DNA from: Hexactinellida sp. DTS-2022
Taxonomy: Eukaryota > Porifera > Hexactinellida
Reading direction: 5' to 3'
NCBI GenBank assembly: GCA_028753945.1
Contig: JAPNXP010000005.1
Location: forward strand, 186,001 to 250,000
DNA length: 64,000 nt
The notes beneath the pieces are model-generated. The model searched no databases. It had not been told where the DNA came from and worked only from the letters and a program-made list of their open reading frames with translations. Both the position numbers and the translations under genes were made by a program. Within the stretch, counting starts at the first letter, position 1. Every line of letters begins with the position of its first letter. Below are positions 1-64,000 of the stretch, one piece after another.

Positions 1-253
1 TGTTCGTACTAACGTGGTTCTACAGTAAATATATCGGCGATTTACTAATAATTCGATAAAAATATATTTTATCCCATGCTGTATTTCATAAATAATATGT
101 TTCACCACTTAGAGGGCTGGTTAGTTTGAATATGGAACTAACACCCCTTATTTAATATATTGTCCATCCCAAATTACATTGTGGTTTCTGACACATCGCA
201 TACTATAAATACAGAAATTATATTTCAGTTAATAAGTTAACTGTTTCCTATAG

Positions 254-1917
254 ATGAGTGGTTTGCTTGTAAATAACATAACTGACAGCAATGCATTGCT
301 TGGACCCAAACAAAACGGAAACCATTTCCTATTTGCACTACCTCCGAATGTAAACTACATTCCTAAAGATGTTGCCATGACTACTAATACACTGCAAAGG
401 TATGTGTTTATTCCACTTATATACTGACACCTAGATTTGTCTTGTTAGACATTAAAAGTGAATTGTAAAATACAGTCAGGTCTGCTTATTGTGAACAATT
501 TGAGTCTGCTTAATATGAAAAACTTTATTATGAACAAGCCCTATGGTCCCAATTTAACAACTTACATAGGGTTTGTATTAAATTAAGTTCGCTTATTATA
601 AAGTCTCTATTATGAACACAATTTTTAATCCCTTGAATGTTCACAAAAGAACCTGACTATAATTGCTAGTTAATTATAAAATAATTACTTTTCTTCAGCT
701 TATCCCCTCAAATTCACCTTATCTCACACGACACATATTTAGCACCTATTTCATTCCAACACAGTCCTAGCCTATTCCAGGTTATACTATCCCAACAGAA
801 TGTGTCGCAATATCCGCCACATTGTGTCGCTATGACACCTGGCCTAATCACGACTCAGATATTCTCTCCTATATCCACTGACAACAATACGAATACTGAT
901 ATACCAACACATTATAACAACACTGTAAGATACCATAGCTGTAGACTCCCGATTTAATCAGGATATAAGGAAATACTTGCTTATAACGAAGTTACATTTA
1001 TACAGTAGAACTCGGTTATAACCAACCTGGGTTAGTACGTACTACTATTTTTAACCAAGTTTATAAAGCAGTTTGTATTTCTATGTAGGTTACACTCTGT
1101 TAGTACGTACTTAGTACGTACACTCGGATATTACTTACTTATTCTATTACCGAGGGGGTACGTTATAACCGAGTTATACTGTATATTCCCCAGAGATGTA
1201 AAGTAATCTATTTTACTCTGCTTATAAAAATCCCTTAGACAACGTTATAACGGGAGTACACTATACATTGCAAATTTCTAAAATATAAATACATGACACA
1301 TCTATTAGGTACACATAGGGTTTAATTCTAAACACATATGAATTCTAAACTCTCCTCATGACTTAATAAAAAATCATTTTAAGAGTACACAATTCAGGTA
1401 CTAGGAATTTAGGCCACACATTTCTAGCCTTGCATTAAACCTTGTATACACCTATGGTACACTATTTGTTCAGGATTAGGAGTGTATTTACAAATGCCTG
1501 TATAATACACTGTACAGAAGTATTACTGTATGTTTCCACTTCCCACTTCCCAATGGAACAATAGTGTGTTCCTTATATAGAGTTGTCCCTAATTAGACTT
1601 GCTTATACAGGAGCAATGAATTTTTATCCTGTATAATATACTCCTTATACCCAGGGTATTATAACCTTATGTCCCCATAGCAGCAATGCACTCAGCTATC
1701 TGCTTGCAGCTCTCCCGAGCCCAGCTGTGAGGTGTCCCTGGAGAGCTTAGTGGAGCGGGCCACTACGCAGGCAGAGGAGTTTGTAGCGGAGCTTAACGAT
1801 ATTGTAGCCAGCAGCAGCTCTATGTGCGAGCAGGGCCCTCTTAACCCACAGGAGGTTTGTGATATGTATGGTACTATAAGCAGTAGAGCCTCGTTAGTAG
1901 GGATAGTTATTAGGAAT

Positions 1918-1980
<63 letters not shown>

Positions 1981-3094
1981 CAGTAGAACCTCGTTAGTAC
2001 GAATTTTAGTTAGTTAGTTAATTAATTACAGAATTTACAGTAGAACCTCGTTAGTACGAACACGGTTAATACGAATTTAGTTAGTTAATTAATTACAGTA
2101 GAACCTCGTTAGTACAAACACGGTTAATACGAATTTCCGGTTAAGACGAACAAACAGTTCTACAAAATCAGGTCCCTACTCCCTACAATGGCTATTCAAT
2201 TAGTATTACTCCGGTTAATACGAACTCCGGATAAAACGAACAAATTTACCGTCTGTTGGTGTTCGTATTAATTAACTAGGTTCTACTGTAGTAGTATAAC
2301 AGGGTTATATTATGCAACGGTTAATACTGTCGCAACTGTTTTTTTCTAACTGACTATTTATTCTAAATGTGTAAGAAATTCCTATTTTATTTTATTATCA
2401 ATCGGTTTATTCTAATTATCGGATTTTTCTTAGTATATTTCCATGCAAATAAATTGGTTGAAAAAAAATGGTTTCGACTGACTGTAAATACAGTATACAG
2501 TAGACTCTCGTTAATAGGAACACCAGGGGACCGTCTTAATATGTTCGTATTATCCGGAATTCGTATTAACCGGAGTCACTTGCATGCATTTGTATAGACT
2601 AGGGGAATTAAACTTGTACTATATCGAAATATCCGTGTTCGTATTACGAGGTTCAACTATTATAGTGAAAATATTCAGTTTTCAAAATAATATGTATAAT
2701 CAAAAACTGCAAAGTTCAATCTATTCTTAACTTTTGGTTAAATTAAGCAAAATTAATTTCGGCTGACATGTGATTAACTAGCCAATAAATCTATTATTCC
2801 ATCCCATAAGGGCATACTAAATTAAGAGCTCATATAACTGGCTACAACTGCAAATATTCAATCAATAGACAGTTTGGCTTTTATAGCATTTAACCTGGCC
2901 TACATATAATATTACTGTCATTCTACAAATTATCCTTTACACTTTAACTCGATACTTCTCTCAATAAGGTAATGGATTTCTATCAAACACTCCCTGATCA
3001 CAAAAAGGTTCGTAAATCTAAGCGGAACAAGTATCGTAAATATAGCTTAGCGACTGAGTTTGAGGTTTTCAAGAAATCACAAGAACTTTGCTAA
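254..3094 (+). CDS. Unrecognised protein, 3' exons (at least three), partial
   Basis: I do not recognise this protein. Three exons join in frame with GT-AG borders: 254-399 (after CCTATAG, donor GTATGT), 1710-1854 (after CTTGCAG, donor GTTTGT) and 2969-3094 (after AATAAG, ending TAA). They give 138 residues: a neutral stretch with Asn-rich start, then an acidic helical stretch (ESLVERATTQAEEFVAELND), then a strongly basic C-terminus (HKKVRKSKRNKYRKYS). The reading frame closes exactly across both junctions, which is the main support. The ATG at 254 directly follows an acceptor-like sequence, so the first exon may be internal and the true start upstream of the window. The two introns carry MITEs of families C, A and E. 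The AAG acceptor of the last exon is weak. Confidence 0.42.
473..658. mobile_element. Family C MITE
   Basis: Starts CAGTCAGGTCTGCTTATT after TA and ends ACCTGACT before TA. The inside holds diverged copies of the CTTATTATGAAC word in both orientations. It lies in the first intron of the unrecognised gene. Confidence 0.7.
1003..1181. mobile_element. Family A-like MITE, diverged
   Basis: TA-flanked element starting CAGTAGAACTCGGTTATAAC and ending GTTATAACCGAGTTATACTG. The termini are imperfect inverted repeats. It is intermediate between families A and D in its internal word. Confidence 0.6.
1881..2288. mobile_element. Family A MITE with tandemly repeated left end and (TTAG)n
   Basis: The left terminus CAGTAGAACCTCGTTAGTAC occurs four times (about 1881, 1981, 2039 and 2096). 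The copies are separated by TTAG tandem repeats. A single right half follows, ending TAGGTTCTACTG. The TTAG runs look like slippage from the GTTAGT of the terminus. Confidence 0.65.
2335..2482. mobile_element. Family E MITE, degraded
   Basis: Left end resembles AACTGTTTTTTTCTAACT and right end TGGTTTCGACTGACTG, matching the family E termini. The interior is AT-rich with ATTCTAA words. Confidence 0.45.
2498..2659. mobile_element. Family A MITE (variant with GGAACACCAGGGGACC)
   Basis: Begins CAGTAGACTCTCGTTAATAG, contains ACCGGAGTCACTTGCATGCA and ends in a decayed GAGGTTCAACTA. The same variant recurs near 36545, 46936, 49163, 55395 and 56730. Confidence 0.6.
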
Positions 3095-3260
3095 TGCGAT
3101 GAAAAGCCTGTTAATTAATAGCCCTCTTAAGTGCACCATACATCCATACATCTATTTGCTATTGCTATGAGCTATGCTGCTTTATATTGTTTGTATTATT
3201 GTTGCTTTATGAATTTGCATTGTATCTGATCAAGTATGTTACTCATTGCAGGAATTAGTA

Positions 3261-3380
3261 CAGTAGAACCCGGGTATAAGAACATCGTCGGGAACTGCAT
3301 ATAGTGTTCTTATAACCGACATGTTCTTATAACCAGCATAAATTATACAGGGTATATTCCGAATTATTCAGATTCTACTG
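3261..3380. mobile_element. Family B MITE
   Basis: TA-flanked; starts CAGTAGAACCCGGGTATAAG, contains ACATCGTCGGGAACTGCATA and ATAACCGACATG, and ends GATTCTACTG. Confidence 0.65.
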
Positions 3381-3402
3381 TATTTGTATTACGCCATAAG
3401 TA

Positions 3403-3536
3403 CAGTCGAAACCTGTTTATTCTAACTATTAGTAATACAATCTTTTGTAAGAAATTCCAACTTTACTAGTATTTTCCATCGTTTTTTTCTAACTATTTTA
3501 TCTGAAAAGAAATGGTTAGAAAACCCCGTTTCAACT
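3403..3536. mobile_element. Family E MITE
   Basis: Starts CAGTCGAAACCTGTTTATTC after TA and ends in a decayed CCGTTTCAACTA. The interior carries TTTTCTAACTATTT words typical of the family. Confidence 0.65.
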
Positions 3537-3670
3537 ATATACTCCCTACCACTACATTCCTATGGACTATATCGTATCTATCCATTGTTCGTGATACTAC
3601 AGACATAATAGTATATTGTTACAGTTCCGAATAGAGTGTTGGTAACAAAATACGTACATTATAAGTGCTG

Positions 3671-6600
3671 TTACTCGAGAGGTGTTATGAGTGGTGTGAG
3701 GTGGCTCAGTTTAACTTCACCGCGACACACGGGACAATTGCTAAGTTTGAACAGACACTGTGTACACGTGACTGCATGTCCACAGTCCTTAAACACAACA
3801 GCTATATAGTTGTCGTAGTATAGCTTGCATTGCGACCCGATTAGCATCCCGTCTCTCGGTTCACCACTGCTTATAGGGAGTCCCTTTAAGAGGCTGATCC
3901 GTGGCCCGCTTAGCTCAGCCAGGAGACTTGTATAGCTCTCTTTCATGTTCCGTAAGAGATCGTATGTATACACGGCATGTTTGGACTCCTCTGTCCAAGA
4001 GAGACACTGCTTAACGGGCACCTCCCCCTTGATCTGCTCTATGACCTGGTCGGACAGGTAGAACGTGGCTCGCTCCGCCATGGCCCGGAATAGCTCTATG
4101 GACACGTAGGGGGTCACGCCCCCTATCTGCAGTCGCCCCTCCTCTGTTTCCTCTTCCGGACTGTCTCCCTCCCGCAGCTGCACTATGCAGTAGCCCTTGT
4201 TCGTGCGCTGCAGGTTCTCAACCAGACCGATGTGGAAGCTAAATAGACACATATAATGCTGGGGACAGTTCATTATAGGGAATGTTATACCGGTACTAAT
4301 CCTACCATAATATCGGAATTCAAAACCAAGAGTATACCTATAAGTGGATTTTTCGAAGTTCATATATAAAAGACCATCCTTTTGGTATTACAAAATGGTC
4401 AAAAAATCGTGCCTAATTTTCGGGAATTTTGCCTTCCGTATAATTTCAACTGTATTCGAGGCTATGACATTCGAGTTATGGCAAACTATATTCAGACATA
4501 AGATCGTGTGGATAACTGGTTGGTGTACCAATACACAGGTGTGCTATACCTTATACCCTATAGCCTATACCCTATACCCTATACCCTATATACTAACACG
4601 CTAGTTACCTGTATAGCTCCTCTCCCTCGGGGGAGCACACATACACGTACTCGGGTCCTATCCCCATCTCTACCGGGATCAGCTGACTGCCCTCCGTATT
4701 GTCTGACGTCATCAGGAGGTGCAGTCGGTTGTACCACTGCATTCCGTACTCCTTGTTGTCGCTAAGCACAGCCAGCAGACGTAGAATGCAAACCTATAAG
4801 CAGTGTTGTGATAATTATATGAATGTTATATGTAGTATAGTATAACTTCGTTAGTAGGAACACGGTTATATGAATAGTACAATAGACTCGTTAGTAGGAA
4901 CACTACAGTAGAACCTCGTTAGTACTCGTTAGTATTTGAGTCCCCTTCAAAGCCTTTCAATAGAAATGATATTACAGTCGAAACCTGTTTATTCTAACTT
5001 ATCGGGTTATTCTAACTATTAGTGATACAATCTTTTGTAAGAAATTCCATTTTTACTAGTATTTTTCATCGGTTTTTTCTTACTATTTTATCTGAAAAGA
5101 AATGGTTATAAGAAACCGGTTTCAACTGTAGTTAATACGAATTCCGGATAAGGCGAACACATTTTTACTACTGGTGTCCCTACTAACGAAGTTCTACTGT
5201 ATATAACTCGGTATTCCTGACAACCGGTTGTCGCATAGGTATGTAGTTTGCTAACCTGTCTGTTGATGTCTTTGAGAGATTTGTGTTTGTGTGCGAGACA
5301 AGCGCTGAATAGTGTCTCGGTTCCCTCTTTAAGATTTGAGGGTACGAACTGTCCGTAGCCTACCTCTCCTCTGTAGAGACTCAGGGGACCTAGATCAGCC
5401 TGGGCCATGAGGGCACTGATTGAGATCTGCTCCTGGAGAGAGAGGCCGAATGCCCCTCTCAGGTACTTAGTCTTTATCTCCCCGAAGTAAACCTCTCTGT
5501 AAACACAGGTCTTATAGTACAGTGTATGCCGGTTATAAGCACATAGTCGGGAACTGCACTTAATGTTCTTATAACCGACATAAATTATATAGGGTAGATG
5601 GCAACCGTTTTCCAACATAGTGTTCTTATATCCGATATGTTCTTATAACCGGTGTGCTTATATCCGACATCTACTGTACTAGCAATACTTCCTAATGTAA
5701 TTTGTACTAACAAGGTTATTTTGTTAACATCATAATTCACCATAGCGAAGCCGGGTTTTATATTGAAAATATGTTGGCTATTACAGTCAGGTTCTGTTAT
5801 TATGAACATTCTAGGGGGCAAAAATTGTGTTCATAATATAGACACTTTATAATAAGCGAACTCAACTTAATACAAACCCTATGTAAGTTGTTAAATTGGG
5901 ACCATAGGGCTTGTTCGTAATAACATGTTTCATATTAAGCAGACGGAAAACTGTTCACAATAAGCAGACCTGATATTTGCTAATTCTGCTAACTCGCTTG
6001 TATACGGTAGGGAACTAATGCGGATGTTATTTGCTACTTAGAAACAGAATTATTGCAAATTTGCAATTATACAATTTAATACTACAGGAGTCATTCATTC
6101 ATTAGTCATTCAATTATTTTTGAGATGCCGGGTTTTTATACTGTAAGTGTTTTGGCCGATGCATGCATAAGTCCTTAGATTAGCTAGTAATATTCTAATC
6201 ACATTAATTGCATTTATATTTGTCTAGCGAGCAAGGATATTTGTAAATAATAATTTCGTTCATTATATGTAAATTATATGTAAACCCTTAAAATACTTGT
6301 ACTAATCAGATTTGTAAAGATCTTTGTCGATAATCCGTTTAAGATACAGTCAGGTCTATTTTTCGTATGCTTAATATGAAAACTTTTTATTATGAACAAG
6401 CCCTATGGTCCCAAATTAACAACTTACATAGGATTTGTATTAAGTTGAGTTCGCTTATTATAAAGTACTGTATTGCTTCGCTTATTGTTTTCGTGGGCCA
6501 AAATTGTCCTGAATTTTTTTGAAAAATCAAGAAAATAATATTTAGGTCGGTTATAACACTTTACTTACCGAATTTGCCAAAATCATTGGAATTACACTCC

Positions 6601-7415
6601 AGTTATCAACTAATGTGTTTACATTTTATCATACCAATGTCATTTTTATAGACCCGGCGTTATTCGGGGAAATACGGTATCTATTCTGAACACATTTCGC
6701 TGCCTTCATGAAAAGAACCTGGCCGTACTAACAAGAGCTCTATGCTACTGGTACAAATAGCATTTATTATATTTGTATAAATTCAATAGGTACTGCTACT
6801 TCTCAATCTGCAAATTGATAATAAATTTCTAAGTAAAAGTATAATCTATAGACTGTGGTATTAATAATACATTTTTGACTCCAAATTCTTAGTGTTACTA
6901 TAGCAACGACTGACCCCCTGCACTAATTATTTAGGCGCCATATTACCTTCCAGCTGATTTCTATAATTAAATAATTAATAATCTATAATTAAATTACAAA
7001 CTTACTTGGCTCCCGAAGTGAATACCATCTGGGGATGAAGGTAGAACTTAACTCTGAAATAAAATCTGTAAAAATCTTGTGGACTTTTTTTACTCGGTCT
7101 TTTCCCGATTTCTTCAAATATTTTATTTCTCAAATTTAACCAGAGACTTTCCCCCTGTCGCCCTACGTACTGTAGACCGAAAGAATCGGTTTCTTTTATG
7201 CCTTTTGTGGAACAAATTTCTTCAAGAATAATTCTCCCACAAATTTTATGCGGTTTTCTGAGCGTTAGTTCATTTATTTCCTTGTCTGGAAATATAATGT
7301 AGTATGTTTGGAGTTTGTGTTTCAATGTAAAGTTTGTGTTCGTGTTTGTTTCGATTGATTTAAAACAAAATAGATCGTTTTCCGAATACGAACTGTTGTT
7401 CCTCTGTGACATCAA
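3671..7415 (-). CDS. MYLIP: MYLIP/IDOL-like FERM-RING E3 ubiquitin ligase
   Basis: Four exons on the minus strand: 7006-7415, 5256-5496, 4609-4793 and 3671-4337. They join in frame to 500 residues (human MYLIP is about 445). The order matches MYLIP: a FERM N-lobe (FGLQYVGRQGESLWLNLRNK, about residues 80-130), a FERM middle lobe, a FERM C-lobe (about 220-330), and a RING finger at residues 449-483 with CGH, C-x2-C and CPVC. Family members are RING ubiquitin ligases that bind the cytoplasmic tails of lipoprotein receptors and, in vertebrates, myosin regulatory light chain. The RING is unusual: the second metal ligand of the first C-x2-C pair is Tyr452 (codon at 3818-3820), not Cys. The N-terminus is about 30 residues longer than usual. 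A TATA box and a CCAAT box lie just upstream of the start. Other FERM-RING proteins are less likely given the order and lengths. Confidence 0.85.
4906..5199. mobile_element. Family A MITE interrupted by a family E MITE
   Basis: Left half begins CAGTAGAACCTCGTTAGTAC and stops at AGAAATGATATTA. The right half resumes GTTAATACGAATTCCGGATA and ends ACGAAGTTCTACTG. The break holds a complete family E element (4975-5128) between TA dinucleotides. Confidence 0.75.
4975..5128. mobile_element. Family E MITE nested in family A
   Basis: CAGTCGAAACCTGTTTATTC to ACCGGTTTCAACTG, with TA on both sides. It sits at the TA of the family A internal sequence, so family E moved after this A copy had inserted. 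Confidence 0.75.
5520..5676. mobile_element. Family B MITE
   Basis: Starts CAGTGTATGCCGGTTATAAG and ends CCGACATCTACTG, with the internal GTCGGGAACTGCA and GGCAACCGTTTTCCA hallmarks of the family. It lies in the first intron of the MYLIP-like gene. Confidence 0.7.
5784..5973. mobile_element. Family C MITE
   Basis: CAGTCAGGTTCTGTTATTAT to AGCAGACCTGA. It contains the family's CCTATGTAAGTTGTTAAATT block. Confidence 0.65.
6347..6475. mobile_element. Family C MITE, right end lost
   Basis: Left end CAGTCAGGTCTATTTTTCGT and internal ACAAGCCCTATGGTCCCAA match family C. It stops within the GCTTATTATAAAGT block. Confidence 0.5.
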
Positions 7416-7459
7416 AATTAAATTAAATTAATTTAAAAATGAAATTAGGCGTTACACGC

Positions 7460-7468
7460 CCTTTTATA
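7460..7468 (-). promoter_or_regulatory. TATA box of the MYLIP-like gene
   Basis: Reads TATAAAAGG on the minus strand, 45 bp upstream of the start codon at 7415. A CCAAT sequence lies at 7489-7493, a normal upstream spacing. Confidence 0.6.
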
Positions 7469-7630
7469 CTTTTCAGTTCTCTCCGCGACCAATCAGATTA
7501 TTCCCTTGTTTGTATTACAAATTTTGTTTGTACAATTATTCGATTTGTTTCCCAACTAATAATGTCTCATGTTATATACAAATTTTAATTAAAATAAACA
7601 TTAATTCAATTTAAAATAAACAGACAGCTA

Positions 7631-7636
7631 TTTATT
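7631..7636 (-). terminator. Polyadenylation signal of the Rho-like gene
   Basis: AATAAA on the minus strand, 9 bp past the stop codon. Confidence 0.4.
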
Positions 7637-7644
7637 AATTCCTT

Positions 7645-10327
7645 TTACAAAAAAGTGCATTTTGAAAATTTTGTCTTTCTCTTCTTCTTTCCCTGCAAAT
7701 TCCTTTCCTTTCTGAACTGAAGTCCGGTTTTTATAACTTCGTCAAATACTTCTTTTATTCCTTCCTTTTTAAGCGACGAGCACTCCAGGTATCGCTTAGC
7801 TTTTATTTCCCATTTCAAGTCGAAACCATCCTCTCTAGATTTCATCTTTTCCTTGTGTTTTTTCAGCGTCTCGACTACGCCCCTGTCCTCTCTCAGGTCG
7901 GTCTTGGTGCCCACTACCACGTAGGGAATGTTCTTATCGAAAGAGCTCAGTTCATCGAACCACTATTGACAAATAGCAAATATATAAACACCAACGAATT
8001 ATGTGTCTTCATTTCTAAGTTGTATTATACGTACAATTATTTTATGTATTAAACGTATCTACAGTAGAACTTCGTTAGTAGGAACACCAGGGGACCTTCA
8101 AAATGTGTTCGCCTTATCCGAAATTCGTATTAACCAATATCATTTGTATTGAAAAGGCTTTGAAAGGGACTGAAATAGTGTTCTTATTAACCGTGTTGTA
8201 CTAACTAGGTTCTACTCTAGTTATTTATTATAGGATTAGTAACAAATAGGGTAACCACATTCAGTAAAATTGCAATGAAGCTAATTATATTATGTCTACT
8301 AGTAATATAATACCTAGCAATTTCTTCAAATATGTAATACGCGTATTAACAACTTAGCTTAATTTGCGTAAGAAAATAATATCCAGCATTTTTATTGGAA
8401 TTTAATTAACCATTAATTTGTCGGCTGGCATTATATGAATAGCTGTTATTTGTGATTTGGTAGACAAGTAGCAGTTTGTTAATTAAATTATATAAATTCC
8501 AATTCTCGACGAAATTAAGAGATTACAATTCATTTTAATCTTGAACGGCATATTATTGCATATTTGCATTAATGAGTTCTATTTTTAAACAAATCAGTTT
8601 ATTACTTAATTAATTATTCAGCTCGGATTCCAACTAATAGCCACAACAAAGGTTTGGTGCCTGAATCCAAAGTACATAATACAGCTGTATATTTAATGAA
8701 TTTATTTCTCAAATGAATTTCCTATAATTAGAGAAATTAGCTATTTATTGAGCTCTAACCACATCAGTTCGATACTCAACTTATTTGCTATAATTGCAAA
8801 TTGTCTTAACACCTTATAAGGACACATAAATACGGTTTAATTGGATATTAAGGTGTTTTAATATACGAATATCAGACTTTATATGTATGAAAGTTAAAAT
8901 CACCACTGGTATATCGTTTGATCTAATTCCTAAAATTTCGAACTGTATAATGAATCGTTTTTATTGCTAACCAACTATTCAATTGTTATTATATGGCAAC
9001 GGAAATATACTGTAGGAATTCAATTATAGAATAAATAATAATCTAATTATCCCATTAACATATACCATTATCATATTATAATATAATTATTCCATTAGCA
9101 TATTATATACAGGTTTACTTATGTCACTGATTATATTATAAGTGATATTCTTTAAACTAAATATTCACGCTTTTTACCATTTTGTAATATAAAACGATGT
9201 TCTGTCACACATTGGTTAACCCCCCTTGGAAGCGTTACATAACGTTTTCTAAAGTTTTCTAATAATAATTTATAATAACTTTTTCTGTTACACATTGGTT
9301 GCATAATTATCGCTTGAACGGTCCCAATTTATGATCCCATATAATTACAACAACCTATAATTCCCATATAACTATACTTAGTATCCTATAATTCCCTTAT
9401 ACAGTGGAATTGCTTTATTAGCAACTAGCATTTTGCATGAAATTTGGTTGCTAATAGGCGTAGTTGCTATTAGAGGAACAGAAATAACATTAAAAGCTCG
9501 TTTGGGGACTTAAAATAGGTTGCTAATAAAGCAATTCCCATATAATTACACTATCCTATAATATTGCCCTTATAGTTACACTATGGTATAATAAGACTCA
9601 CTTTATCCTTTACATTCGAGTACGAGGTGGGGTTAACCACCGAATAGCAAATCAAGAATACGTCCACATCCTTGTAGAGGTGTTTTCTAAGTTTCTCATA
9701 AGATATCTGTCCGGCTGTATCCACTAAACCGAGTTTAACTATTCTTGCTTGTTTTTGGACAGTCATCGAGAAGTTCTCCATTTCAGTTGGGAGGTAGTCT
9801 CCGATGAAATTATTTGTTGTGTAAGAGTAGAGTAAACACGTCTTTCCGACGTCACTGCAGAGTAAACACGTAAACAACTTGTTTATAGTTATATAAAACA
9901 ACAAATATAGTAGAACTTCGTTAATACGAATTTCCGGATAATACGAACAAACAGTTCCACAAAATCAGGTCCCTACAATAGGTATTCAATGGGTATTACT
10001 CCAGTTAATACGAACTCCGGATAAAGCGAACAAATTTGTACCGTCCGTTGACTTGGTGTTCCTACTAACGAGGTTCTACTGTACTTATATAAAAACAAAG
10101 GCAAATATATTCATTTTGGAAGAAATAACTAAATATTTATTAGCCCAATGTAAGATTTATTTCAAATATTTAACATATTCGTCCATAATTCCAAATGTAA
10201 GATATTTATTTTCTGTATATTTAACACATTCGTTCGATATTTTAACGAAAAACAAATCAATTTTTATTTACAATTGAATAACTCACCCATCTCCAACCAC
10301 AGCGCATTTGATATGTGCAATATCCAT
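7645..10327 (-). CDS. Divergent Rho-family small GTPase
   Basis: Three exons: 10287-10327, 9602-9854 and 7645-7962, joined in frame to 203 residues. The G1 loop is GDGDVGKT (12-19), switch I has Thr37 in LPTEMENFS, G3 is DTAGQ (59-63), G4 is TKTD (117-120) and G5 is ECSSL. The chain has the Rho-type insert (about 122-145) and ends in a basic stretch plus CTFL, a geranylgeranylation-type CAAX box. Rho proteins are membrane-anchored switches for actin and myosin. Unusual features: Asp15 replaces the usual Ala in G1, Val58 replaces the Trp of WDTAG, and switch I departs from the usual PTVFDNY. I cannot assign it to Rho, Rac or Cdc42. The second intron (7963-9601) is mostly AT-rich sequence plus family A and J elements. 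Confidence 0.87.
8062..8217. mobile_element. Family A MITE
   Basis: CAGTAGAACTTCGTTAGTAG to AACTAGGTTCTACT, with internal GGGGACCTTCAAAATGTGTT. It lies in the last intron of the Rho-like gene. Confidence 0.65.
9402..9539. mobile_element. Family J MITE
   Basis: TA-flanked left end CAGTGGAATTGCTTTATTAG; right end GCTAATAAAGCAATTCC is its inverted repeat. GCTAATA-type words recur inside. Confidence 0.65.
9909..10081. mobile_element. Family A MITE
   Basis: TAGTAGAACTTCGTTAATAC to CTAACGAGGTTCTACTG, with the ACAGTTCCACAAAATCAGGT core. It lies in the first intron of the Rho-like gene. Confidence 0.65.
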
Positions 10328-10410
10328 TTCAGTTATTTCAGTTAATCAGTTAATAAGTGTAGTATGCAGATTAATAAGCAGAGAGTATTAATGTATTCCA
10401 ATCTATTCTC

Positions 10411-10419
10411 CTATTTATA
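10411..10419 (-). promoter_or_regulatory. TATA box of the Rho-like gene
   Basis: TATAAATAG on the minus strand, 84 bp upstream of the ATG. Confidence 0.45.
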
Positions 10420-10502
10420 TGCAACTAGTATACACTGCTTTATAGATCAGCTGTTCCAAACTCTAGTTAATAGAAAGCTTGAGTTGTTAAACTTTCTCCT
10501 TT

Positions 10503-10656
10503 CAGTAGAACCTCGTTAGTACGAAATCCGGTTATTGCGAACACTATTCAGTCCCCTTCAAAGTCTATCAATACAATTGATATTGGTTAATACAAATTCA
10601 AGATAAGGTGAACAAATTTTTCGGTCCCCTGGTGTTCGTACTAACGAGGTCTACTG
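10503..10656. mobile_element. Family A MITE
   Basis: CAGTAGAACCTCGTTAGTAC to TAACGAGGTCTACTG, one of the better preserved short copies. Confidence 0.7.
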
Positions 10657-11696
10657 TATTATAGGTTAATATATAACCGGTATGTATTAATCATGCTCTA
10701 TTGCAATAATTCTTATTTGTAATTCAGGATTGTCAGCTTGGAAATAGTATTTTTGTATTTTGTCTGATTTAATTATTTAGCTACAAACATGAATTACCTG
10801 ACTTGACCTACGAAATGACCCCTATTCCTTACCAGATTTTATTGTGGTTATTTCATCTACAACCCAACTCATTAAATATAGGTTTGCTTGCTTACTCAGA
10901 ATAACTGCTTAGGGAGTATTTGCATATAAATATAATCGTGATTTGTTCCAAAATACATAATCATATCAGGACCAGCTGAAGCGGTCAAGCCAATAGCCTG
11001 ACCATTCTTACGTCACTAGTTAGGCGGTCATTTAATGGCCTGATAATATCCATTTCGTTATATCCGACTTGTTATAACGGGAGTTCACTGTATTATATAG
11101 GATTTGTGGTCCTTTTGGAGTTTGATTTTTGTAAAATTTGGAATCTTCTCCTATACCGTAACATTTATTTGTGATTTAGGCGCATGAAAATTGGATCAGA
11201 CCAGAATTAGGAGCGTATTTAGAAATGCCTGTATAATACACTGGTTATATGGTTAGTTTTAATGAATATTTAGGCGGCACTATGTAATATCCTCAAATGG
11301 CGCTTATTATTCAAATAAACTATTTAGCGCTTAATTATTGTAGTATTATTTAACTGCAATCAAATCAGGCGCGTAAATTTAGAATTTCATCTTTTAGGCG
11401 CGCGTAAATTTGAATCACCCTACGTGCAATACTAACTTACTTAAGCGGGCGTATTTCTAACCTGTATGCACTTAATTTGCTTATACTTGTTTATTAATTA
11501 ATTAGATAAATAGGGCATCATATCATATCAAATTATATTGGTAATATTATTCCAGACATTACAATATTAGCTTACTAACACAATCTGTCCATTTGTGATA
11601 AGTAAACTGATTTAGTTTACCCCTGGCAATATATATTAACCCAATTATTGTGTCAATCTGATTTAAATATTCTCACACCTTTTGTTGACAATAATA

Positions 11697-11843
11697 CAGT
11701 GAACTCCCGTTATACCCAATAACGAAATGGATATTTTCCCCAGAGCACTAAATGCATTAATAATTATCCGCTTATAACTAATATCCGGATATAACGAAGG
11801 AATTTACAGGTCCCAAGCACTTCGTTATACCTGTAATTCACTG
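11697..11843. mobile_element. Family D MITE
   Basis: CAGTGAACTCCCGTTATACC to the decayed right end CTGTAATTCACTG, TA on both sides. Internal CGCTTATAACTAATATCCGG repeats the family word. Confidence 0.7.
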
Positions 11844-13648
11844 TATTTCCACACCTTTTAAAGTTTATTATACTATAAATCTGTGTATATTCATTCCTGA
11901 ACTAATAAGTAATCTTACATCTCAGTTCGAAATATATTCACCTATTCCATGCTTATGATTTGAGTGCTAATCATGGATACGGGTTTATTCAATAGGTATG
12001 TGTGTTATAGACCGTGAAATAAAGTGAATATAATATTTAACTATTGTTATTGACTCCAGCACGAAATTTAACATTCAAATTTCAGCTTTATGAAATCTTG
12101 ACTTATTCCATTTAGAACAACTGGTAGCTAGCTATAGAATTCTACATATACAAAATATTTGGCACAATGTACTACGTATTAATTTCAGTCCTTTCATTTC
12201 CCAATAAAACTATTGCATTTGTTCTAATCGTATATACTATGTAGGTGGTATGCCATCTGTTTCATCCTAACAACAAAACATAAAGCTGGAATGTGCTCTT
12301 ACTTGTATACATTCATTTGAGGTTTTTAAAACAGACTTAATTTGTTTGATATATATGTAATCGCCTTAACTGGCTTATATCAGAATGTTTGAATAATCTG
12401 CTTGTCTCACAACCTAGTGACAACACAGCTCAATTGGAATGTACCTGTTATATACTTACGGATATACTCCGGTTAATTATTAATTAATTATTTCAAATTA
12501 AGCTGCTGTTCCTATTTTAACGGAAAATCATTGTTCGCCAATATTTTCTAATTGTTCCTATAAATTGTCTTCGTATTCTGATAGATATGTGTTGTATCGG
12601 ATTTGCAGAAATTTGCCAGAAAAAATGAATTTCTGCTGCTGGAGACAAGCACTCGAGGGACTAACAAACGCTAAGAAATGATTGGTCAGCTAATAACTGA
12701 ATAACAGAGGTTAATTAGCGCTAAATGTGTAGCAGCTTGAGATTGGAATTGTCGCGCGTTTTGCAAATAAATATGTTACTTTCAATGAAAGTGGATACAG
12801 CTTGCGTGTATTGGAATTCCAATTATAGTAATTATATAGCTGTTTATTATTATTATTATAGCATATGGAGACATGTTTTATCGGCCTATCTCACTTCCGT
12901 TAGCATTTGTATTATCGCATTGAACCGACAAAATTAACATGAATTAAGTCATTTAACTATGTAGGTCATTTTAATGATTGAATTAATTTTCTTACAAAAA
13001 CATAATCGTGGGTGTATTATTATTTTTCGATTTGATGAAGCAATTTACTTATTAGCATGATGCAGTCGAATACAACAATTCGTTTAAGTATTACATAAAT
13101 GTTTTCTAATATTATTTAGCCACACAGTAGATTTTCCTCGGGTTAATATGTGAACTTTAATTTCCCTTATTTCTACATGTAATACTATTGATTTTGCAAT
13201 ATGTCAATGATTACATTATTATTATTAACTGCTACTTATATAATCTCCACATAATTAGGTGTAATAAAGGTTAATTACAATATTATGTAGTTTTATGAAA
13301 TTTACTTTAATGATATTACCTTATTGGTAGCCTTTACACTTATTTTATACTCTTGAATAAGAGAATATTTTATTTTAAACTTTCATTATTCTTTTGTTTG
13401 TTTACTTGCTTACAAGTTTACTTTACTTGTATTTATTTTTACAATTTCCCCTTGTTGTTATTGTTGTTTACTTGCTTACACTCTAAACTGTTAGCTAACA
13501 TTTGTTATTATTATTATTATTTAGCAAGTACAAAATACAAACAAACAATATTATCATAACAATATATACAACTAACCAATCCAATATGAGTTATATAACA
13601 AGCTTTGCAGCTAATAAAATAAACAAATAAACAACAAACAACTGTTGT

Positions 13649-16600
13649 CTAATCTTGATCATCTTCAGAGTCATCAAGTAACTAAAAACAAACAATTTAT
13701 TCAAACTACAATTCTTAATTCCTATAAATCTAAACCATATTTTCCAGAATTAATAATCAAAATTATTTCCAGAATTATGAATCCAAATACTCCCCCCTAT
13801 GACTAAGTCATATTGGCCCGATACATTAAACATTGGATTTAACGACACTCGTTTGGGCAGGCTAAAAGGTCACTAAATCCGAAAGTCTTTATTAGCGATT
13901 TGTCGCTAAAACCGATGTTTACTGTACAGTAGAAACTCGTTAGTACAACACGTTAATACGAACACTATTCAGTCCCCTTCAAAGCTCATTCAATACAAAT
14001 TATATTGGTTAAGACGATCGCATTTTGACGGTCCCCTGGTGTTCGTACTAACGAGCTTCTACTGTAGTATATATAACTAACTATGCTATAATTCCTTAAC
14101 AGGGCCTATAACACTCACAGGTTCGTCTCTCATCTTGAAGCTGTCCACCAGCCCGCTGCTCCTTCCACTGGAGCCGGTACCGCTGGACCTGGTGTACGCA
14201 CTGCCTCTTATCTTAAGAGGGGAGTTCCAGTTAGACCCCGCCCCCCTACTCCGGTTAGTCTGCTCGGCGCTAAGCTGCTCCTCCAGCTCGTCAACTTCCT
14301 GCTTGCTCTTGCGGTACTTTATCTTGAGAGCCTCGCACTCATTCATCTGTAGACAACAACAACAACAACAATAATAATAATAATAATATACAGTCAACTC
14401 CGCTTAATAGAGCCACCGGTTAATCGGTTCTTCCGCTTAATTGGGTCAAAATTTCACAGTATTTATAGGACAGAATTATAGTTTGGCTTTCAATATTTTC
14501 GGTTAATCGGTTTCTCCGCTTAATCGGATGAAAACAACCTGGTCCCGAGGTGGCTCTATTAAGCGGAGTTGACTGTACACTGCTTCCGTTAGCGTATAGG
14601 CCAATGAACCACTAGTAATTGGTCTATTGACAAGCCTACAACAGATCCTATCGGATATAACTCACGGTCTCATCATACTCTAGCTTAACACTCTTGTATT
14701 TCTTGGTAAGGATAGCAATCTCTTCGTTAATGCGTCTGTTTATCGCCATCTCCTCTTCCAGCTGAGCCTGCAGCTCTCTGCTCTTCCTATCGGCTCTACA
14801 CACATATAGTGTTAATAGCATATTATAGCAGTAGCTAGCTTAATAGCAGTAATAGCAGTTGTTAAATAGCTCTGTTAATACATAGTACAAACATAGTTAG
14901 TAGCATTAGCTAGCTTAATAAATTAGTACTAAGTAGCTCTGTTAATAGCAGTAATAGCAGTCTCTGTTAATAGCACTGTTCTGTTATTAGTACTGTCGAA
15001 ACCGGTTTTTTCCAACCAATTCTTTGCATGGAAATAGTATAGTAAAAAGATCCGATAGTTAGAATAAACCGATTGAAAATTTAACAAATTATAATTTCTA
15101 ACAGATTTAGAATAAATAGTAAGTTAGTAGAAAAAAGTTAAAAAAACCGGTTTCGACTGACTCTGTTAATACTTAACTTAATACTTAATAGGAAGGAACA
15201 CGGATAAGGGATATCGGTTAAGGAGTACAAGGTTAATTCCCCTAGCCTATACTAATGCATGCAAGTGACTCCGGTTAATACGAATTCCGGATAATACGAA
15301 CATATTAAGACAGTCCCCTTGTGTTCCTATTAACAGAGTCTACTGTATTTGTTTGTTACTAACTTTTTAATGTTTTTAGTGGAGTCCTTCTTTCCCTTTA
15401 TTTCTAACTCCAATGCCTCATCAAGTTCCCGTATCTACAAACAAAAGGTGTTAGTATCTATATACATTTGTTGTTGTTGTTGTTGTTGTTTACGATATGG
15501 TACCTTTTCTTCTAACTTCGTTATCTGTCGTTTCTGTAGTTTGACAGAAGAGTCGGTTGCCTCTTCCAACTGAGAGGTGAGTTCTCTCATTTGTCTGTCG
15601 CTCTGTGACTACAAACAATACATACCTATTGTACAGTACTGTTGCTATAGAGAGAATTCAGGGAATTATCCAGGAGCACGAGACGCTCCTTTTGGGGCAT
15701 GATTTTAAGAAAAAAATAATTAGGAGCGCGAAAAATTGGAATTTTCTCCTATACCGTAACATTAATTTGTGATTTAGCCGTATGGAAATTGGATCAGACC
15801 AGGATTAGGAGCGTATTTACAAATGCTTGTATAATACACTGAGGAAGAATAATAATATTGGCTTGTGCACCAAAATAGCTTTGAATTGTTTGGTTATTCA
15901 ATGATTGTGTTGTTAGTTGTTACCTTTTGTTTTTCTAATAACTGAATTTGCTCTTTCATTTGTAGATTATCAGCTGACTGTCTCGTCACCTACAAACAAT
16001 ACTGTATTAACACCTCTTATATGGAACTATAGATTTATAGTACCTAATTCCTTATACCAGCGATTCCTAACATTTTTCACCAGCGGACTCCTTATAGCAA
16101 ATACCAAATATTATGTGGACCCCTCCCATTATCCGTAATACAAATTTAGAGATATTGTGAAACATCATCGGGAACTGCATATAGTGTTCTTATACCCGGC
16201 ATAAAATACGTATATAGGGGTATATGGCAACCGTTTTCTAGTAGAATGTTCTTATACCCGGCACTACTGTATAACATTGGCATATATGTATATACACTAC
16301 TATACACTATACACTATACAGAGGTCACAAGTATTACTTTATCAACGGCGCCCTGGCACTTCTCATTAGCCTCCCGGTTGCTATTCTCCAGGTCCTCTAA
16401 CTCCTCCTCCATATCAGTTCTCTCCTCCTCCAGTTTCCGCTTCTGGGACTGCAGAGCTATAAGCGCAGCCTTGAGACTCGTGACCTCCGAGCCCAGCTCC
16501 CCCAGGTCTGTGTCCGTAGCTCTCTTGCTTCTGTCAGACTACACCGTATTGCATAGCACATAATATAGGATAGGATAGCACATAGTATAGTACAGTTAAC

Positions 16601-19600
16601 ATAGCGTGTAAGGTGTAAGGTATTATACGTATTAACCAAGGTTGCAACCGAATAGTTCAATAGTCAGTTGGACCAAATACTATATTTCCAAATACAGTAT
16701 AACCTCGTTAATACGAAATTCCGAGTAATAACATGTTGTTGTACGTATTATACGTAATACACCTATTATACAACTTAGATGTTTACATTATTATCCACAT
16801 AAATATATACTACTATATTATTTGGTAATTTCCTGTAACTAATAATGTAACATGTTTTTTGTACGAATTACACTTAATATGCTTACTATACCTACTATAA
16901 AGATATACCATCCAACACATGTACACACCATATTATATGTTTACACCTCAGCACTAATAAGTTAGCACATATATTGACACATGAAACCGTGTTTGTTACC
17001 TGAGCAATGTGAGACTTGAGATGGTCTATCTCTGACTGTAGTTCTGTGCATTTCTTGTCGCTTTTGAGAACAGCCGCTTTAATTTCTTCAGCCAATTTCT
17101 TCTCTTCTTCAATCGCTACGTTTGAATCCTATATAATTATACAGCTAGTTAGATGATTGGTTAAACAGCTAGTTAAATGATTAGTTAAACAACTAGTTAA
17201 TCAACTAGTTAGATGAAGAATTAAACAATAGTTGATGATTACTTAAGTTCAACTGTACACGTATATCGAATTTGAAGTTAAACAGCTAGTTAATTGATAG
17301 TTATTAAACAAATAGTAATTCCATTGTTTCAACATTATATCGATTTGTTAACTTACGTCTAGTTAATTGGTTCGTTATACGTTTGTTTGTTATATGGTTC
17401 GTTAAACAACTAGTTGATTGGATAGTTAGATAGCTTACCTTGAGTTGGTTTTGAGATCTTTTCAATTGCTTGGTGAGATCAACACTGAACTAAACAAACA
17501 AATCAATAGCTTAACAATCCTATATAGCATTATTGTACTAACTAATAACTACAGTATAACCTTTAGAAAGTGAACACCCTGGGGACAAGCCAAACGTTCA
17601 CTTTTGAGAGGTGTTCACTTTACATGATCTATCATAAATTGTGTCTAAAGCAATGGGAAAAATTGGGACCGAAAAAAGTGTTCATATTTTGGAGTTGTTC
17701 ATTTCTTGAAGGTGTTTACTTTTGGAGGTTTTACTGTAATAGCATTAGCATATAACTACCATAGCATTATACAATACTGCAACTAACTAACTAATAGCAT
17801 TACTGTAGTTACCTTTTTGAGCTGTTCCGTTTGGTCCTCTAGGTCCTGTACCTTGGCTTCGTTCCCTTTCTTGAGTCTCACTTGATCGTTCTTAGATCGA
17901 GACTCCTCCTCGAGAGAACCCTTGATTACCAACAGCTGTTTCTGATGGTTCTTTCTAGACATAGGAAACCAATTGTAACATTCGTATTTGCTGTTCATAC
18001 GCTAGTTATACACAGGCTTTTATCCCGGTAAAATTTTGGCGAACTTGAATTTAATTTGAGCTCGCTCACTCGCGCCTAAATTATTAATTTTCGCGCCTAG
18101 AAATTTTCTTATACGCGCCTAAATTACTCATTTAAGTTTATAGAGTATTCTCTAGATTTTCGCGCTTAAAAAAGTTTCCTTACAAATTATGCTCGTATTT
18201 TCATACTTTCTAGAATAATATCATTAATGTCACACCTTATATTTTCGAATTCCTCATCTTTCTCCAGCAGTTTTCTCTCCATCTCCTGTCTATACTGATT
18301 GTACTCCAGTTGCACCTTAAGTTGTTTAGCCTGCTCGGTGGTAAGATTAGTTTCCAGATCTTCAATATGTTCTAGCAGCTCTACCCGCTCCGATTCGAGT
18401 CTCTTATTGCTACGCTGCATTTCGAACTTGTTCATGCCCCTCTCGGACACCTGTTCCTGTAGACTCCGTAGCTCCTCGCTCAGGGAAGAGCTCTCTCGCT
18501 TAAGACTGTCATTGTACGCGTCTAGCTCGTCGTACTCCGTATGCAGCTTTAGGAACTAGTGGGTGCAACCGTATTAGCACTGGGCTGTATTGGTACCTTA
18601 CGTAGGGTATACCAAGTGTTGCTGTTTGATAAGTATTTATATTATGCTACACATGGCCTACTTAATATACGGCTAGATATGTCACCGAGAGGGCCATAAA
18701 ACGAGAAGGCCAGTTTCTAATTTTCATTTTAGGATAAACTATGCATCCTATTGTTGTTATTTGGGTTGTATATAGGGTAATCAACCATTGCGAGTCCATT
18801 AGAACCACTTTTGAGAATCTCAGATTTGTGCTTATACCCCTACTAACTAGCATATAAGTTATCCCCTACATAACAAGAGCCCTTACCTCTGTATTACAGT
18901 GCCTTATACCCCTACTAGCATATAAGTTATCCCCTACATAACAAGACCCCGTACCTCTGTATTACAGTGCCTTATACCCCTACTAGCATATAAGTTATCC
19001 CCTACATAACAAGACCCCGTACCTCTGTATTACAGTGCCTTATACCCCTACTAGCATATAAGTTATCCCCTACATAACAAGAGCCCGTACCTCTGTATTA
19101 TAGTGCCTTATACCCCTACTAGCTTATAAGTTATCCCCTACATAACAAGACCCCTTACCTCTGTATTACAGTGCCTTATACCCCTACTAGCATATAAGTT
19201 ATCCCCTACATAACAAGATCCCTTACCTCTGTATTGTAGTGCCTTATACCCCTACTAGCATATAAGTTATCCCCTACATAACAAGATCCCTTACCTCTGT
19301 ATTGTAGTGCCTTATACCCCTACTAGCATATAAGTTATCCCCTACATAACAAGATCCCTTACCTCTGTATTGTAGTGCCTTATACCCCTACTAGCATATA
19401 AGTTATCCCCTACATAACAAGATCCCTTACCTCTGTATTGTAGTGCCTTATACCCCTACTAGCATATAAGTTATCCCCTACATAACAAGATCCCTTACCT
19501 CTGTATTGTAGTGCCTTATACCCCTACTAGCATATAAGTTATCCCCTACATAACAAGACCCCGTACCTCTGTATTATAGTGCCTTATACCCCTACTAGCA

Positions 19601-22600
19601 TATAAGTTATCCCCTACATAACAAGACCCCGTACCTCTGTATTATAGTGCCTTATACCCCTACTAGCATATAAGTTATCCCCTACATAACAAGAGCCCTT
19701 ACCTCTGTATTATAGTGCCTTATACCCCTACTAGCATATAAGTTATCCCCTACATAACAAGACCTCGTACCTCTGTATTGTAGTGCCTTATACCCCTACT
19801 AACTAGCATATAAGTTATCCCCTACATAACAAGACCTCGTACCTCTGTATTGTAGTGCCTTATACCCCTACTAACTAGCATATAAGTTATCCCCTACATA
19901 ACAAGACCCCGTACCTCTGTATTATAGTGCCTTATACCCCTACTAGCATATAAGTTATCCCCTACATAACAAGAGCCCTTACCTCTGTATTATAGTGCCT
20001 TATACCCCTACTAGCATATAAGTTATCCCCTACATAACAAGACCTCGTACCTCTGTATTGTAGTGCCTTATACCCCTACTAGCATATAAGTTATCCCCTA
20101 CATAACAAGACCTCGTACCTCTGTATTACAGTGCCTTATACCCCTACTAGCATATAAGTTATCCCCTACATAACAAGAGCCCGTACCTCTGTATTACAGT
20201 GCCTTATACCCCTACTAGCATATAAGTTATCCCCTACATAACAAGAGCCCTTACCTCTGTATTACAGTGCCTTATACCCCTACTAGCATATAAGTTATCC
20301 CCTACATAACAAGAGCCCTTACCTCTGTATTATAGTGCCTTATACCCCTACTAGCATATAAGTTATCCCCTACATAACAAGAGCCCGTACCTCTGTATTA
20401 CAGTGCCTTATACCCCTACTAGCATATAAGTTATCCCCTACATAACAAGAGCCCGTACCTCTGTATTACAGTGCCTTATACCCCTACTAGCATATAAGTT
20501 ATCCCCTACATAACAAGACCTCGTACCTCTGTATTGTAGTGCCTTATACCCCTACTAGCATATAAGTTATCCCCTACATAACAAGAGCCCGTACCTCTGT
20601 ATTACAGTGCCTTATACCCCTACTAGCATATAAGTTATCCCCTACATAACAAGAGTCCTTACCTCTGTATTACAGTGCCTTATACCCCTACTAGCATATA
20701 AGTTATCCCCTACATAACAAGAGCCCTTACCTCTGTATTATAGTGCCTTATACCCCTACTAGCATATAAGTTATCCCCTACATAACAAGAGCCCGTACCT
20801 CTGTATTACAGTGCCTTATACCCCTACTAGCATATAAGTTATCCCCTACATAACAAGAGCCCTTACCTCTGTATTACAGTGCCTTATACCCCTACTAGCA
20901 TATAAGTTATCCCCTACATAACAAGAGCCCTTACCTCTGTATTACAGTGCCTTATACCCCTACTAGCATATAAGTTATCCCCTACATAACAAGACCACGT
21001 ACCTCTGTATTACAGTGCCTTATTCCCCTACTAGCATATAGGTTATCCCCTACATAACAAGAGCCCTTACCTCTGTATTATAGTGCCTTATACCCCTACT
21101 AGCATATAAGTTATCCCCTACATAACAAGACCCCGTACCTCTGTATTACAGTGCCTTATACCCCTACTAGCATATAAGTTATCCCCTACATAACAAGACC
21201 CCGTACCTCTGTATTATAGTGCCTTATACCCCTACTAGCATATAAGTTATCCCCTACATAACAAGACCCCGTACCTCTGTATTGTAGTGCCTTATACCCC
21301 TACTAGCTTATAAGTTATCCCCTACATAACAAGAGCCCGTACCTCTGTATTACAGTGCCTTATACCCCTACTAGCTTATAAGTTATCCCCTACATAACAA
21401 GACCCCGTACCTCTGTATTGTAGTGCCTTATACCCCTACTAGCATATAAGTTATCCCCTACATAACAAGACCTCGTACCTCTGTATTACAGTGCCTTATA
21501 CCCCTACTAGCATATAAGTTATCCCCTACATAACAAGACCCCGTACCTCTGTATTACAGTGCCTTATACCCCTACTAGCATATAAGTTATCCCCTACATA
21601 ACAAGACCCCGTACCTCTGTATTACAGTGCCTTATACCCCTACTAGCATATAAGTTATCCCCTACATAACAAGACCCCGTACCTCTGTATTACAGTGCCT
21701 TATACCCCTACTAGCATATAAGTTATCCCCTACATAACAAGACCTCGTACCTCTGTATTACAGTGCCTTATACCCCTACTAGCATATAAGTTATCCCCTA
21801 CATAACAAGAGCCCGTACCTCTGTATTATAGTGCCTTATACCCCTACTAGCATATAAGTTATCCCCTACATAACAAGAGCCCTTACCTCTGTATTGTAGT
21901 GCCTTATACCCCTACTAGCATATAAGTTATCCCCTACATAACAAGACCCCGTACCTCTGTATTACAGTGCCTTATACCCCTACTAGCATATAAGTTATCC
22001 CCTACATAACAAGACCCCGTACCTCTGTATTATAGTGCCTTATACCCCTACTAGCATATAAGTTATCCCCTACATAACAAGACCCCGTACCTCTGTATTA
22101 CAGTGCCTTATACCCCTACTAGCATATAAGTTATCCCCTACATAACAAGAGCCCTTACCTCTGTATTACAGTGCCTTATACCCCTACTAGCTTATAAGTT
22201 ATCCCCTACATAACAAGACCCCGTACCTCTGTATTACAGTGCCTTATACCCCTACTAGCATATAAGTTATCCCCTACATAACAAGACCCCGTACCTCTGT
22301 ATTACAGTGCCTTATACCCCTACTAGCATATAAGTTATCCCCTACATAACAAGACCCCGTACCTCTGTATTACAGTGCCTTATACCCCTACTAGCATATA
22401 AGTTATCCCCTACATAACAAGACCCCGTACCTCTGTATTACAGTGCCTTATACCCCTACTAGCATATAAGTTATCCCCTACATAACAAGACCCCGTACCT
22501 CTGTATTACAGTGCCTTATACCCCTACTAGCATATAAGTTATCCCCTACATAACAAGACCCCGTACCTCTGTATTGTAGTGCCTTATACCCCTACTAGCA

Positions 22601-25522
22601 TATAAGTTATCCCCTACATAACAAGACCCCGTACCTCTGTATTACAGTGCCTTATACCCCTACTAGCATATAAGTTATCCCCTACATAACAAGACCCCGT
22701 ACCTCTGTATTATAGTGCCTTATACCCCTACTAGCATATAAGTTATCCCCTACATAACAAGACCCCGTACCTCTGTATTACAGTGCCTTATACCCCTACT
22801 AGCATATAAGTTATCCCCTACATAACAAGAGCCCTTACCTCTGTATTACAGTGCCTTATACCCCTACTAGCTTATAAGTTATCCCCTACATAACAAGACC
22901 CCGTACCTCTGTATTACAGTGCCTTATACCCCTACTAGCATATAAGTTATCCCCTACATAACAAGACCCCGTACCTCTGTATTACAGTGCCTTATACCCC
23001 TACTAGCATATAAGTTATCCCCTACATAACAAGACCCCGTACCTCTGTATTACAGTGCCTTATACCCCTACTAGCATATAAGTTATCCCCTACATAACAA
23101 GACCCCGTACCTCTGTATTACAGTGCCTTATACCCCTACTAGCATATAAGTTATCCCCTACATAACAAGACCCCGTACCTCTGTATTACAGTGCCTTATA
23201 CCCCTACTAGCATATAAGTTATCCCCTACATAACAAGACCCCGTACCTCTGTATTGTAGTGCCTTATACCCCTACTAGCATATAAGTTATCCCCTACATA
23301 ACAAGACCCCGTACCTCTGTATTACAGTGCCTTATACCCCTACTAGCATATAAGTTATCCCCTACATAACAAGACCTCGTACCTCTGTATTACAGTGCCT
23401 TATACCCCTACTAGCATATAAGTTATCCCCTACATAACAAGAGCCCTTACCTCTGTATTGTAGTGCCTTATACCCCTACTAGCATATAAGTTATCCCCTA
23501 CATAACAAGACCCCGTACCTCTGTATTACAGTGCCTTATACCCCTACTAGCATATAAGTTATCCCCTACATAACAAGACCCCGTACCTCTGTATTGTAGT
23601 GCCTTATACCCCTACTAGCATATAAGTTATCCCCTACATAACAAGACCCCGTACCTCTGTATTACAGTGCCTTATACCCCTACTAGCATATAAGTTATCC
23701 CCTACATAACAAGACCTCGTACCTCTGTATTACAGTGCCTTATACCCCTACTAGCATATAAGTTATCCCCTACATAACAAGAGCCCTTACCTCTGTATTG
23801 TAGTGCCTTATACCCCTACTAGCATATAAGTTATCCCCTACATAACAAGACCCCGTACCTCTGTATTACAGTGCCTTATACCCCTACTAGCATATAAGTT
23901 ATCCCCTACATAACAAGACCCCGTACCTCTGTATTATAGTGCCTTATACCCCTACTAGCATATAAGTTATCCCCTACATAACAAGACCCCGTACCTCTGT
24001 ATTACAGTGCCTTATACCCCTACTAGCATATAAGTTATCCCCTACATAACAAGACCCCGTACCTCTGTATTACAGTGCCTTATACCCCTACTAGCATATA
24101 AGTTATCCCCTACATAACAAGACCCCGTACCTCTGTATTATAGTGCCTTATACCCCTACTAGCATATAAGTTATCCCCTACATAACAAGACCCCGTACCT
24201 CTGTATTACAGTGCCTTATACCCCTACTAGCATATAAGTTATCCCCTACATAACAAGACCCCGTACCTCTGTATTACAGTGCCTTATACCCCTACTAGCA
24301 TATAAGTTATCCCCTACATAACAAGACCCCGTACCTCTGTATTACAGTGCCTTATACCCCTACTAGCATATAAGTTATCCCCTACATAACAAGAGCCCGT
24401 ACCTCTGTATTATAGTGCCTTATACCCCTACTAGCATATAAGTTATCCCCTACATAACAAGAGCCCTTACCTCTGTATTATAGTGCCTTATACCCCTACT
24501 AGCATATAAGTTATCCCCTACATAACAAGACCCCGTACCTCTGTATTATAGTGCCTTATACCCCTACTAGCATATAAGTTATCCCCTACATAACAAGAGC
24601 CCTTACCTCTGTATTACAGTGCCTTATACCCCTACTAGCATATAAGTTATCCCCTACATAACAAGAGCCCTTACCTCTGTATTATAGTGCCTTATACCCC
24701 TACTAGCATATAAGTTATCCCCTACATAACAAGAGCCCGTACCTCTGTATTATAGTGCCTTATACCCCTACTAGCATATAAGTTATCCCCTACATAACAA
24801 GACCCCGTACCTCTGTATTACAGTGCCTTATACCCCTACTAGCATATAAGTTATCCCCTACATAACAAGACCCCGTACCTCTGTATTATAGTGCCTTATA
24901 CCCCTACTAGCATATAAGTTATCCCCTACATAACAAGACCCCGTACCTCTGTATTACAGTGCCTTATACCCCTACTAGCATATAAGTTATCCCCTACATA
25001 ACAAGACCCGTACCTCTGTATTACAGTGCCTTATACCCCTACTAGCATATAAGTTATCCCCTACATAACAAGACCCGTACCTCTGTATTGTAGTGCCTGG
25101 CTTCCTTCATGCCTTCCTGACACTCCTCTTCCTTCCTGTCGAACTTTAGTTTCCATTCTGCGAACTGTGTGTCTACCTTTCTCTGTTTCTTCTCCAGATT
25201 AGCAGTCGCCCCGTTTGCCTAACAGTGCAATATAACTATAGCAGTCTCGAGAGAGATAATACATGATATACTACATACGGGCATTCGAATGTTAGGTAAC
25301 GTAATACAGTGGATGCCGGATATAAGAACATGCAGGTTATAAGAACATTATATGCAGTTCCCGACGATATTCTTTAACCGGCATCCACTGTATCCCGAAA
25401 TTATACACCAAAAATCACACTTTTTCACCATTTTGTAATATATAAACGATGGCCTGTCACACATTGGATTATGAGCTTTGCATAACGTATGAACTCTCCC
25501 CATGATCCCACAATAAGTTGTC

Positions 25523-25554
<32 letters not shown>

Positions 25555-25701
25555 GGGGCTATTCAAACGTTAAGTAGTGAAACACCATCTGTTTACATTA
25601 CAACTAGGTCAAAAGGGTAACGTAGGGACGGGATCTAATTTTCGGGAATTTGCATAACGTAACATTGAACGTCCCCTAACAACGACAACGACAACAACGA
25701 C

Positions 25702-25754
<53 letters not shown>

Positions 25755-28700
25755 GTACCTTCTCTAGCTCTACGTGCATATCCTCTATGTCGTTGGTTAG
25801 TCGTAGCTTTATTTTCTCCAGAGCACAAGCTTTGGCTTCCCATCCGTTAACCAGATCCTGCAGCTCGTTTAGCTTCCCGATCAACTTGCGTCTAAATAGA
25901 ATACCAAATTGTCAACAGCTACACCAATATAAATATATGGGGTCCTTATTGATAAGTTAGTTTAGGTTCCAATAGGAACTTAAAGTGTTTGTTCAGTTCC
26001 TATAATAACAGTTCTATTAACAAGCCATAGCTACTGTAATAAGGCCTGACAGTAACATTGACCTAGTATGTAATTAGTAAGTCCATAGTGTATCAATTTA
26101 GTATACTTTCATATGTAGCCTTTATAGTATAGTATACGTATAGCAATTATACAACAACAAGACTTGACTATAACATTGCTAAATTATTATCCGCTTATAA
26201 CGAATATCCGGATACAACGAAGGAATTTACATACGGGTCCCAAGCACATCGTTATAACGAGAGTTGACTGTAGTTAGTAATACAGATACATAGCCTATCA
26301 ATGGTACTTTCATATGCAGGTCTTATAGTATTACCGAGCTCTATACCATATTACAACAAGACTTGACTATATAACCTGACCATACATAGCTATATTATCC
26401 TACCTCTGATCCTCTAGATCCCCTATAGTCCCCAGGGCTTCATTCTCGTACTTATGTTTCCAGGTCCCCCCGTCCTGTCTCTCCCTGTTGAGCTGCTTAA
26501 TCAGATCCTCTCTGCTCTCCAGGGTCTCCTCCAGCTGTTCGTGTATCTGCTCCAGCTCTGTCTCCGTCTGTCGGAGGCTGCTGCTCAGTGTAGTGGCAGA
26601 GACAGCTGACTCATCGTTAGTAAGCCGGAGCTGTAATAGACATATTATAGAGATTATATAGTGGAACTGCTGAACAAATATGAACAATTGTCCGTAATAC
26701 AAATTTAGAGATCTTGTGGACCCCAGGTTGGGAGCCACTGCCCTATTCAATACTACAGTGGATGCCGGTTATAATAACATAGTCGGGAACTGAATATAAT
26801 GTTCTTATAACCGGTATATGGCAACCGTCTATAAAATCTGTAGAGCAAAAGCCCCTGCTGTCTATGGAAATAGTTTTAACTTAACTTTTAAGTATAATAA
26901 AACTTGTTTATTTATAAACGGTCTACATATAAGTTATTTCATATGAATAAGACACCACTTTTCAATACAACACTTTTCATTACGTGAGCTCCAAAGGTGA
27001 ACTTTATGACTAAAAATGCCCTTGCCTGTGCTTGAAAACACATTAGAAAGGTGTTGGAATTAATAAATGCTAGATTTGCAAAAATTACTTTACCTCTTCC
27101 AGCTGATTTTCGTGCATTCTCTTGTGCATGTTGAGTTGCCCTAATTCAGACTCTGCTGTATCCAAATCGGAACTAATCGTGTTTAGTTCCACAGATAGTT
27201 TCATATTCAGAGCTTTTGATTCCTCGTAATATCCCTCCAATTCATTGTTCTATTTATAGAACATAATTACATTAGAATACTTATGATGCTTGGTCCAATT
27301 TTAACTACAGTCGATTCCGCTTAATAGAGTCACTTTGGTCCTAGGGTAGTTTGACCCGATTAAGCGGAGATATCTATTAACCGGTGGCTCTATTAAGCGG
27401 AGATATCTATTAACCGGTGACTCTATTAAGCGTGGTATGCTATGGTTCCAATTGGAACTGTAACTATACCTTTGCTACTGTCTCAGCTAGTCTGTCCTCG
27501 AGGTGTCGACATGACTTCTCAGCTGTCACCTTTGATTTGTGTGTCTGATCCAACTGAGACTTTGTATCCTTAAGTGCCTCTGTAAGGAGAGATACCTCCT
27601 TGTCGTTCCTACAGGGTAGGTAGGGGGGAATTAGGTGTTAATTAGCTTGTTTAGAACTTGTTTACTAGCTTGTTTAATTAGTTGTTTAATAGTTATTTAA
27701 AACTTGTTTATTAGCTTGTTTAATTAGTTGTTTTTAGGGGTTTACTAGTTATTAATTACTCGTTGTTAATTAGAATGTTTTCTTAATTGTTTACTAGTTT
27801 TTACTAGTTGTTAATTAGATTGTTTTTAGGGGTTTACAAGTTGTTTATTAGATTGTTTTTTTAGGGATTTACTAGTTGTTTAGATGTTTATCACTTTCTA
27901 AAGGTTTTACTCTAGTTTTATGCTAGTAGGGGATAACTTATAATATAAGGCACCATAGGCGCCGAAAGGGGGGGGGTCAGGGAGGGTGTCACCCCCCCTG
28001 GCCGAGGAGAAGTCAGGAGGAAAAAAATGGAAAATTATTGATTCCATAATGAGTTTGTATAAATATCAGTGGATGATGTATATATCTTTACAATTATGCC
28101 CATCCAACATTGATTTTATCCCCATACGCATTGTTTTTTGAACTTTCACATTTGAATATTACGTCACACACCCCCTAGCGATTGAGAGTTTCGGCGCCCA
28201 TGTAAGGCACTATAATACAGAGGTAAGGGCTATGGTAGTTATTACTAGTATAGCTAGATTAGCTAGCACTCTATGGCCTCGCCTCCAGGTAGAGTAGGGA
28301 TAGACGGACTGAGAGATCGGATCGCGGAGAGAAAACAAGAGGTAAGGGCCCGATTCCGCAGGTACCACGAAGCTCTGTTGCTAACAGAGACTGTGCTCCT
28401 ATCAGACCTGGACGGGGTACTAGCCAGGGGGGAAATAGAGAAGAGATACATGGCCAGTGATATTAGAGAGGTGGAGTCTGCTAATGAGTTTATGGTGAAG
28501 CAACTTGAGAACTCTGTAAATGAATCTCTGATGAATAGTGTTCATAGTTTGACTAAAGAAATTGAAAAGTTAAAAAGCTATGAGGATGAAGTACCAGAAA
28601 TTACTCTCAATTGGAAATTCGATAATTTCCGTAATCTTATTCACCAGCTGTGCTATATAAAAGAGAAATCATTTCCTCCCGCGAGGAGAATTGCTTGGTC

Positions 28701-31700
28701 AGAGTTGGAAAAAGGGGATAAAATGTCACAATTAGATTGCTATGATTCTTGCTACGATAATACTGACGGGCTTTACTACTTCATGAACTCATATATAAGC
28801 AGTTGTAACCACAGAGTTAATAATAGTATATCGATATACAGTTCAAAGCTTGAATTTATAGCTAGTTACACACTTAATAAACAAGCTTCTAATTGTTTTA
28901 TTAAAACAACCCCTCATTTCATATTCCTTTCTTCCCCAACACGAATTATCCAACTAATAAAAGCTCCTAGCAGAAAAGGTTTAGACCTAAGGAAAGAATT
29001 TGAAATTGAACTTAATGAAAAGTCAAGCAGAATCGATATTTATGGCGACTTTATATACACAACTTCCAATACAAATGTTGTTTACAAGTTAACTGTCACT
29101 AATCTGCAAATAGTAGAGGAGATTCATCTCAGAAATGAGAAAGAAGAGAACATTAAATTCGATGGGATATTCGATTTAAAAGTTCTCGATAGCGAAATAT
29201 TTGCTATAATGAACTCTGCAACAATGCGAGCTATCTATTGCTTTGATTTAACGGGTAGATTTAAGAGAGAGATTGTAGGCAATAACAGGGGTCTACAGCA
29301 CCCTCTGTCATTCTGTTTAGGTACCGACGGTATGGTATATGTGGCGGACGGACAGGTGAAGGCTTTCGATAAATATGGGAAACAAGTGGATGCGTTTGGT
29401 AAACAAGTGGCAGATTATACTGTATGGGCGAAATGTGTTACTTTTGACTCGAAATCGAATCAAGTGTTAGTTCTAGCAGAGCTAGATGGAAAGTATTTGC
29501 ATTCTTACACATAGCTAGACCTAGAGAAATAGCATACAAACTCACGTTACTTAGATATGTAGTTAAGTTACTACTCGACAAAATTTTGACATTATTACAA
29601 AATTTATTTTTATAGATTATCCTGTTAATAATATCACTTGTATTATAACTATCATTATTTTGTAATAGAGATTGACTATTGTAACTCACGTTATAACTTG
29701 AGTTCACTGTATATAAATAATACAGTAAACTCGTTATAACGAAGTGCATGGGACCTGTAAATCCCTTCGTTATATCCGGATATTCGTTATAAGCGGATAA
29801 TAATTAATGCATTTAGTACTCTGGGGAAAATATCCATTTCGTTATAAGCTGGTATTTCGTTATATTCGTGTTAACCGGAGTAATACCCATTGTAGGGACC
29901 TGATTTTGTGGAACTGTTTGTTCGTTTTATCCGGAAATTCGTATCAACCATGTTCGTACTAACTAGGTTCAACTGTACATCGTTATACGGGAGTTCGCTG
30001 TACTTACTTTACTCTTGCTTTCTTCATCTGTTCTATGTCCTGCTCATAGCCCTGTATCTGGGCGCCGCTGTTCTTCTTAATCTCTCCGACAGACTTCCCG
30101 TGATCTGTCCTGGAACTCTCTAACTCCTTCTGCAGAGTCTTCAGGTCCTGTTCTCGCTTCCGGTTTAGCTCTACCTATTAATAGACACACTACATAGGCG
30201 TAGGCTCCGGTAGGGTTGGTGAGGCCATGGCCCTACCAATAATTTGTCAAGAGCCATCATCTTCTATTAAGTATGATGCAAGTTAGCATAAATGGCCCTA
30301 CCAATCCCCATCCCAAGTCTACGCCCCTGCCTATATATAGCACGAGATTCCATCCAGTATTTTCCTAAATTGTCCAGACTTTTTTTATTATCATCCAATT
30401 GTCTGTGATTCGCTCACATTCGACTAATACAGTGTCGAGTTTTTACTTTGACGACTATACTATAGTATAGTGGCCAAGGAATTATCCAGGAGCGCGAGAC
30501 GCTCCTTTTGGAGTATGATTTTTGGAAAATTTGAATTAGCAGCGCGAAAATTTGGATTCTTCTCCTATACCGTAACATTAATTTGTGATTTAGGCGTATG
30601 GAAATGGATCAGACCAGGATTAGGAGCGTATTTACAAAGATATTTACAAGGGTCCACAGATCTTAAATCTGTAATACGGGCAATGGGAGGGGGTTCACAG
30701 AATATTTGTTATTTGCTATAGAGGGTCCACGGTAGAAAAGATTTGGAATCGCTGGATTAGAAAAATCTCGTTTATATAAGTTCCGATTAATACAAGAGAT
30801 ATCTTATATGTAGACCGTCTAGAAATAGACCAGGTTTTATTCCCTATGCATTAGTATTACCCATAAAAAGCAGGGCAAGTGGTCTACAGAATTTATAGAC
30901 GGTCTACAAATTTTTGGCTTATTTGTATGGGCTTTTATAGACCGTCTATTTCTAGACGGTCTACATATAAGGATGCTCTTAATACAACTGGACCATTCAA
31001 ACGTTAAGTAACGTAAATTCCCAAAATTAGATATTTTTGCCATTTAGTAATACAAACGGTGATATGTCACACATTGGTTACCCCCTTGGAAGTGTAACAT
31101 AACATTTGAACCACCCCATTATACTGTTTCGGTCCCTTTAAAAGCCTTATAAACCCACTTACACCTATTAATACGGATTTCGGTTGAAGCAACAAATATG
31201 ACGGTCCCCTGGTGTCCCTACTAACGAGATGAGATACCATATTTACAAAATATAACAACTCACTTTATTATCTTGTTTAAGTGCATACATTTAGGCTAAC
31301 TTATCACTTTTCTACTATTTATATCAAACAATCAAATCATAGTTACACATATGGCTTATAATTATGCACAATCTAATTCTATGAAATAGAAAGTGCGTTT
31401 AATATTTCCTGAGTTCTGCTAATTCTTTTCGAAACCTGGCCGTTACATTTCGCATATCTTTTCAATGAGTAAATTAGAATTTCCTCTAATTACACGATAA
31501 TTATCAGCTGAATAGTGGCTATACAATGGAAGCCGCTTAATATTTATTCTGATTATATAACTAATTCCACTCCGCTTAATAGAGCCACCGGTTAATAGAT
31601 TTCTCCGCTTAATCGGGTCAAAATTTCACAGGATTTATAGAACGGAATTACAATTTGGCTTAAAATATTTCGGGTTAAAATAGAATTCTCCGCTTAATCG

Positions 31701-33984
31701 GTTTCAAAGTAACCTGGTCCCGAGGTGGCTCTATTAAGCGGAGTCGACTGTATTTCCACTTTTACAAACCTGTACTGTAGTAATTCCCCCTTGTCTCTCT
31801 AGTTGCTCTTCCAAATACTCCAGATCTCTGTTTAGCTCCGATTTAAGCTTATCCACCTGTTAATTATAATATACAATAATGCGGCTATTTGTATTGGTAC
31901 TGATTATGGAGTTTTATCCCATAAATTCCGAATATTATGGATGCCGGTTATAAGAACATCGTCGGGAACTGCATATATTGTTCTTGTAACCGGTATAAAT
32001 TATACAAGGTATATGGAAACCGTTTTCCAGCAGAATGTCCTTATAACCGGTGTTCTTATATCCGGCAATATAGAACAATAAATAAGTGATAAATAAACAA
32101 ACAAACAAACTGTTTACTTACTTTTTTTAGATTTTCCTTTTCCTGGTCTAAATCTTCGTCTAACTCTTCTATTATTAACTCTAATTTCTTAATCTTTTTC
32201 TGTAAATTTGAATTTTCGTTTTGAGCTTCGTCATTGCTATATGTGACATTTGCCAAATCGTTCTCTTTCCTACACAACAACAACAACAACAACAATAATA
32301 ATAATAAACAAATTGTTGTTATTTATAAATTGTGTGTTATACCTCTGTTGATGGGATTTTAATTCTAAAATTTCATTTGATGAATTCTCTAAATCTTGTT
32401 GCAGTCCCTAAGACAATAGAATATGTGATTATTATTTATTTGTTTGTTCGTTAGTTTGTTCGTTAGTTTGTTAGTTTGTTTATTTGTTTGTTTATTTGTT
32501 TATTTAATTGTTTGTTTGTTTGTTTGTTTATTAGGTACAGTTGAAACCGGTTTTTCCTAACCATTTCTTTGTATGGAAAGAAAGTAAGAAAAATCCGATT
32601 ATTAGAATAAACCGATTTAAATACAACAAAATTTAATTTCTTACACATTTAGAATAAATAGTTAGTTAGAAAAACCCAGTGTTAGAAAAAACAGGTTTCG
32701 ACTGTATGTGTTAGGTGTGTGTATTTATGTGTTTGTTTATTAGTTTGTTGTGTGTTAGTTAGTTTGTTTGTTTGGTTATACAGTGGAGCCTCCCATAACG
32801 GACACTCCAAATAGCGGACAACCTCTAAATAACGGACAACGGTTCCGGTCCCAAGGTGTCCGTTGTTCAGAGGCTCTACTGTAGTTTGTTTGTTTATTAG
32901 GTGTATTTGTTTATTAGGTGTATTTGTTTATTAGGTGTATTTGTTTATTAGGTGTATTTGTTTATTAGGTGTATTTGTTTATTAGGTGTATTTGTTTATT
33001 AGGTGTGTTTGTTTATTAGGTGTGTTTGTTTATTAGGTGTGTTTGTTTATTAGGTGTGTGTATTTGTTTATTAGGTGTGTTTGTGTATCTGCCCTAACGC
33101 ACCCTAATTTCCTGCTCCAGCTTCCGCTTGCTCTTGTCCATATCTGTCCTGGATCCCCTCTCGTTGCCCAGCTGCTCCTGGGACTCAGTCAGCTGACTCT
33201 CCAGCTTCTGTTTGGAGCGAATCAGCTGATTGTTCTTATCCTCCTGGGTCTGCAGGGCTGTGCTCGTATCCTAACAACCAAACACGTCATAAGAATGTAT
33301 ATCCCACCAATAACAAACATGTATATAGCACATCGTCTAAGAACATCTAAATAACTTAATAATAGAGCAATATTCCTATTAAAGCAATTGCTATTAGATT
33401 GTATAATGAATGTATACTAAAAGATACCCCCCATCAATAAGATAAGATACCAATAAGATAGGATGCCAAATAAGATGATTTTTAAACCGAGTTTATAAAG
33501 TAGTATGTATTTATATGTAGGTTACACTCGGTTAATACAGTGGTGTTCGCGTAATAGCAAGTCGCATTTTGTACGAAATTTGCTTGCTATTAGAGGAACA
33601 GAATTAATATTAAATGCTCGCTTGGGGACTGAAATAACTTCCTAATAGAGCAATATTGCTATTACACTGTATAAATAATGTATAACAACTATGCAATGAG
33701 AGCTCACGTTGTATAAGTCTTCGATATATTTCTTTTCCTTTTGTAACCGAGAGAACTGTTCCCCCATTTGTTCTATGTCTCCTCCCATCTGATTGAAGTC
33801 CTGTTCCCTCAGCCGCTTCTCCTCGTCCAGCTAAACAACAACAACAACAATAACAATAATAACAACAACAACAACAACAATAACAACAACAACAACAACA
33901 ACACAGTAACAACAACAATAACAACACAATAATAACAACAACAATAACAACAGTAACAATAACAATAACAACAACAACACCAAT

Positions 33985-34049
<65 letters not shown>

Positions 34050-37000
34050 CCAGTGCTCGATAAATTAGTGGTTTGGTAGTGTTAGCCATCAAAAGTATTT
34101 ATTAAGCCACCAAATTTTGCCTTTGGTGGCTTAACTAATCCAGCTTAAATCGTGGATTATTTAACTTTGTGTAGATTATATTTTTCGTTGTTTTACGGCA
34201 TCAGTGATTTGTTAAACCGGCCTTTATTTATTCTTTAGCCATCCGAAAAAGTGAGGTGGTTAATTTGATTTTTATCGTGCACTGAATAACAACAGTAACA
34301 ACAATAACAACAACAACAACAACAACAACAACACTTACAGTTTGTATCTCCTGCTGCAGCTCCTCTACATTAACCCTCAGCTTATCCAGGTCTACATCTA
34401 ACTTCCGCTTTGCTGTCGATATTAGCACATTCGCATCCTCCTCCTCATCAAGGCGAGCCTCCAGCTCCTAAAGACAATTGTATTGTTATAGTATGCCTTA
34501 TGAGCTTTTAATTGTATTATTATACCAGGGTTTCATTTAGGGGGGGGATTTGCCCCCCCCCTTGGGATTTGAAAATACAATTGAAAAAATCAAAGCTGAA
34601 ACCGCCCCCCCTCTCACATTCCCAAAAACTCTACTTTGCCCCCCCCTTGCCTAAATATCTGGATGAACACTGTAATTATACCTTATTCATTACGAACGTT
34701 AAAGGGACCAATTCATAATAGAGATACTTCATATAAGCGAACTCAACTTAATACAAATCCTATGTACAATATAACTTGTTAATAAATACCACCAAAGGGA
34801 CTTGCCAATAATGGCCTTTATTACAGGTGACCGTTATACACAGGTTGATTATAGGGAAAGTCATTGAGGACCGATTATAAGTGGCCGTTATAGACAGGTT
34901 ATTCTGTTATTGTTAAACTGGGACCATACGTAGGGCTTGTTCATAATAAAGTTTCCTTATTAAGCAGACGGATATAGTTAACATAGGCAGACCTGACTGC
35001 TTACAGATAAGCTGTATGTACCTGTATCTCTTCCTGTAATTCCCGTCGCTTAGCTTCCAACTTCTCATTCCTGTCTTCCAACTCCGCGACTAGTTCTTGT
35101 TCCTATAATGATACTATTAATAGAACTGATACTAACTACAGTATACTCCGCTTAATAGAGCCACCGGTTAATAGATTTCTCCGCTTAATGGAGTAAAAAT
35201 TTCACAGGATTTATAGGACAGAATGACATTTTAGCTTAAAATAATTCGGTTAATAGATTTCTCCGCTTAATGGGGTCAAAATTTCACAGGATTTATAGGA
35301 CAGAATGACATTTTAGCTTAAAATAATTCGGTTAATAGATTTCTCCGCTTAATCGGGTCAAAGCAACCTGGTCCCGAGGTGACTCTATTAAGCGAAGTCG
35401 ACTGTACATACAGTTGTTAGTACCTTTGCTAAATCTCCGAATATTTGTTGGTTTGTTTCCAGAGCAGTTAGGTTCCTGTCTTGTAGCTCCACCATCTCTG
35501 CCTCCACCAATCTCAGTCTCTCTCTCAACAGAGATATCTACACATATGATGTTATGTTGTTGTTGTTGTTGTTATGTTGTTGTTTGTTATATATAGCTAT
35601 ATATTTATTTGTTTACTTGTTTGTTGGTGTGTTTGTTTGTTTATTTGTTGGTTTGTTGTTTATACATTTATCTATCTGTTTATTATTATTTGTTTGTTTG
35701 TTGCTTTGTTTATTTGTTGGTTTGTTTGTTTGTTTATTTGTTGGTTTGTTGTTTATATATTTATCTATCTGTTTATTATTATTTGTTTGTTGCTTTGTTT
35801 ATTTGTTGGTTTGTTGTTTATATATTTATCTATCTGTTTATTATTATTTGTTGTTGGTTTGTTTGTTTGTTTGTTTATTTGTTTATTCATTTATCTCCTT
35901 GTTTATTTATTACTTGTTGTATTAACTATTTGTTTAGTCGTTATTTTATAATAGGGAAATAATGCTCCTTATACCATCATAACCAATTAATAATGAATAC
36001 CAACAACCCATACAAATGCCCTCACAAGGTATCTGCTATCATAATATATAAATACACACATATCTTTGTCCAATTACCGTTGTCAAAGTGAGTGAATTAG
36101 AATCGCGAAATTAATGTATCTGCTATATAACGCTACTTATAGCTTTTATAGGCAAAGTTAGATTCCTATTTCTCTTTGTTTGTTCTAAGAAGATACCAAT
36201 GTGTGTCACGAATATGGCTTTATTCAACGTCATTTCGTATCATACTATCTCAATAGAGCCACTGACTAATACCATAGTTCTAAGGTCTAATTCCATTCTT
36301 ATAAAGTTCATGTTGTTCTTATTCAACGAAAGATTCCAACAGAATCCTGCTATAACTAATGGCTACTGATTCTATAGCCATACAGGCTTCTGTTATACAA
36401 CAGACTAATCACTTGTTTCTTAGCACATTTGTGTGTGTATAGGAATGCATCTCAATGGTTCTATATAGGGTTTGGAACGGGTAATTCAGTTAGGGATTTT
36501 AGTCGCTTAATTAATTCAAACCTTAATTACATATTGATATACGGATACCCTCTGTTAATAGGAACACAGATAAGCGAAATATCGGTTAATGAATACAAGC
36601 TTAGTTCTCTAGCCTATACAAATGCAAGTAACTCCGGTTATAATACGAATTCCGGATAAAACGAAACAAATTTCGACGGTCCCCTGGTGTTCCTATTAAC
36701 AGAGTCTACTGTACATATATTAACCGTGTTATGAGAGAGTAGAATAGAATAGAATAGAATAGAATAGAATAGAATAGAATAGAATAGAATAGAATGGAAT
36801 AGAATGGAATAGAATGGAATAGAATAGAATAGAATAGAATAGAATAGAATAGAATAGAATAGAACACAACACATATATTTATACCTCATCATCTTTCTTC
36901 TTCAAGTCCTCTTCTGTTCGGGAAACTTTTAGAATTGGCTTTACTTTTGTGAACAGTTTCCACCAGGGCCAGTTCCTCAGAATGAGATGCGTTTTGCAAT

Positions 37001-37051
37001 TCTTCTGCAGTACTATTAGCGCCACTCTAAATAGTGTAGTGTATTATTATG

Positions 37052-37082
<31 letters not shown>

Positions 37083-40000
37083 TTATTTTTATTTTTATTT
37101 TTTTGTTTTGTGTTGTTGTTGTGTTTGTGTTGTTGTTGTTGTTGACATGTTGACATTTTTATTTTTGTTTTGTGTTGTTATTGTGTTTGTGTGTTGTTGT
37201 TGTTGTTTTGTTGTTGTCATTTTTATTTTTATATTGTGTTGTTGTTGTTGTTATTGTACATATTTGTGTTTGTGTTTGTGTGTTGTGTGTTGTTGTTGTT
37301 GTTTTATAACTTTGTTTATATTTAGTTTCTGTTTTGTTTACTTTTGACTCTGCATTTTCTGGTAATGCTTCCTCAATAGCCATCCCCTGCAGTTGGCTTG
37401 AAACAACAGAATTATTTTGGATAATTTCTGGTCTCTCAAGTCTTCCAGTCGTCCTATTACGCCCGTCCTGAAGAATACCTACACATTCCAATTCAAACAA
37501 TCGTAACTAATATATTGCAATGGAGTGTACCAACAAAATCCATCAACATTAGATCGAAAAAAAGAATTTACCCCGGGACTTCATTATTCAGGCGAATAAA
37601 TTTATTTTATTCTTTCTAACCAGACACGTATAACATTTAAAAATAATCAATTAAGCGTGCAAATTAGGCGCCATTAATTCCGCGCTAATTTGGGCGGGTA
37701 AAACAAGGACCAGCTGTTTAACTTTATACAAAATAACAAAATATAAATACACACACTGGCCTAAGGCCTCACTTATAGTATAACATTAAGCTATGCTTTC
37801 TGAGAGTACTCATATCCTATCTCTTTTCAAACGAGATCCGTAGCCCCTTAGGCACTAGCATGACCTCTAAGCTGGTCTCGGGTTCCTGCACCAGGTGTAG
37901 TCTGTAGTCCCTGCAGAGCTGAGCTGTGATCAGCTGCATCTCTGCCTCCGCCAGACGCCTCCCCACACACATGCGAGGCCCCACTCCGAATGGGATGTAA
38001 GAGAACGGGTCTATGTCGCTCCTATTCTCCCACCTCTCCGGCCGGAACTCTCCAGCCTCTCTCCAGTACCTCTCGTCCAGTCCCATCCCATACAGGTCAG
38101 CCAGCACCTGTGTGCCCCTAGGCATACGCACCCCTCCTATGGTGCAGTCCTGAGGGAGAGTTCGACCGAACATGCTCCCTGTAGGGGTTAGCCTCATGGA
38201 CTCCTTCATGCACCATTTAACGTAGTGCAGCTTGTTGTAGTGCTCTGCTGTTATGACGGGACTATCTCCCACCACAGAGTGTACCTCCTCACATACTCTC
38301 TCCTGTGCAGTAGGGCTCTTGCTTAGGTTGTACCATAGCCATTGTGTAGATATCACCGTAGCATCCATCGAGCCAGCTAGGAATGTTATGAAACTATCCA
38401 ATATATCCACCCAATCGAAATCCGTTTCGTTCTGTAAATACCCCAGTAGAGGCATTTGAATCATATCAGTGCTTATAGATCTGTTACGAGACATATTAAT
38501 ATGTTTCTCTGTGTAACTAATGACAGTTTTGAACGAATGAATGAATCTGTCCCATTCTTTGCTCGCGAAATATTTCCTATAATCGTACCATTTGTAATCC
38601 AGATAACTCCTGCTTATAACTAAGACCGCATTTATGAACTCGGTTAACTCTTCTGTCACCTCTGAATCTCTCTCAGTGTGGAACAACAAATAATATGCTG
38701 AGTTTATCGTCCATAGACATAATTCTTCACCAGTAAGGTTGCTACGCTCGTTTCCCCTTATATCCTGCTCTGTGATATTTCTAACAGCATTTGCAGCTAT
38801 TCTACTTAACCTGGGCAGATAATTCGATAGAGACTTAGGCTTTAAAAACCGCTTCGATAATGGTGCCCTCAACTGTTTCCAATGTTTTCCATTCGATAGC
38901 AGACCTGGCTTTAAGCCAACAGCCCGCTTAGCTGTGTTAAACCAGCCACTTTCCTTCCGTCTAACGGGGAATTTCCCCTCTTTTGATATCAGTTCTGATA
39001 CCAAAGCTGGCGTGCTTATCACAACACTCTCCTTAGCAAATAAAAACGGCGACAAAATAAACATATCTCCTAATTTCATTCTTCTTTCACCAAACAATTC
39101 ATGGAATTTATGCGGCGGATACCTGAGCATCTCTAGGTCCACTAATCCAAGGAATTTCTCAGCTGTTGGCAGATGTTTAACATGTTTGACATTTGTTAAA
39201 ATGCCAGTACTTAAAGTACGGAGTGTTTTACACATAATTCGTAACATTATGCCAGTGCAATGGATAACTAACAGTAATAGTGGTCAGTTAATTATATACT
39301 CGCTCGTGACTAATGAGTATATGTTGGGACATCCCACACAGGATAAATTAGAGTATCAGTTTCAACAAGTAATGCAGCTAATAATATCTGAGAGCATTAT
39401 TGCAACTAAACTTAAATCTTCTACAAAGTGCCTCCAAAAAACTTCCAGGGAATGGTTTTTCTCTGTTCAAATAATTATAATATAATAAACTCCTTTTTAT
39501 AACGTTATTTATTATGAATATTCAAGGACCAACAATTGTGTTCATATTAGAGAGACTTCATATTCATAATAGGCGAATTTAACTTAATACAAATTATATG
39601 AAAATTGTTACAATGGGACCATAGCGCTTGTTCATAATAAAAAGTTGTTCATATCAATACGAATTCCGGATGAGGCGAACACATTTTGATGGTCCCCTGG
39701 TGTTCGTACTAACGAGGTTCTACTCTACTTTTAAAACGATCAACATGGTGATCCACCATAAGGTTCCATTGTTAATATAAACAATGCTAGCAGTAATCTA
39801 TTCATACTAAAGAGTTCTAACGTTGGGCCCTCTTCTCGAATGAGATGTTTAGAAAAGATGTAGAGTATTAGTTGCAAAGATGCTCTCAGATATTATTACT
39901 CTACATTTCATGGGATATTCTATAGAGAGTAGTATTTCGTTGACATCACAAATTACAAGATTACCCAACATGATCTCAAGGTGTTATATTACTACTATTT

Positions 40001-43000
40001 ATAGATCCCGTCACAACAATCTTATGGTTCTGATTACACGATGTATGTTGGTATAAATAGCGCTTGTATCCTATTCTCACACTCCGCATTACAATGTTAC
40101 GAATATCTTTTCTGAGACAAGCTATTCCATCAGCTCGCTCACTCAATACCAACAGCATTGCAAAAGATGGCATTCAAGCTAAACCCTTTGATAGTCTGCC
40201 AACCGCTAAGAAATTCCTCGGACTAGTGGATCTAGAGATGCTCAGGTATCCACGGAATAATTTCCATGAGTTCTTTGTTGAAAGAAGAAAGCAGTTAGGA
40301 GATATGTACATGTTCGCAGGTTCTGTATTTCACCAGAAGCGAGTTGTGATCAACACACCCGAATTGCTGTCAGAACTCAGTTCGAAAGAAGGGAAATATC
40401 CAAATCGGGGATTAATAATATCCAAACTTCTGGTGAGGGCCAAAATATCGGGTGGATTAAGAGCTGGAATGTTAGGGGAGGGGGAAGAGTGGAAGAGAAA
40501 TAGGGACCCGTTGTCAAAGAGGTTTCTAAAGCCCAAGTTTATGACGGACTACATACCGAGTTTCAGTAAGATCGCAAGGGAGACAGTTAGTGATGTAGTA
40601 CAGATAAGTAAGGCCGGAAAATCTGATTTTAATCAGATCATCGAGAGGCTGTCTCTATGGACAATCGATTCAGTTTACTTTCTAATGTTTCACAGAGAAA
40701 GAGACCCGCCAGGAGTGACACCGGAAGTAACACAGTTTATATCCAGCATTAGGGAACTTATTCGAAGTTCAGCAGATCTGAAATGGAGCGATACCAACCC
40801 GTACCTCGCAAGAAGGAGGCTGAAGACATTGGTAGCTTCCATTAAGTTTGCAGTAGACTTCACGAAAAAGCAAATGAAAATATCAAATGGAAAGCCACAG
40901 GACCCGAACAGAGCATCCTCTACCCTGCTGGAGTATCTACAGAATGATACTGATTTCGACGAAATGGCCATCATCGACAGTTTTGTTACTTTCCTTGGGG
41001 GCTCTCTCGATACGACTATAATATCTACACAATGGCTATGGTACAACCTAAGCAAGAGCCCTACTGCACAGGACAGAGTATGTGAGGAGGTACACTCTGT
41101 GGTGGGAGATAGTCCCGTCATAACAGCAGAGCACTACAACAAGCTGCACTACATTAAATGGTGCATGAAGGAGTCAATGAGGCTAACCCCTACCGGAAGC
41201 ATGTTCGGTCGAACTCTACCTCAGGACTGCACCATAGGAGGGGTGCGTATGCCTAGGGGCACACAGGTGCTGGCAGACCTGTATGGGATGGGACTGGACG
41301 AGAGGTACTGGAGAGAGGCTGGAGAGTTCCGGCCGGAGAGGTGGGAGAATAGGAGCGACATAGACCCGTTCTCCTACATCCCATTCGGAGTGGGACCTCG
41401 CATGTGTGTGGGGAGGCGTCTGGCGGAGGCAGAGATGCAGCTGATCACAGCTCAGCTCTGCAGGGACTACAGACTACACCTGGTGCAGGAACCCGAGACC
41501 AGCTTAGAGGTGCTCTTGATACCGAAAGGATTAAACCTCTCATTCGAGAAACGCTAGAACTCTTTTAGTATGAATAGATTCCGTAATTACTGCTAGCATA
41601 GTATTAGTCTTTGTTAACATTGGAACTTTATGGGGGGGGGGTATCACAAATCGTTTTAAAAGTCCAGTTGAACCTAGTTAGTAGGAACACCAGGGGACCA
41701 TCAAAATGTGTTCGCCTTATCCGGAATTCGTATTAACCAATATTATTTGTATTGAAATGAGTAAAATAGTGTTCGTATTAACCGTGTTCGTACGAACGAG
41801 GTTCTACTGTATTTTCTTTGCTTATAAATTTGTTGTGGATACAAGTAAAAGTTATATTCTACAGAAATGCAACAAATTGTAGGATATTTACGAAGCTGTG
41901 AAATCCCGAATTAAACTATAACCTTGATAAATGTTTTGACTATCTATAACCTTGCTACAAAGTACAGATTACCTTGCTGCTCCCAATCCTGTATTCGTTC
42001 TCATCTAGCTCCAGAGCTGTTATCAGAGCCTGCGACACATTCTTACCGTCCATGAATCCCTCTGGCAGGGCCTGGGGGGCCAGAATAGCGTATCTGAATA
42101 ACAAGCGATAAAGTGGTGTCTGGTTACATAGCGCCATTACCCATTGCATATGCTTGCATATCAGTGTATTATACAGACATTTGTAAATACGTCCTAATCC
42201 TGGTCTGATCCAATTTTCACCGTAACATTAATACCGTAACATATCGTAACATTAATTTGTGAATTAGGCGTATGAAAATTGGATCAGATCAGGATTAGGA
42301 GCGTATTTACAAACTTTACAAATGGCTGTATAATACACTGATTAGGAGCATATTTACAAATGGCTGTATAATACACTGATTAGGAGCGTATTTACAATGG
42401 CTGTATAATACACTGATTAGGAGCGTATTTACAAATGCCTGTATAATACACTGATTAGGAGCGTATTTACAAATGGCTGTATAATACACTGATTAGGAGC
42501 GTATTTACAAATGGCTGTATAATACACTGATCCCTACTACCTCACCTATGTCTAAATTCCTCAAATGGCATCCTATTAGGGAACCCCCTCCTGCATATCC
42601 TAATGCCTTCTAGCACGCCATTGCATCTCAACTGATGCAGCACTAACTGTGCGTCTATCAAGCCAGGCCGCTTCATCTCGTTAGGGATTATGCATCTCAC
42701 GAAGTGAGGCTGCGTGTTGTAGAGGTTGTCTAGGAGCTTCGAGAGCGAGGTCTAGTAAACAACAACAATATAGTAAATAACAAGATAGTAAACAACAACA
42801 AGATAGTAAACAACAACAATAAAGTAAACAACGACAAGATAGTAAACAACAACAATAGAGTAAACAACAATACATAGAAAACAACAACATAAAGTAAACA
42901 ACAACAAGATAGTAAACAACAACATAGTAATCAACAACAATAAAGTAAATAACAGCGAGATCGTAAACAATAACAAATAGTAAACAACAACAATATAGTA

Positions 43001-46000
43001 AATATCAACAAATTAGGAAACAAACCATAAATAGATGAAGGAACAATAATTAATGGAAATAAATAAAATTAAACAACAACATACCTTGTGTGTTTGTGCC
43101 ACTGTTGTGAATTTTGATCCTTTCTTTTGTCTAATTGGACCTAAACATAAACAAATTAACACATACCAGTCGGTTGCTATAGTTACAGCAGTTACCTGTT
43201 GCATCGCTGACAGCAATAAAATCTTCATAAATATTGCAAATGAGTGGTTCATTTGATTTCTTGAATAACTCTACCACACTCTCGTTAACCGGATCTTTAT
43301 TCTTAATCAACCACTCCCTAACTGTATATGGAACCTAAAAAAATGTTAGTTCCATATTAGTATAAACAATACGCGGGTACTATAACACAGCTTTTAATGC
43401 TAGCAACCAAATTGGCACAAAGGAATGTCAAGAATACAATTTAATAAAAACAAATTATCTTTTAACCTATCAATTGCATTATAAATGCTATCAAAATTCC
43501 CTCCCACGCGGTCCATGCGTGTTACAGAAGGTATCAATTTGTTGCGCAAGCATTTTCATCCGGGCGTCGAATTGTTTCCCGATCATATCACTCATTGCAC
43601 AACCAGGGGACCATCCAAACAGATTATTCTTAGTTCCAATTACAGAGTACCCGAAACGAGACACCATGGATTCCTCAAACAGAACAATCGCAATAACAGC
43701 ATCGCATTTTAACACCTGTTCTCTCAAGTTAAGTTTCGCGCTTGCCACAGATAAACTGACCAACGCCTCGAGTGAAAGAACCGAAATCTGACAGCTATTC
43801 GCATCAGATTGTCTGACCCGTCTGGATGCCAAATAGAAGTTGTTAATCAGCTGACTGCATTCCTCCGTCACCTCCGTTCGTATCGTAGAGGCGGTCTCGA
43901 TCCACTTTACGAGGTCACACCTCTCAAGCAAACTCTCACTCTTTACACCCATCGCTTGTTCTAAAATTAGATCGCTCTGCACATCATCAATCAACTCATC
44001 ATCTAATGTAGTGAACGCAAAAGTGAACAGATCTGTGAATGCCTTATGACAATATTTCTGTAATGTGCCTTGACTCAAAATAGATTTTGACACCTTTAGA
44101 TGTGTCGGCACTTTCTCACTACATATCCAAATAGTGGCGCTAAGTGGTATTTGTGCCACAGAGGGAGTAGCCATCTGTTTGTCCTCATTCGAGAGGCCCT
44201 TTGCAACTTTAACCGGAACCAACCCTGTATCCAAAGCCTTCTGTATTTTCTCTTTTTCGTCCTTTTTGAAGGAATCGAAATGTGGCATGAAACATATCCC
44301 ATCACTCGCTAATGGCAATACGCCACAAACCAGATCCCCTGGTGCTACGCCCTCCTTCTGAAACACGACTCCTATCTCACATTGGACACCCCCACTACTT
44401 ATGCCACCTCTGGGACACATTCTCAACCCGTACCCGAGTAACCTAGAAACTAGACTATGCTCTTGTGTTATTACGAGCATATGGATACTCCCTTTGTTCA
44501 TGTCACATTTCCCACCCACTAAGCTAAATAGTGTCGCCAGCTTAACACTACAGAATACGGTTGGATGGCAAACTTCGCTTGCGAAACTGAAAGCTAAACT
44601 AGCTACAAAACTCCACTCACTATACTCGCATGCCTTCTTTAATTGTACTAAATCCAATGGAAGATTATCTCGATCTAAACCAAGCGGACACTTTGTTTCA
44701 TTCCAGAAATTGTTAACTTCGATTGAGAGTGGGAGAGAAACAAATTGAGACGAATAATCAGCTCGTCCATACACGGGTTGACCCACAAAATTATAGGTGT
44801 GACCTAATTCAACTTCAGATACCTGCTTTCCTCTCAGAATAAGGCTAATCGGGTGAATTGATGTAGCATCCTTAGGTTTACTATCACTACTTTTTTCCTG
44901 TATACTTTGGCTTGGTGCACTATTTATAGGTTCTTGAAATATATTCTCACTCACGTCCATTGCTCCGATTTCCTTTATAGTTCCTATTTCCTTGCTAATC
45001 AGTTTAACTTTTAATTTCTGTTTCTGACACATAACTCTTTTGCTGACATTTTCCAGCAAAAGTCCCCTGCATACTTCACAGTTCATTTCTCTTCGAAACA
45101 CGTTCGATTCAGAAAACCCTACTTCGAAATGTCTGAATACGGGACTATTAGAGTTACTACAGTTCTTTCCCCTACAGCTATAGCTAGTGACCGTAACAAA
45201 CTTAGTAGTCTCTCCTATTGATACAACCTGACCGATCAACTGTATTATAGTTCCTATTCGCACTTTCCTAACTATATCATGGAAAGAAGAAGTGATACAA
45301 TAATCAGGTATAGAAATGTAGGACAAATTCACAGATATTTGATCAGGTTTTAGGAGAGAAATGAAATCATTTGAAGTCAACAGCGAGAAAATAATTTCTC
45401 TCAAATCTTTAACAGTATGGTTGTATGAGTTTATGAGTGCATTTCCTAATTCTTTGTGTTTTGTTAGAATTAATTGTGTGTCGATTTCAAGTGTGATTTG
45501 AAGGAAATCTGTTATATTTCGCGAGGTTTGCTCTCTCACTTGTTCAAGAATTGATTCCAATATTTTCGGAGTTTGGCAGATATATTCTGTAACGGCGATT
45601 ATAATACTCTGTTTGGAATCCATTTTAATAGTAAAATTAATTTTGCTTTTTATACGAATGTGAGAGCCTAATTTGCAATGAAATTCATATGGCATTAATT
45701 TGATTGGTCTTTATTGTAAGTAATTGTTTGTTTGTTGTTTGTAAATTTCGTGCAAAATTCGACTTGTCGTTACACGAACACCACTGTATGCAAGTTTGTT
45801 TGTTTGTTTGTTTATTTATTTGTTTGTTTGTTTGTTTGTTTGTTTGTTTGTTTGTTTGTTTGTTTGTTTGTTTGTTTATTTAATTATTTATTTATTTATT
45901 TATTTGTTTTTTGTTGTTGTTGTTATTTACTTACCATTCCCGCGTAATGCGCAATCTCGAAATGGGCGGTTACTTTACCAGTGCTGAACTTGCACTTAAT

Positions 46001-48185
46001 AAAGTTAGGAGACTTCCCCTCTTGTGCCGCAACTATCTTATCCACGTAGCTCTTGTCTGTCGCTTTTGGGAACAAACACTCTTCGTCCAACAAACTCAGT
46101 AGTCCCATCGGCTACAGAGTAAATGGTGTTAATGGAACTGGAACCAATTATATAATAAATAACTTATATGTAGACCGTATATAAATAGACCACTTTTTTA
46201 ACTTTTTACTTTTTTTTCCACTTTTTTAGTATTACCCATATACGCTGGTGCTTTTTGTCTGCTTAATTTATAAACGGTCTACAAATTGTTTGCTTAGTTT
46301 GTATGGGCTTTTATAGACCGTCTTGTTAATGCTACTAGGACCAATTATATAATCACATTATTTGTCATCAAATATATCCCAAATACAGTATTCATTAATA
46401 CCGGCTATAACCTCATTAATACACAATTTGTTTACTTTTATAAAACGTAAAAATATTATTTTACTCAATAGTTGACTTGTTTATCTACTTAATTATGTAC
46501 GTACTTATTTGTTTACATTTTGTGTACTTTTAGTGTACTTATTTGTTTACTAGTTTGTTTACTTAATTGTTTACCTTTTCTATGAGGTCAATACATGTCT
46601 GTAGATCTAATCCGAAGTCTATAAATGTCCATTCGATATTTTCCTTCCGATATTCCTCCTGTTCCATTATGAACATGTGATGGTTAAAGAACTGTTGTAG
46701 CTTTTCGTTTGTGTAGTTTATGCACAGCTGTTCAAAGCTATTCATCTGTAAACAACAACAATAACAACAACAATAATAAAAAGTAAACAAGTTGTTGTGC
46801 TAAGAATAAATTTATACTCACCGCGAAAATTTCGAATCCTGCTATATCCAATACACCGACGAAGAAATTTTTTGTTGACTAAACAAGAAAAGTTGTTTAC
46901 ATTTTGTTTACTTCACACAAGTATAATATAATATACAGTAGATTCTGTTAATAGGAACACCAGGGGACCGTCTTAATATGTTTGTATTATCCGGGATTCG
47001 TATTAACCAAAGTCACTTGCATGCACTTATATAGGCTAGGGGAATTAAACCTTGTACTCCTTAACCGATATTTCCCTTATCCGTGTTCCTACTAACGAGA
47101 GTCTACAGTACTGTATATATTACCTTAGTATCGAGTGTTTGGTTTATTCTGTCAACAATCCATTTGAACATTCTGTCATACAAACTCATCGACAGAGCTC
47201 CGATAGAAGCCATTACCTGTTATAATAGTACAATAGTACAATAGTACAATAGTATAGTGTTATAATAATATAGTGTTATAAAAGTACAATAGTACAATGT
47301 TATAATAGTATAGTATATAATAGTACAGTGTTACAATAATATATACACAGTCATGATACTGTACGTATATAGCGATAACTTATACATAACGGAATTTAAA
47401 ATTCATAATAAGCAGACGGAAATAGTTCATTACAGTAAAACCTTTAGAAAGTGAACACTCTGGGGACCAGCCAAAACGTTCACTTTTGAGAGGTGTTCAC
47501 TTTACATGATTTATCATAACGTGAGTCTAAAGCAATGGGAAAAATTTGGGAACGAGAAAAAGTGATCATGTTCATTTCTTGAAGGTGTTACTGTACAAAA
47601 CGTGATACTAAAAATTATACTTAAAATTATACTAAATGATACTAAAATGATACATAATGATACTATAAATAGAACATACCTGCTCAGCTGATCTGCCCTG
47701 GGAGACCCATTCGTTGCCGACTTTAATTCTAGGCTTCAGAAGGGACTTCTTCAGATCCTCAGACTTTATGCCTAATAAGTGTCCCACTTTATCTGTCACT
47801 ATAAATAGAATACTCATGTCAAATATGCAATAAGTGTCACTATAATAAATGGCATAATAAGTCGCTAACTAACGATAAAATGGTACTAAAATAACGATAA
47901 AATGGCATTAGAATAACGACATAATGTCACTAAATATCGATAAATGGCATAAATTGTCACTAAATATCGATAAAATGGCATAATATACCACTAAAGTGGC
48001 ACTAAAACTAAGTACTCACACTCAAACGATTCTTGAGTGAAGCTTGCTTGCTCCTCATTCCTTCTCTGAGTACACTTAACATTTCCGAATATCAGAATTG
48101 CTGACACTATTTGGAATAAGCTCTTTCTTTCCAAGTCTGAAAATCCCAGCGTGTCCATTGCACTCTAAAGAGACAGTGTTGTTGC

Positions 48186-48247
<62 letters not shown>

Positions 48248-48613
48248 GTTTGTTTGTTTATTCACTTATTTCGTTTGTTTATTTGTTCGTTTATTCACTC
48301 TGTTTGTTTGTTTGTTTGTTTGTATGTTGTTATTTACCATTGTTATTTCGAACTCCTTGCTATCATTTATTGAAGCAACAGTTTCTATGCCTTTTGATAG
48401 TATCTGATAATCCAATGGGTCTTTGCTCTTCAAGAAATCCTCTAAACAACAACAACAACAATAATAATAACAACAACAACAACAACAATAATAATAATAA
48501 CAACAACAACAACAACAATAATAACTACGTACAAGAATAACAAGAATAACAACAACAGCAACAATAACAACTATTATAATAATAACAACAACAACAATAA
48601 TAATAACTACAAT

Positions 48614-48651
<38 letters not shown>

Positions 48652-49057
48652 CTAACTTAGCTCTGTTTTATGAATGCACTTTAAGAGCTGATAGAATATG
48701 TGATAAGACCTCTCACCAGGCTGTTGTAAGATAACACGAGATTTCTCGAGCAAATCTTGGAAGTAAACAAATACATAATACATATATATAAATATAATTG
48801 TTGTTTGTCTATTTTATTTGTTTACTCACAATATTCTATGTCAGCACCAGCTATCTTCCCTGTATTGCTGAAATGAATCCGAATAAACTTCCCCTAAACA
48901 ACAACAACAATAACAACAATTGTTAACAAACATTTGCAAACAAATTAATATAAACTCACAAATCTTGAAGAGTTATCGTTTCGAATTGTTCTAGCATTTC
49001 CAAACGCTTCCAACACAGGATTAGCTTGTATCACCTTATCTTCCAGATTGGCATACT

Positions 49058-49088
<31 letters not shown>

Positions 49089-52000
49089 GATAAATAAAAT
49101 TTCCAACAAATTAACTAACGAACGAACGAACCAAACAATTTACTAACTTACTAAAATAAATACAGTAGACTCTCGTTAATAGGAACAGATAAGGGAAATA
49201 TCGGTTAAGGAATACAAAGTTAAATCCCCTAGCCTATACAAATGCATGCAAGTGACTCCGGTTAGTACGAATTCCGGATAAGATTTATACAGTTGGTGTT
49301 CCTATTAACAATAGTCTACTGTAAACAATACAAGATATAACTAGTGAACTAACTAACTAACCACCAACTAACGAATTAACAAATAACTAACTAACTAACA
49401 AATTAAACAAACAAATACAAGAACCCTCTATATAAATATACCCCTGGGGTATGCTACATGGTTACGCATATGCCGCATTGGTATGTAGCTACCTCGGTAT
49501 CTCTAACTCCAGTTCCAGCCACAGAAGCGAAGTATTGAATAACTTTCTTTGTATTTTCTGTCTTTCCAGCACCTGACTCTCCTCTATAAACACACACATT
49601 ATATGCATTCTACAGATGACCTTATTATACAGTAGAACCTCGTTAGTACGAACACGGTTAATACGAATTTCCGGTTAAGACGAACAAACAGTTCCACAAA
49701 ATCAGGTCCCTACAATGGCTATTCAACGGTTAATACGAACTCTGGATAAAGCGAACAAATTTACTTTCCGTTGGTGTTCGTATTAACGAAGATCTACTAT
49801 ATTTAGACGGTCTATAAAAACCCATACAAACTAAGCAAAAAATTGTAGACCGTTTATAAATTCTGTAGACCAAAAGTCCCTGCCATATATGGTAATAGTA
49901 TTTAAGTAAAAAAGTGAAAATTCACGGATATCCAGGGATTTAGCAATATTAATATACCCAGGGATGGTTGATAAGTATGTACGATAACTACGATTATTTA
50001 ACTAACTTACGTTATTAAAATAGACTGATTCTCATTGTCTACAGAAAATATGATTAATAAAACAAAAAGGTAAATGAACAAGGTATACTTAAATATTTGT
50101 AAACAACACAACAAAACAATAAAATACTAGTTACAAAGAATTATAAACTACTGTTATAACGAAAATTTATATGTAGATGAAGGGCAAAGGGTATTATAGG
50201 TAAATGCATTCCCTGAATAGACTTTGTCAAATGGGAATTGATTAATAATTATTGCTTGTAGTGGTGAAGTTGAAAAATGAATAATAATAGGTATGTATAT
50301 TTTAGCGAACATATCTAAATACTTAGCGTTTAGCTGATCCATCGCGAAGCTGCGAGATTAAGGGTATCAAAACATTTCTATGGGAGAAAAATCTAAAATT
50401 ACAGCTGTGCAGACAGCATATTTTGGTGGAGACATTGTTAGCCGTTGAACCACCAAATGAATATGCAGTCGGCACAGCTGTAATTTTAGATTTTTTATAC
50501 TAGAGTATGCTTGAAATTTTCCTCATTAAAAATATAATATTTTGATATTTGGACAAGTTATATAAATAATATATAATCTACTGTTATAACGAGCTAAGTA
50601 CTTTGGAAATATGATCTATTGTTATTCTAGACGTATTATTGAAACTAGAATTGAATAGCTGAACTCTTAACCACATTCCTTACAATATCCTAGTAACGAG
50701 ACATAACTACATACACGTGTATAACTCGTGTTGTTGTGTACTACCACATTATACTCACATCATCGTATCATCATTGTTGTTTGTTTCAACAAACAAACCA
50801 TAACCAGCTATAAATACACAGATTATTCATATCAACCAATTCATACCTAAACTATTCAACTATTCTTCTACAAACAATCAAATGGCAGCTCGCTATCCCA
50901 TTCCCCCTCCAGCAGCAGACCCCGTAGAGACACGAATAAACAGAGCCATAGACGGCCTCATAGCGCTACTGAATCTCCGCAGAGCTCAGCTGCTGACTCA
51001 GGTCCGCGACGCACGCGAGGAGAAGAGAGCCGCAGAGGTGGCTCGACAAGAAATGCGCACACAACTAACCACCGCCCGGACAGCTCTACAGACACTTTTG
51101 AAGGAGAACCCCCTAAAGTCCATGCAGGAGAGAATGGTCTCAGAACTGGAACAGAAAATGAGGGAACTGAGAACGAACATTCCAGCAGAGACAGAATTAA
51201 GGTGGCGGTGCGACACACGAGACCTCGAAGTGAGCATTTCCCGTCTCGGAGAGATTGCACAGGTACCAGTAGGGCCTAACTACGCCACATTCCATTTGCC
51301 CACTGTCGCTACTGGGAAACAAGGTTCAGGTCCTGGCGAGTTGAATTATCCATTTGGTGTCGCGATTAACGAAGCTACAAACCAGATATTCGTAGCTAAT
51401 TATGGCAACAACAGAGTAGAGATATTCTCCGAAACAGGAGAGTATCTCAATCAGTTAGGTGACGGACAGCTATATAGACCACATGGCATAGCTATTCATG
51501 GGAATAGTTTGTATGTTAGTAGCAACTGGATACACACTGTAAGCAAACACTCGCTAACTGATTTTAGCTTCGCTAAGCGGATTGGTAAGTGGGGATCGAA
51601 TAACGGAGAATTCCAACATCCCAAACAGCTAACAACAGATCCCAATGGACAGGTGTTTATTGCAGATTGCGGTAACAACAGAATCTGTGTATTCGACACA
51701 GACCTAAACCATATTAGGAACATCACACATCAGGCATTATCAGACCCATATGACGTCAAGCTATCGCATGACCGCGTATACGTACTGTGTCCATACAAGA
51801 ATCCGTGTATGCTGGTACTGTCACTAGAGGGAGACATGCTACACTCTCTCATTAGCAGAGGAGAAGGAATGGATGTGTTAAACCCATGGTTCTTCTGTTT
51901 GGACACAAACAACAACATTGTCATTAGCGATGGAGACACACACTCCATTCGTGTATTCTCCCCAGCAGGCAACCTCCTACACACCATAGGAAGAAAGGGA

Positions 52001-55000
52001 GACGAACAAGGAATGTTATATTATCCCCAAGGAATAGCTATGGATACAAACGGGAGATTAGTTTGTGTGTCAAGCAACAAAAACTACGGTCTACAAATAT
52101 TCTGTTAACTTATAGTATCAGTTCTTATATGTTATTTTTGTGTGAAAGTAAGCAATAAAAATATTTCCTAATTTTCTTTACTGAAATGAATTTAAAATAT
52201 AAACAATAAACAAACTAACTAACTAAGAAACTAACTAACTAACTAACAAACTAATTAATAACAAACTAACTAACTAACAAACAAACAAACTAACTAACAA
52301 ACACACAAACATACTTACTAACAAACTAACTAATTAACTAACAAACAAACAAACAAACAAACTAACTAACAAACACACAAACTAACTAACTAACAAACAA
52401 ACTAACTAACAAACAAGCAAGCTAACAAATTAACTAACAAACAAACAAACAAATAAACAACCTAACTAACTAACAAACTAACAACAAACAACCTAACTAA
52501 CTAACTAACAAACAAACAAACTAACTAACTAACAAACAAACAAACTAACAAACAAACAAACAAACTAACTAACAAACTAACAACAAACAACCTAACTAAC
52601 TAACTAACAAACAAACAAACTAACTAACTAACAAACAAACACACAACCTAACTAACTAACAAACTAACAAACAAACACACAAACTAACTAACTAACAAAC
52701 AAACAAACTAACTAACTAACAAACAAACAAACAAACTAACTAACTAACAAACAAACAAACAAACAAACAAACAAACACCAAACTTACTTCTCAACACCTG
52801 TTGATAAGCTTGGTCTGTGATACCATATATGTGAGGTGGCATTTCGAACCTTTTCTTGCCTCTATACATTTGTACCACTTTATCAGAGTAGATAGGGAAT
52901 AGCTTGTAGGGGTTGATTGTCACACAAAACAATCCGGAATAGGTCTATAGAAGTTCCAATCGTCAGTTTGGTAACCATAGTACAGTGGATACCGGATATA
53001 AGAACATCGTCGGGAACTGCATATAATGTTCTTATAACCGACATGTTCTTACAACCGGCATGTTCTTATAACCGGCATGTTCTTATAACCGGCATGTTCT
53101 TACAACCGGCATGTTCTTATAACCGGCATGTTCTTATAACCGGCATAAATTATACAGGGTGTATGCCTAGATGGCAACCGTTTTCCAATATAATGTTCTT
53201 ATATCCGGTATGTTCTTATAACTGGTGTTCTTATATCCAGTATCTACTATATTTAATAATAAATACAGTCAGGTCTGCTTATTATGAACAAGATTTCGTC
53301 TGCTTAATGTGAAGATTTTTTATTATGAACAAGCCCTATGGTCCCAATTTAACAACTTACATAGGGTTTGTATTAAATTGAGTTCGCTTATTATGAAGTC
53401 TCTCTATTATGAACACAATTTTTGGTCCCTTGAATGTTCATAATAAGAGAACCTGACTGTAGTTATATTGTGGTATTAGCCTATAATGAGTTGCAAATTT
53501 GTTAGGAATATTTAATCTTATTTAACAGAGATAGTATTTGTTTAACACACTTTATTTTGCAAATTAAATCAATGTACAGTAGAACCTTGTTAGTAAGAAC
53601 ACCAGGGGACCGTCAAAATGTGTTCACCTTATCCGGAATTCGTATTAACCAATATTATTTGTATTGAAAAGGCTTTGAAGGGGACTGAATTAGTGTTCGT
53701 ATTAGCTATACTCTTGTAGGGACTGTTAACTATTCTCATAATTAAATTTAAATAGTTATTTTATTCATATAAAATAATTATTAATTCGTACCCCAAGTAT
53801 TGTTAATTGGAGGATTTATTGTCATATGGGCCCTATATGTTGTATATTGTAATACTTCCTATGATTGTATAAAATGTATATGAACATTCAAGGGACCAAA
53901 AATTGTGTTCATAATAGAGAGACTTCATATTAAGCAGACGAAAAATTGTCCACAATAAGCAGACCTTACTGTATTGTTAATTGAAGGATTGAATGTCAGT
54001 TAAACCTAAATAATTCGCCTTATTTTACATATGAATGGAAAGTGTACAATTTGAGAGAGTCTGTTAAAACTCACATAAATTAAGTTGGACCGGTATCTCT
54101 CTTTCAGATTCTGTAGAACCGAGGCTTCGTTCAAATACGTTAGTTCTGCCATATCTTCCGATTTGTCGAATTTAGACGGATTCATCTGTTCCGTGTTCTC
54201 AATGTGAACATCCAATTTCTATAAATAGAAGTGTGTTAGTATACAAATACAAATACAAATACAAATACAAATACAAATACAAATGCAAATGCAAATGCAA
54301 ATACAACAACAACAACAACAATTACAACAACAACAACAACAACAACACACTTCTCAAACTTCATTGATAATATCCTGTCTCATTTAATTTGTATACTGTA
54401 GTTACAATAAGCTACATAGCAGCAATTAAATCATTAAAACAATATTCCGTCAAACCAAAAAATAACATACTAACCCAGGTACGTTTATAAGCGAGTTATA
54501 CCGAAATGATTTTATCCTTATACGTATAGTTAATTGGAACACGGATAAGGTGCACAAAGTTAAATTCACTTATTCTATACTGAATGCTACAAGTAATTCC
54601 AGTTAATATGAATTTTGGATATTACGAAACAAATTTCGACGGTCCCCTGGTGTTCCTATTAACGGTAGTTTACTGTATTCTCATATAAGCGATATTCGCG
54701 AGTCGCATTTTACAAGAAATTTGCTTTCTAACAAGTATTAGAGGAACGGAATTAACATTAAATGCTCGCTTGGCCTGGGGCCTGAAATAACTAGCTAATA
54801 GAGCATTATTTAATATATATTATAATATAATTAGAGCAATTACTATGAGCATCTGTAGTCTAATTAGTAGCGTTTTAATGATAGCAACTAAATCCTACGT
54901 CAATTACATAACCAAGTTTTGTCAGTAATCATTAATTTCCTGAAACTTTCGGAATCTGTTTATGTGGTTGTAAATTCACTAAATTGTAATAGCATCAAGT

Positions 55001-55848
55001 TCTCAAAAAGTCATTTGTACTACGTATTACCCGTATGTACTTACACACATATAGTAAGTAAGAAATAAATTACGCCAAAAAGAGGTCAAATTCAATTCAA
55101 CATAGAATAAACAAATAGAATCAGTTCCGATTTAATAGTTCGATTAATTATAAATACGCTCTTTTGTATAAAGTGAATAAATAAATTTCCCTATTGGATT
55201 CATGCAGTTGAATGGCTCGGTAAATGGATTAGCACTTAATTGAGACAAGTACGTATTGTATTGTATTATATTCGGTCTTTTGTAAATATTTTAATTTATG
55301 TTCTATATGGACTAATAAGTAAGACCTTTCAATTTAATTTATGAAACTATTGTTATAACAGTTGTAGTATACAAAATATACAAACAAATACAGTTAATAG
55401 GTGCCATCTTAATATGTTCGTATTATCCGGAATTCGTATTAACCGGAGTCACTTGCATGCATTTGTATAGGCTAGGGGAATTAAACCTTGTACTCCTTAA
55501 CCGTTATTTCCCTTATCCGTGTTCCTATTAACGAGAGTCTAATATTTAAAAAACCTTCATTTTGTGCTCACATAATTACGTCGCAAAGTAATTAATTCGC
55601 TACCCAACTATAACTCCATATAAGGAAGTGGTTAGTTAGCAACTCACACTTCCATCTGCCATCTGTACCATAATATAATCCCCTTTTTGTTTCAGAACAG
55701 TGGCAGCTATAAAACCTTCGTTCTCGTTATCCCGTTCATCTATTATCCAAACCTGTTTCTTGAAATCACTATTCACTTCGGGAATCAAACCTTTATTCCC
55801 TGAAAGCAGATATTTCCCCGCCTCTTCAAGGCCAATAAATGATGCCAT
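13649..55848 (-). CDS. MYH: Striated-muscle-type myosin II heavy chain, 46 exons, 1,965 aa
   Basis: Exons in transcript order: 55648-55848, 54075-54218, 52788-52944, 50011-50038, 49493-49583, 48960-49055, 48830-48893, 48657-48755, 48338-48441, 48020-48164, 47680-47798, 47124-47216, 46822-46878, 46575-46745, 45935-46111, 43196-43334, 43085-43140, 42546-42751, 41973-42093, 37342-37478, 36885-37026, 35424-35537, 35022-35102, 34339-34467, 33708-33830, 33103-33270, 32343-32407, 32122-32269, 31770-31856, 30008-30174, 27470-27608, 27094-27249, 26404-26630, 25759-25891, 25081-25218, 18236-18555, 17813-17954, 17439-17489, 17000-17128, 16338-16538, 15924-15989, 15504-15608, 15364-15434, 14666-14795, 14119-14346, 13649-13681. 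The sum is 5,898 nt, in frame throughout. The protein has an SH3-like start, P-loop GESGAGKT (178-185), switch I NSSRFGKF (236-242), switch II DIAGFE (458-463), reactive Cys690 and Cys700, a converter, two IQ motifs (about 775-835), a coiled-coil rod (about 850-1910) and a 55-residue non-helical tail ending in acidic [10 protein letters not shown]. The rod segment AEWK...EKDEEFENI resembles striated-type rather than non-muscle chains. It is an actin-based motor. Five genes are nested in its introns. Confidence 0.95.
13927..14064. mobile_element. Family A MITE
   Basis: CAGTAGAAACTCGTTAGTAC to ACGAGCTTCTACTG in the last myosin intron. Its left end abuts the right end of another CAGT-type remnant (about 13860-13925). 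Confidence 0.65.
14391..14575. mobile_element. Family F MITE
   Basis: CAGTCAACTCCGCTTAATAG to AAGCGGAGTTGACTG, flanked by TA. The word CTTAATCGG recurs several times inside. Confidence 0.8.
14993..15159. mobile_element. Family E MITE
   Basis: Left end CTGTCGAAACCGGTTTTTTC (first base pair altered), right end ACCGGTTTCGACTG. Confidence 0.65.
15160..15345. mobile_element. Family A variant MITE
   Basis: Contains GGAACACGGATAAGGGATAT, ATGCATGCAAGTGACTCCGG and the right end AACAGAGTCTACTG. The left end is degraded and touches the family E copy. Confidence 0.5.
15656..15842. repeat. L-type dispersed repeat
   Basis: Shares ATTATCCAGGAGCACGAGAC, CTCCTATACCGTAACATTAA and the tail GATTAGGAGCGTATTTACAA ... 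TATAATACACTG with copies near 30.5, 56.4 and 58.6 kb. The class is uncertain. Confidence 0.6.
16150..16271. mobile_element. Family B MITE, left end decayed
   Basis: Contains ACATCATCGGGAACTGCATA, GGCAACCGTTTTCTAGTAGA and ends ACCCGGCACTACTG. Confidence 0.5.
17552..17736. mobile_element. Family G MITE
   Basis: CAGTATAACCTTTAGAAAGT to GGAGGTTTTACTG, TA on both sides. GTTCACTTTTGAGAGGTGTT and TGTTTACTTTTGGAGG repeat the internal word. A second copy is at 47433-47593. Confidence 0.7.
18829..25098 (-). repeat. 68-bp satellite array carrying a duplicated 5' splice site
   Basis: About 92 head-to-tail copies of a 68-bp unit (for example 18901, 18969, 19037) fill myosin intron 35. Read on the myosin sense strand, the unit contains GGCACTACAATACAGAG followed by GTACGGG or GTAAGGG. 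The last repeat runs into exon 35: the exon ends in the same 17 nt and its real donor is the same GTACGGG. Copies vary at a few positions (GTAC or GTAA at the donor; AC, GT or AT in the exon-derived part). Three copies have 4 extra bases (AACT duplicated). A block of ten monomers is repeated at 680-bp spacing (about 21.9-22.6 and 22.6-23.3 kb), so the array has grown recently by large duplications. Confidence 0.97.
25307..25390. mobile_element. Family B MITE, short form
   Basis: 84 bp, CAGTGGATGCCGGATATAAG to AACCGGCATCCACTG. The termini are nearly perfect inverted repeats and the middle of the full-length element is missing. Confidence 0.7.
25517..25755. repeat. (CAA)n microsatellites and a dispersed CATAACGTA repeat
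   Basis: Two CAA runs (about 25520-25553 and 25679-25755) flank a repeat with TTGCATAACGTAAC. The second run adjoins the donor of exon 34. Related CATAACGTT sequence is at about 9170-9300 and 31000-31110. Confidence 0.6.
26187..26270. mobile_element. Family D MITE fragment
   Basis: Contains CGCTTATAACGAATATCCGG and ends ACGAGAGTTGACTG; the left end is missing. Confidence 0.5.
26756..26830. mobile_element. Family B MITE, truncated on the right
   Basis: Starts CAGTGGATGCCGGTTATAAT after TA and stops after ATATGGCAACCGT. Confidence 0.5.
26835..26940. repeat. N-type repeat (TTATATGTAGACCG family), partial
   Basis: Contains AAAAGCCCCTGCTG and the terminal ACGGTCTACATATAAG seen in the complete copy at 30798-30976. 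Confidence 0.5.
27308..27440. mobile_element. Family F MITE
   Basis: Starts CAGTCGATTCCGCTTAATAG; the right end CTCTATTAAGCG is decayed. The words GGTGGCTCTATTAAGCGGAG and CGGTGACTCTATTAAGCG are tandemly repeated. Confidence 0.6.
27918..28228 (+). repeat. Orphan satellite monomer, inverted, split by an insertion
   Basis: Left part contains GTAGGGGATAACTTATAATA and AAGGCAC. The right part is TAAGGCACTATAATACAGAG followed by GTAAGGGC. Together they match the myosin intron satellite unit on the opposite strand. It lies just upstream of the NHL gene at 28273. Confidence 0.75.
27956..28203. mobile_element. hAT-like MITE with 8-bp target duplication
   Basis: Termini CATAGGCGCCGAAA and TTTCGGCGCCCATG are inverted repeats with one mismatch. 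TAAGGCAC flanks both ends, an 8-bp duplication typical of the hAT superfamily. It has no coding capacity and is inserted in a satellite monomer. Confidence 0.75.
28273..29514 (+). CDS. Coiled-coil and NHL-like beta-propeller protein, nested and intronless
   Basis: A single open frame of 413 residues on the strand opposite to myosin, inside myosin intron 30. Residues 1-115 are charged and helical ([20 protein letters not shown]); the rest looks like a degenerate six-bladed NHL-type propeller, ending with [20 protein letters not shown] and a final blade. The architecture is that of TRIM-NHL proteins without RING or B-box, and similar to the protein at 50882. NHL propellers bind RNA or protein; the target here is unknown. 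The frame start follows an orphan satellite monomer. I see no TATA box, only TATAATAC at 28210. The gene could be decaying in expression, but the frame is intact over its length. Confidence 0.8.
   Translation: MASPPGRVGIDGLRDRIAERKQEVRARFRRYHEALLLTETVLLSDLDGVLARGEIEKRYMASDIREVESANEFMVKQLENSVNESLMNSVHSLTKEIEKLKSYEDEVPEITLNWKFDNFRNLIHQLCYIKEKSFPPARRIAWSELEKGDKMSQLDCYDSCYDNTDGLYYFMNSYISSCNHRVNNSISIYSSKLEFIASYTLNKQASNCFIKTTPHFIFLSSPTRIIQLIKAPSRKGLDLRKEFEIELNEKSSRIDIYGDFIYTTSNTNVVYKLTVTNLQIVEEIHLRNEKEENIKFDGIFDLKVLDSEIFAIMNSATMRAIYCFDLTGRFKREIVGNNRGLQHPLSFCLGTDGMVYVADGQVKAFDKYGKQVDAFGKQVADYTVWAKCVTFDSKSNQVLVLAELDGKYLHSYT
29723..30000. mobile_element. Family D MITE interrupted by a family A element, abutting a splice donor
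   Basis: CAGTAAACTCGTTATAACGA to ACGGGAGTTCGCTG. About 29856-29975 is family A-type sequence (TGTTCGTTTTATCCGGAAAT, AACTAGGTTCAACTG), so the element is composite. The right end touches the donor of myosin exon 30 (GTAAGT at 30002-30007, minus strand). Confidence 0.7.
30335..30650. repeat. L-type dispersed repeat, long form
   Basis: Shares an upstream part (ATCATCCAATTGTCTGTGAT, GACTATACTATAGTATAGTG) and the AGGAGCGCGAGACGCTCC core with 56223-56596. Confidence 0.65.
30798..30976. mobile_element. N-type element with terminal inverted repeats
   Basis: TTATATGTAGACCGTCTAGA at the left and CTAGACGGTCTACATATAA at the right are inverted repeats. AGACGGTCTACA also recurs inside. Partial relatives are at 26835, 46155 and 49801. 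Confidence 0.65.
31560..31750. mobile_element. Family F MITE
   Basis: Left end CCACTCCGCTTAATAGAGCC lacks the first bases; right end AAGCGGAGTCGACTG then TA. Confidence 0.65.
31930..32066. mobile_element. Family B MITE
   Basis: GGATGCCGGTTATAAGAACA to TATATCCGGCA, with both internal hallmarks. The terminal CAGT is lost. Confidence 0.55.
32538..32704. mobile_element. Family E MITE
   Basis: CAGTTGAAACCGGTTTTTCC to ACAGGTTTCGACTG, TA on both sides. It interrupts a TTTG-rich microsatellite. Confidence 0.7.
32781..32881. mobile_element. Family H MITE
   Basis: 101 bp, CAGTGGAGCCTCCCATAACG to TTCAGAGGCTCTACTG, TA-flanked. ATAACGGACA-type words occur three to four times. It is the only copy seen here. 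Confidence 0.7.
32885..33085. repeat. 16-bp minisatellite
   Basis: About eleven copies of a unit like TTTGTTTATTAGGTGT. It lies downstream of the donor of myosin exon 26. Confidence 0.85.
33538..33669. mobile_element. Family J MITE
   Basis: CAGTGGTGTTCGCGTAATAG to GAGCAATATTGCTATTACACTG, with GCTCGCTTGGGGACTGAAAT in the middle as at 9402 and 54685. Confidence 0.55.
33836..34050. repeat. (CAA)n microsatellite at a splice acceptor
   Basis: About 215 bp of CAA with scattered interruptions. On the myosin strand it is (GTT)n ending TTTAG directly before exon 25, so the repeat supplies the polypyrimidine tract. Confidence 0.9.
34527..34671. mobile_element. Possible hAT-like MITE with G/C runs
   Basis: From CAGGGTTTCATTTAGG to TATCTGGATGAACACTG, with runs of eight G or C near each end. 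TATTATAC on the left and TAATTATAC on the right may be an imperfect 8-bp duplication. Confidence 0.35.
34683..34999. mobile_element. Family C MITE interrupted by another TA-flanked element
   Basis: Family C sequence runs to TACAAATCCTATG, is broken at 34767-34916, and resumes TTGTTAAACTGGGACC to AGACCTGACTG. Confidence 0.6.
34767..34916. mobile_element. Nested TA-flanked MITE of an additional family
   Basis: CAATATAACTTGTTAATAAA to ATAGACAGGTTATTCTG between TA dinucleotides. GACCGTTATACACAGG and GGCCGTTATAGACAGG repeat the internal word. Confidence 0.55.
35139..35404. mobile_element. Family F MITE with internal tandem duplication
   Basis: CAGTATACTCCGCTTAATAG to AAGCGAAGTCGACTG. A segment of about 85 bp containing AAATTTCACAGGATTTATAG is present twice. 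Confidence 0.7.
35550..35935. repeat. TTTG/GTT-rich minisatellite
   Basis: Short runs of GTT, then units of about 65-90 bp built from TTTGTTGGTTTGTTGTTTAT and ATTTATCTATCTGTTTATTA, repeated three to four times. It gives long hydrophobic frames on three phases, which are not genes. Confidence 0.85.
36545..36711. mobile_element. Family A variant MITE
   Basis: Contains TCTGTTAATAGGAACACAGA, a TGCAAGTAACTCCGGTTATA segment and the right end AACAGAGTCTACTG, then TA. Confidence 0.55.
36733..36862. repeat. (AGAAT)n microsatellite
   Basis: About 25 pentamers with occasional AGAAT to GGAAT changes, 20 bp past the donor of myosin exon 21. Confidence 0.95.
37050..37310. repeat. GTT/TTTTA-rich simple repeat
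   Basis: Mixed GTT and TTTTTA tracts fill the short intron between myosin exons 20 and 21. Confidence 0.85.
37817..39247 (-). CDS. Mitochondrial-clan cytochrome P450, nested copy 1
   Basis: Intronless, 476 residues, inside myosin intron 19 on the myosin strand. The heme loop [10 protein letters not shown] has Cys427; the I-helix motif is AGSMDAT, the K-helix motif is ExxR in KESMRLTP, and FRPERW is the PERF region. The N-terminus is basic and Ser/Thr-rich without a membrane anchor, like a mitochondrial presequence. [12 protein letters not shown] resembles mitochondrial-clan enzymes fed by adrenodoxin. The substrate is unknown. A TATA-like TATATAA lies 45 bp upstream. The last 160 residues are almost identical to copy 2 at 40094, while the first 300 are clearly diverged, which suggests gene conversion. 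Confidence 0.95.
   Translation of the reverse strand: MLRIMCKTLRTLSTGILTNVKHVKHLPTAEKFLGLVDLEMLRYPPHKFHELFGERRMKLGDMFILSPFLFAKESVVISTPALVSELISKEGKFPVRRKESGWFNTAKRAVGLKPGLLSNGKHWKQLRAPLSKRFLKPKSLSNYLPRLSRIAANAVRNITEQDIRGNERSNLTGEELCLWTINSAYYLLFHTERDSEVTEELTEFINAVLVISRSYLDYKWYDYRKYFASKEWDRFIHSFKTVISYTEKHINMSRNRSISTDMIQMPLLGYLQNETDFDWVDILDSFITFLAGSMDATVISTQWLWYNLSKSPTAQERVCEEVHSVVGDSPVITAEHYNKLHYVKWCMKESMRLTPTGSMFGRTLPQDCTIGGVRMPRGTQVLADLYGMGLDERYWREAGEFRPERWENRSDIDPFSYIPFGVGPRMCVGRRLAEAEMQLITAQLCRDYRLHLVQEPETSLEVMLVPKGLRISFEKR
39292..39298 (-). promoter_or_regulatory. TATA box of P450 copy 1
   Basis: TATATAA on the minus strand, 45 bp from the ATG. Confidence 0.45.
39505..39724. mobile_element. 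Remnants of family C and family A MITEs
   Basis: 39505-39648 matches family C (AATTGTGTTCATATTAGAGA, CCATAGCGCTTGTTCATAAT). 39653-39724 is the right half of family A, ending AACGAGGTTCTACT. They lie between the divergent P450 genes. Confidence 0.55.
39763..39850 (-). pseudogene. Relic of a P450 3' end and 3' UTR
   Basis: Read on the minus strand it contains ATCTCATTCGAGAA, AGAACTCTTTAGTATGAATA and ACTGCTAGCAT. This is the same order as the last codons and 3' flank of P450 copy 2 (41530-41635). Nothing of the upstream gene remains. Confidence 0.7.
40052..40059 (+). promoter_or_regulatory. TATA box of P450 copy 2
   Basis: TATAAATA, 42 bp before the ATG at 40094. It also argues against using the in-frame ATG at 40064, which would lie at the transcription start. 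Confidence 0.6.
40094..41557 (+). CDS. Mitochondrial-clan cytochrome P450, nested copy 2
   Basis: Intronless, 487 residues from the ATG at 40094 (MLRISF, aligned with MLRIMC of copy 1). An in-frame ATG ten codons earlier is less likely. It has the I-helix motif GGSLDTT, ExxR in [14 protein letters not shown] and heme Cys438 in [11 protein letters not shown] mitochondrial-type N-terminus and clan features are shared with copy 1. The pair is divergent, 847 bp apart, in one myosin intron. From about 41020 to 41505 the DNA is nearly identical to the inverted copy 1. The gene is bracketed by inverted copies of its own 3' flank (39763-39850 and 41530-41635). Confidence 0.95.
   Translation: MLRISFLRQAIPSARSLNTNSIAKDGIQAKPFDSLPTAKKFLGLVDLEMLRYPRNNFHEFFVERRKQLGDMYMFAGSVFHQKRVVINTPELLSELSSKEGKYPNRGLIISKLLVRAKISGGLRAGMLGEGEEWKRNRDPLSKRFLKPKFMTDYIPSFSKIARETVSDVVQISKAGKSDFNQIIERLSLWTIDSVYFLMFHRERDPPGVTPEVTQFISSIRELIRSSADLKWSDTNPYLARRRLKTLVASIKFAVDFTKKQMKISNGKPQDPNRASSTLLEYLQNDTDFDEMAIIDSFVTFLGGSLDTTIISTQWLWYNLSKSPTAQDRVCEEVHSVVGDSPVITAEHYNKLHYIKWCMKESMRLTPTGSMFGRTLPQDCTIGGVRMPRGTQVLADLYGMGLDERYWREAGEFRPERWENRSDIDPFSYIPFGVGPRMCVGRRLAEAEMQLITAQLCRDYRLHLVQEPETSLEVLLIPKGLNLSFEKR
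41665..41809. mobile_element. Family A MITE
   Basis: CAGTTGAACCTAGTTAGTAG to ACGAACGAGGTTCTACTG, then TA. Confidence 0.65.
42165..42532. repeat. L-type repeat with tandemly amplified tail
   Basis: An L-type core with inverted sequence (AATCCTGGTCTGATCC, later GATCAGATCAGGATTAGG) is followed by about six copies of a 38-41-bp tail containing GATTAGGAGCGTATTTACAA and TATAATACACT. The same tail is amplified at 58746-58900. Confidence 0.8.
42752..43015. repeat. AACAACAAGATAGTAA minisatellite at a splice acceptor
   Basis: About fifteen variants of a 16-20-bp unit. On the myosin strand the unit reads TTGTTGTTTACTAT. The copy next to exon 18 reads GTTTACTAG and is the acceptor itself. Confidence 0.8.
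43491..45623 (-). CDS. MCMDC2: MCM domain-containing protein 2, nested and intronless
   Basis: A single open frame inside myosin intron 15, on the myosin strand. I start at the ATG at 45623 (710 residues, context AAAATGG). The frame stays open to an ATG at 45695 (734 residues), but a TATA box lies between the two. The protein has an MCM-type N-terminal OB fold with zinc-binding cysteines (C-x4-C near SYSCRGKNC and C-x2-C in NCEVC), a degenerate AAA core without a Walker A loop, and a C-terminal helical part with [11 protein letters not shown] and [12 protein letters not shown], as in MCMDC2 (681 residues in human). The animal protein acts in meiotic recombination. The vertebrate gene has many introns, so an intronless copy inside another gene suggests retroposition. 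Confidence 0.87.
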   Translation of the reverse strand: MDSKQSIIIAVTEYICQTPKILESILEQVREQTSRNITDFLQITLEIDTQLILTKHKELGNALINSYNHTVKDLREIIFSLLTSNDFISLLKPDQISVNLSYISIPDYCITSSFHDIVRKVRIGTIIQLIGQVVSIGETTKFVTVTSYSCRGKNCSNSNSPVFRHFEVGFSESNVFRREMNCEVCRGLLLENVSKRVMCQKQKLKVKLISKEIGTIKEIGAMDVSENIFQEPINSAPSQSIQEKSSDSKPKDATSIHPISLILRGKQVSEVELGHTYNFVGQPVYGRADYSSQFVSLPLSIEVNNFWNETKCPLGLDRDNLPLDLVQLKKACEYSEWSFVASLAFSFASEVCHPTVFCSVKLATLFSLVGGKCDMNKGSIHMLVITQEHSLVSRLLGYGLRMCPRGGISSGGVQCEIGVVFQKEGVAPGDLVCGVLPLASDGICFMPHFDSFKKDEKEKIQKALDTGLVPVKVAKGLSNEDKQMATPSVAQIPLSATIWICSEKVPTHLKVSKSILSQGTLQKYCHKAFTDLFTFAFTTLDDELIDDVQSDLILEQAMGVKSESLLERCDLVKWIETASTIRTEVTEECSQLINNFYLASRRVRQSDANSCQISVLSLEALVSLSVASAKLNLREQVLKCDAVIAIVLFEESMVSRFGYSVIGTKNNLFGWSPGCAMSDMIGKQFDARMKMLAQQIDTFCNTHGPRGREF
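45646..45654 (-). promoter_or_regulatory. TATA box of MCMDC2
   Basis: TATAAAAAG on the minus strand, 23 bp upstream of the chosen ATG. CCAAT occurs about 55 bp further upstream (GACCAAT near 45706-45712). The position favours the downstream start codon. Confidence 0.45.
45796..45912. repeat. (TTTG)n and (TTTA)n microsatellite
   Basis: About 117 bp of tetranucleotide repeats next to the donor of myosin exon 15. Confidence 0.9.
46155..46325. mobile_element. N-type element
   Basis: TTATATGTAGACCGTATATA at the left, TTTATAAACGGTCTACAAAT inside and TTTTATAGACCGTCT at the right. Confidence 0.55.
46936..47108. mobile_element. Family A variant MITE
   Basis: CAGTAGATTCTGTTAATAGG to AACGAGAGTCTACAG, with CACTTGCATGCACTTATATA in the middle. 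Confidence 0.6.
47217..47345. repeat. AATAGTAC / TTATAA tandem repeat at a splice acceptor
   Basis: Repeats of AATAGTAC and GTTATAATAGTA begin at the acceptor of myosin exon 12 (sense ATTATAACAG). The acceptor-like TTATAACA recurs several times. Confidence 0.65.
47433..47593. mobile_element. Family G MITE
   Basis: CAGTAAAACCTTTAGAAAGT to GAAGGTGTTACTG, second copy of the family. Confidence 0.65.
47799..48010 (-). repeat. Tandem repeat copying the exon 11 acceptor
   Basis: On the myosin strand the intron holds repeated TTTAGTGACA or TATAGTGACA units with ATGCCATTTTATCGATA between them. The true junction is TTTATAG followed by exon bases TGACAGAT. Confidence 0.7.
48172..48250. repeat. (GTT)n microsatellite
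   Basis: About 26 GTT triplets just upstream of exon 10 on the plus strand, in myosin intron 9. Confidence 0.95.
48445..48655. repeat. (AAC)n microsatellite spanning a whole intron
   Basis: AAC with AAT interruptions fills myosin intron 8. On the sense strand it ends (GTT)n TTTAG before exon 9. Confidence 0.9.
49163..49321. mobile_element. Family A variant MITE
   Basis: CAGTAGACTCTCGTTAATAG to ATTAACAATAGTCTACTG, TA-flanked. Confidence 0.65.
49630..49799. mobile_element. Family A MITE
   Basis: CAGTAGAACCTCGTTAGTAC to TAACGAAGATCTACT. It retains the full core with ACAGTTCCACAAAATCAGGT. Confidence 0.7.
49801..49920. repeat. N-type repeat, partial
   Basis: TTTAGACGGTCTATAAAAAC, GTAGACCGTTTATAAATTCT and AAAAGTCCCTGCCATATATG match the N-type elements. 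Confidence 0.5.
50386..50497. mobile_element. MITE or hairpin with 24-bp inverted termini
   Basis: AAAAATCTAAAATTACAGCT at the left and AGCTGTAATTTTAGATTTTT at the right are inverted repeats, with imperfect pairing inside (ATATTTTGGTGG and CCACCAAATGAATAT). It lies upstream of the nested NHL gene. Confidence 0.65.
50809..50816 (+). promoter_or_regulatory. TATA box of the second NHL gene
   Basis: TATAAATA, 66 bp before the ATG at 50882. Confidence 0.55.
50882..52108 (+). CDS. Coiled-coil NHL-repeat protein, nested and intronless
   Basis: 408 residues in one frame, antisense inside myosin intron 3. Residues 1-125 are charged helix ([20 protein letters not shown]). From about 145 there are six NHL blades, the clearest being [38 protein letters not shown] and [13 protein letters not shown], typical of a TRIM-NHL-like propeller without RING or B-box. 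The partner is unknown; RNA and protein binding are both known for the fold. It has its own TATA box and polyadenylation signal. The last 150 residues and the 3' flank are nearly identical to the gene at 63478, so they are recent duplicates. Confidence 0.9.
   Translation: MAARYPIPPPAADPVETRINRAIDGLIALLNLRRAQLLTQVRDAREEKRAAEVARQEMRTQLTTARTALQTLLKENPLKSMQERMVSELEQKMRELRTNIPAETELRWRCDTRDLEVSISRLGEIAQVPVGPNYATFHLPTVATGKQGSGPGELNYPFGVAINEATNQIFVANYGNNRVEIFSETGEYLNQLGDGQLYRPHGIAIHGNSLYVSSNWIHTVSKHSLTDFSFAKRIGKWGSNNGEFQHPKQLTTDPNGQVFIADCGNNRICVFDTDLNHIRNITHQALSDPYDVKLSHDRVYVLCPYKNPCMLVLSLEGDMLHSLISRGEGMDVLNPWFFCLDTNNNIVISDGDTHSIRVFSPAGNLLHTIGRKGDEQGMLYYPQGIAMDTNGRLVCVSSNKNYGLQIFC
52154..52159 (+). 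terminator. Polyadenylation signal of the second NHL gene
   Basis: AATAAA 45 bp after the stop codon. Confidence 0.55.
52199..52776. repeat. (AAAC)/(AACT) minisatellite
   Basis: Nearly 580 bp of mixed AAAC and TAAC tetramers between the NHL gene and myosin exon 3, ending 11 bp from the exon. Confidence 0.95.
52983..53249. mobile_element. Family B MITE with expanded internal word
   Basis: CAGTGGATACCGGATATAAG to TATCCAGTATCTACT. The word GGCATGTTCTTATAACC, single in other copies, is repeated about six times. Confidence 0.75.
53266..53459. mobile_element. Family C MITE
   Basis: CAGTCAGGTCTGCTTATTAT to AGAGAACCTGACTG, TA-flanked. The best preserved C copy here. Confidence 0.8.
53577..53712. 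mobile_element. Family A MITE, right end lost
   Basis: CAGTAGAACCTTGTTAGTAA through GGCTTTGAAGGGGACTGAAT. A family C fragment follows at 53884-53975. Confidence 0.55.
54240..54345. repeat. (AAATAC)n and (AAC)n microsatellites
   Basis: Hexamer AAATAC or AAATGC repeats then AAC triplets, 20 bp upstream of the exon 2 acceptor. Confidence 0.9.
54520..54677. mobile_element. Family A variant MITE, diverged
   Basis: Contains TTGGAACACGGATAAGGTGC, GACGGTCCCCTGGTGTTCCT and a degraded right end AACGGTAGTTTACTG. Confidence 0.45.
54685..54800. mobile_element. Family J MITE remnant
   Basis: Contains GCGAGTCGCATTTTACAAGA and TTAACATTAAATGCTCGCTT, as at 33538. Confidence 0.4.
55395..55545. mobile_element. 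Family A variant MITE, left end lost
   Basis: Contains TTCGTATTATCCGGAATTCG and AACCGGAGTCACTTGCATGC, ending AACGAGAGTCTA. Confidence 0.45.
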
Positions 55849-55929
55849 ACACCGAACAAATACAATAATATTCGTATAATATATTAGAAATATGTTTACT
55901 TGAGTTGGGTTTACAACTTGAAAACAACA

Positions 55930-55939
55930 CTTTTATATA
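55930..55939 (-). promoter_or_regulatory. TATA box of the myosin gene
   Basis: TATATAAAAG on the minus strand, about 80 bp upstream of the start codon. Confidence 0.5.
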
Positions 55940-56222
55940 GCATAAATTGAATTATCCATTCTTTCAATTGTGGCTTAGATTGTCCATAGTAACTATGAAT
56001 GCTTATAGGTATGCCTATTATATTAAATTAGGTATCAGTAGCACTAAAATGTCTACTTAATCAAGCTGTGGATTTAGCTATGTTTGGGAATTTAAAGTGT
56101 CCTTTTGACATCACTTATTGAGCATATGTTTGACACTCTTTGTTATGCTAATTTATGGAACAATGAGGGAATCTAGGTTATGGTGTACAAGCTATTCCAT
56201 GCATTTATCCCGTTAGAATAGG

Positions 56223-56596
56223 GTGACTTTTGTACAGGTTTTAGTCTGGACAGTCCAGTTTTTTTACAATTATTGTGCGATGTCCAGTATTTTCTTAAAT
56301 TGGCCAACTTTTTTTCTAGTTATTTTAATTATCATCCAATTGTCTGTGATTTGTTCACATTCAATTAATACAGTGTCGAGTTTTACTGTGCCGACTATAC
56401 TATAGTATAGTGTCCAAGGAATTATCCAGGAGCGCGAGACGCTCCTTTTGAAGTATGATTTTTGGAAATTTTGAATTTAGGAGCGCGAAAATTTGGTTCC
56501 TCTCCTATACCGTAACAATAATTTGTGATTAGGAGTATGGAAATTGGATCATACCAGGATTAGGAGCATATTTACAAATGCCTGTATGATACACTG
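56223..56596. repeat. L-type dispersed repeat, long form
   Basis: Same order as 30335-30650: ATCATCCAATTGTCTGTGAT, ACTATACTATAGTATAGTGT, AGGAGCGCGAGACGCTCC, then the GATTAGGAGC tail. Confidence 0.65.
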
Positions 56597-56729
56597 CTTG
56601 GTATATTTATCTGTATCCTCTCCACAGAAAAGAGTTTTATTTAACTAAGAACTGAAATTTTCAGGATAGATGTATCGAGTTTTTTATAACCTGTGTCCAA
56701 GATTGTCTAGGATTTTGTCGAAATTTTTA

Positions 56730-56882
56730 GAAATGTTAATAGGAACACCAGGGGACCGTCAAAATTCGTTCGTATTATCCGGAATTCATATTAACCGGAG
56801 TTACTTGCATGCATTTGTATAGGCTAGGGGAATTAATATTTCGTTTTAATATTGTATTAACCGTATTCACTAAGTCTACTGT
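56730..56882. mobile_element. Family A variant MITE
   Basis: GTTAATAGGAACACCAGGGG to CACTAAGTCTACTG, with ACTTGCATGCATTTGTATAG inside. Confidence 0.5.
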
Positions 56883-57186
56883 AAATTGGAATTTATATGT
56901 GCTTATGTAGACGGAATAATGTTATAATTAAATTGCTGAATTCCAAAAGATATCTCTATTCCTTTTATCATGTAGATAATTACTAATTAGCTAATTACAA
57001 AAGTTTAATATGCACTGACCTGGGTTAGATTGTATCTTGATTTATATTTGAGGATAAATTTGGTTAGAATTTCATTCGTTCTCGATGTACTATTATTATT
57101 AGAGTTTATTGCAACGATTAAATAAACCTAATCCATTTCGCATTTCTATAGGAAATCCGGTACAATTTATTTTAGCTCTCATTATA

Positions 57187-57338
57187 CAGTGGATGCCGGT
57201 TATTAGAACATCGTCGGGAACTGCATATAATGTTCTTATAACCGGCATAAATTATATAGGGCATAATTAATTACATAATTATATAGGGTATATGGCAACC
57301 GTTTTCCAGTAGAATGTTCTTATATCCGGCATCTACTG
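57187..57338. mobile_element. Family B MITE
   Basis: CAGTGGATGCCGGTTATTAG to TATCCGGCATCTACTG, TA on both sides; a near-complete copy. Confidence 0.8.
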
Positions 57339-57446
57339 TAATCAGATTTTGTGTGATTAAAGTATTAATTATTTATGAATTAATAATTTATCTACACTTA
57401 CAATACCGCTACTAATTCATCGAATTATCAATCATGTAAGCATATA

Positions 57447-57722
57447 CAGTCAACTCCCGTTATAACCAAGTCGGATATAATCCTTTCATCTTATTACATT
57501 ATTAAAACTTCGGTTACAACGAAATGGATATAACAAAATTCCGCTTATAACGAAGTCGTATATAATCTTATATAGCCTTCTAATCTATTGATTTTACTCC
57601 GCTTACAACGAATTCTGCTTATAACGAAATTCAACTTGTAATGAACTCTTTTAAGATCGAACTCCGCTTATAACGAAATGAAACTACGGTCCCGAGCACT
57701 TCGTTATAACGGGAGTTGACTG
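57447..57722. mobile_element. Family D MITE next to the ABCF2 start
   Basis: 276 bp, CAGTCAACTCCCGTTATAAC to AACGGGAGTTGACTG, TA on both sides. CGCTTATAACGAA-type words occur at least five times. The right end is 44 bp from the ATG. Confidence 0.85.
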
Positions 57723-57766
57723 TATTTGACTCTAATATCAGCTGTTTAATTAACCTAGCAACCACA

Positions 57767-58473
57767 ATGCCATCTGGGAATGCTAGAAAGAGAAAAGCGC
57801 AAAAGAAATTCGCTAAAAACAACCAAACAAAACCGATAAGCACAAAACCGAAAGATGAGAGTTCGACCAATCATATCACAGAGGAGCCAACCGATCAGCT
57901 GTTCCACAGTTCGGACGCCGCGAATAATATCGAAACTGGAACTATAGAAGAGAAACTGGAACTATACGATACACACCAATGTGTCAACGGTGATATCACA
58001 GGTAAACAACAACAACAACAACAACACATAAACAGTAATCTTGTAATTCTTGTAAATTAATATTGTACAGTAGAACCTCGTTAGTACGAACGTGAACACT
58101 ATTTCAGTTCCCTTCAAAAGCTTTTCAATACAAATGATTTTGGTTGATATTGGTTAATACGAATTCCGGATAAGGTGAACACATTTTGACGGTCCCCTGG
58201 TGTTCCTACTAACGAGGTTCTACTGTAATTACCATTAATTAATAGGAGATAAACCAATTGAATCAAATGAGGAACCAAGCAGTGAGTTAGTTCCAGTTAT
58301 AGTTCCTGTACAAGAGTTAGTTCCAGTTATAGTTCCAGTAACAGAAGGAAACGAGTCCTCAGATGAAACAGAAGAGGCTGTTGTTAAAAGCAAGGTTTCT
58401 ATGTTCGGTCAGAGAGCAGTAACCGGGGTGTTGGATTCCCACAACGAGTCTAGAGATCTCCATGTGTCTCAGG

Positions 58474-58504
<31 letters not shown>

Positions 58505-61500
58505 AAATTAGACCCCTCCCTTCTTTGAACGGGCCATATATAACCGTATGCTCTTAAAACCGGCATATAATTAAAACCGGTATCCATTTTACTAATTGGA
58601 ATCAAGGAATTATCCAGGAGCGCGAGACGCTCCTTTTGGAGTATGATTTTTGGAAATTTTAATTTAGGAGCGCGAAAATTTGGAATCTTCTCCTATACCA
58701 CAACATTAATTTGTGATTTCAGCGTATGGAAATTGGATCAGACCAGGATTAGGAGCGTATTTACAAATGGCTGTATAATACACTGATTAGGAGCGTACAT
58801 ACAAATGCTTGTATAATACACTGATTAGGAGCGTACATACAAATGCTTGTATAATACACTGATTAGGAGCGTACATACAAATGCTTGTATAATACACTGA
58901 TAGTACACCTATAAATACTCTCCTGGATTCATACGGGAATTTCTGTGCGCCTGGATTTAGTTTGAGTTAACTCAAGCCGGACTAAGTTACTCGATTGTAA
59001 TACTTTCGGGGCTATAAATTCCTTTAAAATTACGCGTATAGTGCCTGGTTGTTAAATGGTCAATTCTTTATGTTTACCGGTATCCGCTGTACTAATTATC
59101 TGTATGGCTGTATAATACACTGATTATAAGTCATTTCAGTAGTCACACTATAGGTTACTATATCCACACTATAGCCACACTATAGGTTACTATATCCACA
59201 CTATAGGTTACTATTTCCTCTCACGGGGCTGAGTTGCTGTCGGACGCCCGCCTCGAGCTTAACTACGGACGCAGGTACGGTCTGGTGGGTCTCAACGGCT
59301 CCGGTAAGACAACTCTCCTAGAGGCCATCGCTGTCAGGGAAATACCAGTTCCCGAACACTTCGATATATACCTGCACCAAGAGGAGGTTAGTTCCTAGAG
59401 TAACAGTTCTTCGTTCAAGAACAAACTAGGTAAAAATAGTTGTTTTTCAGTTTTTAGTTTTCAGTCCTATAATAACAGTTCTTGGTTCCCCTGGTATTGC
59501 AACTAAATGTTAAAAATAAAGTTAGTTCCAATTGGAACTATAAAGTGTTAGTTCCATATTGTCTCACCTCAGTGTTTGCAAGCGCTGGTTCTATTCAAAG
59601 CCCGCTGCGCTTATAATTTTAATGGGCTGCAAACAGCGCATGCAAACACTCTCAGCAACACACATACAGGATTGGAAGTAACCTAGTAGTTAGTAATACA
59701 GATAGTTCATAGCATATCCATGGTACTCTATATGCAGGCATCTGCATTATAGATTTATCAGAGAGTAAACAAACAAAAGTATATAATACCTAAATTATTT
59801 AACGTATAATCGTATGTACACATTATCCGGAATTGTGTATATGTCGCAGGCGAAATTGAGTTTCAGTCCAAATTGAGTCTCAATCTCGCCTAGTCCAAAT
59901 TGAGACTCATTTTGGACTGAAACTCAATTTCGCCTGCGACATATATATAACCGGAACTATGTGTATATAACCGGAATTATGTATATATATATATAACCGG
60001 AACTATGTGTATATAACCGGAATTATGTATATATATATATAACCGGAACTATGTGCGTATATAACCGGAACTAACGGGTGCTGTTAGGCAGAGGCTAGCG
60101 ACAAGACTGCCCTTCAGCTGGTGGTGCAGGTGGAGGAGGAAGTGGCGCGTATCGAGTGTGAGATGGCGGAGCTGAGCTGCAGCTGCGATACCGAGACTGG
60201 GACCATGGATAGGATAGCCGAGCTCTCAGAGAGACTCGAGGAGTTGGATGCGGCCACCGCTGAGAGCAGGGCCGCCGAGATTCTACATGGGCTGGGTAGA
60301 TAGATAGTTAGTTACTCTGTTATAAGAGCATCCAAGCCACTGTAGGGTTGTTTGATTTAAATCATTGATTTAAATCAAAAATCTGATTTTATCAAAAAAG
60401 TCGGACTTTATTATTTTAATCAGATTTTTTATATCTATTGTTTTTTGCGAAAAGAAAAGAAATACATTGATAATGAGTCATTAACAATGTAATTAATCCA
60501 TTAGCCAAATAATATACGCCAGTGTGATATAGATTGCAAAAAAACAATTAAAATAAAAAAAGTAGGACTTTTTTGATTTTTTCAAAAAATCATGATTTTA
60601 TCAACCCTGAATTCCGATGCTCGTATAGGAGCCACTGTTGCTCCCATAAGAGCATCTATTCTGCTCGCAACTTGACGGTATTTATACTTTTCGTACTCTG
60701 TATCACAGACAGAATAGCAGATGTTTGTATGCAGGTGTTATTCTCTGTATAGTCTAGTATAGTTCCACTTATGTGAACACCTGTGACATACTCAGTATAC
60801 ATATTAACCGTGTTCCTACTAACGAGGTTCTACTGTATATCCTATTCTGTATACAGTAGAACCTCGTTGGTAGGATCACGGTTAATACGAATTTCCAGAT
60901 AAGACGAACAAAAAGTTCCACAAAATCAGGTCTCTACAATGGCTATTCAATGGGTATTACTCCGGTTAATAAGAACTCCGATAAAGCGAACACATTTTAC
61001 CGTCCGTTGGTGTTCCTACTAACGAGGTTCTACTGTATATTATATACAGTCGAAATCGGATTATTTTGTCATCGGATTATTTGTTTTATCGGACTATTTT
61101 GTCCTAATATTCGAGGAAAATTATGATATATATACCATTTTGCTTGGATATCTCACCCCGGGTTTATTTGTCTTATCGGATTATTTTGTCGAATTATCCA
61201 TGAAAAGAATTGGACAAAATACAGTCAACTCCGCTTAATAGAGCCACCGGTTAATCGGTTTCTCCGCTTAATCGGGTCAAAATTTCACAGGATTTATAGG
61301 ACAGAATTACAGTTTGGCTTACAATATTTTCGGTTAATCGGTTTCTCCGCTTAATCGGGTCAAAGTAACCTGGTCCCGAGGTGGCTCTATTAAGCGGAGT
61401 CGACTGTAATCCGATTTCGACTGTCTGTATCTTACAGGATTCACTAGCAAGATGATGGACAGGCCCTCAAAGGATTTCTCCGGAGGTTGGAGAATGCGAA

Positions 61501-62701
61501 TCGCCTTAGCGAAGGCGCTATTCGTTAGACCGCAGATCCTACTGCTGGACGAACCAACCAATCATCTGGATTTGTGTGCCTGTGTATGGCTAGAACAGGA
61601 ACTGAGGAAGTATACTAGGATTCTAGTCTTGGTTTCTCATTCACAGGTTAGTTAGTGCTATTAGTTAGTAGTTAGTTAACGTTAGTAGTACATAGTAGGT
61701 TAGTTAGTGCTAATTAGTTAGTAGTTAGTAGTTAGTTAGTTAGTAATTAGTTAGTAGTTAGTAGTTAGTTAGTTAGTTATGTTATTAGTTAGTTAGTTAG
61801 TTATTTAACGTTAGATTATCATATTAGTTAATGTTAGTAGTAGCAAGTTAGTTAGAGTTTTTCACAATTAATATCGAATTACTTTTATCGGCCAACACAT
61901 TTTCTAATGTAATTTTCAGTCCCTGGCAAGGTTATTCCTTAAACATCATAAATTCATCTTTACGAATCCGGGTTTTATTTGAAAAGGTGTTGGTATATAT
62001 ACAAGTAAGCCCTATTAAAACGATGTTCTACTGTAATTCCTATAAATTACACACGACTTTATACTGTAGTTTTAACTGTATACTAATTCCTATTACTTAC
62101 TTTACACAGGACTTTATACTGTATACTAATCCCTATTAATTAACACAGGACTTTATACTATATACTACAGTGGAAGCCGCTTAATCGGGAGACGGTTAAT
62201 CGGGAAATTCGGTTATTCGGGACGAGGCTTTGGAAACCAATTCGTATCAAATAGTATAAAGTATATCGGTTAAACGGGAGAACCGGATAAACGGGAATAA
62301 ATTCCTACTCCCGAGGCGTCCCGATTAAGCGGCTTCCACTGTACTGTACACTAATCCCTATTACTTTACACAGGACTGTATACAGTATACTGTATACTAA
62401 TCCCTATTACTTTACACAGGACTTTATGAATGGGGTCTGCACTAACATAATCCACCTGCAAGCCCGCAAGCTATCCTACTACGGCGGAAACTATGACGCG
62501 TATGTCCGGACACGCGGGGAATTAGAGGAACACCAAATGAAGCGACACACCTGGGAACAGGGCCAGATTAAGCACATGAAGGAATATGTAGCTAGGTTCG
62601 GACACGGGTCAGCTAAACTGGCCAGACAGGCGCAGAGCAAGGAAAAGGTGCTAGCTAAAATGGTAGCAGGAGGGCTAACGGATAAAGTGATGTCAGATAA
62701 G
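57767..62701 (+). CDS. ABCF2: ABCF2-type ABC ATPase, first six exons (partial)
   Basis: Exons 57767-58001, 58246-58472, 59207-59386, 60088-60295, 61438-61646 and 62420-62701 join in frame to 447 residues. The N-terminus is basic ([14 protein letters not shown]) followed by an acidic linker with a VPVIVP repeat, then [15 protein letters not shown], Walker [10 protein letters not shown], signature FSGGWRMR, Walker [19 protein letters not shown], and the inter-cassette linker ([17 protein letters not shown]), all as in ABCF2. The family lacks membrane segments and acts on ribosomes or translation. The second cassette must lie beyond the window; exon 6 ends in a normal GTGAGT donor, so this is not a truncation. 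An in-frame ATG at 57716 lies inside a MITE end and is not used. Two acceptors have local tandem copies. Confidence 0.93.
58068..58225. mobile_element. Family A MITE
   Basis: CAGTAGAACCTCGTTAGTAC to TAACGAGGTTCTACTG in ABCF2 intron 1, 20 bp from the exon 2 acceptor. Confidence 0.75.
58603..58900. repeat. L-type repeat with tandem tail
   Basis: Core AGGAGCGCGAGACGCTCC then four copies of a 38-40-bp tail (GATTAGGAGCGTACATACAA, TATAATACACT). Confidence 0.8.
59144..59206 (+). repeat. Tandem copies of the ABCF2 exon 3 acceptor
   Basis: CACACTATAG occurs at 59144, 59165, 59176 and 59197. Three of the four, including the real acceptor, are followed by GTTACTAT, the first bases of exon 3. Confidence 0.8.
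59839..59946. repeat. Long inverted repeat (hairpin)
   Basis: TATGTCGCAGGCGAAATTGA with AGTTTCAGTCCAAATTGAGT is mirrored by its complement to CGCCTGCGACATA. Arms are about 45 bp with few mismatches and a short loop. Tandem TATATAACCGGAACTATGTG units follow to 60070. Confidence 0.8.
60342..60608. mobile_element. Probable MITE with GGGTTGATTTAAATC-type ends
   Basis: AGGGTTGTTTGATTTAAATC at the left; ATCATGATTTTATCAACCCT at the right is its diverged inverted repeat. The middle is A/T-rich. No clear target duplication. Confidence 0.5.
60853..61035. mobile_element. Family A MITE
   Basis: CAGTAGAACCTCGTTGGTAG to TAACGAGGTTCTACTG, TA on both sides, with the ATGGCTATTCAATGGGTATT core. Confidence 0.8.
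61047..61423. mobile_element. Family K MITE interrupted by a family F MITE
   Basis: CAGTCGAAATCGGATTATTT at the left. The right terminus is GGACAAAATA then ATCCGATTTCGACTG, split by the family F insertion. Without it, the right end is an exact inverted copy of the left 25 bp. The element ends 14 bp from the ABCF2 exon 5 acceptor. Confidence 0.85.
61222..61406. mobile_element. Family F MITE nested in family K
   Basis: 185 bp, CAGTCAACTCCGCTTAATAG to AAGCGGAGTCGACTG, inserted at a single TA of family K with TA duplicated on both sides. Confidence 0.9.
61647..61860. repeat. TTAG-rich simple repeat at an ABCF2 donor
   Basis: Repeated TTAGTTAG and GTAGTTAGTTAG following the GTTAGTTAG donor of exon 5. 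The donor itself is part of the repeat. Confidence 0.8.
62045..62419 (+). repeat. Tandem copies of the ABCF2 exon 6 acceptor
   Basis: Units of about 46 bp (CTAATCCCTATTACTTTACA, CAGGACTTTATACTGTATA) occur around 62053, 62110, 62148, 62374 and at the real acceptor at 62420. GGACTTTAT is the start of exon 6. A family I MITE interrupts the array. Confidence 0.85.
62168..62341. mobile_element. Family I MITE
   Basis: 174 bp, CAGTGGAAGCCGCTTAATCG to AAGCGGCTTCCACTG, TA on both sides. GGTTAATCGGGA, GGTTAAACGGGA and GGATAAACGGGA repeat the family word. Confidence 0.85.
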
Positions 62702-62817
62702 GTGAGTCGTATCAGGCAGGGTGTTATCGGAACACCTCTGTTTGGATTAGCGAGGGTGTACTGTAGTTAGTTTCATATTAAAGTGTTGTTAATTTGAATT
62801 TTCCTAATAGTAAAAAC

Positions 62818-62960
62818 GCAGTGTATTATACAGGGATTTGTAAATAAGCTCCTAATCCTGGTCTGATCCAATTTCCATACGCCTAAACCACAAATTAATG
62901 TTACGGTATAGGAGAGAATTCCAAATTTCGCGCTCCTAAATCAAATTTTCCAAAAATATC
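62818..62960. repeat. L-type repeat, reverse orientation
   Basis: Starts CAGTGTATTATACAGGGATT, continues CTCCTAATCCTGGTCTGATC and ends at TTTCGCGCTCCTAAAT. It sits in the ABCF2 intron after exon 6. Confidence 0.65.
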
Positions 62961-63477
62961 CACAAATATCCATATCCACCCCTCCAGGGGTTTACTCAGA
63001 ATTTATAGACAGTTAACAAATTTTTATTTAGAAAAAAGGTTTATTTACGTGCTAGCCATACAGAGTATTATTATACAGCCATTCAACCAAAGATTGTTAA
63101 TATTTTTACCCCAGGACCAAATATTTAAGACATTTTTTGCAACTAAATGGCGTTAAAAAAGTTAGTTCCAATTGGAACTATAAATTGTTAGTTCCATATT
63201 GCCTCACCTTCATACACACGGGATTGGAAGTCATCTCCTAGCATCATTCTCTCGATCGCATTAATTCCCTAAATATAAATAGGTTCCAATAGGAACTATA
63301 GTGTTAGTTCAGTTCCTATAATAACAGTTCTGTTGACAAGCCATAGCTACTATATTAAGGCCTGACAGTAATTATTAGGTAATATATTAGTGGAAATGTT
63401 ACTTAATATTAATTGTTTTTTAACTTTTGACTTTTTAATGTTTTAGTGCACAAACATATAAGAACTGATACTATAAG

Positions 63478-64000
63478 TTAACAGAATATTTGTAGACCGT
63501 AGTTCTTGTTGCTTGACACACAAACTAATCTCCCGTTTGTATCTATAGCTATTCCTCGGGGCTGATATAACATTCCTTGTTCGTCTCCCTCTCTTCCTAT
63601 GGTGTGTAGGAGGTTGCCTGCTGGGGAGAATACTCGAATTGAGTGTGTGCCTGCATCGCTAATGACAATGTTGTTATTTACGTCCAAACAGAAGAACATT
63701 GGCCATAACACATCCATTCCTTCTCCTCTGCTAATTAGAGAGTGTAGCATGTCTCCCTCTAGTGACAGTACCAGCATACACGGATTTTTGTATGGACACA
63801 GTACGTATACGCGGTCATGCGATAACTTGACGTCATATGGTAGTTTTAATGCCTGATGTGTGATGTTCCTAATATGGTTTAGGTCTGTGTCGGATACACA
63901 GATTCTGTTGTTACGGCTATCTGCTATGAACACCTGTCCGTTGGGATCTGTTGTTAGTTGTCTGGGAGATTTGAATTCTCCGTTATTGGATCCAATCTTA
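63478..64000 (-). CDS. NHL-repeat protein, 3' part (runs off the window)
   Basis: Open on the minus strand from the window end to the stop at 63478, 173 residues visible. It contains the last NHL blades ([41 protein letters not shown]) and ends NYGLQIFC like the gene at 50882. Protein identity over the overlap is about 90% by eye. The 3' flank (GTTAACTTATAGTATCAGTT) is also shared, so the duplication included non-coding DNA. It lies downstream of ABCF2 exon 6, in the opposite direction, apparently within the next ABCF2 intron. Whether the N-terminal helical part is intact cannot be seen. Confidence 0.88.
   Translation of the reverse strand, partial: KIGSNNGEFKSPRQLTTDPNGQVFIADSRNNRICVSDTDLNHIRNITHQALKLPYDVKLSHDRVYVLCPYKNPCMLVLSLEGDMLHSLISRGEGMDVLWPMFFCLDVNNNIVISDAGTHSIRVFSPAGNLLHTIGREGDEQGMLYQPRGIAIDTNGRLVCVSSNKNYGLQIFC

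Follow-up and report, generated by a model that had tools for sequence, protein, structure and literature searches.

Intron 35 of a muscle-type myosin II heavy-chain gene of Hexactinellida sp. DTS-2022 is occupied almost entirely by a tandem array of 92 units of 68 bp, each of which repeats the final 18 nt of exon 35 together with the first 50 nt of the intron, including the 5' splice site. This array arose by tandem duplication over the exon 35/intron 35 junction. We consider it probable that it represents a junction-born minisatellite that is tolerated and near neutral, with the genuine donor being the one mainly used.

The array and its host gene

The window analysed is a stretch of 64,000 nt (C14:186001-250000) in a genome of 112.4 Mb in 18 contigs. 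The gene, identified by a protein search with a draft protein built from its exons, lies on the minus strand and extends approximately over 14000..55900; its coding exons were aligned from 55830 to 15363, with the 3' end left approximate. Among the 120 relatives listed of 7,996 scored, the nearest to the draft protein is P0001, a full-length transcriptome protein with 65% identity. Also among the closest is P0012 of the glass sponge Oopsacas minuta (64% identity across 39% of the query); P0032 of the sponge Ephydatia is 44% identical, and the remaining listed relatives are mostly animal muscle myosins. Alignment of the gene to P0001 placed 41 introns, of which the one after 17408 is doubtful. 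Exon numbers start at the first coding exon found and take into account one more intron, counted between 52.8 and 50.0 kb but not placed.

Exon 35 (25081..25218, minus strand) ends with ...RHYNTE and is followed by the genuine donor GTACGG (25075..25080, minus strand). Intron 35 (18556..25080, minus strand) is 6,525 bp long; the remaining 40 introns that were placed measure 387.5 bp at the median and at most 4,494 bp, and introns as short as 55-76 nt are present in the gene. Exon 36 (18236..18555, minus strand) starts with FLKLHTEY after the acceptor CACCCACTAG, and the protein junction over the two exons reads RHYNTE|FLKL, as in P0001. Since its 320 nt are not a multiple of three, skipping of exon 36 would break the frame. 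A paralogous myosin at 1.6 Mb on the same contig was tried as a comparison and set aside: its aligned exon reads through (EGRQATTRLLALKG), with no intron there and no comparable junction.

The array extends over 18831..25098 on the minus strand, from within the end of exon 35 into the intron (25080-18556). TRF detected a single array of period 68 with 91.9 copies and 97% matches (18846-25098), and the far end near 18831, in a last partial unit, was set by eye. In the sense orientation the unit reads AGGCACTGTAATACAGAG|GTACGGGGTCTTGTTATGTAGGGGATAACTTATATGCTAGTAGGGGTATA, with GTACGG or GTAAGG as the main donors. The motif ACAGAGGTA was found 92 times, always in register, at spacings of 68 nt (87 cases), 67 nt (two cases, nearest the exon) or 72 nt (two cases, with a TTAG insertion). 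A sequence-only reading of this DNA had described an array that fills the intron and runs without a break into exon 35, and our gene model bears this out, with the intron almost filled and unit 1 beginning in the exon end AGGCACTACAATACAGAG, which supplies its first 18 nt. The match between array and exon is not due to chance, because the first unit is the exon end itself; moreover, the alignment to P0001 sets the donor at 25081|25080 independently of the array. The sharing of the exon end by the units, proposed in the same reading, also holds, but over 18 rather than 17 nt, positions 8-9 of which vary among units. Its count of about 92 donors was right as well, except that they do not all follow the real one: the total of 92 comprises the genuine donor and 91 decoys. 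All 92 units have a GT donor in the same register (GTACGG 58, GTAAGG 24, GTACGA 9 and GTACGT 1). The last decoy, GAG|GTAAGG (18881..18886, minus strand; exon-side end at 18887), would give an intron of 331 bp to the real acceptor.

To compare the units, the TTAG insertion was taken out and the two 67-mers were padded, which brought 91 of the 92 units (the last excluded) to 68 columns. Nine columns are variable, and 20 distinct units were found. A run of 11 units recurs 10 units further along the array, which shows recent growth in blocks. The variants at columns 8-9 and 22 occur in all six combinations, pointing to short-tract exchange. The exon has TAC (Tyr) where 52 of the 91 aligned units have TGT (Cys) at the same codon, as expected if only the real exon is held by selection. 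Five of the six common variable columns lie within 19 nt, a clustering near the donor with a simulated probability of 0.086 on which we do not rely.

The introns of this myosin gene harbour other genes. An MCM-domain gene is nested in intron 15 (43494-45710, minus strand), and in the Oopsacas minuta record P0012 this MCM-type gene is present as well (60% identity over 634 aa), fused into the myosin at the same place as judged by eye. The nesting is thus common to Oopsacas minuta and the present gene, and the public Oopsacas gene model that fuses the two is probably wrong. Four single-ORF genes are found in other introns (28267-29514 and 50804-52108, plus strand; 37817-39283, minus strand; 40061-41557, plus strand), and by eye two look NHL-repeat-like and two P450-like. 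In addition, (GTT)n runs precede several acceptors, e.g. at 49055, 48893, 48441, 33830 and 32269, and would act as a T-rich tract.

Origin and genomic distribution of the array

The relatives, compared as proteins, indicate that the exon end preceded the array, because the shared 18 nt encode residues that animal myosins conserve. Of the 120 myosins fetched (from 7,996 scored), 116 align over these six residues: 98 have RNYSTE, three RHYSTE, one RHYNTE and 14 other variants, although the rows are not independent, with many isoforms from a few tick species among them. The single RHYNTE is that of P0001, the query of this alignment and the closest full-length relative among those listed. Oopsacas P0012 is among the four that do not align, its record ending before the shared residues.

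We then searched the genome for the two parts of the unit. For 36 nt of its intron-derived part, 89 matches at ≤3 mismatches were found in 112 Mb, all 89 inside the array, and a reversed-pattern control gave none; more diverged copies are beyond the reach of this threshold. Of the 93 matches to the exon/donor part at ≤2 mismatches, the array accounts for 92; the remaining one is at 28205, on the opposite strand. Thus, at ≤3 mismatches over 112 Mb, the intron-derived part of the unit is confined to the array and does not behave as a dispersed satellite with copies at many places. As a control, a 38-bp satellite with a TGTATAATACACTGATTAGGAGCGTA core gave 194 matches in the same search at ≤2 mismatches, on 10 contigs among the 100 matches listed. 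In the window this dispersed satellite forms arrays at 42315-42531 and 58747-58901, and one of its arrays lies 14 nt from the exon 18 donor. Neither of the two findings that, according to the sequence-only reading, would make the exon match secondary was obtained: within these mismatch limits no satellite lacking the exon part was found elsewhere, and at the protein level the relatives keep the residues of the shared exon end.

The match at 28205 belongs to an inverted relic of the array (TATGCTAGTAGGGG ... TAAGGCACTATAATACAGAGGTAAGGGCT; 27919..28231, plus strand) in intron 30 of the same gene, about 3 kb upstream of the array. It is interrupted by a MITE-like element of about 249 bp (27954..28202, plus strand) with ends CATAGGCGCCGAAA.../...TTTCGGCGCCCATG and, by eye, an 8-bp target duplication TAAGGCAC. 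At least 39 other genome copies of this element, with 92-97% identity, are among the matches listed (230 first-look candidates, 40 scored). Without the element, the relic spans an array junction by eye, with a unit end, 11 extra nt and a unit start. Because it reads across such a junction, the relic would most simply be a copy of the array and not its source, in which case two or more units were already present in the array when the element inserted. The element differs from the majority of nine other copies at six of 250 sites; by eye, five of these differences are also present in copy L085, and only one substitution and one inserted base look private. The insertion looks recent, and we give no date for it.

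Two observations make the direction of birth clear: the exon part belongs to conserved coding sequence, and the relic outside the array copies one of its junctions. The converse, a satellite that came first and from which the exon end derived, would explain why exon end and unit are nearly identical, but it is contradicted already at the protein level by the residues kept in animal myosins, and within these mismatch limits near copies of the repeat were found only here; we find it barely credible. It is very unlikely that misassembly created the copy number or a portion of the array. The array length is taken from a single assembly, but nine variable columns and several unit types favour a real array, a separate relic outside it has the same sequence, and just the exact unit count could be off. 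Growth from a junction duplication, one of the options raised by the sequence-only reading, is thus supported by the identity of unit 1 with the exon end, the restriction to one locus and the recurrence of blocks. One or a few tandem duplications would have spanned the exon 35/intron 35 boundary and created an intronic minisatellite, which unequal exchange, slippage and short-tract conversion may have enlarged to 92 units. The exon sequence CCAGGCAC and the far end of the array ATAAGCAC have AG-CAC in common, which might have served as microhomology in the initial duplication. The distance from the last donor to the acceptor, 331 bp, is near the gene's median intron length, from which we infer an original intron of about 330 bp.

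Donor-bearing arrays were also searched for in the whole genome, and at a spacing of 10-37 nt there were 15 + 12 matches versus 10 + 9 in the reversed control, which is little excess. The idea that arrays in general cluster at the splice junctions of the myosin gene was not supported. In 34 of the 41 introns (intron 35 and short ones excluded), an array is present within the first 40 nt of 13 introns and within the last 40 nt of 12, counts that random placement reaches in 0.41 and 0.62 of 2,000 draws; arrays cover 24% and 23% of bases at the intron edges versus 16% inside.

Splicing potential of the decoy donors

Some decoys look better than the real donor, as had been proposed: the predicted U1 pairing is -10.1 kcal/mol for the 24 GTAAGG units among the 91 decoys and -5.9 for the genuine GTACGG, with -5.7 for GTACGA and -6.0 for GTACGT. 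The median for the donors of the gene is -5.8, and the GTAAGG decoys slightly exceed even the best (-10.0) among the 40 other donors placed. With a donor matrix derived from the myosin gene, the contrast is less dramatic. The GTAAGG units score 5.7-9.1, the genuine donor 4.4 and the gene median is 7.1; of the 91 decoys, 44 surpass the genuine donor, 46 fall short of it and one equals it. By the gene's own matrices, the genuine donor ranks 38 of 40 and the genuine intron 35 acceptor, with a score of -2.2, 39 of 40. The score of the genuine donor is reached by 242 of 1,638 intronic GTs in the other introns. Use of any decoy would add VRVLLCRG and then a stop, i.e. a stop after eight codons, inside unit 1, in line with the earlier expectation that it would disrupt the protein.

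None of the strong decoys is close to the genuine donor: they begin at unit 7, and seven of the 24 are in the first half, a skew matched or exceeded by 14 of 92 rotations. Local folding predictions gave the genuine donor a probability of being unpaired of 0.050, higher than that of 90 of the 91 decoys (median 0.012), but this accessibility is ordinary within the gene, with 24 of 40 other donors predicted to be less accessible. A selected RNA structure of the unit was rejected, as z-scores of 0.24, 0.51 and 0.55 for single units and -0.53 for two indicate folds whose stability does not exceed that of shuffled sequences. A weak association was seen between the pairing partners 8 and 22 (Fisher p 0.016), on which we do not rely since the units are not independent.

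Each unit also contains an acceptor-like site, TCTTGTTATGTAG, which ends 21 nt into the intron part, 47 nt upstream of the next donor. Present 92 times, it reaches up to 9.4 bits with the acceptor matrix of this gene, which is more than the median acceptor of the gene (7.9) and much more than the genuine acceptor scores. Each unit has CAGAG|GT as well, with the AG adjoining the GT scoring -0.9 or lower by this matrix, which is inflated by T/G-rich acceptors.

These features might suggest a regulatory device, a regulated poison splicing or a U1 sink, in which decoys would compete with the genuine donor, part of the transcripts would carry a premature stop and myosin output would be tuned at a level set by array length. 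The 24 decoys with better predicted U1 pairing, the stop that follows every decoy and the weakness of both genuine sites for this gene are consistent with it, as is the association of longer arrays with lower expression and more exon 19 skipping described for human ABCA7 (PMC5954066). Nevertheless, unit retention is described there as unchanged by array length, the strong decoys of the sponge start only at unit 7, and predicted folding would favour the genuine donor, though with a fold no more stable than shuffles; we regard such a device as unlikely. A splicing rheostat is distinctly improbable: weak genuine sites would face 24 strong decoys and 92 acceptor-like sites, array length and composition would set the full-length myosin fraction, and lower local structure would keep the genuine donor apart. 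Recursive or stepwise splicing, with the array removed in steps or 47-nt pseudo-exons included, could draw on the high-scoring acceptor-like sites, and introns of 55-76 nt are known in this gene. However, there is no long polypyrimidine tract, the acceptor matrix is inflated as noted and the pseudo-exons contain stops, making this highly improbable.

We thus favour a tolerated minisatellite. The spliceosome would still use mainly the exon-proximal genuine donor, a dominance suggested by ABCA7 and by viability and against which the predicted U1 pairing of the 24 GTAAGG decoys and the low matrix rank of the genuine donor speak. Intron definition would favour the last decoy, because it offers a short intron of 331 bp. 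When a decoy is used, the added intron sequence with its stop would lead to nonsense-mediated decay or a truncated tail, and the decoys would yield low-level aberrant transcripts. With the genuine donor mainly used and decoy products removed, the array would be near neutral or mildly harmful and not a device. Such arrays need not be neutral, because greater array length in ABCA7 is associated with reduced expression and increased skipping of exon 19.

Comparison with known donor-bearing arrays

The sponge array, found at one locus of the genome, belongs to a known kind, the minisatellite grown from an exon/intron junction, and is most likely tolerated. By its title, a 1995 paper reports a minisatellite that provides multiple splice donors in an interferon-induced transcript; the gene is said to be 6-16/G1P3/IFI6 and the unit 12 bp, in an array reportedly much shorter than that of the sponge. 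Internal tandem repeats at exon-intron boundaries in human segmental duplications are described as altering splicing, with 27 intron modifications kept after manual inspection by the authors and ~30-bp units repeated ~4 times on average (PMC2812944). The sponge array is likewise a minisatellite at such a boundary, but with a 68-bp unit in 92 copies. Work on intron gain describes how tandem duplication of an AG|GT-containing segment supplies splice signals, and cites two fission-yeast genes with multiple copies of a 24-bp segment. There, a new intron arises from exonic sequence, whereas in the sponge an existing intron was filled.

The sequence-only reading knew of no described satellite of this kind, but the VNTR in intron 18 of human ABCA7 is one (PMC5954066, Acta Neuropathol. 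2018). As described there, that array starts at the genuine donor of the preceding exon, and its 25-bp unit, in a C-rich region, has the donor as its first two bases. The smallest array observed has 12 units (Fig. 1 legend), and an allele of 9,711 bp corresponds, by our calculation, to about 390 units. Splicing from the next donor lengthens the transcript by one unit, with a frameshift and a premature stop; one-unit retention is given as 2 +/- 1%. Similarly, in the sponge the genuine donor of exon 35 is part of the array, every unit has an in-register GT donor and retention of one unit would give a stop. In contrast, its unit is 68 bp long and contains coding exon sequence, whereas that of ABCA7 is described as beginning at the GT, and the human VNTR is polymorphic with measured splicing, whereas the sponge array is known from the DNA of one assembly. 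Thus, an array type known from a human disease locus also arises in a sponge, where it is set apart by the 18 nt of coding exon that each unit contains, by donors of two main strengths and by a relic that orders events. With 92 donors in near-identical surroundings and in a known order, it amounts to a natural experiment on 5' splice-site choice, and sponge cDNA would therefore show whether position, U1 pairing or local structure decides.
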